DNA from: an uncultured Acidobacteriota bacterium | GTDB lineage: Bacteria; Acidobacteriota; UBA6911; CAINFC01 | DNA length: 51,062 bases | Direction: 5' to 3' | NCBI GenBank assembly: GCA_903847975.1 | Contig: CAINFC010000288.1 | Span: forward strand, 1 to 51,062 | Shown here: one piece after another, positions 1-51,062 of the stretch | Position numbering within the stretch: the first letter of the stretch is position 1 | Layout of the letters: each line of letters opens with the position of its first letter | The notes under the pieces: model-generated | The model's input: the letters and a program-made list of their open reading frames with translations, nothing else | Databases searched by the model: none | Told to the model about the DNA's origin: nothing | Program-made: the position numbers and the translations under genes

Positions 1-26
1 GGCTGATTTTAAAACAAATCCGTTTA

Positions 27-57
27 CCCGGGGTAGCGCCTGCGGCGCAACCCCGGG
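27..57. repeat. GC-rich perfect-stem hairpin repeat
   Basis: The outer stem CCCGGGGT (27-34) pairs with ACCCCGGG (50-57). An inner stem GCGCC/GGCGC closes on a TGC loop. A smaller hairpin GAACCC/GGGTTC follows at about 69-84. There is no T-run, so it is not a classical terminator. It resembles the palindromic units found dispersed in intergenic DNA of many environmental genomes; that comparison is from memory. Confidence 0.6.
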
Positions 58-86
58 CTGTGTTACGGAACCCCTTCAGGGTTCAC

Positions 87-132
87 GGACTTTTTACGAA
101 ACCATCAGAGAAGATGAAGCGGTAAAAAGTCC
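87..132. repeat. Hairpin with 11-bp stem
   Basis: GGACTTTTTAC at 87-97 is matched exactly by GTAAAAAGTCC at 122-132, with an inner CATC/GATG pairing in the loop. It lies downstream of the minus-strand regulator gene ending at 317, so it could end or stabilise that transcript. In the minus-strand RNA the left arm carries a short A/T tract, so weak terminator activity is possible. Role inferred. Confidence 0.6.
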
Positions 133-164
133 CTCTTCCCTTCCGAAATATCCGGACGGCTTCT

Positions 165-240
165 TTCTTCCTTCCCGATCTTCCCGTCTTCCTGTGAATT
201 GTCCGGCTCACAGGAAGGAAGGAAGAGCGGGAAAAAGGCG
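165..240. repeat. Dispersed palindromic repeat, copy A
   Basis: The core inverted repeat is CTTCCTGTGA (188-197) and TCACAGGAAG (208-217), extended on both sides by imperfectly paired CTTCCC-rich and GGGAAG-rich arms. The same core and arms recur at 19681-19780 and, in the other orientation and more diverged, at 48010-48100. The stretch 1-316 otherwise contains no gene that can be supported. Confidence 0.65.
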
Positions 241-316
241 GAGGGCCAAGTCGCCGGCAAACGGGAAATTTTTACAGCTTCATGAGAGAAGGGAAGGATT
301 CCCTGCCTCCCGGGAC

Positions 317-2263
317 TCACCTGGGCTGGAGGTTTACCTTGCGAAGGATAGCCTGAAAACGCGGATCCGGGCGCAGCCCTTCCAGCATGGGATCGATGGG
401 CAGCGTTACCAGCCAGCGGGAGCGCTCCTCGTAGCACTTCTGCAGATATTCCAGGGCCCGGTCCTTTTCCTTCAGGGCCGCATAAAGCAAAGTAAAGCAG
501 AAAGGGGCAACGTATTGCTTCTTTTCCAGGGTCAACAGCTCCGCCAGCACCCTTCTGGCCTCCGGCAGGTCGCCGGCAGAGGCGAAGGCGTACCCCAGCT
601 CCGCCTGGACAGGGGCACCACCGCCGGTTCGCACCGCACTTTGCAATTCAAGGATCGCCTGCCGGAAATCGCCTTTTTGAAGATAGGCTTCCCCCAGAAC
701 ACGATGCAGAAGCCAGAAGTCAGGCTGCCGTTTCATTTTTTTGCGTAAATCTTCGATCGCTTCATCATAGCGCCCGGCAAAGTAAAGCACCTGGCCGATA
801 TTGGCTCCTATGGTCTGGGACAGGGGATCGTATTGTTCGGCCAGCTTCACTTCCACCAGGGCCTGGGCAAACCTCCCGGTCCTCATCAAGCCCAGCGCAT
901 ACCTCTGTCGGGCAATGGCGGAATCCGGTTTCAGGGCAATCGCCTGCTTGAATTCCTGTTCCGCCCGGGTCCAGTCCCAGTCGTGATAAAGAAAGACGGT
1001 ACCGAGCGTGGCATGGGGTTCCGCCAGTCCGGCGTCGTAGTGCAGGGCTTGCCGGGCAGCCGCCTGCGCCTGGAGATAAACCTCTTCCGTGGGCAAAACC
1101 CCATAGGTGGCGAGAGTCAGGTAGCAGTCGGCCAGGCCGGAGTACGATATGGCATACGTGGGGTCTGCTTCGATGGCTTCCCGGAACAGTGCGATGGCCT
1201 TGCGGATTCCCTCTTCTGTCTTTTTATTCCAGAAAACCAATCCTTTCAGATAGAGCTGATAGGCCTGAGGGTTATCCGCAACCCGGGATTTTGACGAATC
1301 CTGTTCCCTTCCCACCAGTTCCCGGGTCAGCAGGGGGACAAATTGCCTGGCCACGGAATCCTGCATGGAAAAGATATCCCCCGAGGGTTCATCCAGGTGG
1401 GACGACCAGATGGCCACCCCGTCCGAAACGCGTATCAGCCGGGCCGTAATGCGGGCCTGTCCGCCGGAACGGAGAACGGTTCCATCCAGAACCAGATCCA
1501 CCTTCAGCTCCCGGCCGGCATCCAGGATGTCCTTGCTCGAATTGCCGTACCCCAGTACCGAGCGGGTGGGGCGAACAACCAGCGGGCGGACTTCGCTCAG
1601 TCGGGCGATCATGGTGTCCGCCAGCCCGAGCCCCAGCAGCTCGTCACCCGAACCGACGGCTATCATCCGGAACGGCAAGATGGCAATGGATAGGTGAGCG
1701 GGCGAGGCCGACTCGCGGGAATAGCGGGTCATGAAATACCACCCGAACCAAGCCAGCAGCAGCAAAGCCGGAACACCCGGGGCGATCCATCTTGCATAAC
1801 GGTAAAGCGGCGCAGCTCCGGGCAGTTTTTTCCCATCCGGAACCGACCCGGCCATCTCGCCATTCCATCCGCCCCTGGCTTCCTGATCCGAATGGCCCGA
1901 TACCGGCTCCGTAAAGGGAGCAGCCGGCGGGCCCGCGCCCGGAACGTCATGAACATCGGCTTTAAAGCGGTAGCCGCGTCTGGGTACGGTCTCAATGAAG
2001 GAGATTCCCGGGGCTGCCTCGGCCAGCGCTTTGCGCAGCATGGAAACATTGACGGTAATGTTATTTTCTTCAATAAAGGTGCCTGGCCAGACCTGCTGCA
2101 GCAGCTCTTCTTTGGTCACCAGCCGACCATGGCTGCGTACCAGAATCGCCAGGAGATCAAAGACCTTGGAGGTCAGCGGAACCGGCTGACCGTCGCACCG
2201 GAGCACGCGCTCGTCGCCATCCAGATAAAAGGGACCAAATTCATAGGATTTGCTCGGTTCCAT
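317..2263 (-). CDS. CadC-like winged-helix regulator with TolB/FlgO-like and TPR domains
   Basis: Membrane-anchored one-component regulator of about 648 aa. Residues 5-100 form an OmpR/PhoB-type winged helix, ending in the typical wing motif RRGYRF. A single transmembrane segment follows near residues 145-170 (ALLLLAWFGWYF). Next comes a TolB/FlgO-like periplasmic-type domain (ILPF, LGLGLADTMIARLS, VDLVLDGTV). The C-terminal half is made of TPR repeats, for example around YAISYSGLADCY and PHATLGTVFLYHDW. The start at 2263 (MEPSKSYEF) is preferred over the in-frame ATG at 2341, because the wing domain begins directly after it and because a 9-bp direct repeat that looks like an operator lies at 2329-2359. 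Divergent from the gamma-glutamyltransferase gene. The ligand and targets are unknown. Confidence 0.9.
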   Translation of the reverse strand: MEPSKSYEFGPFYLDGDERVLRCDGQPVPLTSKVFDLLAILVRSHGRLVTKEELLQQVWPGTFIEENNITVNVSMLRKALAEAAPGISFIETVPRRGYRFKADVHDVPGAGPPAAPFTEPVSGHSDQEARGGWNGEMAGSVPDGKKLPGAAPLYRYARWIAPGVPALLLLAWFGWYFMTRYSRESASPAHLSIAILPFRMIAVGSGDELLGLGLADTMIARLSEVRPLVVRPTRSVLGYGNSSKDILDAGRELKVDLVLDGTVLRSGGQARITARLIRVSDGVAIWSSHLDEPSGDIFSMQDSVARQFVPLLTRELVGREQDSSKSRVADNPQAYQLYLKGLVFWNKKTEEGIRKAIALFREAIEADPTYAISYSGLADCYLTLATYGVLPTEEVYLQAQAAARQALHYDAGLAEPHATLGTVFLYHDWDWTRAEQEFKQAIALKPDSAIARQRYALGLMRTGRFAQALVEVKLAEQYDPLSQTIGANIGQVLYFAGRYDEAIEDLRKKMKRQPDFWLLHRVLGEAYLQKGDFRQAILELQSAVRTGGGAPVQAELGYAFASAGDLPEARRVLAELLTLEKKQYVAPFCFTLLYAALKEKDRALEYLQKCYEERSRWLVTLPIDPMLEGLRPDPRFQAILRKVNLQPR

Positions 2264-2328
2264 CGGCTCACCGTCGGTTATGGAAAGGCATATCGCTGAT
2301 AAACCTCCCTTCCCCAGTCTACAACAAA

Positions 2329-2359
2329 GCCGAGTTGGCATGCAAACCCGGCCGAGTTG
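2329..2359. promoter_or_regulatory. Candidate operator: 9-bp direct repeat, 22 bp apart
   Basis: GCCGAGTTG occurs at 2329-2337 and again at 2351-2359, a 22-bp period (two helical turns). It lies in the divergent region between the winged-helix regulator (start 2263) and the gamma-glutamyltransferase (start 2477). OmpR/PhoB-family proteins bind direct repeats on one face of the helix, so autoregulation is plausible. This is inference from position and spacing only. Confidence 0.4.
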
Positions 2360-2476
2360 ACGGATTAGCGACCGTTTAATCCTTTTTTAGGAACGATTTT
2401 ATTCCGATTTAAAGACATTCCATGGAGATTTCCGGGAGAATCGGACGGTCACTTTTTAATCGAGGAGTCAGGAAAA

Positions 2477-4327
2477 ATGTCATTCATATATGTACCGGCG
2501 AAAGCTGCGGCCAGGCCGATCTTCTTTCTGGCCTTTTTTCTATTCCTGTCGACGGCAAAGGCTCCGGGAGGAGCAATACAATATCAGGCAGTCGGCACAA
2601 GGGCAATGATCTCCTCTGCCCATTCCCTGGCTACCATGGCAGGAATCGAGATTCTGCGTCAGGGAGGCACCGCTTTCGATGCCGCCGTCGCCGTTTCCGC
2701 TACCCTCAACGTGGTGGAGCCTTCGCGCTCCGGAATCGGCGGGGTCGGTTTCATGACATTATATATTGCCAAAACCGGCGAGGTGCTGTCCCTGCAAATG
2801 ACCGGGGCCGCCCCCTATGCCGCCACGCCGGACAAATTCAGCAGCAAACGCGATCAGGAGGCCGGCTACCTCTCCGGTGTCGTTCCCGGCAATTTCGGCG
2901 GCTGGGTTTACCTGCTGGAGCGATACGGGACCATGAGCCTCGACCAGGTTTTCAAAACGGCCATCGATTATGCCGAAAATGGGTTCCCGGTCGATTCCTA
3001 CCTGGCAGAAACGCTGGAGGATGTCAAATCCACCCTGGAAATCTTTCCGGAAACCGCGGAAGTGTACCTGCCCCAGGGAAAGCTTCCGCAAAACGGCCAA
3101 CGGCTGATTCAGGCCGGCCTGGCCGGAACCTTCCGGCGTCTGGCTGCCGCAGAGCAGGAAGCGCGCAAAAGCGGCAAGAGCCGCAAAGACGCCCTGCAGG
3201 CGGCCTACGACCTCTTTTACAGGGGAGAAATCGCCAGGGAGTTTGTGGCCTTCTACCAGGAAAACGGAGGTCTTTTTTCCGCCAGGGACTTCGCCGACTA
3301 TCGTCCGGTCTGGACCCGACCGGTTCATACCCGCTACAAGGATTACGATGTCTATAGCAGCGGCTTGCCTTCCCGCGGCGGCATTCAGACCGTCATGGTG
3401 CTCAACCTGCTGGAGTCTTTCGACCTGAAAAGCCTGGGCCACAACAGCCCATCGTATCTGCACCTGCTTTCGGAGGCCATTAAGCTGGTCAACGCCGATG
3501 TTTACCGCTACCTGGGCGATCCGAAATTTGTGCAGTCTCCCCTGGAAGGCATGCTTTCCAAGGAGTACGCAACCGAGCGGCGCAGCAAAATTTCCTTGGA
3601 TAAATCCAGCCCTTATGCAGCGGCAGGAAACCCGGCTTCCACCGGGAAGGGAACGGAATCATTTCCGCCCGCCGGGGCCCTGAACCCCGCCGACAGAAAC
3701 AGCCCGCTCCCTGCCGAGTTCTCCTACCGGGACGACATCCATACCACCCATTTCGACATCATCGACCCGGCAGGAAATGCCGTCTCCTGCACCCCTACGA
3801 TCGGAACTTTCGGGACCAAGGTCGTGGTGGGGAAAACGGGAATAATCTTTCACAACGCCACCCGGTTCGGCTCCTTCTCTCCCTACAGGGGGGACGCCAA
3901 TTTCATCGATGGCGGCAAAACCTCCCTGCTGAACAACTCTCCGATGATCGCGATGAAAAACGGCAAGCTGTTTATGGTCTGGGGCACTCCCGGCGGAGAA
4001 GGGATCGGGCAGACCCAGTTTCAGGTTTTTCTGGATGTGGTCGAGTTCGGGATGGGAATCCAGGAGGCGATCGAAGCTCCACGGATGGAACTCCGGGCGA
4101 AGCCCGATTTTTACAAAGCGGGAGCCGATGTCAGCATCGGATTCGAAAACCGGATTGCCGCCGACACGCGCCAGGCCCTGGTGGAGAAAGGAAACCGGAT
4201 CCGGATGGATGAGCAGCCCTTTGCCCAGGTGTTCGGCGGCATGCAGGGCATCCTGATTCATCCGGAGTTCGGCACCCTTCTGGGGGGAGCGGATCCGCGG
4301 CGCGGCGGCTGTGCCCTCGGCTATTGA
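2477..4327 (+). CDS. ggt: Gamma-glutamyltransferase (secreted)
   Basis: Ntn-hydrolase of 616 aa that removes or transfers gamma-glutamyl groups from glutathione and related peptides. A hydrophobic export signal covers residues 12-27. The large-subunit region carries the family pattern GGTAFDAAVAVSATLNVVEP and the SGIGG glycine motif. The autoprocessing nucleophile is Thr423 in the motif HTTHF, followed by DPAGNAVS. The oxyanion/loop motif TPGG is in WGTPGGEGIGQ. Length is normal for the family. A Shine-Dalgarno-like AGGAG/AGGA lies upstream of the ATG. It is followed closely by a DUF6305-like gene, a TRAP permease and a zinc acylase-like enzyme, which suggests that released glutamate or other amino acids are imported. 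Whether it prefers glutathione or other gamma-glutamyl peptides cannot be told. Confidence 0.93.
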   Translation: MSFIYVPAKAAARPIFFLAFFLFLSTAKAPGGAIQYQAVGTRAMISSAHSLATMAGIEILRQGGTAFDAAVAVSATLNVVEPSRSGIGGVGFMTLYIAKTGEVLSLQMTGAAPYAATPDKFSSKRDQEAGYLSGVVPGNFGGWVYLLERYGTMSLDQVFKTAIDYAENGFPVDSYLAETLEDVKSTLEIFPETAEVYLPQGKLPQNGQRLIQAGLAGTFRRLAAAEQEARKSGKSRKDALQAAYDLFYRGEIAREFVAFYQENGGLFSARDFADYRPVWTRPVHTRYKDYDVYSSGLPSRGGIQTVMVLNLLESFDLKSLGHNSPSYLHLLSEAIKLVNADVYRYLGDPKFVQSPLEGMLSKEYATERRSKISLDKSSPYAAAGNPASTGKGTESFPPAGALNPADRNSPLPAEFSYRDDIHTTHFDIIDPAGNAVSCTPTIGTFGTKVVVGKTGIIFHNATRFGSFSPYRGDANFIDGGKTSLLNNSPMIAMKNGKLFMVWGTPGGEGIGQTQFQVFLDVVEFGMGIQEAIEAPRMELRAKPDFYKAGADVSIGFENRIAADTRQALVEKGNRIRMDEQPFAQVFGGMQGILIHPEFGTLLGGADPRRGGCALGY

Positions 4328-4364
4328 AAAGATGTTATCGTTCCTTTTTTTGGAGAAGCAGGTC

Positions 4365-4943
4365 ATGAAATCCCGGTTGAATTCGATTCCATTGATTTCC
4401 ACGTGGTGCCTGATGTTGTGTCTGATTTCCGCGGATCGTCCGACCCCCGCTCAAAGCACGTTCCAGGCGGAACTGCCCCTGGCGGTCACCTCCTGCGGAC
4501 AGAGTCCCGATGCCTTTACGGTCAGCATCCTGCTGAAGCGGCTCAAGGTGGAGCATACCTTTCAGAACACCCTAAAGCCGGAGGGACTGAAGTCCCTTAA
4601 AACGCTGGTCGTCGTCATGGGGGGCAGCGCCAAGGGCCTCGGCGAAGCGGGCATCGACGAAAAGGGCGAAGTCGAAAGAGTCAGCGGCCTGCTGGCCAAG
4701 GCCAGGGAGCTCAAAATAAAGATCCTGGCTGTTCATATCGGCGGCGAATCGAGAAAGGGGCCGCTTTCCGACAAGTTCATCCTGCCGGTCGTTTCCCGCG
4801 CCGACTATGTCCTGGTGACCGAAGACGGAAATAAGGATGGCTTTTTCACCCGCCTGACGCAGGATAAAAAGATTCCCCTGGAAGTCGTCAAACAGACCCG
4901 GGAAGTAGGCCAGAGAATACAGGCCCTGGTGACCACCCGGTAG
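4365..4943 (+). CDS. DUF6305-like secreted protein
   Basis: Protein of 192 aa with an N-terminal export signal (LISTWCLMLCLISA) and a compact alpha/beta domain. Motifs include VTSCGQSPDAFTV near the mature N-terminus, LVVVMGGSAKGLGEAG, and ILAVHIGGESRKG. It resembles the DUF6305 family, which I associate with TRAP-type permease genes; the family name is recalled, not searched. The start at 4365 is chosen over an upstream in-frame ATG at 4311 because GGAG lies about 9 bp before it and a signal peptide follows directly. The next gene is a TRAP large permease with no recognisable DctP or DctQ partner nearby, so this protein could be the extracytoplasmic solute-binding component. That role is inference. 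Confidence 0.65.
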   Translation: MKSRLNSIPLISTWCLMLCLISADRPTPAQSTFQAELPLAVTSCGQSPDAFTVSILLKRLKVEHTFQNTLKPEGLKSLKTLVVVMGGSAKGLGEAGIDEKGEVERVSGLLAKARELKIKILAVHIGGESRKGPLSDKFILPVVSRADYVLVTEDGNKDGFFTRLTQDKKIPLEVVKQTREVGQRIQALVTTR

Positions 4944-4964
4944 TCTTTTCCCAAGGAAACAGCC

Positions 4965-6269
4965 TTGTCTGCCCAAACGGCCCAGTCTCTTCTTCTGGTT
5001 CTGGTCATGTCCGGCGCTTTTGCGGCCGCGGTGCGCTTCGGACGACTGTCGGATTCCCTGGCCATCCTGGTGTCCGCCGCGGCCGGCCTTCTTCTGGCCG
5101 GCTTCCCTCCGCTCGATTCCCTACGGCACCTGGTGGATGGCAGCTTCACCTTTCTGCCCATCGTTCTGATCATCTGTTCCGCTCAGTTCTTCATCAACGT
5201 CCAGCGGGAATCGGGTGCCTTGAGCGCCATGGCCCGCGATCTGGTGATCGCCTTCCATCGCTACCCCAGGGTTCTGCTGGTCCTGTTGATGTTTCTGACA
5301 GTTCTGCCAGGAGCCCTGACCGGCCCCGGCGCTGCCGGGCAGTTTGCTTTCGGCAGCCTGGTGTCCTCGCTGCTTCTGCTGATGAAGCTGCCGCGGGTGA
5401 AAGTGGCCGCCTTTATCGCCATGGGTGGCGTGATTGGAACGTTCGCCCCGCCGATCAATGTGCCGGCTATGATCATTGCCGCAGGCATCAACATGCCTTA
5501 CCTCGGCTTTTTCCTGCCCCTGCTGCTGCTCACCGTCCCGCTGGCGGTTTTTTCCGCCCTTTACCTGGGGTTGCGCCATCTGGAAGGTCCGCTGGACCGG
5601 GAAAAAGCCATTCAGGCTCTTCCGCCGATCCCCGAGAAGATGAAAGGAATCCGGGTTTATGGTCCAATGATCCTGGTGGTCGGACTGATGGTCCTCTCCC
5701 GCCTGGCTCCACACAGCCTTCCGCCCATCGGTGTGGCGCTCATGTTTCTGCTCGGTGCCGCTGCGGCGTATCTTCTTGGAAACAGGCTGAAATCACCCCT
5801 CGCCGTTTCCCAGGAAGCCTTCCTGGAAACGCTGGAAGTGAATGCCGTGCTGCTCACCGTGGGCGCGCTGGTTCAGGCCATGGCGGCCAATGGCGTCCGG
5901 GGACTGCTGGTTATCGGCTCCATCAGTCTTCCTCTTTATGTTCTGTATTCGGCGATTTTCATCGCCTGCTGCTTTCTCGGCGGCGTGCTGGGCGCCTTTG
6001 GAGTCGCTTCGATCTTCGGCATCCCTTTTATGCTGGCCCTACTCGGCCGCGATCCGATTCTGGCAACGGTCGGGCTCAGCATCATCGCCTGTGTCGCCAA
6101 TATTGCGCCGCCTACGGCCGTTCTCGGCAAAAGCGCCATGATCCTGGCCGATTGCCGGGATCCTTACTCCCGCTTTCTGACCGTTTCCCTGGTTCCCAAC
6201 CTGGCAGTCGGCCTGCTCGGCCTGCTGCTGGTCATTTTTGCGGATTCCCTGCCGTTTCTCCGACTTTAA
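4965..6269 (+). CDS. dctM: TRAP transporter large permease, DctM-like
   Basis: Polytopic membrane protein of 434 aa with about 12 hydrophobic segments, matching the usual size of TRAP large permeases. Family-like stretches include PGALTGPGAAGQFAFG, MGGVIGTFAPPINVPAM and ANIAPPTAVLGKSAM, whose Pro-Pro turns are characteristic of the two inverted halves. Translation probably starts at TTG 4965, 21 bp after the DUF6305-like gene. There is no DctQ-like four-helix gene; instead a 49-aa membrane ORF follows. With the neighbouring hydrolases, the substrate is plausibly an acidic amino acid, an acyl amino acid or a dicarboxylate (inference). Confidence 0.8.
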   Translation: MSAQTAQSLLLVLVMSGAFAAAVRFGRLSDSLAILVSAAAGLLLAGFPPLDSLRHLVDGSFTFLPIVLIICSAQFFINVQRESGALSAMARDLVIAFHRYPRVLLVLLMFLTVLPGALTGPGAAGQFAFGSLVSSLLLLMKLPRVKVAAFIAMGGVIGTFAPPINVPAMIIAAGINMPYLGFFLPLLLLTVPLAVFSALYLGLRHLEGPLDREKAIQALPPIPEKMKGIRVYGPMILVVGLMVLSRLAPHSLPPIGVALMFLLGAAAAYLLGNRLKSPLAVSQEAFLETLEVNAVLLTVGALVQAMAANGVRGLLVIGSISLPLYVLYSAIFIACCFLGGVLGAFGVASIFGIPFMLALLGRDPILATVGLSIIACVANIAPPTAVLGKSAMILADCRDPYSRFLTVSLVPNLAVGLLGLLLVIFADSLPFLRL

Positions 6270-6281
6270 AGAAGGTTCGCT

Positions 6282-6431
6282 ATGATCACCATCCTATACC
6301 AGCTTTTATGCGCCTACCTGGTTTTCCTGATCTGCCGGCAGCTTTTGGGCACCCGGGCCGGCAGACAGCAGAAGGCGGTTATGGCCTTCATGCTTATTCC
6401 GCTCATTCTCCGGGCTCTGCTCATTAAATAG
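6282..6431 (+). CDS. Small membrane protein (49 aa) in the TRAP operon
   Basis: A short ORF, ATG 6282 to TAG 6431, encodes 49 aa. It begins MITILYQLLCAYLVFLICR, then has a basic, glutamine-rich turn (TRAGRQQK) and a second hydrophobic helix MAFMLIPLILRALLIK. Two short transmembrane helices with a positive loop between them are predicted. It starts 12 bp after the permease stop and ends 12 bp before the next gene, in the same direction. It could be a minimal substitute for the DctQ small subunit, which is usually about 150 aa or more. No homology is claimed; the case rests on operon position and hydrophobicity. Confidence 0.55.
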   Translation: MITILYQLLCAYLVFLICRQLLGTRAGRQQKAVMAFMLIPLILRALLIK

Positions 6432-6443
6432 CCAACGCCTGCC

Positions 6444-7574
6444 ATGCCCGGACGTCTTTATTCTGTTTCGCTTCTCGGTCTGGCTCTGGCGGCTGTTCTG
6501 CTGACCGGCCGGGAATTCCGCTCCCTGTCGGAAAAGCAGACCGTCGTCCGCGGGCCGGGGGTATCCGCAGTGACGCGGCTCAGCGATTGCCTTCCTGCCC
6601 TGCGGGGTACTGCAGGAGATACCGATGTCTATTTCCTGGAGAGCGGGAAACCGGGAGGAACCCTGCTGGTTCTGGGGGGGGTGCATGCCAACGAGCCGGC
6701 CGGGATGCTTTCCGCGGTGCTGCTCGTCGAAAATGCCCGGCTGGAGAAAGGAAGAATGCTGGTCATACCGGAAGCCAACGCCAGCGCCTTTACCCACGTG
6801 GAATCCGCCGAAGGATTTCCGGTGCGCTTTACCATGGCCGCCGAGGATGGCAGCGCTCGCTGGTTCCGCTTCGGCGGCCGCCTGACCAATCCGGTTCACC
6901 AGTGGCCCGATCCGGAAGTATACACGCACTACCCCAGCGGCCAGCTGCTTTCCGACTTCGATGTGCGCAATCTGGACCGGGCATTTCCGGGCCGGCCCGA
7001 CGGTAACTTCACGGAGAGAATCGCCTTTGCCATCACCGGCCTGATCCGCCGCGAAAAGGTGGACCTGACGATCGATCTGCACGAAGCCCGGCCGATGAAC
7101 CCGATCGTCAACTGCGTCATCTTCCACGAACGGGCTCGGGAAATCGCCTCCCTGGGGTCCATCGACCTGGAAAGCGCCGGAGTCAAGCTGCGTCTCGAGC
7201 CTTCCCCCCAAAACCTGCATGGGATGAGCCACCGGGAACTGGGCGATCATACCGATACCACCGCTCTGCTTATGGAAACAGCCAATCCCATCCAGGACCG
7301 GCTTCACGGGCGGACCAGCGAACAGCTGATCCTGGACGGCAGGGATGACTTTTTTCTGCAAGCCGCGCGCCGCGGGCTGCTGTATGTGACTTACGAAGGG
7401 AAAGGCCTTCCCTTGGAGGAGAGGGTGGGCCGACACCTGGCCTCTCTGGCGAAGCTGGTGCAGATTTTCGGCGAACTGAATCCGGAGCGCGAAATCGGCC
7501 TGGGCAACCTTCCGGATTACGCCCTTTTGAAAGACAGGGGGATCAGCCCGTTTCTTCGCCCGGCGATCCGCTGA
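6444..7574 (+). CDS. Secreted succinylglutamate desuccinylase/aspartoacylase-type zinc enzyme (M14 fold)
   Basis: Predicted periplasmic zinc hydrolase of 376 aa with an N-terminal hydrophobic signal (residues 6-21). The zinc site is visible as His81 and Glu84 in GGVHANEPAG, with His213 in TIDLHEA as third ligand. Glu278 in LLMETAN fits the catalytic glutamate. This pattern is typical of AstE/AspA-family enzymes, which hydrolyse N-acyl amino acids, and of related M14 carboxypeptidases. Export distinguishes it from cytosolic AstE. Being last in the gamma-glutamyltransferase/TRAP operon, it may liberate an amino acid or acid for the permease. The true substrate is unknown. Confidence 0.75.
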   Translation: MPGRLYSVSLLGLALAAVLLTGREFRSLSEKQTVVRGPGVSAVTRLSDCLPALRGTAGDTDVYFLESGKPGGTLLVLGGVHANEPAGMLSAVLLVENARLEKGRMLVIPEANASAFTHVESAEGFPVRFTMAAEDGSARWFRFGGRLTNPVHQWPDPEVYTHYPSGQLLSDFDVRNLDRAFPGRPDGNFTERIAFAITGLIRREKVDLTIDLHEARPMNPIVNCVIFHERAREIASLGSIDLESAGVKLRLEPSPQNLHGMSHRELGDHTDTTALLMETANPIQDRLHGRTSEQLILDGRDDFFLQAARRGLLYVTYEGKGLPLEERVGRHLASLAKLVQIFGELNPEREIGLGNLPDYALLKDRGISPFLRPAIR

Positions 7575-7638
7575 TCCGCGGCCACAGGAGCTTCCCTGAC
7601 AAGGTTTAATCACCTCAAATACCCAAACCAAGGAGCGC

Positions 7639-10563
7639 ATGATGTATTCCCGAATTGGATTCATTCTTCTGCTGATTTTTTGGGCTTCCGGCTTCGCCTT
7701 TGCTCAGGGCAATCCGACCGGGACAATTTCCGGACAGGTTGTCGATCCCTCGGACCTTCCCATGCCGGATGTGAACATCCGGGTGGCCTCCCCCGTTCTT
7801 CAGGGGGTGCGCACCGCGATGACCTCGGCGAACGGTGACTTCATTTTACCGTTCCTTCCGGCCGGGGAATACACCATCACCTTCGAACGCCAGGGCTTCA
7901 GCCGGGTGCAGCAGACCGTCCACCTGAAGATGGCGGAGACACTGCCGGTGAACGTTAAAATGACCCTGGCCAGCGTAGCCACGGAAGTGACGGTCACCGC
8001 GGCGGCCGCGGACCTGACCGCCACGGCGACCGTGGCCAGTACCGTGAAATCGACGACCGTCGAAAACATTCCCCTGGGCCGGACCCTGGAAGCCGCCACC
8101 CTTCTTTCCCCCTCTGCCGTCAATAACGGAGCCAACGGCAACACCATGATTTCCGGGGCCCTGTCCTACGACAACCTTTACCTGGTCAACGGAGTCAACG
8201 TCAATCAGAACACCAGCCAGCAGCCGCGCACGCTCTACATTGAAGACGCGATCCAGGAAACCAAGGTTTCCAGCGGCAACATCTCCGCCGAATATGGCCG
8301 GTTCCAGGGGGGCGTGGTGAACATGATCACCAAGTCGGGAGGAAACCAGTTCAGCGGTTCTTTCCGCACCACTTTCACCAACGACTCCTGGAAGGCTCTT
8401 ACGCCTTATCCCGGCGACCGGAACCTGGATGCGGTTGTCCCGGCCTATGAAATGACCCTCGGCGGGCCGGTATTAAGGGACAGGCTCTGGTTTTTCGGAG
8501 CGGGACGGCTGCAGAAAAACACCTACAACAATACTACTCCCTACACCGGCTTCAACTATACCAAGGAGGTCAATGACCGGCGGGGCGAAGGGAAACTGAC
8601 TTACACCATCAATCCGCGGAATACTGTTTTGGTTTCCTATCTGCGTCGGGCCTACACCACCAAGAACGACAGCTTCAGCACCATCATGGACAAGGCCAGC
8701 CTGTACGACGATACCATCGACGAATCCCTGCTGGCGGCCAACTACCAGGCGGTACTGAAAAACAATCTTTTTGCCGAAGTCCAGTATTCCGTCCGCAGGA
8801 TGGACACCACCGGCGTCGGCTCCCGCTACATGGACCTGCTCAAGGGAACGCCCATCTGGGACCGCTCCCGCGGCCAGGCCCGCTTCAACGCTCCGACCTA
8901 CTGTGCGGTCTGCCCGGATGCCGTCAACCTCATGAACAACTGGGATGCCTACGGAAAGCTGAATTACTTTCTCTCCACCGACAGCCTCGGCTCGCACAAT
9001 CTCGTGGGGGGATTCGATCTCTTCAAGGAGATGCGCAAGAACAACCAGAACTCTTCAGCCAGCAGCTTCCGGGTGCAGTCTACCGGCGCCATCATCGATG
9101 GCCAGACGATCTACCCGATTTTCCGCACCGGAACCACCACCTACGTCGAGTGGCTGCCGGTTTTCGAGCCGACCAAAGGCAACGATTTGCGGACCTACTC
9201 CGGATTCCTCAACGACGTCTGGCGTCTGAACAGGCGCATCACCTTCAACCTCGGCCTGCGCTACGACAAAAACAGCACGCGGGACCAGGGCGATAAGCCG
9301 GTGGGCAACGCCTCCAGCTACAGCCCCCGCCTGGGTCTGTCCCTGGATCTCTTCGGAAACGGAAAGTGGGTTGCCAACCTGGGATATGCACAGTATGTAG
9401 GGTTGTTTATCACCGGGATTGCCGACCAGGCTTCGGCGGCAGGACGCCAGGCTTCCTACAGCTTCTACTACCAGGGGCCCAGCGTGAACACCGGCTCTAC
9501 CGGCCCCTACCTGGACGCCCAGCAGGCCCTGCAGATTCTCTTCGACTGGTTTAACGCCAACGGCGGCACGAGCCGCACCCCCCGCCAGCAACCCAGCATC
9601 CCGGGAGTCAACACTGCCGTCGACCCCGGGATTCGCTCGGCGAGCACCCGGGAAGCCATGGCGGGCGTGACCCGCACCCTGGGCCACCGCGGGTCTCTTC
9701 GCCTGGACTTCGTTTACCGCAAGTTCGGAAACTTCTATGGCGACTACGTCAACATGTCCACCGGGGTAGTCAAGGATCCCAGAACCGGCCAGCAGTTCAA
9801 CCTGGATGTAATCGGCAACACCAGTGCCGTCCAGCGCAATTACAAGGGGCTGAGCACCCAGTTCAGCTACCGGCTGATACGCAACCTGCAGATGAACGGC
9901 AGCTGGATGCTATCCTACGCCCGGGGCAGCACCGAAGCGGAAAGCTCGACCACGGTCGTCTCTCTGGCCAGCGCCGACCAGTACCCGGAATACCGCCAGG
10001 CCCGGTGGAATTACCCGACGGGCTATCTCAACGCCGATCAGCGCCACAAGGTGCGTCTCTGGGCCACCTACGATCTTCCCGTGCTTGCGGAACTCGGGCG
10101 CTTTGCCCTGGGCTGGATGCAGCGTTATGACTCCGGGCAGCCTTACGATCACAGCATATCGGTTGACAGCCGGCCCTACGTTACCAACCCGGGCTACCTG
10201 CTTCCCCCCTCCACGGTAACTTATTTCATCTCCGGCCGCGGCGCGTTCCGCTTCAACAGCACCTGGCGGACGGACCTGTCCCTCTCCTGGACGCGCAAGG
10301 TACCGCTGCCCCGGCTGCCCAACGCCCAGATTTTCTTTCGGGCCGTCAGCAACAACATCTTCAACAACCTGCGGGTGACCGGCTTCAACACCACCCTCAT
10401 CAGCCGGACAGGGGATTCTACGCTGGCCGCCTTCAATCCGTTTACCGAACTGCCGGTCGAAGGAAAAAACTGGAAAAAAGGGCCGAGCTTCGGGCTTCCG
10501 ACCAGCCCCGGCAGCTACCAGTCTCCCCGCGATTTCAGCTTTTCTGCAGGATTTCGCTTTTAG
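7639..10563 (+). CDS. TonB-dependent receptor with carboxypeptidase-regulatory N-terminal domain (Oar-like)
   Basis: Outer-membrane receptor of 974 aa. A signal peptide (to about residue 23, ending FAFAQ) precedes a CarboxypepD_reg-type beta domain ([20 protein letters not shown], with [17 protein letters not shown]). A plug follows ([30 protein letters not shown]), then a long beta-barrel rich in aromatic/polar alternation, with the terminal strand ending SFSAGFRF. This architecture is common in Acidobacteriota and Bacteroidota receptors for peptides or glycans. AAGGAG lies just before the start; two adjacent ATG codons (7639, 7642) are both possible. Its 3' end overlaps the convergent dctA gene by 29 bp. 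It probably feeds the periplasmic hydrolases and transporters on either side (inference). Confidence 0.9.
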
Positions 10564-11866
10564 CGGTGAGGCCTTCGGTGACCAGCTCCGGCTCTTCCGC
10601 CTCCAGGTCCGTATCGTGGCGCAGGATCCGCCCCATGCGCTCCATGTCGAGCTCGTTTTCCCAGCGGGAAATGGCCACCGTGGCCACACCGTTGCCGATC
10701 AGGTTGGTGAGCGCCCGGGCTTCGGACATGAAGCGGTCGATCCCCAGGATCAGGGCCAGCCCGGCAACCGGAATGGTAGGAATGGCGGCAAAGGTGGCGG
10801 CCAGGGTAATGAAACCGCTTCCCGTCACCCCGGCGGCTCCTTTGGATGTCAGCAGCAGTACCCCCAGGATGGTAAGAGTCTGCCCCAGGGATAGCTCCGT
10901 ATTGGTGGCCTGAGCCACGAACAGCGCCGCCATAGTGAGATAGATGGAGGTGCCGTCCAGGTTGAACGAATAGCCGGTGGGAATCACCAGGCCGACGACC
11001 GATTTGCTGCAGCCCAGGTTTTCCATTTTGGACATCATCCGCGGCAGGACCGATTCGGAAGAGGAGGTGCCCAGCACGATGAGCAGCTCCTCCTTGATGT
11101 AGCGGATGAAGGAGAGCACCCCGAAGCCGCACAGCCGGGAAATGGCCCCCAGTACCAGGCCGATGAAAAGGAGACAGGTCAGGTAAAAGCTGCCCATCAG
11201 GAGGCCCAGCTTGGAAAGCGAGCCCAGGCCGAACTTGCCGACGGTGAAGGCCATGGCCCCGAACGCCCCGACGGGGGCGGTCTTCATGATGATGTTGACG
11301 ATGGCGAAAAGGACATGGGTTATGTCTTCGATCAGCCGGTGAACCTGCTTTCCGCGCTCCCCCAGCATGGAAAGCGCAAAGCCGAACAGCAGGGCAAAAA
11401 ACAGAACCTGGAGAATATCCCCGGTGGCAAATGCATCTACCGCGGTGCTGGGGATGATGTTCATCAGGAAATCCACCGTGCTCTGGGAGTGGGCCTTGGC
11501 GGTGTAGGCGGCCAGGCCCTGGGTGTCCAGTTGGGAGACATCCGCGTTCATTCCGGCTCCGGGCCGGATGATGCCGACCACCAGCAGGCCGATGACCAGC
11601 GCCAGGGTGGAGACCACCTCGAAATAGACCAGCGACTTGGCCCCGACGCGGCCGACCTTCTTCATATCGTCCATGCCGGCAATGCCGCTCACCACGGTGC
11701 AGAAAATAACCGGGGCGATGATCATTTTGATCAGCTTGATAAAAGCGTCTCCCAGCGGCTTCATGGCCACAGCGGTCTCGGGCAGGAAATAACCGAGGCC
11801 CACGCCGATAGCGATCGCAGTCAGAACCCGGAAATAGAGGTGCCTGAAAAACTTCCTTTTGCCCAT
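10535..11866 (-). CDS. dctA: C4-dicarboxylate/cation symporter DctA
   Basis: Inner-membrane secondary transporter of 443 aa in the glutamate/dicarboxylate:cation symporter family. Typical signatures are visible: the reentrant-loop motif [41 protein letters not shown], and the C-terminal [21 protein letters not shown] carrying the substrate-binding Asp/Arg/Asn residues. Overall sequence is close to enterobacterial DctA, so uptake of succinate, fumarate, malate or aspartate is the best guess. The gene converges on the TonB receptor with overlapping 3' ends and diverges from the polysaccharide polymerase at 12059. No two-component dctBD pair is nearby. Confidence 0.93.
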
Positions 11867-12058
11867 CTGCTATTCTTTCACAAATGGAACGAATATAACA
11901 CAACGCTTCCTAAATTGCGCCCGGACTTTTTGCAGATCCGTTCTGTTTAGAGGATAATGATTACACGCCGAAACGGTTTGGATAAATCGCCAGGCATGCG
12001 GATCATGGGGCTGAGGGGGCGGAGCTATACCAGCACAGATTTTCCTTCTTTTTAAAGT

Positions 12059-13432
12059 ATGGAAATCCTCGCCATTGTGCCGGGCATCATCGCGGCGATC
12101 GTGACCTTTCGGAAATCGCCGCAGTACGCCTTCCTGAACGTCTACCTGCCGGTCTTTCTGCTGCTGCCCGATTACTATCGCTGGACGGTCCCCGGAATAC
12201 CGAAAGTCACCTTCAACCAGGGTGCCATCCTGCCGATCGCTTTCGCTTTTCTGATGCGGGAAGGCCATAAATGGAAATTTTCTCTCGGCGACGTTCTGGT
12301 CTTCGGACTGGTTGCCTGGAATGGCCTGTCGGAATACGTAAACGCCGGATATAAGGAAGCTCAGAACCTGACCTTCGACAATATTTCCTGGATTCTGCTG
12401 CCCTATGTGCTGGCCAAAGGCATGATCGAGCCCAGCGGCTTGCGCGTACCATTTGCCAAACGCTACGTTTTCCTGCTGTTCCTTGTCGCCGTCACCGCGG
12501 TCTATGAATTCAAATTCGCGGTGGTTCCCTACAAGCCATTTTTTGACCGCCTGTTCCCCTGGCAGGGGACCGGCTGGGTCACCACCTTCCGCTACGGCTT
12601 CGCCCGCATTGCCGGTCCGTACGGCCACGCCATTCTTGCCGGCATCATGCTGGTTTCCGGATTCCGCATCCACCGCTGGCTGGAGTGGAGCGGGCACTGG
12701 GAAAAGTCGTTCCGGCATTTCCCGAAGCTCCGCCTGTCCAAGGGAATGATTATTCGCCTGGGCCTCATCGCCGGCATGGTTATGACCTTTGCCCGCGGCC
12801 CCTGGATCGGCGGAGTTCTGGCCGCGGTGGTCACCGCCATCGGCCGGGCCAAGGACCGCAAAAAGGCGCTGCTGGTCGTCCTGGGCCTGCTGCTCTTTGT
12901 CGGTGGTCCGGCCATGTTTTATCTGCTCTCCTATGCTTCCGTGAGCCGGCAGGAGGCCAAAACCGTTTCCCAGGAATCGGCGGCCTACCGCAAAGAGCTG
13001 ATGGACCGCTATGTCGAAATTGCTCTGGAGAAAAGCATCCTGGGGTGGGGGCGAAACACCTGGCCTAAAATCCTGGGAATGCCTTCCATCGACAACTACT
13101 ACCTGCTGCTGGCACTCATGCACGGCGTGGTCGCTGTGGGCTTTCTGGTTTCGATCATTCTGGTCATGAGCGTCCGCCTGTTCCTCCACTCCATGCGCCA
13201 GCCTCCTCCCGTTCTGCGGGGCAGCACCCTGGGATTCACGCTGCTGGGCATCTATCTCGCCATCGGATTCTCGATCGCCACCGTGTTCATGGGAGACCAA
13301 GTCATTCCCATGTTTTACCTGATCACCGGCTGGTCGGAAGGATACCTGCTGTCCGGCCGGGAATCCGCGGGGTCCGCGCCCGCGGCGGTTGCCTCTTCCA
13401 AGCCGTTTTCCTTCCGGAGAATTCTCAAATGA
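12059..13432 (+). CDS. O-antigen ligase/polymerase-family membrane protein (Wzy-like)
   Basis: Polytopic membrane protein of 457 aa with about ten or more transmembrane segments and a periplasmic loop near residues 290-345 (SVSRQEAKTVSQESAAYRKE, then EKSILGWGRNTWP). This loop type, with the LGWGRNTW-like stretch and VKFARGPW-like helix ends (TFARGPWIGG), is characteristic of the WaaL/Wzy/RfaL superfamily. It is the first gene of the exopolysaccharide locus and overlaps the next glycosyltransferase by the ATGA arrangement. It therefore most likely polymerises the repeat unit rather than ligating it to lipid A. No convincing Shine-Dalgarno sequence is seen before ATG 12059, so the start is uncertain. 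Confidence 0.75.
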   Translation: MEILAIVPGIIAAIVTFRKSPQYAFLNVYLPVFLLLPDYYRWTVPGIPKVTFNQGAILPIAFAFLMREGHKWKFSLGDVLVFGLVAWNGLSEYVNAGYKEAQNLTFDNISWILLPYVLAKGMIEPSGLRVPFAKRYVFLLFLVAVTAVYEFKFAVVPYKPFFDRLFPWQGTGWVTTFRYGFARIAGPYGHAILAGIMLVSGFRIHRWLEWSGHWEKSFRHFPKLRLSKGMIIRLGLIAGMVMTFARGPWIGGVLAAVVTAIGRAKDRKKALLVVLGLLLFVGGPAMFYLLSYASVSRQEAKTVSQESAAYRKELMDRYVEIALEKSILGWGRNTWPKILGMPSIDNYYLLLALMHGVVAVGFLVSIILVMSVRLFLHSMRQPPPVLRGSTLGFTLLGIYLAIGFSIATVFMGDQVIPMFYLITGWSEGYLLSGRESAGSAPAAVASSKPFSFRRILK

Positions 13433-14667
13433 CCGATCGCCAAGAGCCTTCCGTTGCCTACCTGGTAAGCCGGTATCCGCACATCTCCCATACCTTTATT
13501 CTTCGTGAGGTGGCAGTCCTGCGGCAGGCCGGCCTGCGCATCGAGACGGCTTCGGTCAACGATCCGGATCGCCCCCCGGAACGGCTGACCGCCGAGGAGC
13601 GCGCCGAAGCGGCCGCTACGTTTTACATCAAGCGGGCCGGGGTCTCCGGGGCATGCAGCGCTCACCTGCGCGCCTTCCTGGCGCACCCGCTGCGGTACCT
13701 GCAGGGCCTCGCTTTTTCCCTGTCCCTGGGCGGAGCCGATCTCCGGCAGGTGGCGTTCGGCATCCTGTACTTTGTGGAAGCGGTCATGGTCGGCGTCTGG
13801 ATGCAGAGCCGCGGAATACGGCACCTGCATGTGCATTTCGCCACGCCGGCTTCCACGGTCGGGCTCATCGCCAGGCGGGCCTTTCCGATTTCCCTGTCGA
13901 TTACCGTGCACGGACCGGATGAGTTTTATGACGTGCAGGCTTACCGGCTGCGGGAAAAGATCGCCGGCTCCGACTTTATCTGCTGCATCGGGATGTACGC
14001 CCGCAGCCAGCTGATGAAGCTGTCCGCTCCGGAGCAATGGCCGAAATTCGAAGTCTGCCCCCTCGGGGTGGACCCGGATGCCTTTGTCCCCAGGCCGTTT
14101 CGCGAAAAGCCGGCCCCTTTCAACGTGCTCTGCGTGGGCCGGCTGGTGGAAGCCAAGGGACAGCATATCCTGATTGCCGCCGTGGACCGGCTGGTCCAAA
14201 GCGGCCGCGACGTCGAGCTCTGCCTGGTCGGCGACGGACCCGATCGGGCTTCCCTGGAAAAATCCGTCGCCCGACGCGGGTTGCAGGCCCGGGTGACCTT
14301 CACCGGGTCCGTCAACCAGGACGAGATTCGCGAATACTACCGCCGGGCCGATGTGTTCGCCCTGGCCAGCTTCGCCGAAGGCATCCCGGTCGTACTAATG
14401 GAAGCCATGGCGATGGAAATCCCTTGCGTCACCACCTGTATTACCGGAATTCCGGAGCTGATCCGGGATGGAATCGACGGGTTTCTGGTCCTTCCTTCCG
14501 ATGAGAAGGGGCTGGCGGAAGCGATTGCCGGACTGCAGCAAAATCCCGGGCTCTGCCGCGAAATCGGGCAGGCCGGACGGCTTCGGGTGATCGAAAAATA
14601 CAATCTGGGGAAAAATACTCTTCTCATGGCGGAAGTCTTTCAGCGCCGGCTGGGGGGCTGTTCATGA
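13429..14667 (+). CDS. Group 4 glycosyltransferase (WcaL/EpsE-like)
   Basis: GT-B glycosyltransferase of 412 aa. The N-terminal motif SRYPHISHTFILREV is typical of WcaL/AmsK-type colanic-acid enzymes. The C-terminal domain has VGRLVEAKGQHILI, LVGDGPDR and the donor-binding E-x7-E motif in FAEGIPVVLMEAMA. It acts at the cytoplasmic face, adding a sugar to the lipid-linked repeat unit. It overlaps the polymerase by 4 bp and the next gene by 4 bp, so translation is coupled. The sugar cannot be predicted. Confidence 0.88.
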   Translation: MTDRQEPSVAYLVSRYPHISHTFILREVAVLRQAGLRIETASVNDPDRPPERLTAEERAEAAATFYIKRAGVSGACSAHLRAFLAHPLRYLQGLAFSLSLGGADLRQVAFGILYFVEAVMVGVWMQSRGIRHLHVHFATPASTVGLIARRAFPISLSITVHGPDEFYDVQAYRLREKIAGSDFICCIGMYARSQLMKLSAPEQWPKFEVCPLGVDPDAFVPRPFREKPAPFNVLCVGRLVEAKGQHILIAAVDRLVQSGRDVELCLVGDGPDRASLEKSVARRGLQARVTFTGSVNQDEIREYYRRADVFALASFAEGIPVVLMEAMAMEIPCVTTCITGIPELIRDGIDGFLVLPSDEKGLAEAIAGLQQNPGLCREIGQAGRLRVIEKYNLGKNTLLMAEVFQRRLGGCS

Positions 14668-16865
14668 GAATCTTCGGGGCCCTGCTGCTGATCGCCGTGC
14701 TGTCCTCCGGCCTTTATTTTTTTCCCTGGGCTGACCCGCAACAGGAATTCCGGAGCAGCCAGAGGCCGATGACCGTCCCGCTGACGGTCGATCCCGCTGC
14801 CGCGCAGAGCGACTTGCCGCGCATCGGCATGAACCTGGGCACCTGGACCTCCTGGGGAGCGGAGCAGTATGGCTCCAACATTGTAAAGAACCCCGGCTTT
14901 GAGGGCCTGATCGACCGGGCCATTGCCATCGTCAGGCAGGCCGATACTCTTTCCTTTTCCGACGACAACGAATACCTGGGCCGGGCGGACGGCTTCTGGG
15001 CCGGCGCGGAATACGATGTCCGAACCGGTCTTTCGGCCGGCCGGCGCGGAACGCTCTCCGATTCGCGCCAGAAGGACACGGACGGATACCCGCGATATAT
15101 CTCCTCCACGGTCCTTCCCCCGCTCCTTCCGGGAGATGTCGTCGCCCTGACCCGGTTTAAAAACGATGAGCTGCCCTCCAAATGGTGGTTTCCGCAGGAA
15201 AGCTCCTCCGTTGTGGGTGTATCCAGCGACGTTCCGGCCGGCAGTCCGGGTAAGCGAAGTGTTGTCCTGAAGCCGGCTCCCGGCCGTGAGGCGGTCCTGC
15301 ACACCTACTTTGACGCCATCGGCAGCCGGGCGGGCAAAATGCTCCCGCTGCAGGGGCCCTGGAGGCTCTCCTTTTTCAGCAGGCAGGGCCCGGGAGATTC
15401 GCGGCTCGAGGTCGAGCTTCGCCGGGAAGGGGCCCCGCCCATGCTGCAGCGCACCCTGGAGCCCTCCCGCTCCTGGGCCAGAACGAACCTGGAGTTTTCC
15501 GCCAGCGACGACGGACCGGACGGCACGCTGCAGCTTCATTTCCAGGCCACGGGCAGCGGAGAGGTGCTGCTCGACGATGTCGAGCTGACCGCCGCGGGCG
15601 CAGACTCCCCCTTCCGCAGGGAGTTGACGGAAGCGCTGGCCCGGCTCCAGCCCGGCTACCTCCGCGACTGGCAGGGGCAGCTGGGCGACACCCTGGAAAA
15701 CCGGCTGGCCTCTCCCCTGGCACGCGTCCCCTCGCGATACCGCCCCGGGGTCGAGGAAGCCAAGTACTTCTATTCGCTGCCCGAATTTCTCGATCTGTGC
15801 AGCCGGCTGCACGCGCGCCCCTGGATCGTCGTCCCGCCCACTTTTTCCGACGAGGAGAACCTGGCTTTTGGACGCTTCCTGGCGAATCAGGCCGACACCA
15901 GCCGGTTCGATGAAGTTCTGGTGGAATTCGGCAACGAAAACTGGAATTCCATTTTCCGCCCCGCGGGCATACCCAACCCCGAAGCCCATGCCCAGGCCTT
16001 CCAGCGGGCTTTCTACCGGATCCGCCAGGGAGCGGGAAGCTCGGTCCGGCTGATTTCGGTGGCCAACGGCCAGTATGTGTACCCCTCCTATGCCCTCGAT
16101 GTCGCCGGGCACGCCTTGCCGGACATGCTGGCCGTGGCCCCCTATTTCCTGCACCGCCTGGAAGCGGGAACGGGCCGCGCGGAGCGCCTGGCGCAGCTCT
16201 TCGCCCGGGATTCCTTCGGCCAGATGCTGGCCACGGGCATGGAGAAGATGGGGCGTTCGCTGGGTGTCTATGAGGTCAACCTGCACACCACGGAAGGAAG
16301 TGCATCCGCAGCGGAGCGCGACGCCACCATCGCCGGCATGGCCTCCGGTTCCGCCCTGGCCAGGCGCATCCTCGAATCGCTGGCCTGGGGGATGAAGCGC
16401 CAGTGCGTCTACGTGCTGGCGGGCTTCGACACCTACCTGGCCCAGAACAAGCAATATACCCGGCTTTGGGGCGTGGTACGCGATCTGGGTTCTACCCGCC
16501 GGTTCCGGCCCACCGGCCTGGCGGTGGGCCTGCTGAACCAGGTAATCGGCGGAGACCGGCACCGGATACCGATCCCGGAATACCTGCCGGAGGTTACCGC
16601 CGCCGCCTTCCACCAGAACAGAAAGTGGAGCGCCGCGCTCGTCTCCTCGGCCTCCCAGCCGATTACCGTAACCCTCGAATTTCCTCCATCGGCGGATTCG
16701 CTCTATCCCAACCGGATCCTCCGGCTCGAAGCTTCCGACCCGGAGGCCAGCAACGAGGAATCGGAGGAGGTCCGTATCGCCGCAGAGCCGGTCCTCCCGG
16801 CCGGCAACAAACTGAAATTGAGGCTTCCCGCTTACGGCCTCGCCGTGCTAACCTCTGATCCGTAG
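14664..16865 (+). CDS. Exported glycosidase-like protein (clan GH-A-like) in the exopolysaccharide operon
   Basis: Protein of 733 aa with an N-terminal signal/anchor (FGALLLIAVLSSGLYFF). A carbohydrate-binding-type beta domain is likely near residues 180-310 (LHFQATGSGEVLLDDVELTA). It is followed by a probable TIM-barrel: Glu425 in FGNENWN matches the acid/base Asn-Glu signature of clan GH-A, and Glu537 in LGVYEVNLHT is well placed as nucleophile. A beta-sandwich-like C-terminal tail follows. It recalls arabinofuranosidase or GH39/GH51-like enzymes, but no family can be fixed by eye. Sitting between glycosyltransferases with 4-bp overlap upstream, it may trim or release the polymer in the periplasm (inference). 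Confidence 0.6.
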   Translation: MRIFGALLLIAVLSSGLYFFPWADPQQEFRSSQRPMTVPLTVDPAAAQSDLPRIGMNLGTWTSWGAEQYGSNIVKNPGFEGLIDRAIAIVRQADTLSFSDDNEYLGRADGFWAGAEYDVRTGLSAGRRGTLSDSRQKDTDGYPRYISSTVLPPLLPGDVVALTRFKNDELPSKWWFPQESSSVVGVSSDVPAGSPGKRSVVLKPAPGREAVLHTYFDAIGSRAGKMLPLQGPWRLSFFSRQGPGDSRLEVELRREGAPPMLQRTLEPSRSWARTNLEFSASDDGPDGTLQLHFQATGSGEVLLDDVELTAAGADSPFRRELTEALARLQPGYLRDWQGQLGDTLENRLASPLARVPSRYRPGVEEAKYFYSLPEFLDLCSRLHARPWIVVPPTFSDEENLAFGRFLANQADTSRFDEVLVEFGNENWNSIFRPAGIPNPEAHAQAFQRAFYRIRQGAGSSVRLISVANGQYVYPSYALDVAGHALPDMLAVAPYFLHRLEAGTGRAERLAQLFARDSFGQMLATGMEKMGRSLGVYEVNLHTTEGSASAAERDATIAGMASGSALARRILESLAWGMKRQCVYVLAGFDTYLAQNKQYTRLWGVVRDLGSTRRFRPTGLAVGLLNQVIGGDRHRIPIPEYLPEVTAAAFHQNRKWSAALVSSASQPITVTLEFPPSADSLYPNRILRLEASDPEASNEESEEVRIAAEPVLPAGNKLKLRLPAYGLAVLTSDP

Positions 16866-16876
16866 GAAAATAGGTT

Positions 16877-18073
16877 ATGGAATTTTTGTCCCTGATGGCC
16901 CTTGGCATCGGAGCCGCTCTGGCTCTGGTCACTCTGCCCGGCACCCTGGAACTGCTATTCCTGACCCTGGGGGGCCTTCTGCCCGGCCGCAAAGCGCCTG
17001 CCGTCCAGGCCGATCGCCCTTTTCACCTCGCCGTGATCGTGCCCGCCCATAATGAAGAGACCGGCATCCAGCGGACCGTGCAGAGCCTGCTGCAGTGCGA
17101 TCCTGCGGGCCAGCGCTCCGTAGTGGTCGTGGCCGACAACTGCACCGACGCCACGGCCGAACGGGCCTCCCGTGCCGGAGCCCGGGTGCTGGTGCGCCAC
17201 GACCGGGAAAGGCGGGGGAAGGGATATGCTTTGGACTACGCCTTTCAGCAACTGCTGCCGGAAGGCATCGATGCCTTCCTGATCGTGGACGCCGACACGG
17301 TCGTGGCACCGAACCTGATGGCCGAGGCCCGGCGCTATTTTCTGGCCGGAGCCGATGCGGTGCAGTGCCGGTACCAGGTCCGTAATGTCGACGCTTCCCT
17401 GCGCACCCGCTGGATGAATGCCGCTCTCCTGGCCTACAACGTCCTTCGGCCCAGGGGCCGGGACCGCTGGGGGCTGTCGTCGGGAATTTACGGCAACGGC
17501 TTCGGACTGTCCCGGGAAACCCTTCTGGCAGTCCCTTATCATGCGGTTTCCATTGTCGAGGACCTGGAGTACCACCTGCGCCTGGTCCGCGCCGGCCGAG
17601 CGGTGCGCTTCATCCACTCCAGCATCGTGTGGGGGGACATGCCCACCGGCGGACGGGCCTCCACAACCCAGAGGGCGCGCTGGGAGGGCGGAAGGCTGCT
17701 AATGGCCGTCCGGCTCGGCCCCCGGCTGCTCGGCGATATCCTGACCGGCCGCTGGCGGATGCTGGAACCGCTGCTGGACCTGCTGCTGCTGCCGCTGGCT
17801 TTTCATATCGTGTTGCTGGCCGCCGCGGCCTTCACCCCGCTGGCCGCCGTTCGGGCCGCAGCGCTGGCGGGACTGGCGGTCGTGGGCCTCCACGTTTTTG
17901 CCGCGCTGCTGAAAGGGGGCGGAGGACCGAGGGACTTTCTGGCCCTGGCGGCCGCTCCAGCCTACATTCTCTGGAAGCTGGCCATTCTGCCGATCATCGC
18001 CCTGACTTCGCGCCGCAGCGCCGAGTGGGTACGCACGGAACGTGCAAATCCCCGGAAACAGGAGCCCTTATGA
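16877..18073 (+). CDS. Family 2 glycosyltransferase, membrane-associated
   Basis: GT-A enzyme of 398 aa. An N-terminal transmembrane helix precedes the catalytic domain. The domain shows VIVPAHNEE, a metal-binding VDADT, an ED pair in IVEDLEYHLRL, and the QRARWEGGR motif typical of processive-type family 2 enzymes. Two or more C-terminal membrane helices follow (LLLPLAFHIVLLAAAA and later). It probably uses a nucleotide sugar at the inner membrane. It overlaps the next family 2 gene by ATGA. Confidence 0.87.
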   Translation: MEFLSLMALGIGAALALVTLPGTLELLFLTLGGLLPGRKAPAVQADRPFHLAVIVPAHNEETGIQRTVQSLLQCDPAGQRSVVVVADNCTDATAERASRAGARVLVRHDRERRGKGYALDYAFQQLLPEGIDAFLIVDADTVVAPNLMAEARRYFLAGADAVQCRYQVRNVDASLRTRWMNAALLAYNVLRPRGRDRWGLSSGIYGNGFGLSRETLLAVPYHAVSIVEDLEYHLRLVRAGRAVRFIHSSIVWGDMPTGGRASTTQRARWEGGRLLMAVRLGPRLLGDILTGRWRMLEPLLDLLLLPLAFHIVLLAAAAFTPLAAVRAAALAGLAVVGLHVFAALLKGGGGPRDFLALAAAPAYILWKLAILPIIALTSRRSAEWVRTERANPRKQEPL

Positions 18074-19062
18074 GTTCGGACATCCGGCCGGATATATCCG
18101 TCGTTATCGTCAGCTTCAACACCGGCCCGCTCACCCGGGAGTGCCTGCAAACCCTGGAAGCCAATGCCGGAGGGGTCCGCTACGAGGCAATTGTGGTGGA
18201 CAACGTTTCCTGCGACGGCTCGCCGGACATGATCGAGAGGGAATTCCCGGAGGCCAAACTGATCCGCAGCAGCGTGAACCTGGGCTTTGCCGCCGCCAAT
18301 AATCGCGCCTTCCCCCTGGCGCGAGGGCGATACATCGTGCTGCTCAATTCGGATGCCTTCGTGCAGCCCGGGGCGCTGCCGGCCGCCGTGGAGAAAATGG
18401 ACCGGAACCCGCACGTGGGCCTCGCCGGCGCTCGCCTGGTGGGACGCGACGGCTCCTGGCAGCCTTCGGCCCGCATGTTCCCCTCTCTGCTCAACGATTT
18501 TCTGACCCTTTCCGGACTGGCAGCCGCACGCCCCCGGTCCCGGTTCTTCGGCCGGCTGGACCGCACCTGGGCCCCTGCGGACCAGGCCGCCGAAGTGGAC
18601 TGGGTCCCCGGGGCCTTTTCCATTCTCCGGCGTGAGGTGCTGGAAAAAGTAGGACCCTTCGACGAGAGGTTCTTCCTCTACTACGAAGAGGTCGAGCTTT
18701 GCCGCCGAATCAAGGCTGCCGGTTATTCCGTCCTGTACTGGCCGGAAATCGTCGTGGTGCACCTCGGCGGCGAATCTTCCAAGACCGTGAAGCGGCTCAC
18801 CATGTCCTCTTCCGGAGCCCAGCTGACTCTCTGGCGGATGAGGAGCGCTCTGCTGTATTACCGCAAGCACCACGGCGCCGGCGTCTGGCCGGTGGCCCGC
18901 ATGGAGTGGGCCTGGCACAAGCTGCGGGCCTGGAAGAACCGCGGCAGCGCGGATCCCGCGCGGGCCGCCAAGGCGGAGGAGTCCGCCACCCTGTCGGCGC
19001 TCATGGAGCGCGCCTGGTCGGAAACCCGCGGGGGCCGGATCGCCCCGCCGACGCCCTGGTAA
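18070..19062 (+). CDS. Family 2 glycosyltransferase, rhamnosyltransferase-like
   Basis: GT-A enzyme of 330 aa. SVVIVSFNTGPL, VDNVSCDGS, NLGFAAANNRA and LLNSDAFV follow the pattern of WbbL-type rhamnosyltransferases. WVPGAFSILRREV and the acidic YYEEVELCRRI complete the active site. The start at 18070 is chosen because of the 4-bp overlap with the previous stop and because the nucleotide-binding strand begins directly after it. The open frame upstream of this ATG reads through the previous gene out of frame. Donor sugar inferred only from resemblance. Confidence 0.87.
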   Translation: MSSDIRPDISVVIVSFNTGPLTRECLQTLEANAGGVRYEAIVVDNVSCDGSPDMIEREFPEAKLIRSSVNLGFAAANNRAFPLARGRYIVLLNSDAFVQPGALPAAVEKMDRNPHVGLAGARLVGRDGSWQPSARMFPSLLNDFLTLSGLAAARPRSRFFGRLDRTWAPADQAAEVDWVPGAFSILRREVLEKVGPFDERFFLYYEEVELCRRIKAAGYSVLYWPEIVVVHLGGESSKTVKRLTMSSSGAQLTLWRMRSALLYYRKHHGAGVWPVARMEWAWHKLRAWKNRGSADPARAAKAEESATLSALMERAWSETRGGRIAPPTPW

Positions 19063-19079
19063 GGGTGAAGGGAGGGAGC

Positions 19080-19625
19080 ATGTTCGAAAACCTGCGCGAT
19101 CATTGGATCACACACGAAAGGGATCCGCGGCGCCAGGGTCTTTGGGTGCTGGTGGTCTATCGCTACGGGCGCTGGCGCTACCGGATACGGCCCAAATTTC
19201 TCCGGCTGCCCTTCTCTTTCGTTTACCACGTCCTCAAGCTGGCCTCGCAGATCCTGACCGGCATTGACCTGCCTTGCGAGGTGACCATCGGCAAAGGATT
19301 TCGGATTGAACATTTCGGGGATATCATCATCAGCGGAGACACGGTTTTCGGAGACGACGTTACCATACGCAACGGCGTGACCGTGGGCCTGCGGCGCACC
19401 GGGGTTCGCGGAGCACCGGTCATCGGCAACCGCGTGGACATCGGGGCCGGCGCAAAAGTCCTGGGAAATATCCGCATCGGAGACGACGTGGCCATCGGCG
19501 CCAATGCCGTGGTGCTCACCGACGTTCCGCCCATGTCCATCGCCGTCGGCGTTCCCGCCCAGATCCGCCCGCGCAAGGTCATCCAGGAGGACGGGGCACA
19601 GGCGGAAAGCCGCCGCGATTCCTGA
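19080..19625 (+). CDS. Serine acetyltransferase-like hexapeptide acyltransferase
   Basis: Left-handed beta-helix acyltransferase of 181 aa. After a helical N-terminal region, hexapeptide repeats run from IGKGFRIEHFGDIIIS to IGDDVAIGANAVVLTDVP, followed by the CysE-like tail VGVPAQIRPRK. His in IEHFGD occupies the place of a catalytic histidine of serine O-acetyltransferases. In this setting it more likely acetylates a sugar of the repeat unit (or a bound amino acid) than makes cysteine precursors. GGGAGG precedes ATG 19080. Confidence 0.8.
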   Translation: MFENLRDHWITHERDPRRQGLWVLVVYRYGRWRYRIRPKFLRLPFSFVYHVLKLASQILTGIDLPCEVTIGKGFRIEHFGDIIISGDTVFGDDVTIRNGVTVGLRRTGVRGAPVIGNRVDIGAGAKVLGNIRIGDDVAIGANAVVLTDVPPMSIAVGVPAQIRPRKVIQEDGAQAESRRDS

Positions 19626-19680
19626 GGGCCGGCCCTGACGGATGGTCCGATCGAAAGACACCATCTCCTGGCGGCCGGTC

Positions 19681-19780
19681 CTTTCGCTTTTCTTCCCGGC
19701 CTTCTTTATCTTCCTGTGAGCCCAATCTTTTCACAGGAAGATCGGAAGACCTGGAAGGAACTCAGGGAAGGGGAAAAGCG
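19681..19780. repeat. Dispersed palindromic repeat, copy B
   Basis: The central stem CTTCCTGTGA (19710-19719) pairs with TCACAGGAAG (19731-19740). Weaker pairing extends to CGCTTTTC (19685-19692) and GAAAAGCG (19773-19780). The left end shares 19 identical bases (19681-19699) with the reverse complement of 48080-48098. A short palindrome AGGGCCGGCCCT (19625-19636) and a GATGGT/ACCATC stem (19641-19665) precede it. The 337-bp gap 19626-19962 otherwise holds only the leader of the next operon segment. Confidence 0.7.
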
Positions 19781-19843
19781 GCACAAAGTTGCGACAGGTT
19801 CTGCCCTTTGCAGGATCTTCCCGTCTTGCTTTGGAAAATAGGT

Positions 19844-19849
19844 TATAAT
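19844..19849 (+). promoter_or_regulatory. Possible -10 box (TATAAT) upstream of the export genes
   Basis: A perfect TATAAT at 19844-19849 lies in an AT-richer stretch 114 bp before the wza-like start. No well-spaced -35 hexamer is visible (nearest TTGCTT leaves only 12 bp), so an activator-dependent or alternative promoter is possible. Weak evidence. Confidence 0.3.
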
Positions 19850-19903
19850 TACCACGTACCAATCAACCCATTTTCGTTTTAACAAGGCGTTTTTGGGGGC
19901 CAA

Positions 19904-19966
19904 ATGTTCAGGTTTTCGTTGATGGCTGTTCGCAACAGGCTCACAACAGGAGATCCAAGCAGGTGA
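19904..19966 (+). CDS. Possible 20-aa leader peptide coupled to the wza-like gene
   Basis: ATG 19904 follows GGGGG at a spacing of 5 bp and opens a 20-codon frame (MFRFSLMAVRNRLTTGDPSR) whose TGA overlaps the GTG start of the next gene (GTGA at 19963-19966). Such an arrangement allows translational coupling. No other support; it may be chance. Confidence 0.25.
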   Translation: MFRFSLMAVRNRLTTGDPSR

Positions 19967-20997
19967 CCGTTTCCCGCGGGAGAAAATTTCTCTTCCTGAT
20001 CCTCGGGAATACCCGAGCTGTTTCTGCCCTGGTCTGCCTTTTACTGCTGTGCGGCAGCAGCGCCGCCCAGGCGCCGGCATCCGCCGCGGCTCACTCCGGA
20101 GCGCCAAGGGAACAGAGAATTACTCCGGCGGAGATCCTGGCGGAATTCGAGGCGCCGGAAGACGAACCTTACCGCCTGGGAGAAGGCGACGAAATCACCG
20201 TCGAAATATGGGGACACCCGGAGCTGTCGGCCCGGCACGTAATCGGACCGGACGGAATCATCAGCCAGTCCGTGGCCGGAAGTCTGCGCCTGGCCGGCCT
20301 GACCCGCGACGAGGCGGTCGCCGAAATTACCCAGGCCCTGAATCGCTATTACAAATTCCTTTCGGTCACCCTGCGGGTGGACAAGTACACTTCCAACCGC
20401 ATTCTCATCCTGGGCCGGGTCGCCAAACCGGGCGCGCTGCAATTCGACGTCCCCCCCACGCTGCTGCAGGTGATTACCGAAGCCGGCAGCCTGCCGATCG
20501 GAGGGATAGGAGCCGATAAGGCAGCACTGACCCGCTGTGCGGTCTTTCGCGGCCGCGACCGGGTGGTCTGGATCGATCTCCGCAAGCTTCTGAAGGATGC
20601 CAACCCGGCCATGAATCTGCGTCTCCGGCGCAATGACATCGTGTACCTCCCCGACGCCGATGACCAGCTGGTCTACGTACTGGGCGAGGTGCAGCGGCCG
20701 GGAGCCATGCGGCTGACGCCGGAGATGGTCCTGCTGGATGCCCTTGCGGAAGCCGGAGGGCTGACCCTGAATGCCTCCGCGGACAAAATCCAGCTCATCC
20801 GGCCCAGCAAAGGGAGCAGCGAAATTCTGTCGCTCAACCAGATCCTTTCTCCCAACACCAAGTCCAATTTTTCCCTGGAAGAGGGGGATATCATCTACGC
20901 TCCGCGTCGAACCCTGGCCCGGTTCGGCTATGTCCTGGAAAAGGTAAACCCGATCACCACCTACCTGCTCCTCGGGGCAGCGCTCCGGCCGAAGTGA
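19963..20997 (+). CDS. wza: Polysaccharide export protein (Wza family)
   Basis: Outer-membrane polysaccharide export protein of 344 aa. A signal peptide runs to about residue 35 (VCLLLLCGSSAAQA); the cysteine lacks a good lipobox, so it may not be acylated. A Poly_export domain begins YRLGEGDEITVEIWGHPEL, followed by two SLBB-type beta-grasp domains (ILGRVAKPGALQF and VLGEVQRPGAMRL). A C-terminal helix (PITTYLLLGAAL) could form the outer-membrane pore as in Wza. The GTG start has AGGAG about 10 bp upstream. It pairs with the next gene, the inner-membrane co-polymerase. Confidence 0.9.
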   Translation: MTVSRGRKFLFLILGNTRAVSALVCLLLLCGSSAAQAPASAAAHSGAPREQRITPAEILAEFEAPEDEPYRLGEGDEITVEIWGHPELSARHVIGPDGIISQSVAGSLRLAGLTRDEAVAEITQALNRYYKFLSVTLRVDKYTSNRILILGRVAKPGALQFDVPPTLLQVITEAGSLPIGGIGADKAALTRCAVFRGRDRVVWIDLRKLLKDANPAMNLRLRRNDIVYLPDADDQLVYVLGEVQRPGAMRLTPEMVLLDALAEAGGLTLNASADKIQLIRPSKGSSEILSLNQILSPNTKSNFSLEEGDIIYAPRRTLARFGYVLEKVNPITTYLLLGAALRPK

Positions 20998-21004
20998 GGC
21001 GACG

Positions 21005-23221
21005 GTGCCGGAAAGAGAGCCCTTGACATTCCGGGAAAGCCCGGAGCCGGCAAAACCGGAAGGGGACTTCCGCAGCGCCCCCGCCGTCCTGCCGCCCTCC
21101 CGGATCCAGATGAACCGCGGCGCCGGAACCTCCGCGGAGGAACCGAAGCGCGTCTATCCCGGCCGGGGCATCAACCCGGTGCGCAGCCTGTGGAATCACA
21201 AATTCATGGCGGCATGCATCATGATTCTGATTGCCGCTGCAGGTGCGCCGGTCGCCTGGATCAAGGGAGCTCCGAAATACCGGTCGGAGTGCGTCGTCTT
21301 TGTCTCCCCCCGCTTCACCCGGAACCTCGAGCAGGACCCGGAGCTCGATTTCCAGTCCAACTCCCAGTATCGGGAATACGTCCAGCAGCAGGTGAAAACC
21401 ATCAACCGGTACGACATTATTCTCCAGTCCCTGGATCGGCTGGGACCGAACCGGTCCTACTGGCAGCATGAAGACGAAAGCCCGCGGCGCGCCGCCGAAC
21501 GACTGCAGGCCTCCCTCGACATCAGTCCGATTCGCGACACCTACCAGATCGTGGTCGGGTTGGAAGACGAGCACCCCGACGGCCTGGCGGAAACCATCAC
21601 CGCCGTGGTGGAAACCTTCCTGGAAACATCCAAGAAGGAGGAGTTTTATGCCAGCGACCGCCGGCTGGAGGACCTGCGGAAAGAGCGCGAAAAAATTGTC
21701 AAGGAGATCAGCAACAAAGTCGAGTCCCGGACACAGATTGCCCAGGACCTGGGGGTCACCACCTTCTCGGAGGCTCTGCCCAATCCCTACGATCGCCTGC
21801 TGGAAGGAAGCCGGGAGGCGCTGGCCCAGGCTCGCCGCCTGAGAATCGAGGCGGAGGCGCAGCTGTCGGTGATCGATCCGGGCACCGCCCCCGGCACCGG
21901 AGATACCGCCCGTGGAATGGTACGCGCCCAGGTGGCAACCGACCCCACCCTGAGCAGCTACGTGGCCAACCTCAATCTGCGGCGCAGCGAGCTGCAATCC
22001 AAAATCGCCGGTCTGACCCCGGAACATCCCGGCCGGAAGGCCGCCGAGGAAGAGCTGAAATCGATCGACAACGAGTTTCTCCAGCAGACTTCCAGCCTGA
22101 CGCAGTTCTACGTCAAAACCCTCCTTTCCCAAAGGCAGGCGGAGGCCAGCAAGGCCCATCACGTGGAGCGGCAGCTGCAACTGGAAATGGAAACGCAGGC
22201 GACCCAGACGCAATGGTATGCCGCCCGATTCCACGAAGCCTTAAACCTGGGCTGGGAGATCGAGAGAGCGAGGCGCCGTCTTGATTCCGTCGAAAACCGG
22301 ATCGACTACCTGATTCTGGAGTCGCAGGCGCCCGGCTTCGTGCGCATGTTTTCCAAGGCCCGACCGCCGGAAATACCGTTTCAGGGAGGTCGTCGCAAAC
22401 TGCTGGCTCTCTGCCTGGTTGCCGCTTTCATGATCGGTTTGCTGGCCCCGACGGCCGTTGACTTCCTCGACCCCCGGATCCACGGCCCCGGGGAAGCGGA
22501 ATCGGCGCTGGGATTCCCGCCGGTGGTCTGGCTCCCGGAAAAGAGCCCGACCCGCCGCAGGGTTTACGAGGACCACCTGATCCGCCTGGCCGGCTGTATG
22601 ATACGGGACGCGCAAACGCAAGGGACGCGGATTTTCTGCCTTACTTCGGTGCATCCCGGAGACGGCACCACCACCCTGACCCTGGAGCTGGCTCAAAAGC
22701 TCACCGAGCTGGGTTTCCCCTCCCTGGCGGTGGAGGCCAACGCCCTGCATCCCGATGAGCGCTACCGGGAAGACGGCCATGGCCATCCCGGACTGAAGGA
22801 CGTGCTGGCCAGTTCCGCCCTGGCTCCAAATGCCATCGTTCCCGCCTCGGGTTCCCTTCCGGACCGGATTTCCCTGGGGGAGAATATCGAAGACGCCCAC
22901 CTGGGAGAATTCCGCCGGATCCGCGATGTGCTGCAGTACCTGGCGACCGCCTATCGTTTCGTAATCCTTGATGCCCCGCCCATCCTGGCCTCCGCCGATG
23001 CCGAATTTCTGGCCGGGGTGGTCCCCGGAACCCTTTTGGTCCTGCGTGCCCACATACTGGAAAGACAGGATCTGCAACGGGCAGCCCGGCAGCTGGAGCT
23101 GGCCAACCCCGGGGTAGCCGGAGCGGTTCTCAACCGGCTGCAGTCCGCGGAGTTTCTTTCTGCGGCGGCTCCCGGAGGGAAAAAAACCTCCACGCTGCTT
23201 TCCCCCTGGCTGTGGCCCTGA
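21005..23221 (+). CDS. Wzc-like polysaccharide co-polymerase with degenerate BY-kinase domain
   Basis: Inner-membrane protein of 738 aa. A Wzz domain has its first membrane helix near residues 66-83 and the second near 463-485, with a long periplasmic coiled-coil region between them. The C-terminal domain has the fold markers of bacterial tyrosine kinases, but the Walker A motif reads PGDGTTT (551-557), with Thr555 where the catalytic lysine belongs. Walker A' reads AVEANALHP instead of the usual acidic LIDAD form. Walker B ILDAPP keeps Asp656. There is no C-terminal tyrosine cluster; the protein ends LSPWLWP. Chain-length control and contact with the Wza-like protein are likely; autophosphorylation is not. 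It starts at GTG, 7 bp after the wza-like stop. Confidence 0.85.
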   Translation: MPEREPLTFRESPEPAKPEGDFRSAPAVLPPSRIQMNRGAGTSAEEPKRVYPGRGINPVRSLWNHKFMAACIMILIAAAGAPVAWIKGAPKYRSECVVFVSPRFTRNLEQDPELDFQSNSQYREYVQQQVKTINRYDIILQSLDRLGPNRSYWQHEDESPRRAAERLQASLDISPIRDTYQIVVGLEDEHPDGLAETITAVVETFLETSKKEEFYASDRRLEDLRKEREKIVKEISNKVESRTQIAQDLGVTTFSEALPNPYDRLLEGSREALAQARRLRIEAEAQLSVIDPGTAPGTGDTARGMVRAQVATDPTLSSYVANLNLRRSELQSKIAGLTPEHPGRKAAEEELKSIDNEFLQQTSSLTQFYVKTLLSQRQAEASKAHHVERQLQLEMETQATQTQWYAARFHEALNLGWEIERARRRLDSVENRIDYLILESQAPGFVRMFSKARPPEIPFQGGRRKLLALCLVAAFMIGLLAPTAVDFLDPRIHGPGEAESALGFPPVVWLPEKSPTRRRVYEDHLIRLAGCMIRDAQTQGTRIFCLTSVHPGDGTTTLTLELAQKLTELGFPSLAVEANALHPDERYREDGHGHPGLKDVLASSALAPNAIVPASGSLPDRISLGENIEDAHLGEFRRIRDVLQYLATAYRFVILDAPPILASADAEFLAGVVPGTLLVLRAHILERQDLQRAARQLELANPGVAGAVLNRLQSAEFLSAAAPGGKKTSTLLSPWLWP

Positions 23222-23235
23222 GAAAAACCGCCGGC

Positions 23236-24294
23236 ATGCGCATTCCCCTGATCTACGCCCTTCACAGCGGCAACCTCTACGGAACGGAGAGAATGGCTCT
23301 CTGGACCGCAGCCGGGCTGACCGATCGGTTCGATCCGGTGATCATGGCCCCGAAAGGACCGGCCCTGGAGGAAGCAGCCCGCATGGGCTTTAGCGCCGTG
23401 CCGTTCGGCAGCCCGGGAGAATTCGCTCTTGCCGTTCGTCCCTTCTTCGCCCGGAGCCGCCGCCTGGTGTTTCTGGCCACCGGAGTGGTGCACTCGCTGG
23501 CCGCTGTTGCCTGGAACTGGCTCTACCGCCGGCCCATGGTGCACCTGCACGTGGTTCACGGCGGCACGGACGAGCGCCTGAGCTACGGGCGCAAGCGTCG
23601 GCTGCACCACAGCCGGGTAACCTTCGTGGCGGTATCCGCCTTTGTCAAAGAGCGGCTGATTGCCAACGGTGTGGCGCCCCACAGGGTCGAGGTCATTGAA
23701 AATTTCCTGCCGGAATCCCGGGTGCAGAGCGCGGTGCGGCGCGCGGCCTTCACCGCGGACGGGATCAGCCGGATCGTGGTGGTTTCCCGGGTCGACCCGA
23801 TCAAGCGCATCGATCTGCTGCTGGATGCCCTGGACCGGACGCCGGAACTCAGCTGCCTGCCGATCCGGGTGCTCGGCACCGGCTGGGAGCTGGAGAAGCT
23901 TCGGGAGCGCGCCGCAAAAAACAATCCCAACGTTGTTTTTGCGGGATTTCAATCGGCGGTGGACGAAGAGCTGGCCTCCGCCGACCTCCTTCTGCATCTC
24001 TGCCCTTCCGAGCCGTTCGGCCTGGCCGTCCTGGAGGCAATGGCCGCCGGAATTCCGGTGCTGGTCGCCGATTCCGGCGGGGCGGGCTCCCTGGTCGAGA
24101 ACAACGTCACCGGATTCCATTTTCGCGCCAACGATGCCGACGCCCTGTCCGCCCGGCTGAAAGAGCTGCTGGCCCTGCCCGCCGTGCGGCTGAACGGTGT
24201 GGTTCAGGCGGCCGCGGGTACCTTGCAGGACCGCTTTTCCGCCTCGGCCCGCATTGCAGATTACCGCCGCTTGCTGGAAGGAAAGAGGCTATGA
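23236..24294 (+). CDS. Group 4 glycosyltransferase
   Basis: GT-B enzyme of 352 aa. The N-terminus IYALHSGNLYGTERMAL has the glycine-rich acceptor loop. The C-terminal domain shows VVSRVDPIKRIDLLLDA, VLGTGWELEKL and the E-x7-E motif in SEPFGLAVLEAMAAG. ATG 23236 is favoured; a GTG at 23212 would overlap the upstream gene by 10 bp and add eight residues. It overlaps the next gene by ATGA. Sugar specificity unknown. Confidence 0.87.
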   Translation: MRIPLIYALHSGNLYGTERMALWTAAGLTDRFDPVIMAPKGPALEEAARMGFSAVPFGSPGEFALAVRPFFARSRRLVFLATGVVHSLAAVAWNWLYRRPMVHLHVVHGGTDERLSYGRKRRLHHSRVTFVAVSAFVKERLIANGVAPHRVEVIENFLPESRVQSAVRRAAFTADGISRIVVVSRVDPIKRIDLLLDALDRTPELSCLPIRVLGTGWELEKLRERAAKNNPNVVFAGFQSAVDEELASADLLLHLCPSEPFGLAVLEAMAAGIPVLVADSGGAGSLVENNVTGFHFRANDADALSARLKELLALPAVRLNGVVQAAAGTLQDRFSASARIADYRRLLEGKRL

Positions 24295-25304
24295 GCATTT
24301 CCGACATTCTTCTGTCGGTTGTGGTGATCGGCCGAAACGAGGGGCCGCGGCTGCGGCGCTGTCTGGAATCGGTCTGCGCCATGCGCCTGCCGGCCTCGGC
24401 CGGCAGGGAAATGATTTATGTCGATTCCGATTCCACCGACAACAGCGTGGAAATCGCTTCCACCCTGGGTGCCCGTGTCGTCCGGGTAAAGCCGGAAAGA
24501 CCCACCGCGGCGCTGGGACGGAACGCGGGCTGGCGCGTCGCTTCCGGAGAGTATGTGCTTTTCCTCGACGGCGATACCATTCTTCATCCCGATTTCGTAG
24601 CCTTCTCGCTGCCCCATTTTTCCGCGCCGCGGACCGCCGTCGTCTGGGGGCACCGGCGCGAGACCGACACCCGGGCTTCCGTTTACAACCGGGTCCTGGA
24701 CCTGGACTGGATTTACGCCCCGGGCATTTCCGAGTTCTGTGGAGGAGATGCCCTGATGCGCCGGTCGGTACTCGAGGAGGTCGGCGGCTATGACGAGGGG
24801 CTGATCGCCGGCGAAGAGCCGGAGATGTGCCGCCGCATGCGCGCCCGCGGCTACGAGATCCTGCACATAGACCACCCGATGACCGGCCACGACCTGGCGA
24901 TTCGGCGATGGTCTCAGTACTGGCGGCGGGCGGTGCGAACCGGCTATGCCTATGCCGCGGTTTCCTCCCGGTTTGCGGGAACCGATTCGCCCTTCTGGGA
25001 AGCGGACGCCCGGGGCAACCTGATCCGCGGCACCTTCTGGACGGCCCTTTTCGTCCTGAGTCTTCCGGCGGCCGTGCTGCTTGGCTCGGTTCTCCCCCCC
25101 CTGCTGTCTTGCCTTCTGTTTCTTCTGCTGGCGGCACGCTCCGCCGGCAAGGTGGCCTGGAAATCCCCGGACCGGATCACCCGGTTTCTGTACGGCATTC
25201 ATTCCCACCTGCAGCAGATACCGATGCTGGTGGGGCAGATCAAGTACCATCTCGACCGAAAAGCCCGGCGCAGCCGGAAGCTGATCGAGTACAAGCAGCC
25301 CTGA
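24291..25304 (+). CDS. Family 2 glycosyltransferase with C-terminal membrane helices
   Basis: GT-A enzyme of 337 aa. SVVVIGRNEGPRL, VDSDSTDNS, GRNAGWRVASGEY and FLDGDT define the nucleotide-sugar site. GGDALMRRSVLEEVGGYDE and EEPEMCRRMRARGY give the acceptor and acidic motifs. The C-terminal quarter has hydrophobic segments (ALFVLSLPAAVLLGSVLPPL) consistent with membrane attachment. It lies in the coupled glycosyltransferase run. Confidence 0.86.
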   Translation: MSISDILLSVVVIGRNEGPRLRRCLESVCAMRLPASAGREMIYVDSDSTDNSVEIASTLGARVVRVKPERPTAALGRNAGWRVASGEYVLFLDGDTILHPDFVAFSLPHFSAPRTAVVWGHRRETDTRASVYNRVLDLDWIYAPGISEFCGGDALMRRSVLEEVGGYDEGLIAGEEPEMCRRMRARGYEILHIDHPMTGHDLAIRRWSQYWRRAVRTGYAYAAVSSRFAGTDSPFWEADARGNLIRGTFWTALFVLSLPAAVLLGSVLPPLLSCLLFLLLAARSAGKVAWKSPDRITRFLYGIHSHLQQIPMLVGQIKYHLDRKARRSRKLIEYKQP

Positions 25305-25309
25305 GGACC

Positions 25310-25894
25310 ATGTTTAAAAGCCTGATGACGCGACTGCTTCAGCCCGCGGCGTCGCTGACCGGAAAAATCCTCGATCCGCTCGGCAGGGTCTGGGCCCACG
25401 CCCGCCTGGCATCCCGGCTCGCCTGGCCGCTCGATCCGTCGGTGGTCATTCTCGGCGTGCCGGAAGTGAGAGGCACCGGGCAGATCCGCCTGGGCAAAAA
25501 CCTTTACCTCTACCGCGAGCTCTACCTGGAAACCCAGGAGGACGGCAGCATCCGGATCGGCGACAACGTCGTCTTCTCGCGCGGGGTGCACGTGGTCGCC
25601 TTTTCCCGGATTTCCATTGGTGACGGGACCATGATCGGGGAATACAGCAGCATCCGCGACGCCAAACACCGCTTCGGCGGAGGACAAAGCATACGGGACT
25701 CGGGCCACGATGCCGAGCCCATCTCCATCGGGCGGAACGTATGGATCGGGCGCGGGGTCACGGTGCTGGCGGGCGTCACCATCGGAGACGACGCCGTCGT
25801 CGGCGCCAACGCGGTGGTCACCCGCGACGTACCCGCCGGGGCCACCGTGGCCGGCATCCCCGCCCGGCCGATCGTCCCCCGGAGCACCACATGA
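25310..25894 (+). CDS. Hexapeptide-repeat acyltransferase (WbbJ/WcaF-like)
   Basis: Left-handed beta-helix protein of 194 aa. Hexapeptide repeats run from IRLGKNLYLYRELYLE through IRIGDNVVFSRGVHVV, then ISIGRNVWIGRGVTVLAGVTIGDD and VVGANAVVTRDVPAG, ending with the typical AGIPARPI. His in RDAKHRFG or in SGHDAEPI may be catalytic. A sugar O-acetyltransferase role within the repeat unit is likely. ATG 25310 is used because the frame upstream belongs to the previous gene's strand-mate. It overlaps the next gene by ATGA. Confidence 0.82.
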   Translation: MFKSLMTRLLQPAASLTGKILDPLGRVWAHARLASRLAWPLDPSVVILGVPEVRGTGQIRLGKNLYLYRELYLETQEDGSIRIGDNVVFSRGVHVVAFSRISIGDGTMIGEYSSIRDAKHRFGGGQSIRDSGHDAEPISIGRNVWIGRGVTVLAGVTIGDDAVVGANAVVTRDVPAGATVAGIPARPIVPRSTT

Positions 25895-27156
25895 AAGACA
25901 CCCCGCGGCTGATCCTTTCCGCGTACCAATGCGGAATCGGGATGGGATCGGTCTCCGAGATCGGCTGGCAGTGGTACTCCCGCCTGGCCGGGCGGATCCC
26001 GCTGGTGCTGGCTACTCACATTCGCAACCGCCCGGCTCTTGCCGCCGCCGGCGCGCCCCTGCCCGGCACCGAAGTACTCTTTGCGGACACGGAATGGTTT
26101 GCCGGCCCCCTCTACCGCATGGCGGCCCGGCTGTTTGCCAACAGCGAACACGCATTGTTCCTGGTTTCCTCCCTGGACTTTTTTCTCTACGACCGGGTGG
26201 CTCGAAAGATGCTGAAGCGCCGCCTCGCCGAGGGCCAGCGCTGGAACCTGGTTCATGCCGTCACCCCCGTCTCCCCGGTAGCCGCCACCTCCCTGGCACG
26301 ACTGCGCCGGCCGGTCATCCTGGGGCCGCTGAACGGCGGCCTGCGCACGCCCACCACCTTTCCGGAACTGAAGCACCAGGACTCCGGCTGGGTGTATCCC
26401 ATCCGGAACCTGGGAAAAGTGGCCGATGCCCTGCTGGGTTCGACCCGCAACGCCCGGCTGATCCTGACGGCGACGCAGTCCACCCTCGAAGATTTTCCGC
26501 AGCGCTACCGCTCCCGCTGCCGGCCCATGCTGGAGAACGGCGTCGACCTGGCGCGCTTCCCGTTTCACCCCTGGCCGGCCCCGCCTTCCCCGACCGAGCC
26601 CCTGCAGCTCCTGTTTGTCGGCCGCCTGATCGCTTTCAAAGCACTTCCTTTTCTGCTGGAAGCGATGGCCCGGGTACGGAAAGAATTCCCGGTCCGGCTG
26701 ACCGTGGTCGGCGAGGGGCCGATGCGCCAGCCCTGGCAGAATGCAGCCCGGGAACGGGGCCTGGAAGAGATCGTTACCTTTACCGGCGCTCTTTCTCTCG
26801 ATCAGGTATCCCGGCACATGAGCCGGGCCCATCTCTTCTGCCTGCCCTCGGTGCGGGAGTCCGGCGGCGCGGTCCTGCTGGAGGCCATGGCGGCCGGCCG
26901 GCCGGTGATTGCCGTCGCGTACGGCGGACCCCGGGAAATCGTCGATGATGAAGTGGGATTGGCAATTCCGCCCCGGAATGCGGAGACCATCATTGCCGCG
27001 CTGGCCGAATCCTTCCGCGATGCGGTTCGCCACCCCGAAGCCTGGCGGCGGAAGGGTGAGTGCGGGCGGCAGCGGGCCGAGCAGAAATATGGATGGGACG
27101 CCAAAATAGAGGAAGCCATCCAGCTTTACCAACACATCCTGCACGGAGATCTATGA
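25891..27156 (+). CDS. Group 4 glycosyltransferase
   Basis: GT-B enzyme of 421 aa. The N-terminal acceptor loop is SAYQCGIGMGSVSEIGWQWY. The C-terminal donor domain has FVGRLIAFKALPFLLEAMA, VVGEGPMR and the E-x7-E pattern in RESGGAVLLEAMAAGRPVIA. It is coupled by ATGA to the preceding acyltransferase and by 4 bp to the following glycosyltransferase. Activity inferred from intact motifs; sugar unknown. Confidence 0.87.
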   Translation: MKDTPRLILSAYQCGIGMGSVSEIGWQWYSRLAGRIPLVLATHIRNRPALAAAGAPLPGTEVLFADTEWFAGPLYRMAARLFANSEHALFLVSSLDFFLYDRVARKMLKRRLAEGQRWNLVHAVTPVSPVAATSLARLRRPVILGPLNGGLRTPTTFPELKHQDSGWVYPIRNLGKVADALLGSTRNARLILTATQSTLEDFPQRYRSRCRPMLENGVDLARFPFHPWPAPPSPTEPLQLLFVGRLIAFKALPFLLEAMARVRKEFPVRLTVVGEGPMRQPWQNAARERGLEEIVTFTGALSLDQVSRHMSRAHLFCLPSVRESGGAVLLEAMAAGRPVIAVAYGGPREIVDDEVGLAIPPRNAETIIAALAESFRDAVRHPEAWRRKGECGRQRAEQKYGWDAKIEEAIQLYQHILHGDL

Positions 27157-28454
27157 GCCCTTTTCCTGCCCATTTCCGCTACCTCCTGGTTACCCACATC
27201 CCCTTCGCGCGCAACCGGGACGGCACCGTTGCGCTGGACGGATTGTGGGCCAGGGATCTGAACGGGCTGGCCGCCTCCATCGGACCGATCCGCGTGGCGG
27301 CACCCCAACTGGACGGCCAGGAGGGTCTTAAGACCTGGGGGCCGACCGCGGCGGTTCTGGGAGCCGACTCCCGGATCTGTTTTCAGGGATTTCCCCCGAT
27401 GCGCTCCTCGCGGGATTTCTGGTCCCGCAGAAAAATCTCTGCCATCCTGCGCCGGGAGGTAGCCGAGGCGGACCTGATCCATACTTCCAATTTTTTCCCG
27501 CCCTACGTGTGCCTGAGCTACGCCCACGACTGCGCGGTCCGGATGGGGAAGAAGACGCTGCTGGTGATTGCCGAGGATTTCTTCGACATGCTGGAGTGGG
27601 AGTGGGTCCGCATGGCCGAAAGCCCGTTCCGGTACCGGTGGCGCCGGCAGAATCTGGCGGCGCTGGACCGGCGCGTCCGGCGGAGCGCGGCCACGGCTTC
27701 CCTCACTTTTCTGCATACTCCGGCGGCGGTCACCCGCTACCGGCTTTCAGCGCGCAACGGCATCGCCATACGTCAGCCGGGCTACGAAACCGAGGACATC
27801 ATCGACCCGGCCCGGTTCAGCGAAAAATGCGCGCAGCTGCAAAGCGGGGCCGCCCTTGTCCTGGTTACCGCCGGCCGGCACAAAGCCCTCAAGGGCCTGG
27901 AATTTCTTGTCGGCGCGGTTTCCCTTCTGGCCCGCTGGAACCGGCGCGTGGAACTCCGGGTTTACGGGCAGGGGGAAGAAACCGGGTCGCTCCGGGCACT
28001 GGCACATTCCGCCGGAGTCGCCGACCGGGTTTCCTTTCCCGGCTCGCTCCCCCCCGGGGGTGAGATTTATCGGGCCATTGCCGCCGGCCATGTTTTTGTG
28101 ATGCCCCACCGCACCACCGATTTCGGCAGGGCTTTCTTCGACGCCATGGCCGGGGGCTGCCCGGTGGTTGCTTTCCGGACGCCGGCCAGCATCGATACGG
28201 TGCGGGACGGAACGGACGGGCTCCTGGCGCCGCTGGACGATGTGGAAGGGCTGGCAGCCTGCATCCAGCAGCTGGATGCCGACCGGGCTCTTACCGTACG
28301 CCTGGCGACCGCCGCCCGGGATCGCGCTCTCCGAAATACGCGCAGCGACTGGTTTCAATGGAGAGCCGAGTGGATCCGGGCCCTTTTTGCCGACCCGCAA
28401 ACGGCCGACGGACTCCAGCCAGCCGATGGAACCGGGGACAAAAGTGCACGTTGA
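27153..28454 (+). CDS. Group 4 glycosyltransferase with altered E-x7-E motif
   Basis: GT-B-type protein of 433 aa. The N-terminal half contains LVTHIPFARNRDG and FFPPYVCLSYAHD. The C-terminal half shows VTAGRHKALKGLEFLVGAV and VYGQGEETGSLR. In the donor site the usual E-x7-E reads TDFGRAFFD: the first Glu is Thr and the second is Asp, so donor binding may differ. AMAGGCPVVAF follows as normal. It overlaps the flippase gene by up to 29 bp. Probably active, but less certain than its neighbours. Confidence 0.78.
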   Translation: MSPFPAHFRYLLVTHIPFARNRDGTVALDGLWARDLNGLAASIGPIRVAAPQLDGQEGLKTWGPTAAVLGADSRICFQGFPPMRSSRDFWSRRKISAILRREVAEADLIHTSNFFPPYVCLSYAHDCAVRMGKKTLLVIAEDFFDMLEWEWVRMAESPFRYRWRRQNLAALDRRVRRSAATASLTFLHTPAAVTRYRLSARNGIAIRQPGYETEDIIDPARFSEKCAQLQSGAALVLVTAGRHKALKGLEFLVGAVSLLARWNRRVELRVYGQGEETGSLRALAHSAGVADRVSFPGSLPPGGEIYRAIAAGHVFVMPHRTTDFGRAFFDAMAGGCPVVAFRTPASIDTVRDGTDGLLAPLDDVEGLAACIQQLDADRALTVRLATAARDRALRNTRSDWFQWRAEWIRALFADPQTADGLQPADGTGDKSAR

Positions 28455-30066
28455 ACCGGTCTCCCCGCCGGGAGAAGACCATTCCAAAACCGTCCGCGAC
28501 ACCCTGTCGACGAATGTGGTCATCGACATGAGCGCCCGCATCGGCTATCTCCTGACGCGGTTCTTCATACCTCCTTTCGTGCTGGCCCATGTGGGCCTGG
28601 ACGCCTACGGACTCTGGTCCACCGCCTTTATCCTGGTATCCTACCTCGGCGTGTCGACCCTCGGCATTTCAAATGTCTACATCAAGTTTGTGGCCGAGTA
28701 CTCGGCACGGAAGGATTACCAGCGGGCCAACGCTCTGCTTTCCACCGGCCTGATGGTAACCACTCCTCTGTGCTCCGCGCTTTTCGTCCTGCTCTATTTC
28801 GGCTGGCCTCGCCTGGTCGAATACCTCAACGTCCCGGCCCCTCTCCAGACCGACGCCCAGGAAGTAGTGCTGCTGGTGGTAGCCATCTTCCTTTCTTCCA
28901 TCGCCTTCTCCGGATTCCGGGATGCCCTGACCGGCGTCCAGAAGCTGGCCGTGGTGCAGACCAGCTGGATGATCGCCTACCTGGTGGAAACGGCTCTGAT
29001 TTTTATACTGATCGGCGCCGGAAGGGGAATCCGCGGCCTGGCGGAAGCCTTTCTGATCCGAATCCTGCTGGAAATCCTCCTTGCTGCTTTTTTTGCCTTT
29101 CGTCGTCTCCCCTGGCTGAAAATTTCTATTTCGCTTTTCGACCGGCCTTCCCTCCATCTGCTCTTCTCCTTTGGGGGAGTTGTACAGCTGCTCAGCCTGG
29201 TTTCCATCATCCTGAACTCCATCGAGCGCGCCCTGGCCGCCCCCCTGGTGGGGCTGGAATCCGCCGGGCTCCTGGATATCGGCAAGAAGCTGCCGAACAT
29301 GGCCTCCTCGGTTCCCCACGCATTTGCCGCTTCCCTGGTGCCGGCCGCCTCCTACCTGCAGGGGGGACTGGATGGAAAGCCCGAGGAGCAGGAAAAGGCA
29401 CGCAAGCTGTACGTCAAGGGAGCCCGATATATGAACCTGGCTACGGCCTTTGTCTGCGGGCTGCTGGCTACCGCTCCCCTGCCCCTTCTGGATGTCTGGC
29501 TGGGAAAGCGCTATCCGGGAACCGCTTTTCTGATGGTGGTCTTCTGCCTTTCCACCCAGGCCCACCTGATGACCGGCCCGGGCACCTCCATTCTGAAAGG
29601 CCTCGGCCGGCCGAAAGAGGAAATGCATTACATTATTCCCAATCTGGTGGCGGTGGTGATTTTCCTGGCTGTCAGCTACCTTCTTGTCGGCTGGACAACC
29701 TTCGGAATTGCCGTGTCCGTCAGCGCGGCCAAGATCGTTTCCGTCGTCTATTTTATTCGGCGATCCAACCGCCTGCTGGGCGTATCCGACGGCTCCTACC
29801 TGCGGAGCGTGGCGCTTCCCGGAATAGCGCCCTACCTGATCGGACTGGTTCTTTCCCTGCCTGTGCATCTGGCCCAGGCACATGTCAGCCGCTGGACCCT
29901 GGCTCTTTTCCTCCTGGCGCTGGGGCTGGCCTACTCCCTGGCCGTCCTGCTGGTCGTGGACCGCTGGGTGTTCGAATCGGGGGAACGGCTGTGGTTCCAT
30001 GCCGTGATTCAGGACCGCGTGGGGCGGTGGCGGCCGTCCTTGCGGCTTAACGCCAAAGAAGGATAA
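28426..30066 (+). CDS. Wzx-type polysaccharide flippase
   Basis: Polytopic membrane protein of about 546 aa with 12 to 14 hydrophobic helices, in the MOP superfamily (oligosaccharidyl-lipid flippase). The first helices read SARIGYLLTRFFIPPFVLAHVG and DAYGLWSTAFILVSYLGVSTLG, a common opening for this family. Start choice is open between ATG 28426 and the in-frame GTG 28444; both overlap the preceding gene. It would move the undecaprenyl-linked repeat unit to the periplasm for the polymerase at 12059. Slightly longer than typical Wzx (about 400-500 aa). Confidence 0.85.
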   Translation: MEPGTKVHVEPVSPPGEDHSKTVRDTLSTNVVIDMSARIGYLLTRFFIPPFVLAHVGLDAYGLWSTAFILVSYLGVSTLGISNVYIKFVAEYSARKDYQRANALLSTGLMVTTPLCSALFVLLYFGWPRLVEYLNVPAPLQTDAQEVVLLVVAIFLSSIAFSGFRDALTGVQKLAVVQTSWMIAYLVETALIFILIGAGRGIRGLAEAFLIRILLEILLAAFFAFRRLPWLKISISLFDRPSLHLLFSFGGVVQLLSLVSIILNSIERALAAPLVGLESAGLLDIGKKLPNMASSVPHAFAASLVPAASYLQGGLDGKPEEQEKARKLYVKGARYMNLATAFVCGLLATAPLPLLDVWLGKRYPGTAFLMVVFCLSTQAHLMTGPGTSILKGLGRPKEEMHYIIPNLVAVVIFLAVSYLLVGWTTFGIAVSVSAAKIVSVVYFIRRSNRLLGVSDGSYLRSVALPGIAPYLIGLVLSLPVHLAQAHVSRWTLALFLLALGLAYSLAVLLVVDRWVFESGERLWFHAVIQDRVGRWRPSLRLNAKEG

Positions 30067-30098
30067 CAGTGTAGAATGATTTCAGCGGCGGGGGATGA

Positions 30099-30494
30099 AT
30101 GATACGCAAAACGAAAATTCTGGTGGTGGATGATGAGAGGCATATCGCCCGGTTCCTGGAATTCGTTCTGAAAAGGGAAGGCTACGATGTGGCCGTGGCC
30201 CACGACGGGGACCACGCCCTGGCTACGGTTAGGTCCTTCCGTCCGGACGCCATGGTTCTGGACGTGGTCCTGCCGAAGCAGTCGGGATTGGAGGTCCTGA
30301 AATCCGTCCGCTCCGACCCCGTCCACGCCCATATCAAGGTTCTGGTGCTGACCGCCAAATCCTTCGAGGAAGGGCTGGAAAAAATGCAGCAGGCCGGAGC
30401 CAATTCGCTTTGCAGCAAACCGATTGCTCCCTCGGTACTTCTGAAAACATTAAGCGAGCTGGGAGCAGCTCCGAAAACGGAAGACACGGACTGA
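30099..30494 (+). CDS. Single-domain response regulator
   Basis: Stand-alone receiver of 131 aa. The acidic pair is Asp11-Asp12 in LVVDDE, the phosphoacceptor is Asp55 in VLDVVLPKQSG, the switch Thr is in VLTAKS, and the lysine is in CSKPIAP. There is no output domain. GGGGG lies 5 bp before the ATG. It directly precedes a PP2C-HATPase protein and a STAS protein, so it may carry a phosphoryl signal to that pair. It could also be the target of the two HPt-ended hybrid kinases farther downstream (inference). Confidence 0.9.
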   Translation: MIRKTKILVVDDERHIARFLEFVLKREGYDVAVAHDGDHALATVRSFRPDAMVLDVVLPKQSGLEVLKSVRSDPVHAHIKVLVLTAKSFEEGLEKMQQAGANSLCSKPIAPSVLLKTLSELGAAPKTEDTD

Positions 30495-30505
30495 TACCCG
30501 ACCCG

Positions 30506-32638
30506 ATGGACGAGCGGAACGACCAATCCCCTAGCCCGGAGCGCCCGACCGCCGCCGCGGACAGCCGGTGGCCGAAGCTGTTGGGCCGGCTCGAGCAGAC
30601 GGTGCGCCCTCTGGCCCGCCGGCTTGGCCTGGCTCTCGGGATTTCCCTGGATGGAAACCTGGAGTGGCTCGAAGCCCACGAGTCCTGCCGGTGCCGCAGC
30701 CTGACGGGCCTGCCGCCCGCGGATTCAGCCGGCGACTCGCTGGCCCTGGTACCGATTCCAATGGCCCCGGAAGAAGGCCTCGTGGTGCTGTGCCCGGGTG
30801 CCGCGGGAGGCCCGGGATTGTCGGCCCTGGTGGAAATCGTCGGTATGGCCTGGGCGGAAATCGAGCGGGATGCCGAGCAGGAATCGCTGCTCACGGAAAT
30901 CGGCGCCTGCTGGGAATGCCTTGACACCCTTTTCCGGATCCATGCGGATCTGCGGGAGATTCACCAGGCACAGGTACTGCTCAACCGGATTCTGGAAAGA
31001 GCTGTTACCTTTCATGCCGGCCTCAAGGCCGTGCTGTGGATCGAATCCGAAGGGCGCCTGAAAGCGGTTGCCTGCCGGAATACGGTCCCTTGGCCCGATC
31101 GGGATCCGGGAGAAGGGCTGATCGGCAAAACGATTCGCAACCGGATGACCACCGTATTGAACGCCCGAACTCCGGGCCCCGATTCCCAGCAGGCGGAACC
31201 GGAGCTGTCCGACGCCGTCAGCCTGGTGATCGCACCGGCCGGAACCCGGGAAGCCCTGATCGGCGCCCTGGCCCTATGGCACGACACCGAGCCGGTACCG
31301 TTCGATTCCACCCGGATCCGCCTGATCGAAAGCGTAGCCATGCAGGCGGCCGCTATCGTCGAAAGCGATCGATTTCACCAGGCTTCCCTGGAAGGAGAAC
31401 GGCTTAAAAACGAGCTGGAAATCGGTGCCAAAATCCAGCAAATGCTGCTTTTCAAGGAACCCCCGCAGGATATCCCCGGCTTGCAGATCGGCGTTATCAT
31501 GATACCCTCACGGAAGGTCGACGGCGATTTTTGCGAGTACATCCGCCACTCCAACCATTGCCTGGATATCGCCGTCGGCGACGTGATGGGCAAAGGGATT
31601 CCCGCCGCCCTGGTGGGCGCGGCCACCAAGAGCCAGATCCTGCGCTCGCTATGCAGCCTGCTGGCGGTTGCCCGGAGCGGAACGACCCCCTCCCCGGCCC
31701 AGATCGTCAATGCCGTTCACCAGGAACTGTCGGAACGGCTGATCGATCTGGATTGCTTCGTAACCCTCTGCTACGCCCGGATCGACCTGGACGCCCGACA
31801 GCTTGACCTGGTGGATTGCGGTCACACCAAAACGATTCATGTGGATGCGGGCAGCGGCAGCGTCCGGATGCTCAGCGGGGACAACCTGCCGCTTGGGGTC
31901 TCCATGCGCGAGGTCTACACCCAGAACACGGTCCCATTCAGCGACGGAGACATGATCGTGTTTTATTCCGATGGGATTACCGAAGCCCGCGATCCCGAGG
32001 GTGCTTTCTTTGGGGAAACCGGCCTCGCCCGGAGCCTTCAGGACTGCCCTTGCGGACCGCCCGACGAGTTCATCCGGACTCTGCGGCAGGACCTGGCCGC
32101 CTTTACGCGGACCGAAGCCTTCGCCGACGACCTAACCTGTGTGGCCGTGCGAATCGGGGGACAGGAGCCCGCGCAAACGTCACTGGTGACGCAGCTGGAG
32201 TTGTCCAGCCGTTTCCAGCAGCTCGGGCGCCTGAGGGAGTGGCTGCGCGAAGTGTATGCCCGGGACGCACATGAAGATGAAGACGGCTTTCATCTTCTGG
32301 ATCTGGCCCTGACAGAGGTTTTTACCAATATCGTCCGCCACGCCTGCCATGAAGAGCCGGGGTACCTTATCCGAATCCAGGCGGAAAGCCGCCCCCATCG
32401 GGCGGTGATTACCGTGACTTACCCGGGAGAATTTTTTGATCCCGGGACAGCGCCGCCCCCGGATTTCGACGGAAACCGGGAGGGCGGATTCGGGCTCTAT
32501 ATCATTTCTCAGGCGGTGGACGAGGTGAGCTATTCCCAGACTGCCCAGGGGGACAATCAGGTCCGACTGGTCAAGAGATTTCAATCGATTCAACAAGGAG
32601 AGTGCAATAATGGTGCAACTGGTAGAAAAGGCAGGTGA
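30506..32638 (+). CDS. GAF / PP2C (RsbU-SpoIIE-type) phosphatase with C-terminal RsbW-like HATPase
   Basis: Cytoplasmic regulator of 710 aa. A GAF-like sensor is likely near residues 140-300 (ILERAVTFHAGLKAVLWIES). The PP2C phosphatase domain, near 305-545, has the metal-binding VDGDF (about 338), GDVMGKGIPAAL, FYSDGITEA and FADDLTC motifs, all intact. The C-terminal RsbW-like domain keeps the N-box LTEVFTNIVRHA and the G2-type loop GGFGLYII. In the G1 box, however, Tyr639 (TYPGEFFDP) replaces the Asp that normally contacts adenine, so kinase activity is doubtful. It ends overlapping the STAS gene by 29 bp. Likely dephosphorylates the STAS protein. The start at 30506 avoids overlap with the receiver gene. 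Confidence 0.88.
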   Translation: MDERNDQSPSPERPTAAADSRWPKLLGRLEQTVRPLARRLGLALGISLDGNLEWLEAHESCRCRSLTGLPPADSAGDSLALVPIPMAPEEGLVVLCPGAAGGPGLSALVEIVGMAWAEIERDAEQESLLTEIGACWECLDTLFRIHADLREIHQAQVLLNRILERAVTFHAGLKAVLWIESEGRLKAVACRNTVPWPDRDPGEGLIGKTIRNRMTTVLNARTPGPDSQQAEPELSDAVSLVIAPAGTREALIGALALWHDTEPVPFDSTRIRLIESVAMQAAAIVESDRFHQASLEGERLKNELEIGAKIQQMLLFKEPPQDIPGLQIGVIMIPSRKVDGDFCEYIRHSNHCLDIAVGDVMGKGIPAALVGAATKSQILRSLCSLLAVARSGTTPSPAQIVNAVHQELSERLIDLDCFVTLCYARIDLDARQLDLVDCGHTKTIHVDAGSGSVRMLSGDNLPLGVSMREVYTQNTVPFSDGDMIVFYSDGITEARDPEGAFFGETGLARSLQDCPCGPPDEFIRTLRQDLAAFTRTEAFADDLTCVAVRIGGQEPAQTSLVTQLELSSRFQQLGRLREWLREVYARDAHEDEDGFHLLDLALTEVFTNIVRHACHEEPGYLIRIQAESRPHRAVITVTYPGEFFDPGTAPPPDFDGNREGGFGLYIISQAVDEVSYSQTAQGDNQVRLVKRFQSIQQGECNNGATGRKGR

Positions 32639-32948
32639 CATTGCCATGGTGGTGTTGTCGGGAGAAAACCTGGACGCCAGCAACGAAAAGGACTTCAAGC
32701 GGGAAATCCGCCCGATCCTGGAAGCCAATAAAAAAGTGGTGCTGGACATGGGGAAACTGCTGTTCGTGGACAGCTCCGGCCTGGGTGCGATTCTGTCCTG
32801 CCTGCGTCAGCTGAACAGCGCCGGCGGAGACCTGAAGCTGTGCGAAATGACCAAGCCGGTCCGGACCCTTTTCGAACTGGTGCGCATGCACCGGATTTTC
32901 GATATTTACAATTCCCGGGACGAAGCTCTGCGCGCCTTTCAGCGCTGA
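32610..32948 (+). CDS. STAS-domain anti-sigma factor antagonist (SpoIIAA/RsbV-like)
   Basis: Protein of 112 aa, a single STAS domain. The phosphorylation loop is LFVDSSGLGAIL, with Ser55/Ser56 as candidate phosphosites. CAAGGAG-type Shine-Dalgarno bases precede the ATG, which lies inside the end of the phosphatase gene. In partner-switching systems the unphosphorylated STAS protein binds its kinase or another effector. No sigma factor gene is present here, and polysaccharide genes follow directly, so its target may be the polymer machinery itself, as proposed for SypA in Vibrio (analogy). Confidence 0.92.
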   Translation: MVQLVEKAGDIAMVVLSGENLDASNEKDFKREIRPILEANKKVVLDMGKLLFVDSSGLGAILSCLRQLNSAGGDLKLCEMTKPVRTLFELVRMHRIFDIYNSRDEALRAFQR

Positions 32949-32982
32949 ACCGTGAACTCCTCGCGGAAAGGACGATGCAAGT

Positions 32983-34140
32983 ATGAAAGCGATTATCTTG
33001 GCAGCCGGCCGGGGAACCCGGATTCAGCCGATTACCTATTCGATCCCCAAACCGATGATCCCGATCATCAGGAAACCGGTGATGGAGTTCCTGATCGAAC
33101 TTCTGCACCGCCATGGCATACGGCAGATCATGGTCAACACCAGCTACCTGGCCCCGACCATCGAGGATTACTTTCGCGACGGATCCCGGTACGGGGTTCA
33201 AATCGCCTATTCTTTCGAAGGATACCTGGAGGACGGCCATATCGTGGACGCTCCCGTGGGCTCCGGCGGCGCACTGAAGAAGATCCAGGATCACTCCGGC
33301 TTTTTTGACGAAACCTTTCTGGTGCTTTGTGGCGATGCCCTGATCGACCTGGACCTGACCGAACTGCTCTCCCGCCACCGGGAAAGCAAGGCAGTCGCGA
33401 CCATTGCCCTGGCGGAGGTCCCGCGGGACCAGGTCTCCAGTTACGGTGTGGTGGTGAGGTCGTTCGACGGCCGGATCCGGGAGTTCCAGGAAAAGCCGTC
33501 CGTGGCCGAAGCGAAAAGCAACACGGTCAACACCGGCATCTATGTCTTTGAACCCGAGGTTCTCGAGCGCATTCCCTCGGGCACCAACTATGACATCGGC
33601 TCGCAGCTGTTTCCCGATCTGGTTCGCCGGGATGCGGCTTTCTTCGGGGTGACGCTCCCCTTTCAGTGGCTGGACATCGGCAAGATCACCGATTATTACA
33701 AAGTGATGCAGATGGCTCTGATCGGCAATATCCACGGGTTCCGGGTTCCCGGCACGGAAGTCCGGCCTGGAATCCGCTTCGGACTGAACGTGCGGGCGGA
33801 TCTGAGCCGGTGCCACCTTACCCCCCCCATCTTCGTCGGAGGCAGCTCGACCCTGGAGCCCGGCTGTACCATTGTCGGACCGACCATGATCGGCAGCGGC
33901 TGCCGGATCGAGGCCGATTCCCACATCGAAAAAAGCCTGGTCTTCGATTACACCCGCATCGGCCGGGAAGCCTTTGTGAGAAATGCCATGATATCCGGAA
34001 AGTACTGCATCGACTCCTCCGGAGGGGTCGTCGATCTGGAGCGAGCCAATGTGGGCTGGATCGCCGGCGATGCCCGCAGCCCCCAGAAATCCCTGAACGA
34101 AGAGCAGCAGGAGCTGCTGCGGATGCTGAAGGACCTATGA
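32983..34140 (+). CDS. NDP-sugar pyrophosphorylase with left-handed beta-helix tail
   Basis: Nucleotidyltransferase of 385 aa that would make the activated sugar for the repeat unit. The signature LAAGRGTR (residues 6-13), PKPMIP, GSGGALK and the metal-binding LCGDALIDLD (Asp118) are intact. NTGIYVFEPEVLE and WLDIGKITDYY complete the sugar site. Hexapeptide-like repeats follow from about residue 280 (PIFVGGSSTLEPGCTIVGP). It resembles mannose-1-phosphate guanylyltransferases or glucose-1-phosphate nucleotidyltransferases; nucleotide and sugar cannot be assigned by eye. It overlaps the phosphoglycosyltransferase gene by 4 bp. Confidence 0.87.
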   Translation: MKAIILAAGRGTRIQPITYSIPKPMIPIIRKPVMEFLIELLHRHGIRQIMVNTSYLAPTIEDYFRDGSRYGVQIAYSFEGYLEDGHIVDAPVGSGGALKKIQDHSGFFDETFLVLCGDALIDLDLTELLSRHRESKAVATIALAEVPRDQVSSYGVVVRSFDGRIREFQEKPSVAEAKSNTVNTGIYVFEPEVLERIPSGTNYDIGSQLFPDLVRRDAAFFGVTLPFQWLDIGKITDYYKVMQMALIGNIHGFRVPGTEVRPGIRFGLNVRADLSRCHLTPPIFVGGSSTLEPGCTIVGPTMIGSGCRIEADSHIEKSLVFDYTRIGREAFVRNAMISGKYCIDSSGGVVDLERANVGWIAGDARSPQKSLNEEQQELLRMLKDL

Positions 34141-34928
34141 CGCCCGTCTCCGTCCGCGAGCCCGAGGGGAGCCGGATTTCCCGCACTTCCGCCACGCCCT
34201 CCGACCGGAATTACCGGGACCGGTTCGAGCTCACCGAAGAACTGTACCGCCGATACGGCGGTTCCGGCTGGAGCCGCCGCTGGCGACTGGCGCGAAAGAA
34301 GTACTTCTGGCTGATGGTCGTCGGCGGCGCCCGCCTTCTGAAGCGGGCCCTGGACGTGGCTGTAGCCGGATCGATGATGGTCGCCCTGATGCCCCTGTTC
34401 CTGGTTCTGGCTCTCTGCATCAAGCTGACCGACGGGGGCCCGGTACTTTTCTGGCAGACCCGGGTAGGCCGCTGGGGAAGGGAGTTTCCTTTTCCTAAAT
34501 TCCGGTCCATGGTGGTCAACGCCGAAAAACTCAAGGATGCCATTCTGGCCCAGAGCCATCACAAGGACAGCATCACCTTTAAAATGAAGCGGGATCCACG
34601 GGTCACCTGGATCGGCCGCTTCCTGCGTAAGCTGAGCCTGGATGAAATGCCCCAGCTCTACTGCGTTCTGAAAGGAGATATGTCCCTGGTCGGACCCCGT
34701 CCGCCCCTGCCGAGAGAAGTGGCCCTGTATACGCTCAAAGACCGCCGCCGGCTGGATGTCATCCCGGGCTTGACCTGCATATGGCAGGTGAGCGGCCGGG
34801 GCGACATACCCTTTGCCCAGCAGGTGCAGCTCGACATCCAGTACATCGAGAGCCAAAGTCTCTGGCTGGATCTGAAGCTGCTGCTGCAGACTATTCCCGC
34901 TGTTATACTGGGCCGAGGCGCCTATTAA
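34137..34928 (+). CDS. Initiating phosphoglycosyltransferase (bacterial sugar transferase family, catalytic dyad intact)
   Basis: Monotopic phosphoglycosyltransferase of 263 aa that would transfer a sugar-1-phosphate onto undecaprenyl phosphate. After a soluble N-terminal stretch, the reentrant membrane helix is ALDVAVAGSMMVALMPLFLV. The family motif FPKFRSMV follows, then the catalytic Asp169-Glu170 in RKLSLDEMPQL, and KGDMSLVGPRPP. The C-terminus with GLTCIWQVSGRGD and IESQSLWLDLKLL is standard. All features of an active enzyme are present, so this is the committing step of repeat-unit synthesis. It is the only one of three PGT-like proteins here with the dyad. Eight bp separate it from the next gene. 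Confidence 0.9.
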   Translation: MTPVSVREPEGSRISRTSATPSDRNYRDRFELTEELYRRYGGSGWSRRWRLARKKYFWLMVVGGARLLKRALDVAVAGSMMVALMPLFLVLALCIKLTDGGPVLFWQTRVGRWGREFPFPKFRSMVVNAEKLKDAILAQSHHKDSITFKMKRDPRVTWIGRFLRKLSLDEMPQLYCVLKGDMSLVGPRPPLPREVALYTLKDRRRLDVIPGLTCIWQVSGRGDIPFAQQVQLDIQYIESQSLWLDLKLLLQTIPAVILGRGAY

Positions 34929-34936
34929 GACTTCGT

Positions 34937-36361
34937 ATGCCCCCCGACTACTCCGATCCGTCCGACCGGGAAAAAGACCGCCAGGAGCTGTTCCGGCGGT
35001 TCTCCAGAGGAGGCCTGGCGCGCTCGCGTCTGCGACGCCTTCTTCAGGGAACCGTGTGGCCGCTGCTGATCGGCTCGGCCTCGGCCGCCAAGCGCCTGCT
35101 GGATTTCACCGCCGCGGCCCTGCTGCTGTTGCTATTGGCCCCCATGATGCTGCGCACCATTCTGCTCTGGCAGGCCACGGGACGACATGTTTTCCAGCGC
35201 ACCCCCCGGCTGGGCCGCTGGTGCAGGGAGTTTGACCAGCTTTCCTTCGCTCCGCGGTCGAACCGGCTGTTCCGGATCATGAAATCGCTCGGTCTGATTT
35301 CCCTGCCGGTGCTGTTCAACATTCTGAAAGGCGACATGTCCTTCATCGGACCGCGCCCGGTCAGCCCGGGAGAGCTGAGCCCGCGCGACCGTATGGCACG
35401 CCGGCGGTACGATGTCAAACCCGGACTGATCGGCCTTTGGTGGCTTCGGCAGAGAGGGAATATCGCCTACGACTCCGAGGCGCAGGTCGACCGGCAATAT
35501 GTCGACAGCCAGAGTGTCTGGGGGGACCTGGGCATCGTGCTGCGGGCTATCCCCGCCGTCTTTTACGGCAAGGGAAGCACGGACGCTCCGGACAGCCTGA
35601 CCATCCTGGGGATGCCGATCCGTAACCTGACCATGTCCGAGGCGGTGCAAGCCATGGCCGACTTCCTGAATGGCACCCAGCCACGTCAGGTCTGCTTCGT
35701 CAACGCCGACTGCGCCAACCTGGCTTACCGCGATCCCGAATACCTTTCTGTGCTGCGCACCGCCGACCTGTGCCTGGCGGACGGAATCGGCATCAAGCTG
35801 GCCGGAAAGCTTCTCGGGCGCGAGATACGGCAGAACGTCAACGGGACCGACCTGTTTCCGCGACTCTGCGAGGCGCTGGCGGAAAGCCCGCACAGCCTTT
35901 ATCTCCTGGGCGCCCGCCCCGGTATTGCCGAAGCGGTGCGGGACTGGATATCCCAGAACTATCCCGGCGCCAGGGTAGCGGGCTGCCGGCATGGCTACTT
36001 CCCCCCGGAGGAGGAACCGGCCGTCCTGCGGGAAATCGCTGCCTCCGGGGCCTCGCTGCTGCTGGTATCCTTCGGAGCGCCCCGCCAGGACAAGTGGATC
36101 CGCCGTCACCTTCCGGAAACCGGGGTCAAAGTGGCCATGGGGGTCGGCGGGCTGATGGATTTTTACTCCGGCCGGATTCCGCGGGCTCCGCAGTGGATGC
36201 GCGATATCGGCTTCGAGTGGATTTTTCGCTTCTACCAGGAGCCCGGACGCATGTGGAGGCGCTACCTGATCGGCAATGCCGTTTTCATGTACCGGGTGCT
36301 GGTCGAAAAATATTCCCGCCGGGACCGGAGATCCCCAAAGGCATCTAATACGGAGAGGTAA
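34937..36361 (+). CDS. Fusion: PGT-like domain lacking the catalytic dyad + WecG/TagA/CpsF glycosyltransferase
   Basis: Protein of 474 aa. The N-terminal part (about 45-215) aligns with the sugar transferase family: AKRLLDFTAAALLLLLLAP helix, LKGDMSFIGPRPVSPGE, and PGLIGLWWLRQRGN. The FRTM-like motif is replaced by LSFAP, and Ile121-Ser122 stand where the Asp-Glu dyad belongs. The C-terminal part (about 220-465) is a GT26 domain: NADCANLAYRDPEYLSVL, the catalytic-base-type Asp282 in LADGIG, NGTDLFPRL, SFGAPRQDKWI and VGGLMDFYSG. GT26 enzymes add the second sugar to the lipid-linked first sugar. The dead N-terminal domain could dock the lipid or the active upstream PGT (inference). Confidence 0.85.
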   Translation: MPPDYSDPSDREKDRQELFRRFSRGGLARSRLRRLLQGTVWPLLIGSASAAKRLLDFTAAALLLLLLAPMMLRTILLWQATGRHVFQRTPRLGRWCREFDQLSFAPRSNRLFRIMKSLGLISLPVLFNILKGDMSFIGPRPVSPGELSPRDRMARRRYDVKPGLIGLWWLRQRGNIAYDSEAQVDRQYVDSQSVWGDLGIVLRAIPAVFYGKGSTDAPDSLTILGMPIRNLTMSEAVQAMADFLNGTQPRQVCFVNADCANLAYRDPEYLSVLRTADLCLADGIGIKLAGKLLGREIRQNVNGTDLFPRLCEALAESPHSLYLLGARPGIAEAVRDWISQNYPGARVAGCRHGYFPPEEEPAVLREIAASGASLLLVSFGAPRQDKWIRRHLPETGVKVAMGVGGLMDFYSGRIPRAPQWMRDIGFEWIFRFYQEPGRMWRRYLIGNAVFMYRVLVEKYSRRDRRSPKASNTER

Positions 36362-36365
36362 GTCG

Positions 36366-37874
36366 ATGAATTGTATCGTAATCGCTGCCGCACACTGTCC
36401 CGCTCTGTCTCCGCTGGAGGAGCGGAATCCGGCTCTTCTGCTTCCGCTGGTGGACCGGCCTTTCCTCCAGCACGTCGTGGAGTTCCTGGTCGACCAGGGC
36501 ATTACCGAATTCGATTTTATCCTCAGCCACATGCCGGAGAAAATAGAGGAGTTCCTGGGAGACGGCGCCCGCTGGGGAAGCCGGTTCCGTTTCCATCTGG
36601 CCCGCGACCCGCTGCACCCCTACCGGAATCTTCCGCTGATCGCCACTCCGGACCGGGGGCCGGAGTTTTTTCTGGCCCATGCCGATCGCCTGCCGCTCCT
36701 TGACCCGGGTCCTATCCCGGACACCGGCGGGCCGGCCCTGTATTACCACCGGAGCGGAGACCGTCTCGCCTGGAGCGGGTGGGGGCGGCTGCAGCCCGCC
36801 GCCCTGGACGGTATCGGTGAAATGGACGAGAACCGCCTGGAAGAGCACTTGAAGGAGCAGCCCGGCACCCGGCTCGTAGAGGTGCCGGAAATGCTCCGGG
36901 TTCAGGCTTTTGACAGCCTCCTGGAATCCAACCGCGCCCTGCTGGCCAAAAAGATGCCCGGCCTGTCGCCTTCCGGAACGGAGACCGATGAAAGCATCTG
37001 GATTTCGCGGAACGTCAGCCTCCATCCGTCTGCCGGTCTGATCCCCCCGGTTTTCATCGGGCAGAACTGCCGGATTGGAAAAGGCGTGCGGCTGGGGCCG
37101 GGGGCCATTGTCGGTCATGACTGCGTTCTCGACACCCGCTGTACAGTGGCCGACTCGGTGATTTTTCCGGGCAGCTACGTGGGGGAGGCTCTCGAGCTGG
37201 ATCACGTGCTGGTGGATAAAAACCGGCTGGTCAATGTCAAGGTGGGCGTCGCCGTCTCCATTACCGACGATTTCATCCTGAGCGGGATTTCCGGGATCTC
37301 TTTCGGTAAAAAGCTGCACGGCTGGTTCTCCCGGTTCGCCGCCGCGTTCCTGCTGGTCCTGTGCTCCCCGGTTCTCCTGCTTACGGCTCTTTGTCTGGCG
37401 GCATTCCGCTCCGGCCCTGTGCTGCGCCGGAGCGGCGTCGTCCGCCTGCCGGCTCCCGCGGATCCGTTTCACTGGAAAACATTCTCCCTCTGGAGCTTTG
37501 AAAAGGATGCCGCCGGCACGCGCGGTCTGCGCCACCTGGTTCTGACTGCCTTGCCCCAGCTGATTCATGTGGCCCGCGGCCACTGCCGTTTCGTGGGAGT
37601 TGCCCCGCGGACCCGCGAGCAGGTGCAGGCCCTCCCCCGCGACTGGCAAGCGCTTTACCTGCAGGCCAAGCCGGGAGTCATCACCGAGGCCCTGGTTCAG
37701 TATGGCCCGAACCCTTCCGCGGACGATCTTTACTCGGCCGAGGTGTTTTATTCCGTCCGCCACGGTTTGGGCCACGACCTCCGGCTGCTTCTCCGATACC
37801 TGGGTCAGGTTCTGGGACTGTCCCCCCAGGCCCCGGCAGAGAGGGAGGATCCTTCCTCCTCCCAAAACCGCTAG
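36366..37874 (+). CDS. Fusion pseudoenzyme: degenerate nucleotidyltransferase + beta-helix + degenerate PGT-like domain
   Basis: Protein of 502 aa. The N-terminus aligns with the pyrophosphorylase at 32983, but LAAGRGTR has become IAAAHCPA, PKPMIP reads NPALLLP, the GSGGALK loop is missing and CGDA reads AHAD. Hexapeptide-type repeats follow near 215-310 (PPVFIGQNCRIGKGVRLGPG). From about 320, a membrane helix (FAAAFLLVLCSPVLLLTALCL) and the pattern TALPQLIHVARGHCRFVGVAPRT match a sugar transferase domain in which Thr394-Ala395 replace Asp-Glu and KFRTM reads KTFSLW. A good Shine-Dalgarno GGAGAGG precedes ATG 36366. Both enzyme halves look catalytically dead, yet the frame is intact, which argues for a structural role. 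Confidence 0.75.
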   Translation: MNCIVIAAAHCPALSPLEERNPALLLPLVDRPFLQHVVEFLVDQGITEFDFILSHMPEKIEEFLGDGARWGSRFRFHLARDPLHPYRNLPLIATPDRGPEFFLAHADRLPLLDPGPIPDTGGPALYYHRSGDRLAWSGWGRLQPAALDGIGEMDENRLEEHLKEQPGTRLVEVPEMLRVQAFDSLLESNRALLAKKMPGLSPSGTETDESIWISRNVSLHPSAGLIPPVFIGQNCRIGKGVRLGPGAIVGHDCVLDTRCTVADSVIFPGSYVGEALELDHVLVDKNRLVNVKVGVAVSITDDFILSGISGISFGKKLHGWFSRFAAAFLLVLCSPVLLLTALCLAAFRSGPVLRRSGVVRLPAPADPFHWKTFSLWSFEKDAAGTRGLRHLVLTALPQLIHVARGHCRFVGVAPRTREQVQALPRDWQALYLQAKPGVITEALVQYGPNPSADDLYSAEVFYSVRHGLGHDLRLLLRYLGQVLGLSPQAPAEREDPSSSQNR

Positions 37875-37913
37875 GAGTCTGTCCGGAAAATCGACATCTC
37901 CAACAAGAATTCT

Positions 37914-38058
37914 GTAGAGACGTGCGAATTGCGCACCTACGCCATAATAACCTTGCCAGTCGTTTCCTCAGGGGGACGGAACCCATCCGTGCACGGGAAG
38001 GTTCTTGTGCAGGATTTTTCTCACCCGGATAATCCTTGGGGCGCGCGCCGCGCGCCCC
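37914..38058. repeat. Two diverged copies of a palindromic intergenic unit
   Basis: The gap 37875-38245 has no supportable gene. It contains GTGCG/CGCAC within GTAG..CTAC at 37914-37940, and a 21-bp near-perfect palindrome GGGGCGCGCG-C-CGCGCGCCCC at 38038-38058. Each is followed by a similar tail (ATAACCTTGCC and ATAGCCTTGCC, then a CGxTTCCTyxG-like stretch), so they look like a direct duplication with about 120 bp period. Confidence 0.5.
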
Positions 38059-38245
38059 TACCCCGATAGCCTTGCCTGCCGATTCCTTCGGCGGAGCGGA
38101 ATAGCGGCCTTCCGCATGGTTAATTTCCCGGGCAGACTCCTGGCCAAGGCGGCTGAGAGCATCTTCCCCGCTGCGGCACACACCGGGCGGATAACCAGAC
38201 GAAAACGCCGGGACCTCTTCCCAAACGGTAATATTTCCAATCGAG

Positions 38246-41200
38246 ATGCCATCGTCAAGCAATAATCCGGACGGACAGGAATACGGGGCCGGCAAGCATC
38301 CGGCCTGGCTGATTTCGATCCTGGAATATCCGGCGACCGCCTGGTTGATCCTGGCTTCGCTATTATGCATTTCCGTGTGGATCTGGTACGAAGCCGACCT
38401 TTTTATTCGCGAGAGAGGAGTCGAACGGTTTACGGACAGGACCGACGACATCGCCCAGGAGATCACCCACCACCTGGAGACCTACGAGACTTTTCTGCGC
38501 TGCGGAGCCGCCTTGTTCCAGTCCTCCCAGCATGTCCGCCGCGAGCAATGGAAAAACTTCATGGCCGGCTCCCAGATCTACCAGGTGTACCCCGGCGTGC
38601 AGGGTATCGGTTTCGCCCCGATCATCTCTTCCGAGGATGCAGAAGAACAGGTGCGCCGGATTCAGTCCGAAAGCTACCCGGATTTTCACATCTGGCCAGC
38701 GGGCCAGCGGACAGAGTATTCCCCGGTCCTTTACCTGGAGCCTCACGAGGAGCGGTCCCAGGGAACCCTGGGCTTCGACATGTATTCCGATCCGGTCCGG
38801 CGCACCGCCATGAACACGGCCCGCGATTCGGGAAAAATGTGCCTCTCCGGCATGGTGGATCTGGAGCAGGAACCCGGCGGGAAAACACAGAAAGGCTTCC
38901 TTATGATCCTGCCGGTGTATCGGCAGGCGGCCGGCCTGCAGAGCCTGAAAGAAAAGAGAGAAGCTCTGACCGGCTTCGTCTTCAGCCCTTTCCGCGTTCA
39001 GCCCTTCCTGGAAGGAATCTTGGGAAGGCTTTCCACGAATCTTACCGTTTCTCTTTTTGAAGCTCCGGGCACCGACGGAAAGCGGCTGATTTTTCATACC
39101 GGGGCAACCGTCCTCCCGGACTCCCCAAGCCGGCCAGCCGCCTTTCAGCGGACCGTGCCGCTGGTCGTCCACGACAGCCGGCCGTGGACCCTGCACATCC
39201 AGGCCGAATCCTCCTTCCTGGATATCACCGATCGTGTTTTGCCCGCGGTGGTGGCCATCGGCAGCGGTGCCCTGGCTCTGCTTATCTTTGTGGTGGTTTT
39301 GGTTCTCTCCGGACAGTCCAGCCGGGTGGGAAGACTGGCGCAAAAAATCACCGGACAGCTCGAACAGTCGGAGACCCGCTGGTCCCTGGCCATGCGGGTA
39401 ATCGGCGACGGCCTTTGGGACTGGAATCTGGAAAGCAATACGGTCACCTACGAACACCGCTTCAAGGAAATGCTCGGTTATTCCGACCAGGAGTTCGGCC
39501 CGTCGCCCGATGAGTTTCTGTCACGCCTGCATCCCGGGGAATCCGAGGAATTGCTCCACACCATCCGGCGCCACCTGGAGGGCGAGATTCCCGCGTTTTC
39601 TGCGGAGCACCGAATGAGGTGCAAGGACGGCTCCTGGATCTGGGTCTTATGCCGGGGCCAGGTAATGAATCGCGACCCCCAGGGAAAGGCGCGGCGATTG
39701 ATCGGCATCACCTCGGATATTACCGAACGGAAGCTTCATGAACGCGAGATTCAGCAGGCCCGCCAGAGCGCGGAATCGGCTAACCAGGCCAAGTCCGACT
39801 TCCTGGCAAAAATGAGCCATGAGATCCGTACGCCGATGAACGCAGTGATCGGATTGACCGGCCTCCTTTTGGATACCGATCTGAACAGGGAACAGAGGGA
39901 ATGGTCGGGACTGATTCGCAGCAGCGGGCAGCACCTTCTTTCGATCATCAACGACATTCTCGACTTCTCAAAGATCGAAGCCGGACTGCTCCAGCTGGAA
40001 AAAACTCCTTTCAACGTACGTTCCTGCATGCAGGAAGCCTTCGATCTGATCGCCCACCAGGCTTCACGGAAGGATCTGGACGTGGGCTACCTGGTGGAGG
40101 AGGATACGCCTCATGAACTCATCGGCGATGCAACCCGGCTGCGCCAGGTCCTAATGAACCTTCTCGGCAATGCGGTGAAATTTACCGAGGCCGGGGCGGT
40201 GACGGCCTCGGTCCGCGCCGTTCCCCTTGCGGAAAACACCTATCGTGTGGAATTTGCCGTCCGGGACACGGGCATTGGAATCGCCCCCGAAAACCTGGAT
40301 CGCCTTTTCCTGTCCTTCAGCCAGGGTGATTCTTCCATCCAAAAGAAATACGGCGGCTCGGGACTCGGCCTGGCAATCAGCAAGCAGCTGGTACAGATGA
40401 TGGGCGGCCACTTGTGGGTGGAAAGCACTCCGGGAAAAGGCTCCACCTTTCACTTTACCATGGAGGCACCGGCACCACCGGACCGGGAGACTACCGGCAC
40501 CACCGGACCGGAACAGGCCTTTTCCGGCAGGCGACTGCTGATCGTTTCTTCCTCCAGGGAGGTCCAGGATCTGATTTCCGGTCAGGTCCGTTCCTGGCAT
40601 ATGCAGCCTTTCCTGGCCGAATCGCCGGAAAATGCACTGAGCCGCATCCGCCGTCGCGAGCGGATGGACGCGATCCTGATTGACCGCAGTTCTTTCTCCC
40701 TGGACTGGAAAGAGATGGTATTCGCCCTGCGAGCCGAGCCGGCCTGCCGCTCCCTGCCTGTCCTGGTCCTGGAGCAATCCCGGGAAAAAGAGAATTTGCG
40801 CACCCGGGGAATAGGGGTCAATGTGGTCCGGAGACCGCTGAGCCCGCCGGATCTGTTCGGCTGCCTCGTTTCTTCCCTGGCCCGCCCGGCCCCGGCTCCC
40901 GCTGCGCCGGCGAACGAATCTGCGGATCCGGTGGTGAATCTCGCCGAACGGCTGCCGCTTCGAATTCTGTTGGCGGAGGATAACCCGACCAACCAGGTGG
41001 TACTTTCCCTGATTCTCGGAAGGCTCGGTTATAAGCCGGATACAGCTGTGGACGGCCTCGAGGCCGTGAAGGCCGCCACGGAGAAAGACTACGATCTGGT
41101 ACTGATGGACATCCGCATGCCCCGGATGGACGGCCTGGAAGCTTCCCGTCGGATTCGAGCCGCGCGGCCCGGCGGTTCGCCGTACATCATTGCCGTCACG

Positions 41201-41734
41201 GCAGACGCCATGAAAGGGAGCGAGGAAAAATGCTTCGCGGCCGGCATGAACGACCTTCTGACCAAGCCGATCGACCCTGCGGAACTGATGGCCTCCATCC
41301 GGCGAAGCCGGGGAGAGCCATCGGCAGCCCCTCGCCCCAAAGAGGAAAAGAGGAGCGGAGCCCGGCTCGTGATCGATTGGACCGTTCTCGAGCAGCTCCA
41401 GGACGGACAGGAAGAGGAGGAAACCGATATCCGGGCGGAACTTCTCGGCCTCTTCCTGGAGGATACGCCGGAAAGGCTTGCCGCGGCACGTCAGGCTTTC
41501 CTCGATGGGAATTCGGCCCTGTTGCGCGATGAAGCCCACGCCCTGAAAGGAAGCTGCCGCCAAATTGGCGCCGCGTGCCTGTCGGACCTCAGCGAGCAGC
41601 TGCAGCGAAAATCGGAGGATGCGGCACCGGCTGCGGAATTGATCTCCCTGCTGGATCAAATGGATGCGCAATTCTTCCTCGTCCGGCAAGCCGCGGAGGA
41701 CCGGTTTCGGTCCGACGCGGATCGGGAAACCTAG
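38246..41734 (+). CDS. CHASE-domain hybrid histidine kinase with pseudo-receiver, receiver and HPt
   Basis: Membrane sensor kinase of 1162 aa. Transmembrane helix 1 is near residues 28-45 and helix 2 near 330-352, flanking an extracytoplasmic CHASE domain (VQGIGFAPIISSEDAEEQVRR, GTLGFDMYSDPVRRTAMNTARD). A PAS domain follows (about 385-500). HisKA has His525 in MSHEIRTPMNAVIGL; the HATPase has NLLGNAVKFTEAG, DTGIGI and GSGLGLAIS. A degenerate receiver (about 757-880) lacks the acidic pair, though it keeps Asp813. A complete receiver has Asp955 in LMDIRMPRMDG. HPt His1098 is in EAHALKGSC. This is a full phosphorelay except for the final output regulator. Strongly similar in its C-terminal two thirds to the kinase at 44631. 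Confidence 0.92.
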   Translation: MPSSSNNPDGQEYGAGKHPAWLISILEYPATAWLILASLLCISVWIWYEADLFIRERGVERFTDRTDDIAQEITHHLETYETFLRCGAALFQSSQHVRREQWKNFMAGSQIYQVYPGVQGIGFAPIISSEDAEEQVRRIQSESYPDFHIWPAGQRTEYSPVLYLEPHEERSQGTLGFDMYSDPVRRTAMNTARDSGKMCLSGMVDLEQEPGGKTQKGFLMILPVYRQAAGLQSLKEKREALTGFVFSPFRVQPFLEGILGRLSTNLTVSLFEAPGTDGKRLIFHTGATVLPDSPSRPAAFQRTVPLVVHDSRPWTLHIQAESSFLDITDRVLPAVVAIGSGALALLIFVVVLVLSGQSSRVGRLAQKITGQLEQSETRWSLAMRVIGDGLWDWNLESNTVTYEHRFKEMLGYSDQEFGPSPDEFLSRLHPGESEELLHTIRRHLEGEIPAFSAEHRMRCKDGSWIWVLCRGQVMNRDPQGKARRLIGITSDITERKLHEREIQQARQSAESANQAKSDFLAKMSHEIRTPMNAVIGLTGLLLDTDLNREQREWSGLIRSSGQHLLSIINDILDFSKIEAGLLQLEKTPFNVRSCMQEAFDLIAHQASRKDLDVGYLVEEDTPHELIGDATRLRQVLMNLLGNAVKFTEAGAVTASVRAVPLAENTYRVEFAVRDTGIGIAPENLDRLFLSFSQGDSSIQKKYGGSGLGLAISKQLVQMMGGHLWVESTPGKGSTFHFTMEAPAPPDRETTGTTGPEQAFSGRRLLIVSSSREVQDLISGQVRSWHMQPFLAESPENALSRIRRRERMDAILIDRSSFSLDWKEMVFALRAEPACRSLPVLVLEQSREKENLRTRGIGVNVVRRPLSPPDLFGCLVSSLARPAPAPAAPANESADPVVNLAERLPLRILLAEDNPTNQVVLSLILGRLGYKPDTAVDGLEAVKAATEKDYDLVLMDIRMPRMDGLEASRRIRAARPGGSPYIIAVTADAMKGSEEKCFAAGMNDLLTKPIDPAELMASIRRSRGEPSAAPRPKEEKRSGARLVIDWTVLEQLQDGQEEEETDIRAELLGLFLEDTPERLAAARQAFLDGNSALLRDEAHALKGSCRQIGAACLSDLSEQLQRKSEDAAPAAELISLLDQMDAQFFLVRQAAEDRFRSDADRET

Positions 41735-41818
41735 GCCCTCGAGTGGGCTGCGCAACCTTGAACTTCCAGCGCCTGTTTGCCGCACGATCCGCCACTTGTG
41801 GTGGAAGGGCCCGGTTCT

Positions 41819-41962
41819 GCCGTCTTGATGGGACTTTTGCCCCGGAATAGCCGTCCTGTGCCGGTTTACGCGGAGCCTCACCCGGGCCATGGCGGAGCAC
41901 GACGGTCCCATATCCGATAGTTCGCTCCGCGCGGCAAACGCCCAAGTCCCATCAGGAACGGC
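41819..41962. repeat. 18-bp inverted repeats 107 bp apart
   Basis: In the gap 41735-42010, GCCGTCTTGATGGGACTT (41819-41836) is matched in reverse complement by AAGTCCCATCAGGAACGGC (41944-41962), with one mismatch and one extra base. They could be ends of a 144-bp miniature element, or a regulatory stem for the following gene. Otherwise the gap has no gene. Confidence 0.45.
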
Positions 41963-42010
41963 AACAACGCAAGACTTCCTACCGCTTCCTCCAGGAATGA
42001 GAACGCTACC

Positions 42011-44056
42011 ATGAACCAGGACCGACCCGACTCCCGCGACTACCTGCAGTGCCTGCACCGCTTCCCCACCTACGTAGCCAACGCCTGGCACTCGCTGGCT
42101 CCGGGGCGCGGGCATTTCGGCGACCCTTCCCACCTCGAAGGGGGGATACGATCCATGGGCAACGTGGTTTTTGTGTCGGCCCTGCTGGCCGCGGATCCGG
42201 GCTTCCAGCCGGAGACCGGCACGCCTGGCCGGGACTGGCTTCTGGAAAAAGCCCGCGCCGGCCTGGCCTACCTGACGCATGGCCACGTCACCGGACCAGG
42301 CACCTGCGGGGATGGCCGCAAGTGGGGCGCCGTTTGGCAGTCCGCCTGGTGGACCACGAGAATGGCCCTGGGAGCCCGGCTGATCTGGCCGGAGCTTGCG
42401 GAAGCGGAGCGGGAAGCGGTGGCGCGCGTCGTCTTTCACGAAGCCGACCTGCAGCTGCCCCGCGTCGTTCCCACCGGCCTTGCCGAAGATACCAAGGCGG
42501 AAGAAAACGCCTGGGACGCCGAAATACTGGCAACCGCCTGCGCTCTTTTTCCGGACCACCCCCGCCGCCCGCTCTGGTGGGAAAAGCTCTCTGAATTCGC
42601 CTACAACACGTTTTCCATTCCGGCCGACCGCGGCGACGAGAGGTTGGCCGAAGGCCGGCCTCTGCGGGAAAGGGTCTACACCGTGAATCTCTACAACGAC
42701 TTTACGCTGGAGAATCACGGCGCGTACCATTTCTGCTATGTGGCCAGCCCGCTGCACTCTTTTGCCTGGGCCTGCCACGCCCTGGAATCAGCGGGCCTGA
42801 CGCCACCGGCCGCCCTGTTTCACCATGTCCCCGAGGTGTGGGCGCGCGCCAAGCCGACGTTCCTCCGCGACCGGTTTGCTTACGTGGGCGGACAGGATTG
42901 GGCGCGCTACACCTACGGCAACTATTTCATTGTACCGGCCCTGGTCTGGCTGCAACAGCGGCTGGAAGACCCCGATCTTCGGGCCATCGAATGGGCGCGC
43001 TTTCACTGCCTGTGCCAGGAGCAGGCCGAAAACCGGGATGGGTCTTTTTTCGGCAAGAGGTTCACCCAGCCGCATTATCACGGCCAGAGCGCCAAGTACG
43101 AAACCGACTGTTATGCCAATTTGGGGCTGGCCTACCGGCTGCACCTGCGCCGGGAAGGCGGCGCGGCGGCCCCCGCCACCACCCAGGCCCGGCCGGCCGA
43201 GCGCCCCGACAGCCTTCCGCTGCGCGGCCGTCTGGTCAGTCCGGAATGCGGTATCGCCTTCGTCCGAACCCCGTCTCTTTTTGCATCCTTCAGCTGGAAG
43301 ACCATGACCGAACCGATGGCCATCGGCCTGTTTGTTCCGGTGCAGCGCGAAGAGCTCGCCGAATGGCAGCCCGGAAATCTGTTCGGGCGGGTGCGGCTGA
43401 AAGGGGAGTCCCCTTCGGCGGTCTGGGTGCGGCGCATGCGCGAGGAAGCGGATGGATTCCGGATCAGCGGAACCGTCGTGTACCGGGGCTGGCGCGGGCA
43501 GATTCTTATGACCCAGGAGCTGGAATACGCGGTCGATGCCGGGCGCGGGCAAGCCCAGGTACGTTCGCGCTTCGAAGCGGTCACCCCGGTGCAGGCCACC
43601 CGCGTGGAAGGACTGCGCCTGGCGGTGGCCAACGACCGCTGGAACGGGTTCGAAATCAAACTGCACCATGCCGGCGGGACGCTGCCCCTGCGCTTCGATC
43701 CCGAGGACCGGCCCTTCTGGCTGCACCGCCGGGACCTCCCCAGCCGGGCGTTGCGCCGGCTGCTGCGAAATACCATGCGGGACGGGCCTCGCCGGAAAAT
43801 CTCCGGGCGCTGGATCAACATCGACGATGCCTTCGGGATTATTGCCGAGGGCCCGAACCCTTCTCCTTTTGTTTTATACCGCCCGGCCGGAAGAAATCTC
43901 CCCGATCGAAGCCTGCACTTCGAGCTGCTGTTTTGCCCCCTGCGGCTGGAAAGGCGGAGCTATGCCCCGGGCGAGGAGATCCTGAACACCCGGTTTTCCC
44001 TGCTTCTGGGAGACGCCGCACAGACGCAGGCTTTTGCGGAACAGAACCGCGGCTAA
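42011..44056 (+). CDS. Uncharacterised protein, probable alpha/alpha-toroid (polysaccharide-lyase-like)
   Basis: Protein of 681 aa without signal peptide or membrane helix. The N-terminal half is rich in Trp/His/Tyr and helical (LTHGHVTGPGTCGDGRKWG, WQSAWWTTRMALGARL, and YNDFTLENHGAYHFCYVA). This suggests an (alpha/alpha)-toroid as in heparinase/alginate-lyase-type proteins. The C-terminal half looks beta-rich (GTVVYRGWRGQILMTQELEY; RRKISGRWINIDDAFGII), like the sandwich domain of such enzymes. I cannot name the family with confidence. It starts a three-gene operon with the H-NOX gene 14 bp downstream and the H-NOX kinase after that. A cytoplasmic enzyme on sugar polymer fragments is one guess; function unknown. 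Confidence 0.55.
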   Translation: MNQDRPDSRDYLQCLHRFPTYVANAWHSLAPGRGHFGDPSHLEGGIRSMGNVVFVSALLAADPGFQPETGTPGRDWLLEKARAGLAYLTHGHVTGPGTCGDGRKWGAVWQSAWWTTRMALGARLIWPELAEAEREAVARVVFHEADLQLPRVVPTGLAEDTKAEENAWDAEILATACALFPDHPRRPLWWEKLSEFAYNTFSIPADRGDERLAEGRPLRERVYTVNLYNDFTLENHGAYHFCYVASPLHSFAWACHALESAGLTPPAALFHHVPEVWARAKPTFLRDRFAYVGGQDWARYTYGNYFIVPALVWLQQRLEDPDLRAIEWARFHCLCQEQAENRDGSFFGKRFTQPHYHGQSAKYETDCYANLGLAYRLHLRREGGAAAPATTQARPAERPDSLPLRGRLVSPECGIAFVRTPSLFASFSWKTMTEPMAIGLFVPVQREELAEWQPGNLFGRVRLKGESPSAVWVRRMREEADGFRISGTVVYRGWRGQILMTQELEYAVDAGRGQAQVRSRFEAVTPVQATRVEGLRLAVANDRWNGFEIKLHHAGGTLPLRFDPEDRPFWLHRRDLPSRALRRLLRNTMRDGPRRKISGRWINIDDAFGIIAEGPNPSPFVLYRPAGRNLPDRSLHFELLFCPLRLERRSYAPGEEILNTRFSLLLGDAAQTQAFAEQNRG

Positions 44057-44070
44057 GAAAGGACGGAATC

Positions 44071-44631
44071 ATGTACGGTATGGTCAATAAAGCGTTGCAC
44101 GGCCTGATTTCCCGCCGTTTTGGCGACACGGTCTGGCAGGAGATCCGAAAGCGAGCCGGTATCGACGTCGAGTACTTTGTCAGCATGGACTCCTACGACG
44201 ACGCCATTTCCTATCGGCTGGTCGGTGCCGCCAGCGAACTTCTGAAAATCCCGGCCGACGAGCTCCTGCGGGAGTTCGGACGCCACTGGATTCTCTACAC
44301 CGCCCAGGAAGGGTACGGCGAACTTCTCCAGGTGTGCGGCAGCAAATTCCAGGAATTCCTGCTGAACCTGGACAGTCTCCATGCCCGCATCGGAGTCAGT
44401 TTTCCCAAGCTGCGCCCCCCCTCGTTCCGGTGCTCGGACTGCACGGATAATTCCGTAGTCCTTCACTACTACACAACCCGGCCGGGCCTGGCACCCATGG
44501 TGGTCGGGCTGCTGGAAGGGCTTGGCGAAAGGCTGCAGACCGAAGTCGAGGTACAAATCCTCGCTTCGAGGGAGTCCGGGGCCGATCACGACCAGTTTCT
44601 GATCCGCCACCGTCCCAGGCAGGAAGAATAA
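44071..44631 (+). CDS. H-NOX haem nitric-oxide-sensing protein
   Basis: Soluble haem sensor of 186 aa, the usual length for bacterial H-NOX. The N-terminal motif is MYGMVNKALHGLISRRFG. The proximal haem ligand is His104 in LDSLHARIGVSFPKLRPP, and the haem-propionate motif Y-x-S-x-R reads YYTTR (133-137, Ser to Thr). No tyrosine follows within 13 residues of that motif, so a distal-pocket tyrosine for oxygen binding is not obvious and NO selectivity is likely (inference). GAAAGGACGG precedes the ATG. Its TAA overlaps the ATG of the partner kinase by one base, giving tight coupling. Confidence 0.93.
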   Translation: MYGMVNKALHGLISRRFGDTVWQEIRKRAGIDVEYFVSMDSYDDAISYRLVGAASELLKIPADELLREFGRHWILYTAQEGYGELLQVCGSKFQEFLLNLDSLHARIGVSFPKLRPPSFRCSDCTDNSVVLHYYTTRPGLAPMVVGLLEGLGERLQTEVEVQILASRESGADHDQFLIRHRPRQEE

Positions 44632-47600
44632 TGGAAACCGGAATCGGACTCCCCCCCGACCAGCTCTACTCCTCCTTCCCGTTTCATCTGGTCTTCGACC
44701 CGTCGCTGAAGATTCTGCAGACGGGAAGAGTCCTGGCGCGGGTTCTGCCTCAGCTTGACCCCGGCGCCCTGCTTCCGGAACACTTCCGGATTCTACGCCC
44801 CATCGTTCCTCTGACCTTCGAGGCCATCCGCGGGAGGGAAAATACCCTTTTTGTAGTCGAAGCGATCGGGAGCCGCCTGGTCCTCAAGGGTCAGATGGCC
44901 TTCCTGGCATCGCAGAACTGCATGGTTTTCCTCTGCTCTCCGCAAGTAAGCAGCTTCCAGGAGATCCGCTCGCTGGGCTTGAACCTGTCCGACTTCGCGG
45001 TGCACGACCAGGTGGTCGATTATCTTTCCGTGATTCAGACGCAGAGGACCGCCCTGGCGGAGGCCTCCGGTCTGGCAACGGCGCTGCAGCAGGAGCGCGC
45101 CGCCCTGGCGGAGGCCAATTCGCGGCTGCTGGCCCTGATCGGCAACATGCAGGCGGCCATTATCCTGGAGGATGAAAACCGCCGCATCGCCCTGGTGAAC
45201 CATAAATTCTGCGACCTGTTCAACCTTCCCTTCACTCCGGCACAGATGATCGGCCTGGAGTGCATTGACCTGGCGGAGCAATTCTCGGAGCTGTTTTCCG
45301 ATCCCTCGCAATTCGTCTCCCGCCTGCGCGAAATCCGGGATTCGAAAGAAGCGACGGAAGGAGAACCGCTCGGCCTGAGGGATGGCCGGATCGTGGAAAG
45401 AGATGCCGTACCGATCTTTATTGAAAAGAAGTACGTGGGTTGCCTGCGGATGTATCGCGATATCACCGAACGCAAGAAGGCGGAGCAGGCATTGCGACAG
45501 AACGAGCTTTACATACGCTCGATCGTCGACAACGCCCTGGAAGGAATCGTGGTAATCGATGCCGGCGGGATCATTCACGCCTTCAATCCCGCCGCCGAAA
45601 GAATTTTCGGCTATTCCGGCTTCGAAATGGTCGGCAGCTCCGTCAACCGGCTGATGCCTCCTTCGATTGCCGCCCATCACGACGATTACCTTCGGAAGTA
45701 CCTGCAAGCCCAGAAAACGACCGTGCTGGGGACCACGCGCGAGGTAAACGGGCAGCGAAAGGACGGAACGGTTTTCCCCATGGAGCTTTCCACCAGCGAA
45801 ATGCGCATGGGCAAAATCTGCCTGTTTACCGGCATCATCCGCGACATCAGCGAGCGGAAGCAGTACGAGCAGGAGCTGCACCAGGCCCGGCTGACAGCCG
45901 AGCAGGCCAACCGGGCCAAGTCGGATTTCCTGGCCCGGATGAGCCACGAAATCCGAACGCCGATGAATGCCGTGATCGGCATGACCAGCCTCCTGCTGGA
46001 CACCGACCTGACCGCGGAGCAGAGGGATTCGGCCGAGCTGATCCGCAGCAGCGGCGATCACCTGCTTTCGATCATCAACGAAATTCTCGACTTTTCCAAG
46101 ATCGAATCCGGCTCGCTGCAGCTGGAGAAAGCCCCCTTCAACCTGCGCTCCTGCCTGCGCCAGGCCTTCGACCTGGTTTCCTATCAGGCCTTTCGAAAAA
46201 ACCTGGACATCGCCTACCTGGTGGAGGAGAACACGCCTGCCGAACTGATCGGCGACAGCACCCGGCTGCTGCAGATACTGGTCAACCTGCTCGGCAATGC
46301 CGTGAAATTCACCGAGGCGGGAGAGGTCACCGCCTCCGTCAAAGCGCAGCGGATAGCGGAAGAGAACTATCGGATCGATTTTGCCATCCGGGATACGGGC
46401 ATCGGGATCGCGCCGGAGCACATCGACCGGCTGTTTCAATCGTTCAGTCAGGTGGATTCTTCCATCCAGCAGAAATTCGGCGGCACCGGCCTGGGGCTGG
46501 CCATCAGCAAGCAGCTGGCCGAACGGATGGGCGGCTGCATGAGCCTGGAAAGCACGCCAGGCAAAGGATCCGTTTTCTATTTCAGCATAGAAGCGCAAGC
46601 CGCATCCCAGGCATCGGCGCCGCCGGCCCAGGAACAGCTCCTGACCGGCAGACGTCTTCTGATTGTGTCCCCTGAGGAGCGGCGCCGCCGGCTGCTGACG
46701 CAGCAGGTTCAGTCCTGGCAGATGCAGCCGGAGACGGCCGGCTCCGCCGAAGAAGCGCTGGCCCGGCTCCGCTCCGGGGAGCCTCTGGATGCCGTGATCT
46801 GCGCCGGGGAGTGCGTGGAGTTTGATCCCTGCCGGCTCGCAGCGATGGTGCGGTCGGAAGCCGGCAGCCGGGAGCTGCCCCTGCTGATCCTGGCCTCCGC
46901 CCGGGAACGCAAGGAACAGCGGCTCGGGAAAATCGGAGCCATCCTGGCCAAAAAACCGCTTTGGCCTTCCGATCTGTTCGACTCCCTGGTTTCCGCTTTC
47001 GACCGCACCGCGGGCTCCCGCCCCGCGGCTCCCGCCCCGGATTCCCTGCCTCCACACACCCGGCTCGCGGAAAATCTGCCGCTGCGCATTCTGATTGCCG
47101 AAGACAACCCGGTCAACCAGAAGGTTGCCATGCAGCTTCTGTCGCGCCTGGGCTACCGGGCGGATTCCGTGGCGGACGGCAACGAAGCCGTGGATGCCGT
47201 GGCCCGCCAGGAATACGATATCGTTTTAATGGACGTCCGGATGCCGCGGACCGACGGACTGCAGGCCACGCTCCATATCCGGGCAGCCCGGCCCGCAGGC
47301 AGCAAACCTTATATCATCGCCATGACGGCCGACGCCATGAAAAAGGACCAGGAAAAGTGCCTGGAAGCCGGCATGGATGACTACATTACCAAGCCAATTA
47401 CTCCCTCGGAGCTGGAAGCAGCCCTGCAGCGCGGCGGCCGGCAGCTGCACCGCGGAATCTCCCGCCGAACGACACCGGGAGCCACAGAGCCGAAAGTGAT
47501 CGATCTGTCCGTCTTGCATGAATTGAAACTGGGTGAGGAAGAAGAAGACGATGCGGATATCATGGCGGAGCTTCTCACCTTTTTCCTGGAAGATACGCCG

Positions 47601-47882
47601 GGCCGCTTGCAGGCTGCCCGCCGGGCATTGGCTTCCGTGGATTTTCATGCCTTGCGGGAAGAGGCCCATGCCTTGAAGGGAAGCTGCCTCCAAATCGGGG
47701 CGGCCCGAATGGCCGCTGTTTGCGGGAAGCTGCAGCTGCAATCCGAATCCCACCCTTCCGATGAAGTCATCCGTTCCCTGCTGGAAGAAATGGAATTTCA
47801 ATTCCACCTGGTCCGCCAGGAGCTGCACGAAATGGGCATGCCGCGCCATACCGCAGCCGGCGGCCCCGAAACCCTATCGTGA
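44631..47882 (+). CDS. H-NOX-associated hybrid histidine kinase (HNOBA, PAS, pseudo-receiver, receiver, HPt)
   Basis: Soluble kinase of 1083 aa. The N-terminal HNOBA-type domain (about 1-140) includes FPFHLVFDPSLKILQTG and LEEIRSLGL-like SFQEIRSLGLNLSDFAVHD. A short coiled coil follows, then two PAS domains (about 165-285, 290-410). HisKA has His439 in MSHEIRTPMNAVIGM; the HATPase has NLLGNAVKFTEAG, DTGIGIAPE and GTGLGLAIS. A pseudo-receiver near 672-790 has Ala725 at the phosphoacceptor place. A true receiver has Asp868 in LMDVRMPRTDG. HPt His1013 is in EAHALKGSC. NO binding to the H-NOX protein would gate autophosphorylation. The C-terminal layout and sequence are shared with the kinase at 38246. 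Confidence 0.92.
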   Translation: METGIGLPPDQLYSSFPFHLVFDPSLKILQTGRVLARVLPQLDPGALLPEHFRILRPIVPLTFEAIRGRENTLFVVEAIGSRLVLKGQMAFLASQNCMVFLCSPQVSSFQEIRSLGLNLSDFAVHDQVVDYLSVIQTQRTALAEASGLATALQQERAALAEANSRLLALIGNMQAAIILEDENRRIALVNHKFCDLFNLPFTPAQMIGLECIDLAEQFSELFSDPSQFVSRLREIRDSKEATEGEPLGLRDGRIVERDAVPIFIEKKYVGCLRMYRDITERKKAEQALRQNELYIRSIVDNALEGIVVIDAGGIIHAFNPAAERIFGYSGFEMVGSSVNRLMPPSIAAHHDDYLRKYLQAQKTTVLGTTREVNGQRKDGTVFPMELSTSEMRMGKICLFTGIIRDISERKQYEQELHQARLTAEQANRAKSDFLARMSHEIRTPMNAVIGMTSLLLDTDLTAEQRDSAELIRSSGDHLLSIINEILDFSKIESGSLQLEKAPFNLRSCLRQAFDLVSYQAFRKNLDIAYLVEENTPAELIGDSTRLLQILVNLLGNAVKFTEAGEVTASVKAQRIAEENYRIDFAIRDTGIGIAPEHIDRLFQSFSQVDSSIQQKFGGTGLGLAISKQLAERMGGCMSLESTPGKGSVFYFSIEAQAASQASAPPAQEQLLTGRRLLIVSPEERRRRLLTQQVQSWQMQPETAGSAEEALARLRSGEPLDAVICAGECVEFDPCRLAAMVRSEAGSRELPLLILASARERKEQRLGKIGAILAKKPLWPSDLFDSLVSAFDRTAGSRPAAPAPDSLPPHTRLAENLPLRILIAEDNPVNQKVAMQLLSRLGYRADSVADGNEAVDAVARQEYDIVLMDVRMPRTDGLQATLHIRAARPAGSKPYIIAMTADAMKKDQEKCLEAGMDDYITKPITPSELEAALQRGGRQLHRGISRRTTPGATEPKVIDLSVLHELKLGEEEEDDADIMAELLTFFLEDTPGRLQAARRALASVDFHALREEAHALKGSCLQIGAARMAAVCGKLQLQSESHPSDEVIRSLLEEMEFQFHLVRQELHEMGMPRHTAAGGPETLS

Positions 47883-47899
47883 CGTCCCCTTTCGTCACG
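47878..47899 (+). terminator. Small hairpin across the kinase stop codon
   Basis: CGTGACG (47878-47884) pairs with CGTCACG (47893-47899) around an 8-base loop and includes the TGA stop. There is no T-run, so termination efficiency would be low; it may act with the longer palindrome that follows. Confidence 0.25.
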
Positions 47900-48009
47900 C
47901 CAGCAAAATCCGGGGAAAAGTCAGACCGGAGCGGGAAAGAGGCATCCCTCCTTTTTTATCAGGCCTCCGGAAAAGGTCTTCTTACCCGAGGGGAATGGCA
48001 CCCGGCCTA

Positions 48010-48100
48010 TTCTTTCTTCCTATTTCTGATCTTTCCGTTTTCCTGCCAAAAGAAATGCTTACAGGAAGACAAGGAAGCCCGGGAAGAAAAGCGAAAGGGC
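48010..48100. repeat. Dispersed palindromic repeat, copy C (inverted orientation)
   Basis: The central TTCCTG (48041-48046) pairs with CAGGAA (48063-48068). CCGGGAAGAAAAGCGAAAG (48080-48098) is the exact reverse complement of 19681-19699 in copy B, and TTCTTTCTTCC (48011-48021) matches the arm of copy A. It fills the convergent gap 47883-48141 between the kinase and the methyltransferase and could serve as a two-way terminator. No gene is seen in this gap. Confidence 0.65.
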
Positions 48101-48141
48101 CTGTCGCTGGAAGTTGAGAAGCTTATTGCTGGCCGGCCTTT

Positions 48142-49092
48142 TTATAGGGCGGCGGCCGGCCGGCCGCGGGAAGGCACCAGCCGCGAGGCGATTTGCCGGG
48201 CAGCAACTGGTCGGGTGATGGCGGGCCCTTCCCCGAGGTGGGCGATCAGGACGTCCTCGAACTTGGGAATCTCGGCCGGTCCTGCCAGGGGTATCAACCG
48301 GGAGGCCAGCACCGAACGGGATACCCCGAAAAGAACATGCCCGTTCTGCCGCACGACTTTCCACAAAAGACCCGGGTCATCCAGGTGGGATGACTCCGAA
48401 ACCAGGTAGCGCATTCCGGGCATCGAGAGAAGAGCCGGAAGAAGGCGCATCTCCACTCCCTCCACATCCACCTTGGCTCCCCAGCTGCGCCCCTTGACCA
48501 GGGGGGGCAGCTGCTTCCTAAGGTCGCGGACCGGAACCCGCACGGCAAAGGCATCCTCCGCCTGCTTGCCCGCAAACGTGGCAACTCCGGTGTGACCGGG
48601 AGTCTCCCACAGCTCCAATTCCCCCTCCTCGTCGAGCAGCCCGCATTCATGCAGCTCGATCCACGGGCGGGAGCTCGCCTGCTGGGCTTCCCGGATCCGG
48701 GCACACAACCCCGGCTGCGGCTCGAAAAGGTGCACCGCTCCGCCTGGTCCGACGCGATCCGAAATCAGGAATCCGACGGCTCCGTGATTGGCGCCGATGT
48801 CGAAAAACACCTCCCCGGGCTTTGCCAGGGCGAGCAGCAGATCGACCACCCGCGGGTCCGGCCGGCCGAAGAGGTAGAGAACCCGCCCGTCAAAATCTCC
48901 GAAGCGGACCCGGATGGGAACCCCGTTTCTCAGCCGGGCGATCACGTCGGACGGGCTGCGGTCGATCTCCCGGAAAATCCATTGGAAATTCGCCAGGCGA
49001 AGAATCCCGCCGGAAAACGGATAGCGGTGAAGCAAAGGAACCAGAATGCGCCGGAAAAAGAATCCGGGATAGGCAGAAGGTGGTGTATTCAT
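48142..49092 (-). CDS. FkbM-family SAM-dependent methyltransferase
   Basis: Class I methyltransferase of 316 aa. Motif I is VFFDIGANHGAVGFLI, followed by VHLFEPQPGLCARI and the acidic VDVEGVEMRLLPALL typical of FkbM proteins, which often O-methylate sugars of surface polysaccharides. The start at 49092 (MNTPPSAYPG) is chosen because the open frame farther upstream runs through the glycogen phosphorylase gene on the same strand. It lies 17 bp after that gene's stop, so the two are likely co-transcribed. Its substrate could be the polymer made by the locus upstream, but that is inference. Confidence 0.85.
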   Translation of the reverse strand: MNTPPSAYPGFFFRRILVPLLHRYPFSGGILRLANFQWIFREIDRSPSDVIARLRNGVPIRVRFGDFDGRVLYLFGRPDPRVVDLLLALAKPGEVFFDIGANHGAVGFLISDRVGPGGAVHLFEPQPGLCARIREAQQASSRPWIELHECGLLDEEGELELWETPGHTGVATFAGKQAEDAFAVRVPVRDLRKQLPPLVKGRSWGAKVDVEGVEMRLLPALLSMPGMRYLVSESSHLDDPGLLWKVVRQNGHVLFGVSRSVLASRLIPLAGPAEIPKFEDVLIAHLGEGPAITRPVAARQIASRLVPSRGRPAAAL

Positions 49093-49109
49093 AAAGATCG
49101 TTCTTTTCT

Positions 49110-51062
49110 TTATTCCTTCTCGCGGGAAACGGGTTTCAGGTTCCAGATTTCCCGCGCGTATTCCCCGATGCTGCGATCGCTGGAGAACCGGCCGCTGCGC
49201 GAAACGTTGCGAATCGCTTTCCGGGTCCAGGTGTCCGCATCCGCCCAGAGCCGGTCCGCGCTCCGATGGGCAGCCAGGTAGGACTCCAGGTCGGCCAGGT
49301 GAAAGTAGCTTTCCCCGGGCGCCAGCAGCTTTCGCACAATCCATTCGTGCCCTCCGGGCTCATCCGGGCAGAAGCGGTTCCCCTGGAAGGCGTCCATTAT
49401 GGCGCGAACCGCCGGCCGGCTCTGGTAGAGTTCCCAGGGGCGGTAGGCACCCCGGGCCTGCAGGTCCCGTATTTCGCCGACCGTCAGTCCGAAGACCAGC
49501 ATGTTTTCCGGCCCCACGGCCTCCCGGATCTCAATATTGGCGCCGTCCAGCGTGGCCATGGTCAGGGCTCCGTTCATGGCCAGCTTCATGTTGCCGGTGC
49601 CGGATGCTTCGGTTCCGGCGGTGGAAATCTGCTCGCTCAAATCGGCCGCGGGCACCATAAGTTCCGCCAGGGAGACGCGATAGTCCGGCAGGAAGGCAAC
49701 TTTCAGGTACTCCCGGGACCGCGGATCGTTGTTGACCACTGCAGCCACGTCGTGAATGGCCCGGATGATCTGCTTGGCCGCAAAATACCCGGGCGCCGCC
49801 TTGCCGGCAAAGAGGTAGGTTCGAGGCGGATTCGGCGGCAGCCCCCCCTCCACCAAGCTAAGGTATTCGTGGACGATGTGCAGCAGGTTCAGCAGCTGCC
49901 GCTTGTATTCATGGATCCGCTTGATATGCACATCGAACAGGGAGTCGGGATCCACGGACAAGCCCAGAACCTCCCGAATGACGCCAGCCAGACGCTGCTT
50001 GTTGCGGCGCTTGACCTCCCGGAACTCCTGAGGAAAGGAGCCGTCGCCTTCGAGCGTCTCCAGTTTTCGCAGCTCCTCCAGGTCCGTCACCCAGCGATCG
50101 CCGATGGCTTGGGTAATCAGCCTGGCTAGCCCGGGGTTGGCCAGCAGAAGCCATCTTCTCTGGGTAACGCCGTTGGTCTTGTTGTTGAACCGCTCCGGCC
50201 ACAGCCGGTGGAACTCGGGCACCAGTTCCTTTTTCACCAGTTCGCTGTGGACTTCGGCCACCCCGTTCACGGAGTGGCTGCCGGCGATGGCCAGGTTTTC
50301 CATGCGGACCTGCTTGGGGTCGCTTTCCTGAATCAGCGAAAGACGGCGGAGAGCGGCCTCGTCGCCCGGAAAAGCGGATCGGACCTGTTCCAGCAGCCGG
50401 CGGTTGATTTCATAAATGATCTGCAGGTGGCGCGGCAGAACGCGCTCCATCAGGGGAACCGACCATCTCTCCAGCGCTTCCGGGAGCAGGGTATGGTTGG
50501 TATAGGCAAAGGTGCTTTCCGTGATCTGCCAGGCGGCGTCCCATTCCAGGCATTCTTCGTCCACCAGGATGCGCATCAGTTCGACTACTGCCAGCGCCGG
50601 GTGCGTGTCGTTCAGCTGCACGGCCACCTGATCGGGAAAGCGGTCAAACCCGGAGTGGCGCGACTTGTACTGGCCGACGATGTCCCGCATGGCGCAGGCC
50701 ACCAGAAAGTACTCCTGGATCAGCCGCAGCTCCCGCCCGGGAGCCACCGAGTCGCTGGGATACAGCACCTTGGAAATGGTTTCCGAGGTAACTTTCTGGG
50801 TCACGGCCTGGAGGTAATCCCCCTCATTGAAGATAGCCATATCCAGCTCGCGGGAGGCCCGGGCGGAATACAGGCGAAGGTAATTAACCGTTTTCCCTCC
50901 GTAGCCGACGATTGGCATGTCGTGGGGCACGCCGATGACCACCTTCCAGTCCAGCCACATCGGATTGTAGCCTCCGCTGCGGTCGGCGGCATGCTCGATG
51001 CGGCCGTAAAGCGGCACCAGGACGGCATCCTGCGGTCGTTCGATCAGCCAGGGGGTGGTGTA
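49110..51062 (-). CDS. glgP: Glycogen/alpha-glucan phosphorylase, 5' end beyond the window
   Basis: PLP-dependent phosphorylase that releases glucose-1-phosphate from glycogen or maltodextrin. The frame stays open to the window edge, giving about 650 of the usual 800-850 aa, so the N-terminal part is missing. Visible signatures: AIAGSHSVNGVAEVHSELVK, NKTNGVTQRRWLLLANP, RIHEYKRQLLN, and the PLP-lysine motif TEASGTGNMKLAMNGAL with ATLDGANIEI. The C-terminus ends normally (WNLKPVSREKE). The apparent GTG start at 51017 is not the true start, because the upstream codons (ending YTTPWLIERPQDAVL) match the family. Confidence 0.95.
   Translation of the reverse strand, partial: YTTPWLIERPQDAVLVPLYGRIEHAADRSGGYNPMWLDWKVVIGVPHDMPIVGYGGKTVNYLRLYSARASRELDMAIFNEGDYLQAVTQKVTSETISKVLYPSDSVAPGRELRLIQEYFLVACAMRDIVGQYKSRHSGFDRFPDQVAVQLNDTHPALAVVELMRILVDEECLEWDAAWQITESTFAYTNHTLLPEALERWSVPLMERVLPRHLQIIYEINRRLLEQVRSAFPGDEAALRRLSLIQESDPKQVRMENLAIAGSHSVNGVAEVHSELVKKELVPEFHRLWPERFNNKTNGVTQRRWLLLANPGLARLITQAIGDRWVTDLEELRKLETLEGDGSFPQEFREVKRRNKQRLAGVIREVLGLSVDPDSLFDVHIKRIHEYKRQLLNLLHIVHEYLSLVEGGLPPNPPRTYLFAGKAAPGYFAAKQIIRAIHDVAAVVNNDPRSREYLKVAFLPDYRVSLAELMVPAADLSEQISTAGTEASGTGNMKLAMNGALTMATLDGANIEIREAVGPENMLVFGLTVGEIRDLQARGAYRPWELYQSRPAVRAIMDAFQGNRFCPDEPGGHEWIVRKLLAPGESYFHLADLESYLAAHRSADRLWADADTWTRKAIRNVSRSGRFSSDRSIGEYAREIWNLKPVSREKE

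Follow-up and report, generated by a model that had tools for sequence, protein, structure and literature searches.

Monotopic phosphoglycosyltransferases (PGTs) open Wzx/Wzy-type and many other glycan pathways. The roles of individual residues in these enzymes, given here in PglC numbering, follow published work (PMC12802240 and PMC10519829), and include the binding of UndP by Arg145. Precedents bearing on the present locus are the binding of a PGT by a regulator in the EpsW-EpsZ pair (PMC12802240), the GMPPA/GMPPB pair (PMC11228364), and the SypE-SypA system, in which the target of SypA is unknown (PMC8256260). We found no description of a pseudo-PGT in the literature searched, the scope of which leaves out the 2021 PGT superfamily survey of O'Toole et al., and no paper in that literature linking a sugar transferase to a SpoIIE/STAS domain in an exopolysaccharide context.

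We analysed a window of 51,062 nt (contig CAINFC010000288.1, assembly GCA_903847975.1) from the 8.1-Mb draft genome of an uncultured Acidobacteriota bacterium. Three open frames, termed PGT1, gene 2 and gene 3, lie back to back and are all intact, and Wzy, Wza and several glycosyltransferases are encoded in the same window. A promoter scan gave matches no more frequent than in shuffles. The features identified were as follows.

30099..30494, + strand: single-domain response regulator, upstream of the SpoIIE gene (PF00072)
30410..32638, + strand: single protein combining GAF, SpoIIE PP2C phosphatase and RsbW-like HATPase, with a tentative start codon (PF07228, PF13581, PF13185)
32610..32948, + strand: STAS-domain protein with the phosphorylation-site motif VDSSGLG (PF01740, 70.6 bits)
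32983..34140, + strand: active-type sugar nucleotidyltransferase with LbH (PF00483, 178.1 bits; GRGTR and PKP in the translation), overlapping PGT1 by 4 bases
34137..34928, + strand: PGT1, small active-type monotopic phosphoglycosyltransferase, 263 aa (PF02397, 213.8 bits; aligned to WbaP/PglC)
34937..36361, + strand: gene 2, whole open frame, 474 aa, ATG at 34937
34937..35572, + strand: gene 2 N-terminal pseudo-PGT domain (PF02397, 101.2 bits; hhalign to PGT1; one clade)
35594..36361, + strand: gene 2 C-terminal WecG/TagA/CpsF (GT26) glycosyltransferase domain (PF03808, 211.3 bits; TM 0.96 to TagA)
36366..37874, + strand: gene 3, whole open frame, 502 aa, ATG at 36366
36366..36950, + strand: gene 3 N-terminal dead nucleotidyltransferase-like domain (matches tlr0611, MurU, RmlA and GMPPB by sequence and model)
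36987..37268, + strand: gene 3 left-handed beta-helix (hexapeptide) domain (PF00132, PF25084, PF25087; low-confidence model)
37296..37871, + strand: gene 3 C-terminal pseudo-PGT domain (PF02397, 39.6 bits; PglC profile match)

The initial annotation had proposed that three consecutive genes carry a bacterial sugar transferase domain, and the Pfam Bac_transf scores of all three exceed the PF02397 cut-off of 27 bits. The residues that it had placed at the catalytic dyad, by their offset from a 'KGD(M)' motif, proved exact: D169-E170 in PGT1, I121-S122 in gene 2 and T394-A395 in gene 3 fall on the DE columns both in profile alignments to PglC and WbaP and in a joint alignment, indicating that the offset was no counting slip. 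The motif itself reads RGHC in gene 3 of the source genome. PGT1 has a Bac_transf domain with an Asp-Glu dyad, as monotopic PGTs do, and also contains R164 (=PglC R88), R188 (GPR), R221 (=R145) and D245 (=D168); by alignment, the entire PGT active site is present. Genes 2 and 3 show the re-entrant-helix proline and domain-wide homology to PglC/WbaP that mark the monotopic PGT fold, while conservation at the equivalents of PglC K59 and R88 is gone in both. As read from these sequences, the two domains have lost the active site and kept the re-entrant-helix proline with its stabilising Asp. Each is fused, as had been noted earlier, to a different partner; these are WecG/TagA in gene 2 and nucleotidyltransferase-LbH in gene 3.

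The gene 2 pseudo-PGT aligns closely to PGT1 (hhalign E 2.3e-40), retaining the RMH proline P69, R140, R173 and D197, and its structure model is poor (pLDDT about 40-80). The D168-equivalent is retained in 15/15 gene 2 sequences, and the R145-equivalent and GPR Arg in 14/15. The dyad columns are variable (H of 2.75 and 2.15 bits from alignment column counts), with a basic residue often found at the Glu position; beside them N128, G132, G138 and P139 are invariant, as are R157, W169, R171, N175, E181 and Y188, distant from the membrane helix. The C-terminal domain has the PF03808 fold of the WecG/TagA family and retains D282 (=TagA D65, the catalytic base), N256 (=Asn39), Q384 (=Gln167) and R438 (=R221), with T37 and R83 of TagA replaced throughout (F254 and N300 in gene 2). 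In six Rhodobacteraceae the same F37/N83 subfamily is fused to an active DE-PGT, with the order of the two domains reversed. This fusion, together with the retained Arg145-equivalent and GPR Arg and the often basic Glu position, lends indirect support to a scaffold or lipid-carrier role for gene 2, which we infer from sequence. We rejected the idea that the R83 to N change marks a hand-over of phosphate binding to the pseudo-PGT, since it occurs in Rhodobacteraceae in which the fused PGT has the dyad. A triple pseudoenzyme was likewise ruled out, as the WecG domain of gene 2 retains its catalytic base in the column counts.

The gene 3 pseudo-PGT matches the PglC profile (E 3.9e-12), is modelled with pLDDT over 90 across most of the domain, and retains the RMH proline P335 (35/36 sequences) and D471, the D168-equivalent (32/35). 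Its Glu column is hydrophobic (F/L/I/V/A) in 35/36 sequences, and the lipid-site arginines (the R145-equivalent and the GPR Arg) are lost. A new conserved acid is found at E441 (Glu in 35/36, Asp in 1/36), and D426 and W427 are further conserved polar residues. In the N-terminal domain, the GxGTR loop and PKP lysine of nucleotidyltransferases occur in 0/36 gene 3 sequences, and Q35, H36, R69, W70 and G71 are invariant. The gene 3 model matches GMPPA/GMPPB, eIF2B and VTC1-KJC2; the matches listed are nucleotidyltransferase and eIF2B chains, with no PGT among them, and are uninformative on the PGT fold. The combination of a dead nucleotidyltransferase with a pseudo-PGT makes gene 3 a double pseudoenzyme, and, with the lipid-site arginines lost, it seems better suited to regulation or docking than to holding lipid.

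We identified orthologues in at least six phyla (Acidobacteriota, Desulfobacterota, Planctomycetota, Verrucomicrobia/Lentisphaerae/Kiritimatiellae, Hydrogenedentes and Riflebacteria); Desulfoluna is a cultured carrier of the module. All 30 PGT1 orthologues have the Asp-Glu dyad that defines the monotopic PGT enzymes, and none of the 20 of gene 2 or the 46 of gene 3 does, a pattern that, as counted in the alignments, is more than chance. The 29 further intact PGT domains of the fetched loci, a few of which are PGT1 itself, all have it too. The alignments place no acid pair at the active site of gene 2 or gene 3, and the homologues show no decay with stops, the orthologues of both genes keeping intact frames in which other residues are invariant. 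For close pairs with usable dS, dN/dS is about 0.1-0.3 in gene 3, and 0.12-0.28 in its pseudo-PGT part. Each set forms one clade, indicating a single origin per dyad loss. PGT1 adjoins gene 3 in 38/44 loci, and four of the other six end at contig edges. Gene 3 is found without gene 2, but seldom without PGT1; gene 2 is absent from roughly half of loci, and is thus not essential to the module. Judged from these comparisons, the module genes are encoded together and all under purifying selection, and PGT1, gene 2 and gene 3 form a conserved module in which the Asp-Glu losses are ancient.

Upstream, the SpoIIE/RsbW-like protein contains the motifs GDVMGKG, DD.T, E...N...H and GGFGL. In this protein and the STAS protein together, the PP2C metal Asp, the RsbW N-box and the STAS DSSG of a SpoIIE/STAS switch can all be recognised. 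In 26 of the 44 loci a STAS protein is encoded near gene 3, frequently accompanied by a SpoIIE-type phosphatase/kinase, and STAS/SpoIIE are not present in some flanks. This accompanying partner switch and the double-pseudoenzyme character of gene 3 go beyond the initial annotation.

One working PGT beside two dead relatives suggests that the dead copies hold together or control early polysaccharide assembly. With moderate confidence, we favour reading the three genes as specifying a complex that initiates a Wzx/Wzy-type exopolysaccharide pathway. Of its PGT-fold subunits, one would be catalytic and two non-catalytic; that they form a complex, and that it is regulated, is inferred. PGT1 would transfer a sugar-phosphate to undecaprenyl phosphate. 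The gene 2 pseudo-PGT, still with its fold, its seat in the membrane and two arginines that steer phosphate, would dock next to PGT1 and hold or receive the lipid-PP-sugar, to which the fused WecG-type enzyme would add the second sugar. More hypothetically, gene 3 may be the usual partner of PGT1, given its occurrence without gene 2, its pseudo-PGT placing it at the membrane against PGT1 and its nucleotidyltransferase-LbH part acting like GMPPA/KONJAC in nucleotide-sugar sensing or oligomerisation; equally hypothetically, the SpoIIE/RsbW protein might determine whether the STAS protein is phosphorylated, and the STAS protein might in turn switch the complex on or off. The initial annotation had proposed a membrane scaffold in which pseudo-PGTs hold the lipid carrier or the active PGT together with the next enzymes. 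Its constrained pseudo-PGTs, different fusions and adjoining active PGT are well supported; the scaffold would be a putative role, and gene 3 is the less likely lipid holder, its lipid-site arginines being lost. We counted the poor model of the gene 2 pseudo-PGT, the frequent lack of gene 2, the flanks lacking STAS/SpoIIE and the conserved E441 against the favoured explanation.

Recent decay, in which genes 2 and 3 are relics of a tandem duplication heading for loss, could draw on the recognisable derivation of the gene 2 pseudo-PGT from a PGT1-like enzyme, and was rejected as having next to no probability because frames are intact across these phyla, dN/dS is well below 1 and each loss has one origin. 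Conservation of E441, D426 and W427 might instead point to a rearranged active site, with gene 2 and/or gene 3 (the latter using, for example, E441 as nucleophile) acting on another lipid or sugar phosphate. This is improbable, since the dyad is lost everywhere, its columns vary freely and the K59/R88 equivalents are unconserved; in gene 3 the nucleotidyltransferase signature is lost too, an argument that catalysis was abandoned altogether.

We consider it rather unlikely that the pseudo-PGTs are plain anchors that tether the WecG enzyme and the head of gene 3 to the membrane and neither dock specifically, handle lipid nor exert control. The best-kept part is indeed that for membrane insertion (proline and structural Asp), the lost part is the active site, and TagA activity requires membrane association (PMC6493773); however, the invariant gene 2 residues off the membrane helix and the usual position of gene 3 beside PGT1 argue against it, and a generic anchor could be swapped freely, with no need for the PGT fold twice. 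Somewhat less doubtful, and overlapping with the role proposed above for gene 3, is that this protein is mainly a GMPPA-like feedback sensor, its dead nucleotidyltransferase binding an end-product nucleotide sugar and inhibiting or activating PGT1 or a neighbouring pyrophosphorylase, with scaffolding secondary. The structural matches, the invariant residues of the dead domain and the rarity of gene 3 without PGT1 are in keeping with this, but the likeness covers the entire nucleotidyltransferase family rather than GMPPA specifically, and an active pyrophosphorylase gene is an inconstant neighbour of gene 3.

More speculatively, the genes might represent a widespread and hitherto undescribed pseudo-PGT class. 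Two separately evolved dead families would then be bound in an obligate hetero-complex to a small active PGT, one handing the lipid-linked sugar on to a second glycosyltransferase and the double pseudoenzyme acting as receiver for STAS/SpoIIE control of the first exopolysaccharide step. The module bears on how PGTs couple to the next enzyme and are regulated, the conserved grouping of a live PGT fold with two dead ones offering a natural test of whether PGTs act as scaffolded complexes. It is also a candidate target for SypA and other STAS proteins by which polysaccharide output is controlled.

Compared to the monotopic PGTs PglC, WbaP and EpsZ (PF02397), the three genes share the predicted fold, re-entrant-helix proline and structural Asp, with a full active site in PGT1, whereas genes 2 and 3 differ in every orthologue by the missing dyad, and by the unconserved K59/R88 equivalents. 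Bifunctional monoPGTs (Bi-PGTs), including the Rhodobacteraceae WecG-PGT, similarly join a PGT to a second pathway domain, there of the same WecG subfamily; the PGT of the Rhodobacteraceae fusion is active-type and C-terminal, while that of gene 2 is dead and N-terminal, and is adjoined by a separate active-type PGT. Gene 2 resembles WecG/TagA/CpsF (GT26) enzymes in its Asp65, Asn39, Gln167 and Arg221 equivalents, and departs from them in Thr37 to Phe, Arg83 to Asn and the N-terminal pseudo-PGT. Gene 3, with its dead nucleotidyltransferase and LbH, recalls GMPPA-GMPPB and KONJAC-VTC1, in which a dead nucleotidyltransferase subunit regulates an active one, but its fusion partner is a dead PGT, and the gene it is kept beside encodes an active PGT rather than a pyrophosphorylase. 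Like the SypE/SypA and SpoIIE/SpoIIAA switches, the present locus combines a PP2C and RsbW-like kinase with a STAS protein in a polysaccharide setting; what differs is the link of the switch to a PGT/pseudo-PGT set. Finally, in Myxococcus xanthus EpsW-EpsZ, a binding partner controls the initiating PGT after translation, as is proposed here; EpsW, however, is a response regulator and not a pseudo-PGT, and EpsZ is a large PGT.

We identified three tightly spaced open frames in the window, each encoding a phosphoglycosyltransferase (PGT) domain with a score to PF02397 (Bac_transf) that exceeds the Pfam model cut-off:

34137-34928, PGT1: open frame, small PGT of the active type, Bac_transf 213.8 bits
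34937-36361, gene 2: open frame, pseudo-PGT (a PGT fold without the catalytic Asp-Glu dyad, DE) followed by a WecG/TagA-type glycosyltransferase (PF03808, 211 bits), Bac_transf 101.2 bits
36366-37874, gene 3: open frame, nucleotidyltransferase-like domain, hexapeptide beta-helix and pseudo-PGT, in that order, Bac_transf 39.6 bits

The initial annotation had proposed one active and two dyad-less PGT domains encoded consecutively, and profile alignment (gene 2 with WbaP, gene 3 with PglC, and both with PGT1), rather than counting, placed the dyad site at exactly the same residues: D169-E170 in PGT1, I121-S122 in gene 2 and T394-A395 in gene 3. The hhalign E-values against PGT1 were 2.3e-40 for gene 2 and 2.5e-12 for gene 3.

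Of 396 genomes in a phylum-wide sample, 11 carry gene 3 at full or nearly full length; it also occurs in approximately 44 named loci labelled as Acidobacteria (including Blastocatellia, Solibacteraceae and Edaphobacter), Desulfobacteraceae/Deltaproteobacteria (including three cultured Desulfoluna species), Planctomycetota, Verrucomicrobia, Lentisphaerae, Kiritimatiellae, Hydrogenedentes and Riflebacteria. As many loci are metagenome-assembled, organism names here follow the database records; L162 and L163 are marginal members, and the frame of the Zixibacteria locus (L093) looks shifted. Within the orthologue set the DE dyad was present in 30/30 PGT1, 0/20 gene 2 and 0/46 gene 3 sequences, and in 29/29 other intact PGT domains (a few of them PGT1 itself) from loci that similarity searches with gene 2, gene 3 or PF02397 had retrieved. 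In a maximum-likelihood tree the PGT domains of gene 3 and of gene 2 each formed one clade (both 99/100), as did PGT1 (84/98), so that each dyad loss is most simply a single event that was then retained. For the pseudo-PGT part of gene 3, dN/dS was approximately 0.12-0.28 in close pairs with usable dS.

Upstream of the three genes stand a response regulator gene and genes for GAF-PP2C-RsbW-like and STAS proteins and for a nucleotidyltransferase of the active type; a CHASE hybrid histidine kinase is encoded downstream. Several glycosyltransferases are also present in the window, together with a Wza-type export protein and a polymerase or ligase of the Wzy type, and the region is an exopolysaccharide locus. 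A hybrid histidine kinase at 44631-47882 matches the HNOBA (heme-NO-binding-associated) domain. Three large frames inside or adjoining the locus (28168-30066, 14664-16865 and 42011-44056), some of which may not be genes, have no Pfam match at E 1e-5. PGT1 adjoins gene 3 in 38/44 loci, contig ends cutting four of the six exceptions, and gene 2 occurs in about half of the gene 3 loci; thus, the minimal pair is PGT1 and gene 3. Gene 2 and partner-switch genes are frequent additions, with a STAS gene near gene 3 in 26/44 loci, and approximately 20/44 having a gene of the SpoIIE or RsbW type. In one locus without gene 2, a separate WecG gene of a different type (T37, R83; L072:9181-9957) lies between PGT1 and gene 3 in divergent orientation. 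In a Kiritimatiellae MAG, the gene immediately 3' of the pair encodes 2717 aa that include a gingipain-type C25 peptidase domain (L106:7133-15283), and a formylglycine-generating-enzyme-like gene adjoins STAS and PGT1 in Desulfoluna butyratoxydans (L096:7363-8922).

The WecG/TagA part of gene 2 was modelled with a TM of 0.96 to TagA, for which Thr37, Asn39, Asp65, Arg83, Gln167 and Arg221 are named as important (PMC6493773). Equivalents of Asp65, Asn39, Gln167 and Arg221 are present in every aligned member, as are the replacements of Thr37 by Phe and of Arg83 by Asn. Six Rhodobacteraceae loci fuse this WecG subfamily (F37/N83) to a PGT retaining DE, with the two domains arranged the other way round from gene 2:

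L149:8526-9917, WecG-PGT fusion, DE intact
L119:9173-10561, WecG-PGT fusion, DE intact
L134:4602-5990, WecG-PGT fusion, DE intact
L143:8506-9921, WecG-PGT fusion, DE intact
L146:8530-9918, WecG-PGT fusion, DE intact
L152:8492-9913, WecG-PGT fusion, DE intact

A GalU-like gene lies 3' of the fusion, a putative two-step bifunctional initiator. The opposite-order fusion ties the subfamily to the initiating PGT, the two probably acting in consecutive steps.

The PglC active site comprises Asp93-Glu94, Lys59 and Arg88; Arg145 and Arg88 draw in undecaprenyl phosphate (UndP), and Asp168 stabilises the re-entrant helix (PMC12802240; PMC10519829). Gene 2, whose pseudo-PGT model was poor, lacks the dyad and conserves neither the K59 nor the R88 equivalent, with Arg or His in the Glu94 column in 9/15 sequences; it retains the helix proline P69 and D197 (= Asp168) in 15/15, and R173 (= Arg145) and the GPR arginine R140 in 14/15. 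Gene 3, whose pseudo-PGT was modelled with high confidence, lacks the dyad and does not conserve the basic residues, the Glu94 column being hydrophobic in 35/36, and retains P335 (35/36) and D471 (32/35). Thus, both have kept the membrane seat and lost the catalytic site, and of the two only gene 2 could retain a candidate phosphate-binding site. That the pseudo-PGTs are plain membrane anchors we consider unlikely, and a hidden activity highly improbable. E441 of gene 3 is Glu in 35/36 orthologues and Asp in one, in the stretch carrying the UndP-binding arginine in active PGTs.

The GxGTR loop and PKP lysine were found in 0/36 nucleotidyltransferase parts of gene 3; this domain and the PGT having both lost their signatures, gene 3 is a double pseudoenzyme. 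Q35-H36-E39 and R69-W70-G71 are invariant in these 36 dead domains (window 36366-36950), which hints at a retained ligand or contact site. That gene 3 is mainly a GMPPA-like sensor seems rather doubtful, and overlaps in part with the reading that we favour with moderate confidence, in which a single catalytic PGT is accompanied by two PGT-fold subunits that have no catalytic function. Coupling of the lipid-PP-sugar to the second transferase would fall to gene 2; gene 3 would dock onto PGT1 and gate it, probably in answer to a nucleotide sugar and to the STAS phosphorylation state. The sequences themselves establish the losses, the constraint, the co-occurrence and the fusions; contacts, lipid holding, sensing and switching are inferred.

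We found no conserved dyad-less PGT family in the literature searched (mostly open-access papers, not including a 2021 superfamily survey). Bifunctional PGTs are already known (PMC10942596), and it has recently become known that a regulator can control an initiating PGT by binding to it, as in EpsW-EpsZ (PMC12802240). Pseudoenzyme regulation as such is also known, from subunits that regulate active relatives in GMPPA/GMPPB (PMC11228364).

Follow-up and report, generated by a model that had tools for sequence, protein, structure and literature searches.

Results

The DNA that we analyzed (the window, 51,062 nucleotides) carries a Wzx/Wzy-type exopolysaccharide cluster at positions 12059–30066, on the forward strand like the STAS, SpoIIE and sugar-transfer genes that follow it. 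This cluster encodes Wzy, several glycosyltransferases, SLBB export and Wzz-like proteins, and the basis for assigning 28408–30066 as Wzx is a weak SpoVB/flippase match. It also includes a gene (14664–16865) for a 733-aa protein with no Pfam match, which is 43% identical to its counterpart at locus L034. Response regulator, GAF-SpoIIE-HATPase and STAS genes occupy 30099–32948; the GAF-SpoIIE phosphatase-HATPase protein (30461–32638) is the likely partner of the STAS protein (32610–32948). An intact nucleotidyltransferase-LbH protein resembling mannose-1-P guanylyltransferase (32983–34140) comes next; it adjoins the module described below in the window and is not constant in relatives. Downstream of the module lie two large hybrid histidine kinases, one with a CHASE domain (38246–41734) and one with an HNOBA domain (44631–47882), and kinases resembling the latter also accompany the module in L031, L034 and L144.

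The module itself consists of three genes. P (34137–34928) encodes an active-type small phosphoglycosyl transferase (PGT) of 263 aa with all catalytic residues and no additional Pfam domain. F (34937–36361) encodes a 474-aa pseudo-PGT-GT26 fusion, and its distance of 8 bp from the end of P agrees with an earlier note on this DNA, which had placed an active PGT gene 8 bp upstream. Gene 4 (G; 36366–37874), beginning 4 bp downstream of F, encodes a pseudo-nucleotidyltransferase, left-handed beta-helix (hexapeptide) repeats and a second pseudo-PGT, a companion of P and F that the earlier note had overlooked.

The F protein contains two Pfam domains: Bac_transf (PF02397; residues 52–209, E = 6e-29) in the PGT half and Glyco_tran_WecG (PF03808; residues 276–443, E = 1e-62) in the GT26 half, the second scoring 211 bits against a curated cut-off of 27.4. 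An N-terminal helix and a re-entrant membrane helix (RMH) together span 34985–35173 (residues ~17–79) and are followed by the pseudo-PGT core (35174–35563; residues 80–209), the GT26 core (35591–36181; residues 219–415) and a C-terminal appendage (36182–36328). Fold matches with VIA Z below 8 were disregarded. The predicted model of F (pLDDT 86.5, pTM 0.73) matched TagA with TM 0.97 and VIA Z 26.5, so that the model has the GT-E fold, and matched PglC (8e37) with TM 0.77, VIA Z 17.1 and 2.3 Å over 166 residues, as expected of a PGT core fold. A frameshift or fused-ORF artifact was ruled out by the presence of the same open fusion in independent genomes. Sequence comparison thus confirmed 34937–36361 as a real fusion of an apparently dead PGT half and a GT26 half with an intact active site.

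The residues of the PGT half can be read against PglC, in which D93-E94 form the catalytic dyad, K59, R88 and R111 serve the substrate, D11 and P24 lie in the re-entrant helix and D168 stabilizes that helix (PMC12802240). We mapped these positions by aligning 12 neighboring PGTs, five other PGTs of the same genome and 14 fused halves, and scored retention and loss at positions conserved in 17 canonical PGTs. The catalytic residues were kept in all 12 aligned neighboring PGTs and in 5 out of 5 other PGTs of this genome. In F, the region that reads SLDEMPQLYC in active PGTs reads GLISLPVLFN, and the K-F-R-S-M stretch has disappeared together with the mobile loop behind it; the earlier note was therefore right that this half has lost both its FRTM motif and its dyad. 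Equivalents of PglC K59, R88, D93 and E94 are all gone from F. The D-E dyad was present in 0 out of 14 fused halves, with D alone, and no E, in a single one (G247). The lysine of KFR (K59), the loop DP and the Q were likewise found in 0 out of 14, and the R88 equivalent (R164) in 1 out of 14. By these residues, the fused halves are neither catalytic monotopic PGTs nor equipped with the K59 and R88 substrate contacts. As a control, we examined 100 other PGT domains of the retrieved loci, of which 99 had the dyad; 22 missed nothing but the strict DExPQ pattern, and DE could be read in 21 of the 22.

The membrane helix and the fold residues were largely retained. F keeps R53, D56 and P69 in the RMH (the last two equivalent to PglC D11 and P24), as well as GPR, PG and D197 in the core. 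Among the 14 fused halves, the RMH arginine was found in all and the aspartate and proline in 13 each, which marks this element as a re-entrant helix, and its hydropathy resembled that of active PGTs. The equivalent of the RMH-stabilizing D168 was present in 12 out of 14. The core retained the Gly-Pro of GPR (14/14; its Arg in 12/14), the Pro-Gly of PGL (14/14), R157 (14/14) and a family-specific WW/R pattern. The loss is thus selective, removing catalytic and substrate positions while leaving those of the re-entrant helix and the fold. The most divergent members, G384 and G334, have a shortened N-domain that is poorly conserved past the membrane helix.

A lone mutant was ruled out, because the fusion occurs in 14 genomes, always without the D-E dyad: homologs retaining it in a fused PGT half, which the earlier note had said would refute its reading, were looked for in this domain order and numbered 0 out of 14. 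Full-length fusions occurred in 11 of the 396 Acidobacteriota genomes sampled, representing ten families. At least three further fusion records were found (L034, L035 and L042, the last labeled as a deltaproteobacterial MAG), the count outside Acidobacteriota being a lower bound. In a tree built without the PGT part of gene 4, which was too divergent, the fused PGT halves formed one clade (support 100/99), on long branches, and the neighboring PGTs formed another (96/99). Another acidobacterium carries a fusion in reversed order, GT26 and then PGT, with an intact dyad (STIDELPQ; L006:1372–2880).

A phmmer search aligned residues 220–458 of F with full-length TagA. The D-G-I-G motif, described earlier as intact, is present in F as ADGIG, and D282 corresponds to TagA Asp65. 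Equivalents of TagA N39, D65, Q167, R214 and R221 occurred in 14 out of 14 fusions (N256, D282 and Q384 being the first three in F), and the E168 position was occupied by D or E. TagA depends on its C-terminal appendage both to be active and to bind the membrane (PMC6493773). The F model has a helix at residues 436–464 in this appendage, where R431, R438 and R442 were found in 14 out of 14 fusions and position 441 was R or K in 13 out of 14, so that the R214/R221/R224 arginines of the TagA appendage are represented. Because the appendage and its arginines have been kept, the pseudo-PGT would be an additional membrane or lipid contact and not a replacement. The earlier proposal that it supplies such contact in place of the appendage therefore survives in part: the retained membrane-helix residues are consistent with the contact, but a substitute for the appendage is unlikely. 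Two further TagA positions differ in the fusions. T37 is Phe in 14 out of 14 (F254; window 35696–35698), and R83 is Asn in 14 out of 14 (N300; window 35834–35836), whereas 23 out of 28 other GT26 proteins have Arg there. These two replacements hint that the fusion subfamily may act on a different sugar substrate of its own.

To follow the whole module, we searched the 396 Acidobacteriota genomes with the P clade and with gene 4. In the P search, 12 genomes exceeded 329 bits and the PGTs ranked after them reached 295 at most; the gene 4 search returned the same 12 genomes, one of them (G320) through a divergent copy. P and G therefore occur in the same set of genomes (12/396), spread over 10 families, and F is present in 11 of the 12. 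The G320 fusion shares a contig with P and gene 4 but is separated from them by ~14 kb. The twelfth genome, G071, has P and G with a free-standing GT26 gene between them in opposite orientation. At this locus (L181:8415–11876) the free GT26 is divergent, and the genus-mate G213 has the fusion in that slot. The stand-alone GT26 of G071 suggests that what consistently follows P is a GT26 reaction, and it indicates that some lineages can do without the tether. Taking all 14 fusion genomes together, P was present in every one and the gene 4 pseudo-PGT protein in 13; in L035, which has P and the fusion, gene 4 was not found in the stretch examined. The active-type PGT gene beside the L035 fusion (L035:5094–5882) is cut by an in-frame stop codon, either real or an assembly error.

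The PGT domain of gene 4 is degenerate and lacks the dyad. Inspection of the alignment showed that the GxGTR signature and the PKP-motif lysine were absent in 12 out of 12 gene-4 rows, so that this protein does not qualify as a sugar-1-phosphate nucleotidyltransferase. Its model (pLDDT 76.5, pTM 0.54) matched nucleotidyltransferases, including MurU, and chains of the GMPPA/GMPPB and VTC1-KJC2 complexes; being of middling quality, the model lends weak support to the domain arrangement.

Coincidence of P, F and G would be negligible under random placement, although the genomes are non-independent samples. The distance matrices of the three proteins correlated at 0.82–0.89, which shows common inheritance only and not contact. 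As the fusion recurs beside P in 14 genomes, 13 of which have a second dead copy, the fusion, P and gene 4 give the appearance of a membrane assembly that has been conserved, not of a mutation.

Most relatives had a STAS gene in the vicinity of P or F, at a distance of no more than ~4 kb in 9 out of 14 fusion genomes: adjoining one of them in L032, L034, L145, L146, L147, L148 and L149, one gene away in the window and ~4 kb away in L031. A STAS gene was also near P in L181. This recurrence suggests partner-switch (STAS/SpoIIE) control of polysaccharide initiation and makes such control worth testing; our literature search gave nothing direct on STAS/SpoIIE control of exopolysaccharide initiation.

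Discussion

Tethering of the GT26 enzyme at the membrane next to an active PGT is the best explanation of the fusion. We consider it probable, with some reserve, that a pseudo-PGT holds a working GT26 at the membrane, serving as anchor and docking surface beside the dedicated PGT P, possibly together with gene 4. P would start the polymer, and the GT26 half of F would add the second sugar to the undecaprenyl-PP-linked sugar. The pseudo-PGT, which should no longer transfer sugar-phosphate, keeps its RMH and PGT core and would most likely anchor the protein at the membrane and dock it, placing the GT26 site beside P. Gene 4, with its second pseudo-PGT on a scaffold of beta-helix and pseudo-nucleotidyltransferase, may belong to the same assembly as scaffold or regulator. 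Channeling of the product of the neighboring PGT to the fusion, as the earlier note envisaged, is plausible; complex formation, direct contact with P and hand-over of the lipid-linked product are likewise putative. More tentatively, and with rather less than even confidence, we suggest that one active PGT and two dead ones, the first fused to the second-step glycosyltransferase and the other to the pseudo-nucleotidyltransferase/beta-helix scaffold, form a three-protein initiating complex under a STAS/SpoIIE switch, which would commit Und-P to one exopolysaccharide and pass its product on directly.

We know of no precedent for PGT-to-PGT contact. The docking reading also has to accommodate the GT26 of G071, which occupies the slot with no pseudo-PGT, the reduced N-domain of G384 and G334, and the membrane appendage that the GT26 half already has. 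In WbaP, moreover, the PGT active sites are 77 Å apart and the domains face away from the dimer interface (PMC10942596).

The main rival gives the dead domains a regulatory role: with gene 4, the pseudo-PGT would set the activity of the active PGT, either by binding to it or by sensing UDP-sugar or Und-P, the STAS/SpoIIE switch would act through them, and the link to GT26 would only secure stoichiometry. The co-inheritance of two pseudo-PGTs with each active PGT fits this role, as do the pseudo-nucleotidyltransferase of gene 4, with GMPPA/GMPPB and VTC1-KJC2 chains among its fold matches, the STAS genes near P or F in 9 out of 14 genomes and the direct protein activator of a PGT proposed in Myxococcus (PMC12802240). 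However, having lost the equivalents of K59, R88 and the dyad, the pseudo-PGT is unlikely to bind a nucleotide-sugar, and P and G persist in G071, which has no fusion. We regard regulation as rather unlikely to be the main function of the domain. Less likely still is a role of the N-domain as a plain membrane anchor, retained for the sake of its re-entrant helix and making no specific contact with the active PGT. The RMH is indeed better conserved than any other element, including in the shortest homologs, but core positions outside it are also kept (GP, R157 and PG in 14 out of 14 each, and the WW/R pattern), and the fusion strictly co-occurs with gene 4 and a single clade of PGTs. It is highly improbable that the N-domain is a functionless, decaying remnant of a bifunctional PGT-GT26 enzyme: catalysis has been lost and conservation is below that of the GT26 half (mean pairwise identity of 0.36 versus 0.52), but the loss is concentrated on catalytic positions and shared by one clade, whose 14 genomes keep the frame open and residues conserved.

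The preferred reading, a GT26 tethered beside P, bears on two questions about Wzx/Wzy pathways: what couples the initiating enzyme to the second one, and how a single pathway draws on the common pool of Und-P. With one dead PGT fixed on the second enzyme and another on a scaffold-like protein, the module offers a natural test case for PGT domains as docking modules. Our literature search, whose coverage was incomplete, found no paper pairing phosphoglycosyl transferases with the word pseudoenzyme.

Each part of the module has known relatives. The GT26 half resembles WecG/TagA/CpsF enzymes (Thermoanaerobacter italicus TagA, PDB 7mpk/7n41/5wb4) in its fold (TM 0.97), Asp base, Asn, Gln and appendage arginines; unlike TagA, it has an extra N-terminal pseudo-PGT, with F254 and N300 in place of T37 and R83 in 14 out of 14 fusions. 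The pseudo-PGT shares its overall fold, re-entrant helix residues and GPR and PG motifs with PglC (PDB 8e37/8g1n) and the WbaP catalytic domain (8t53), but lacks their KFR lysine, R88 and D-E dyad, and its mobile loop is deleted. Bi-PGTs, as mentioned in PMC10942596 (citing O'Toole 2021), are bifunctional monoPGTs in which a PGT domain is joined to another pathway enzyme. The fusion is not a Bi-PGT in the sense of a catalytic PGT domain linked to a second enzyme, because its PGT domain has no catalytic residues; unlike in the Bi-PGTs mentioned there, that domain is dead, and a separate gene next to it encodes the active PGT. GMPPA, a non-catalytic allosteric inhibitor of GMPPB (PMC11228364), parallels the pseudo-nucleotidyltransferase of gene 4 as a non-catalytic paralog in the pathway of an active form, although GMPPA and GMPPB are eukaryotic nucleotidyltransferases and have no PGT domain; regulation by gene 4 would be an analogy. 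EpsW, the proposed direct activator of the Myxococcus PGT EpsZ (PMC12802240), likewise illustrates a protein partner acting on an initiating PGT, but EpsW is a response regulator, EpsZ is a large PGT and no pseudo-PGT is involved. Set against these systems, the P-F-G module represents no new category but a conserved variation on Und-PP initiation as already known.
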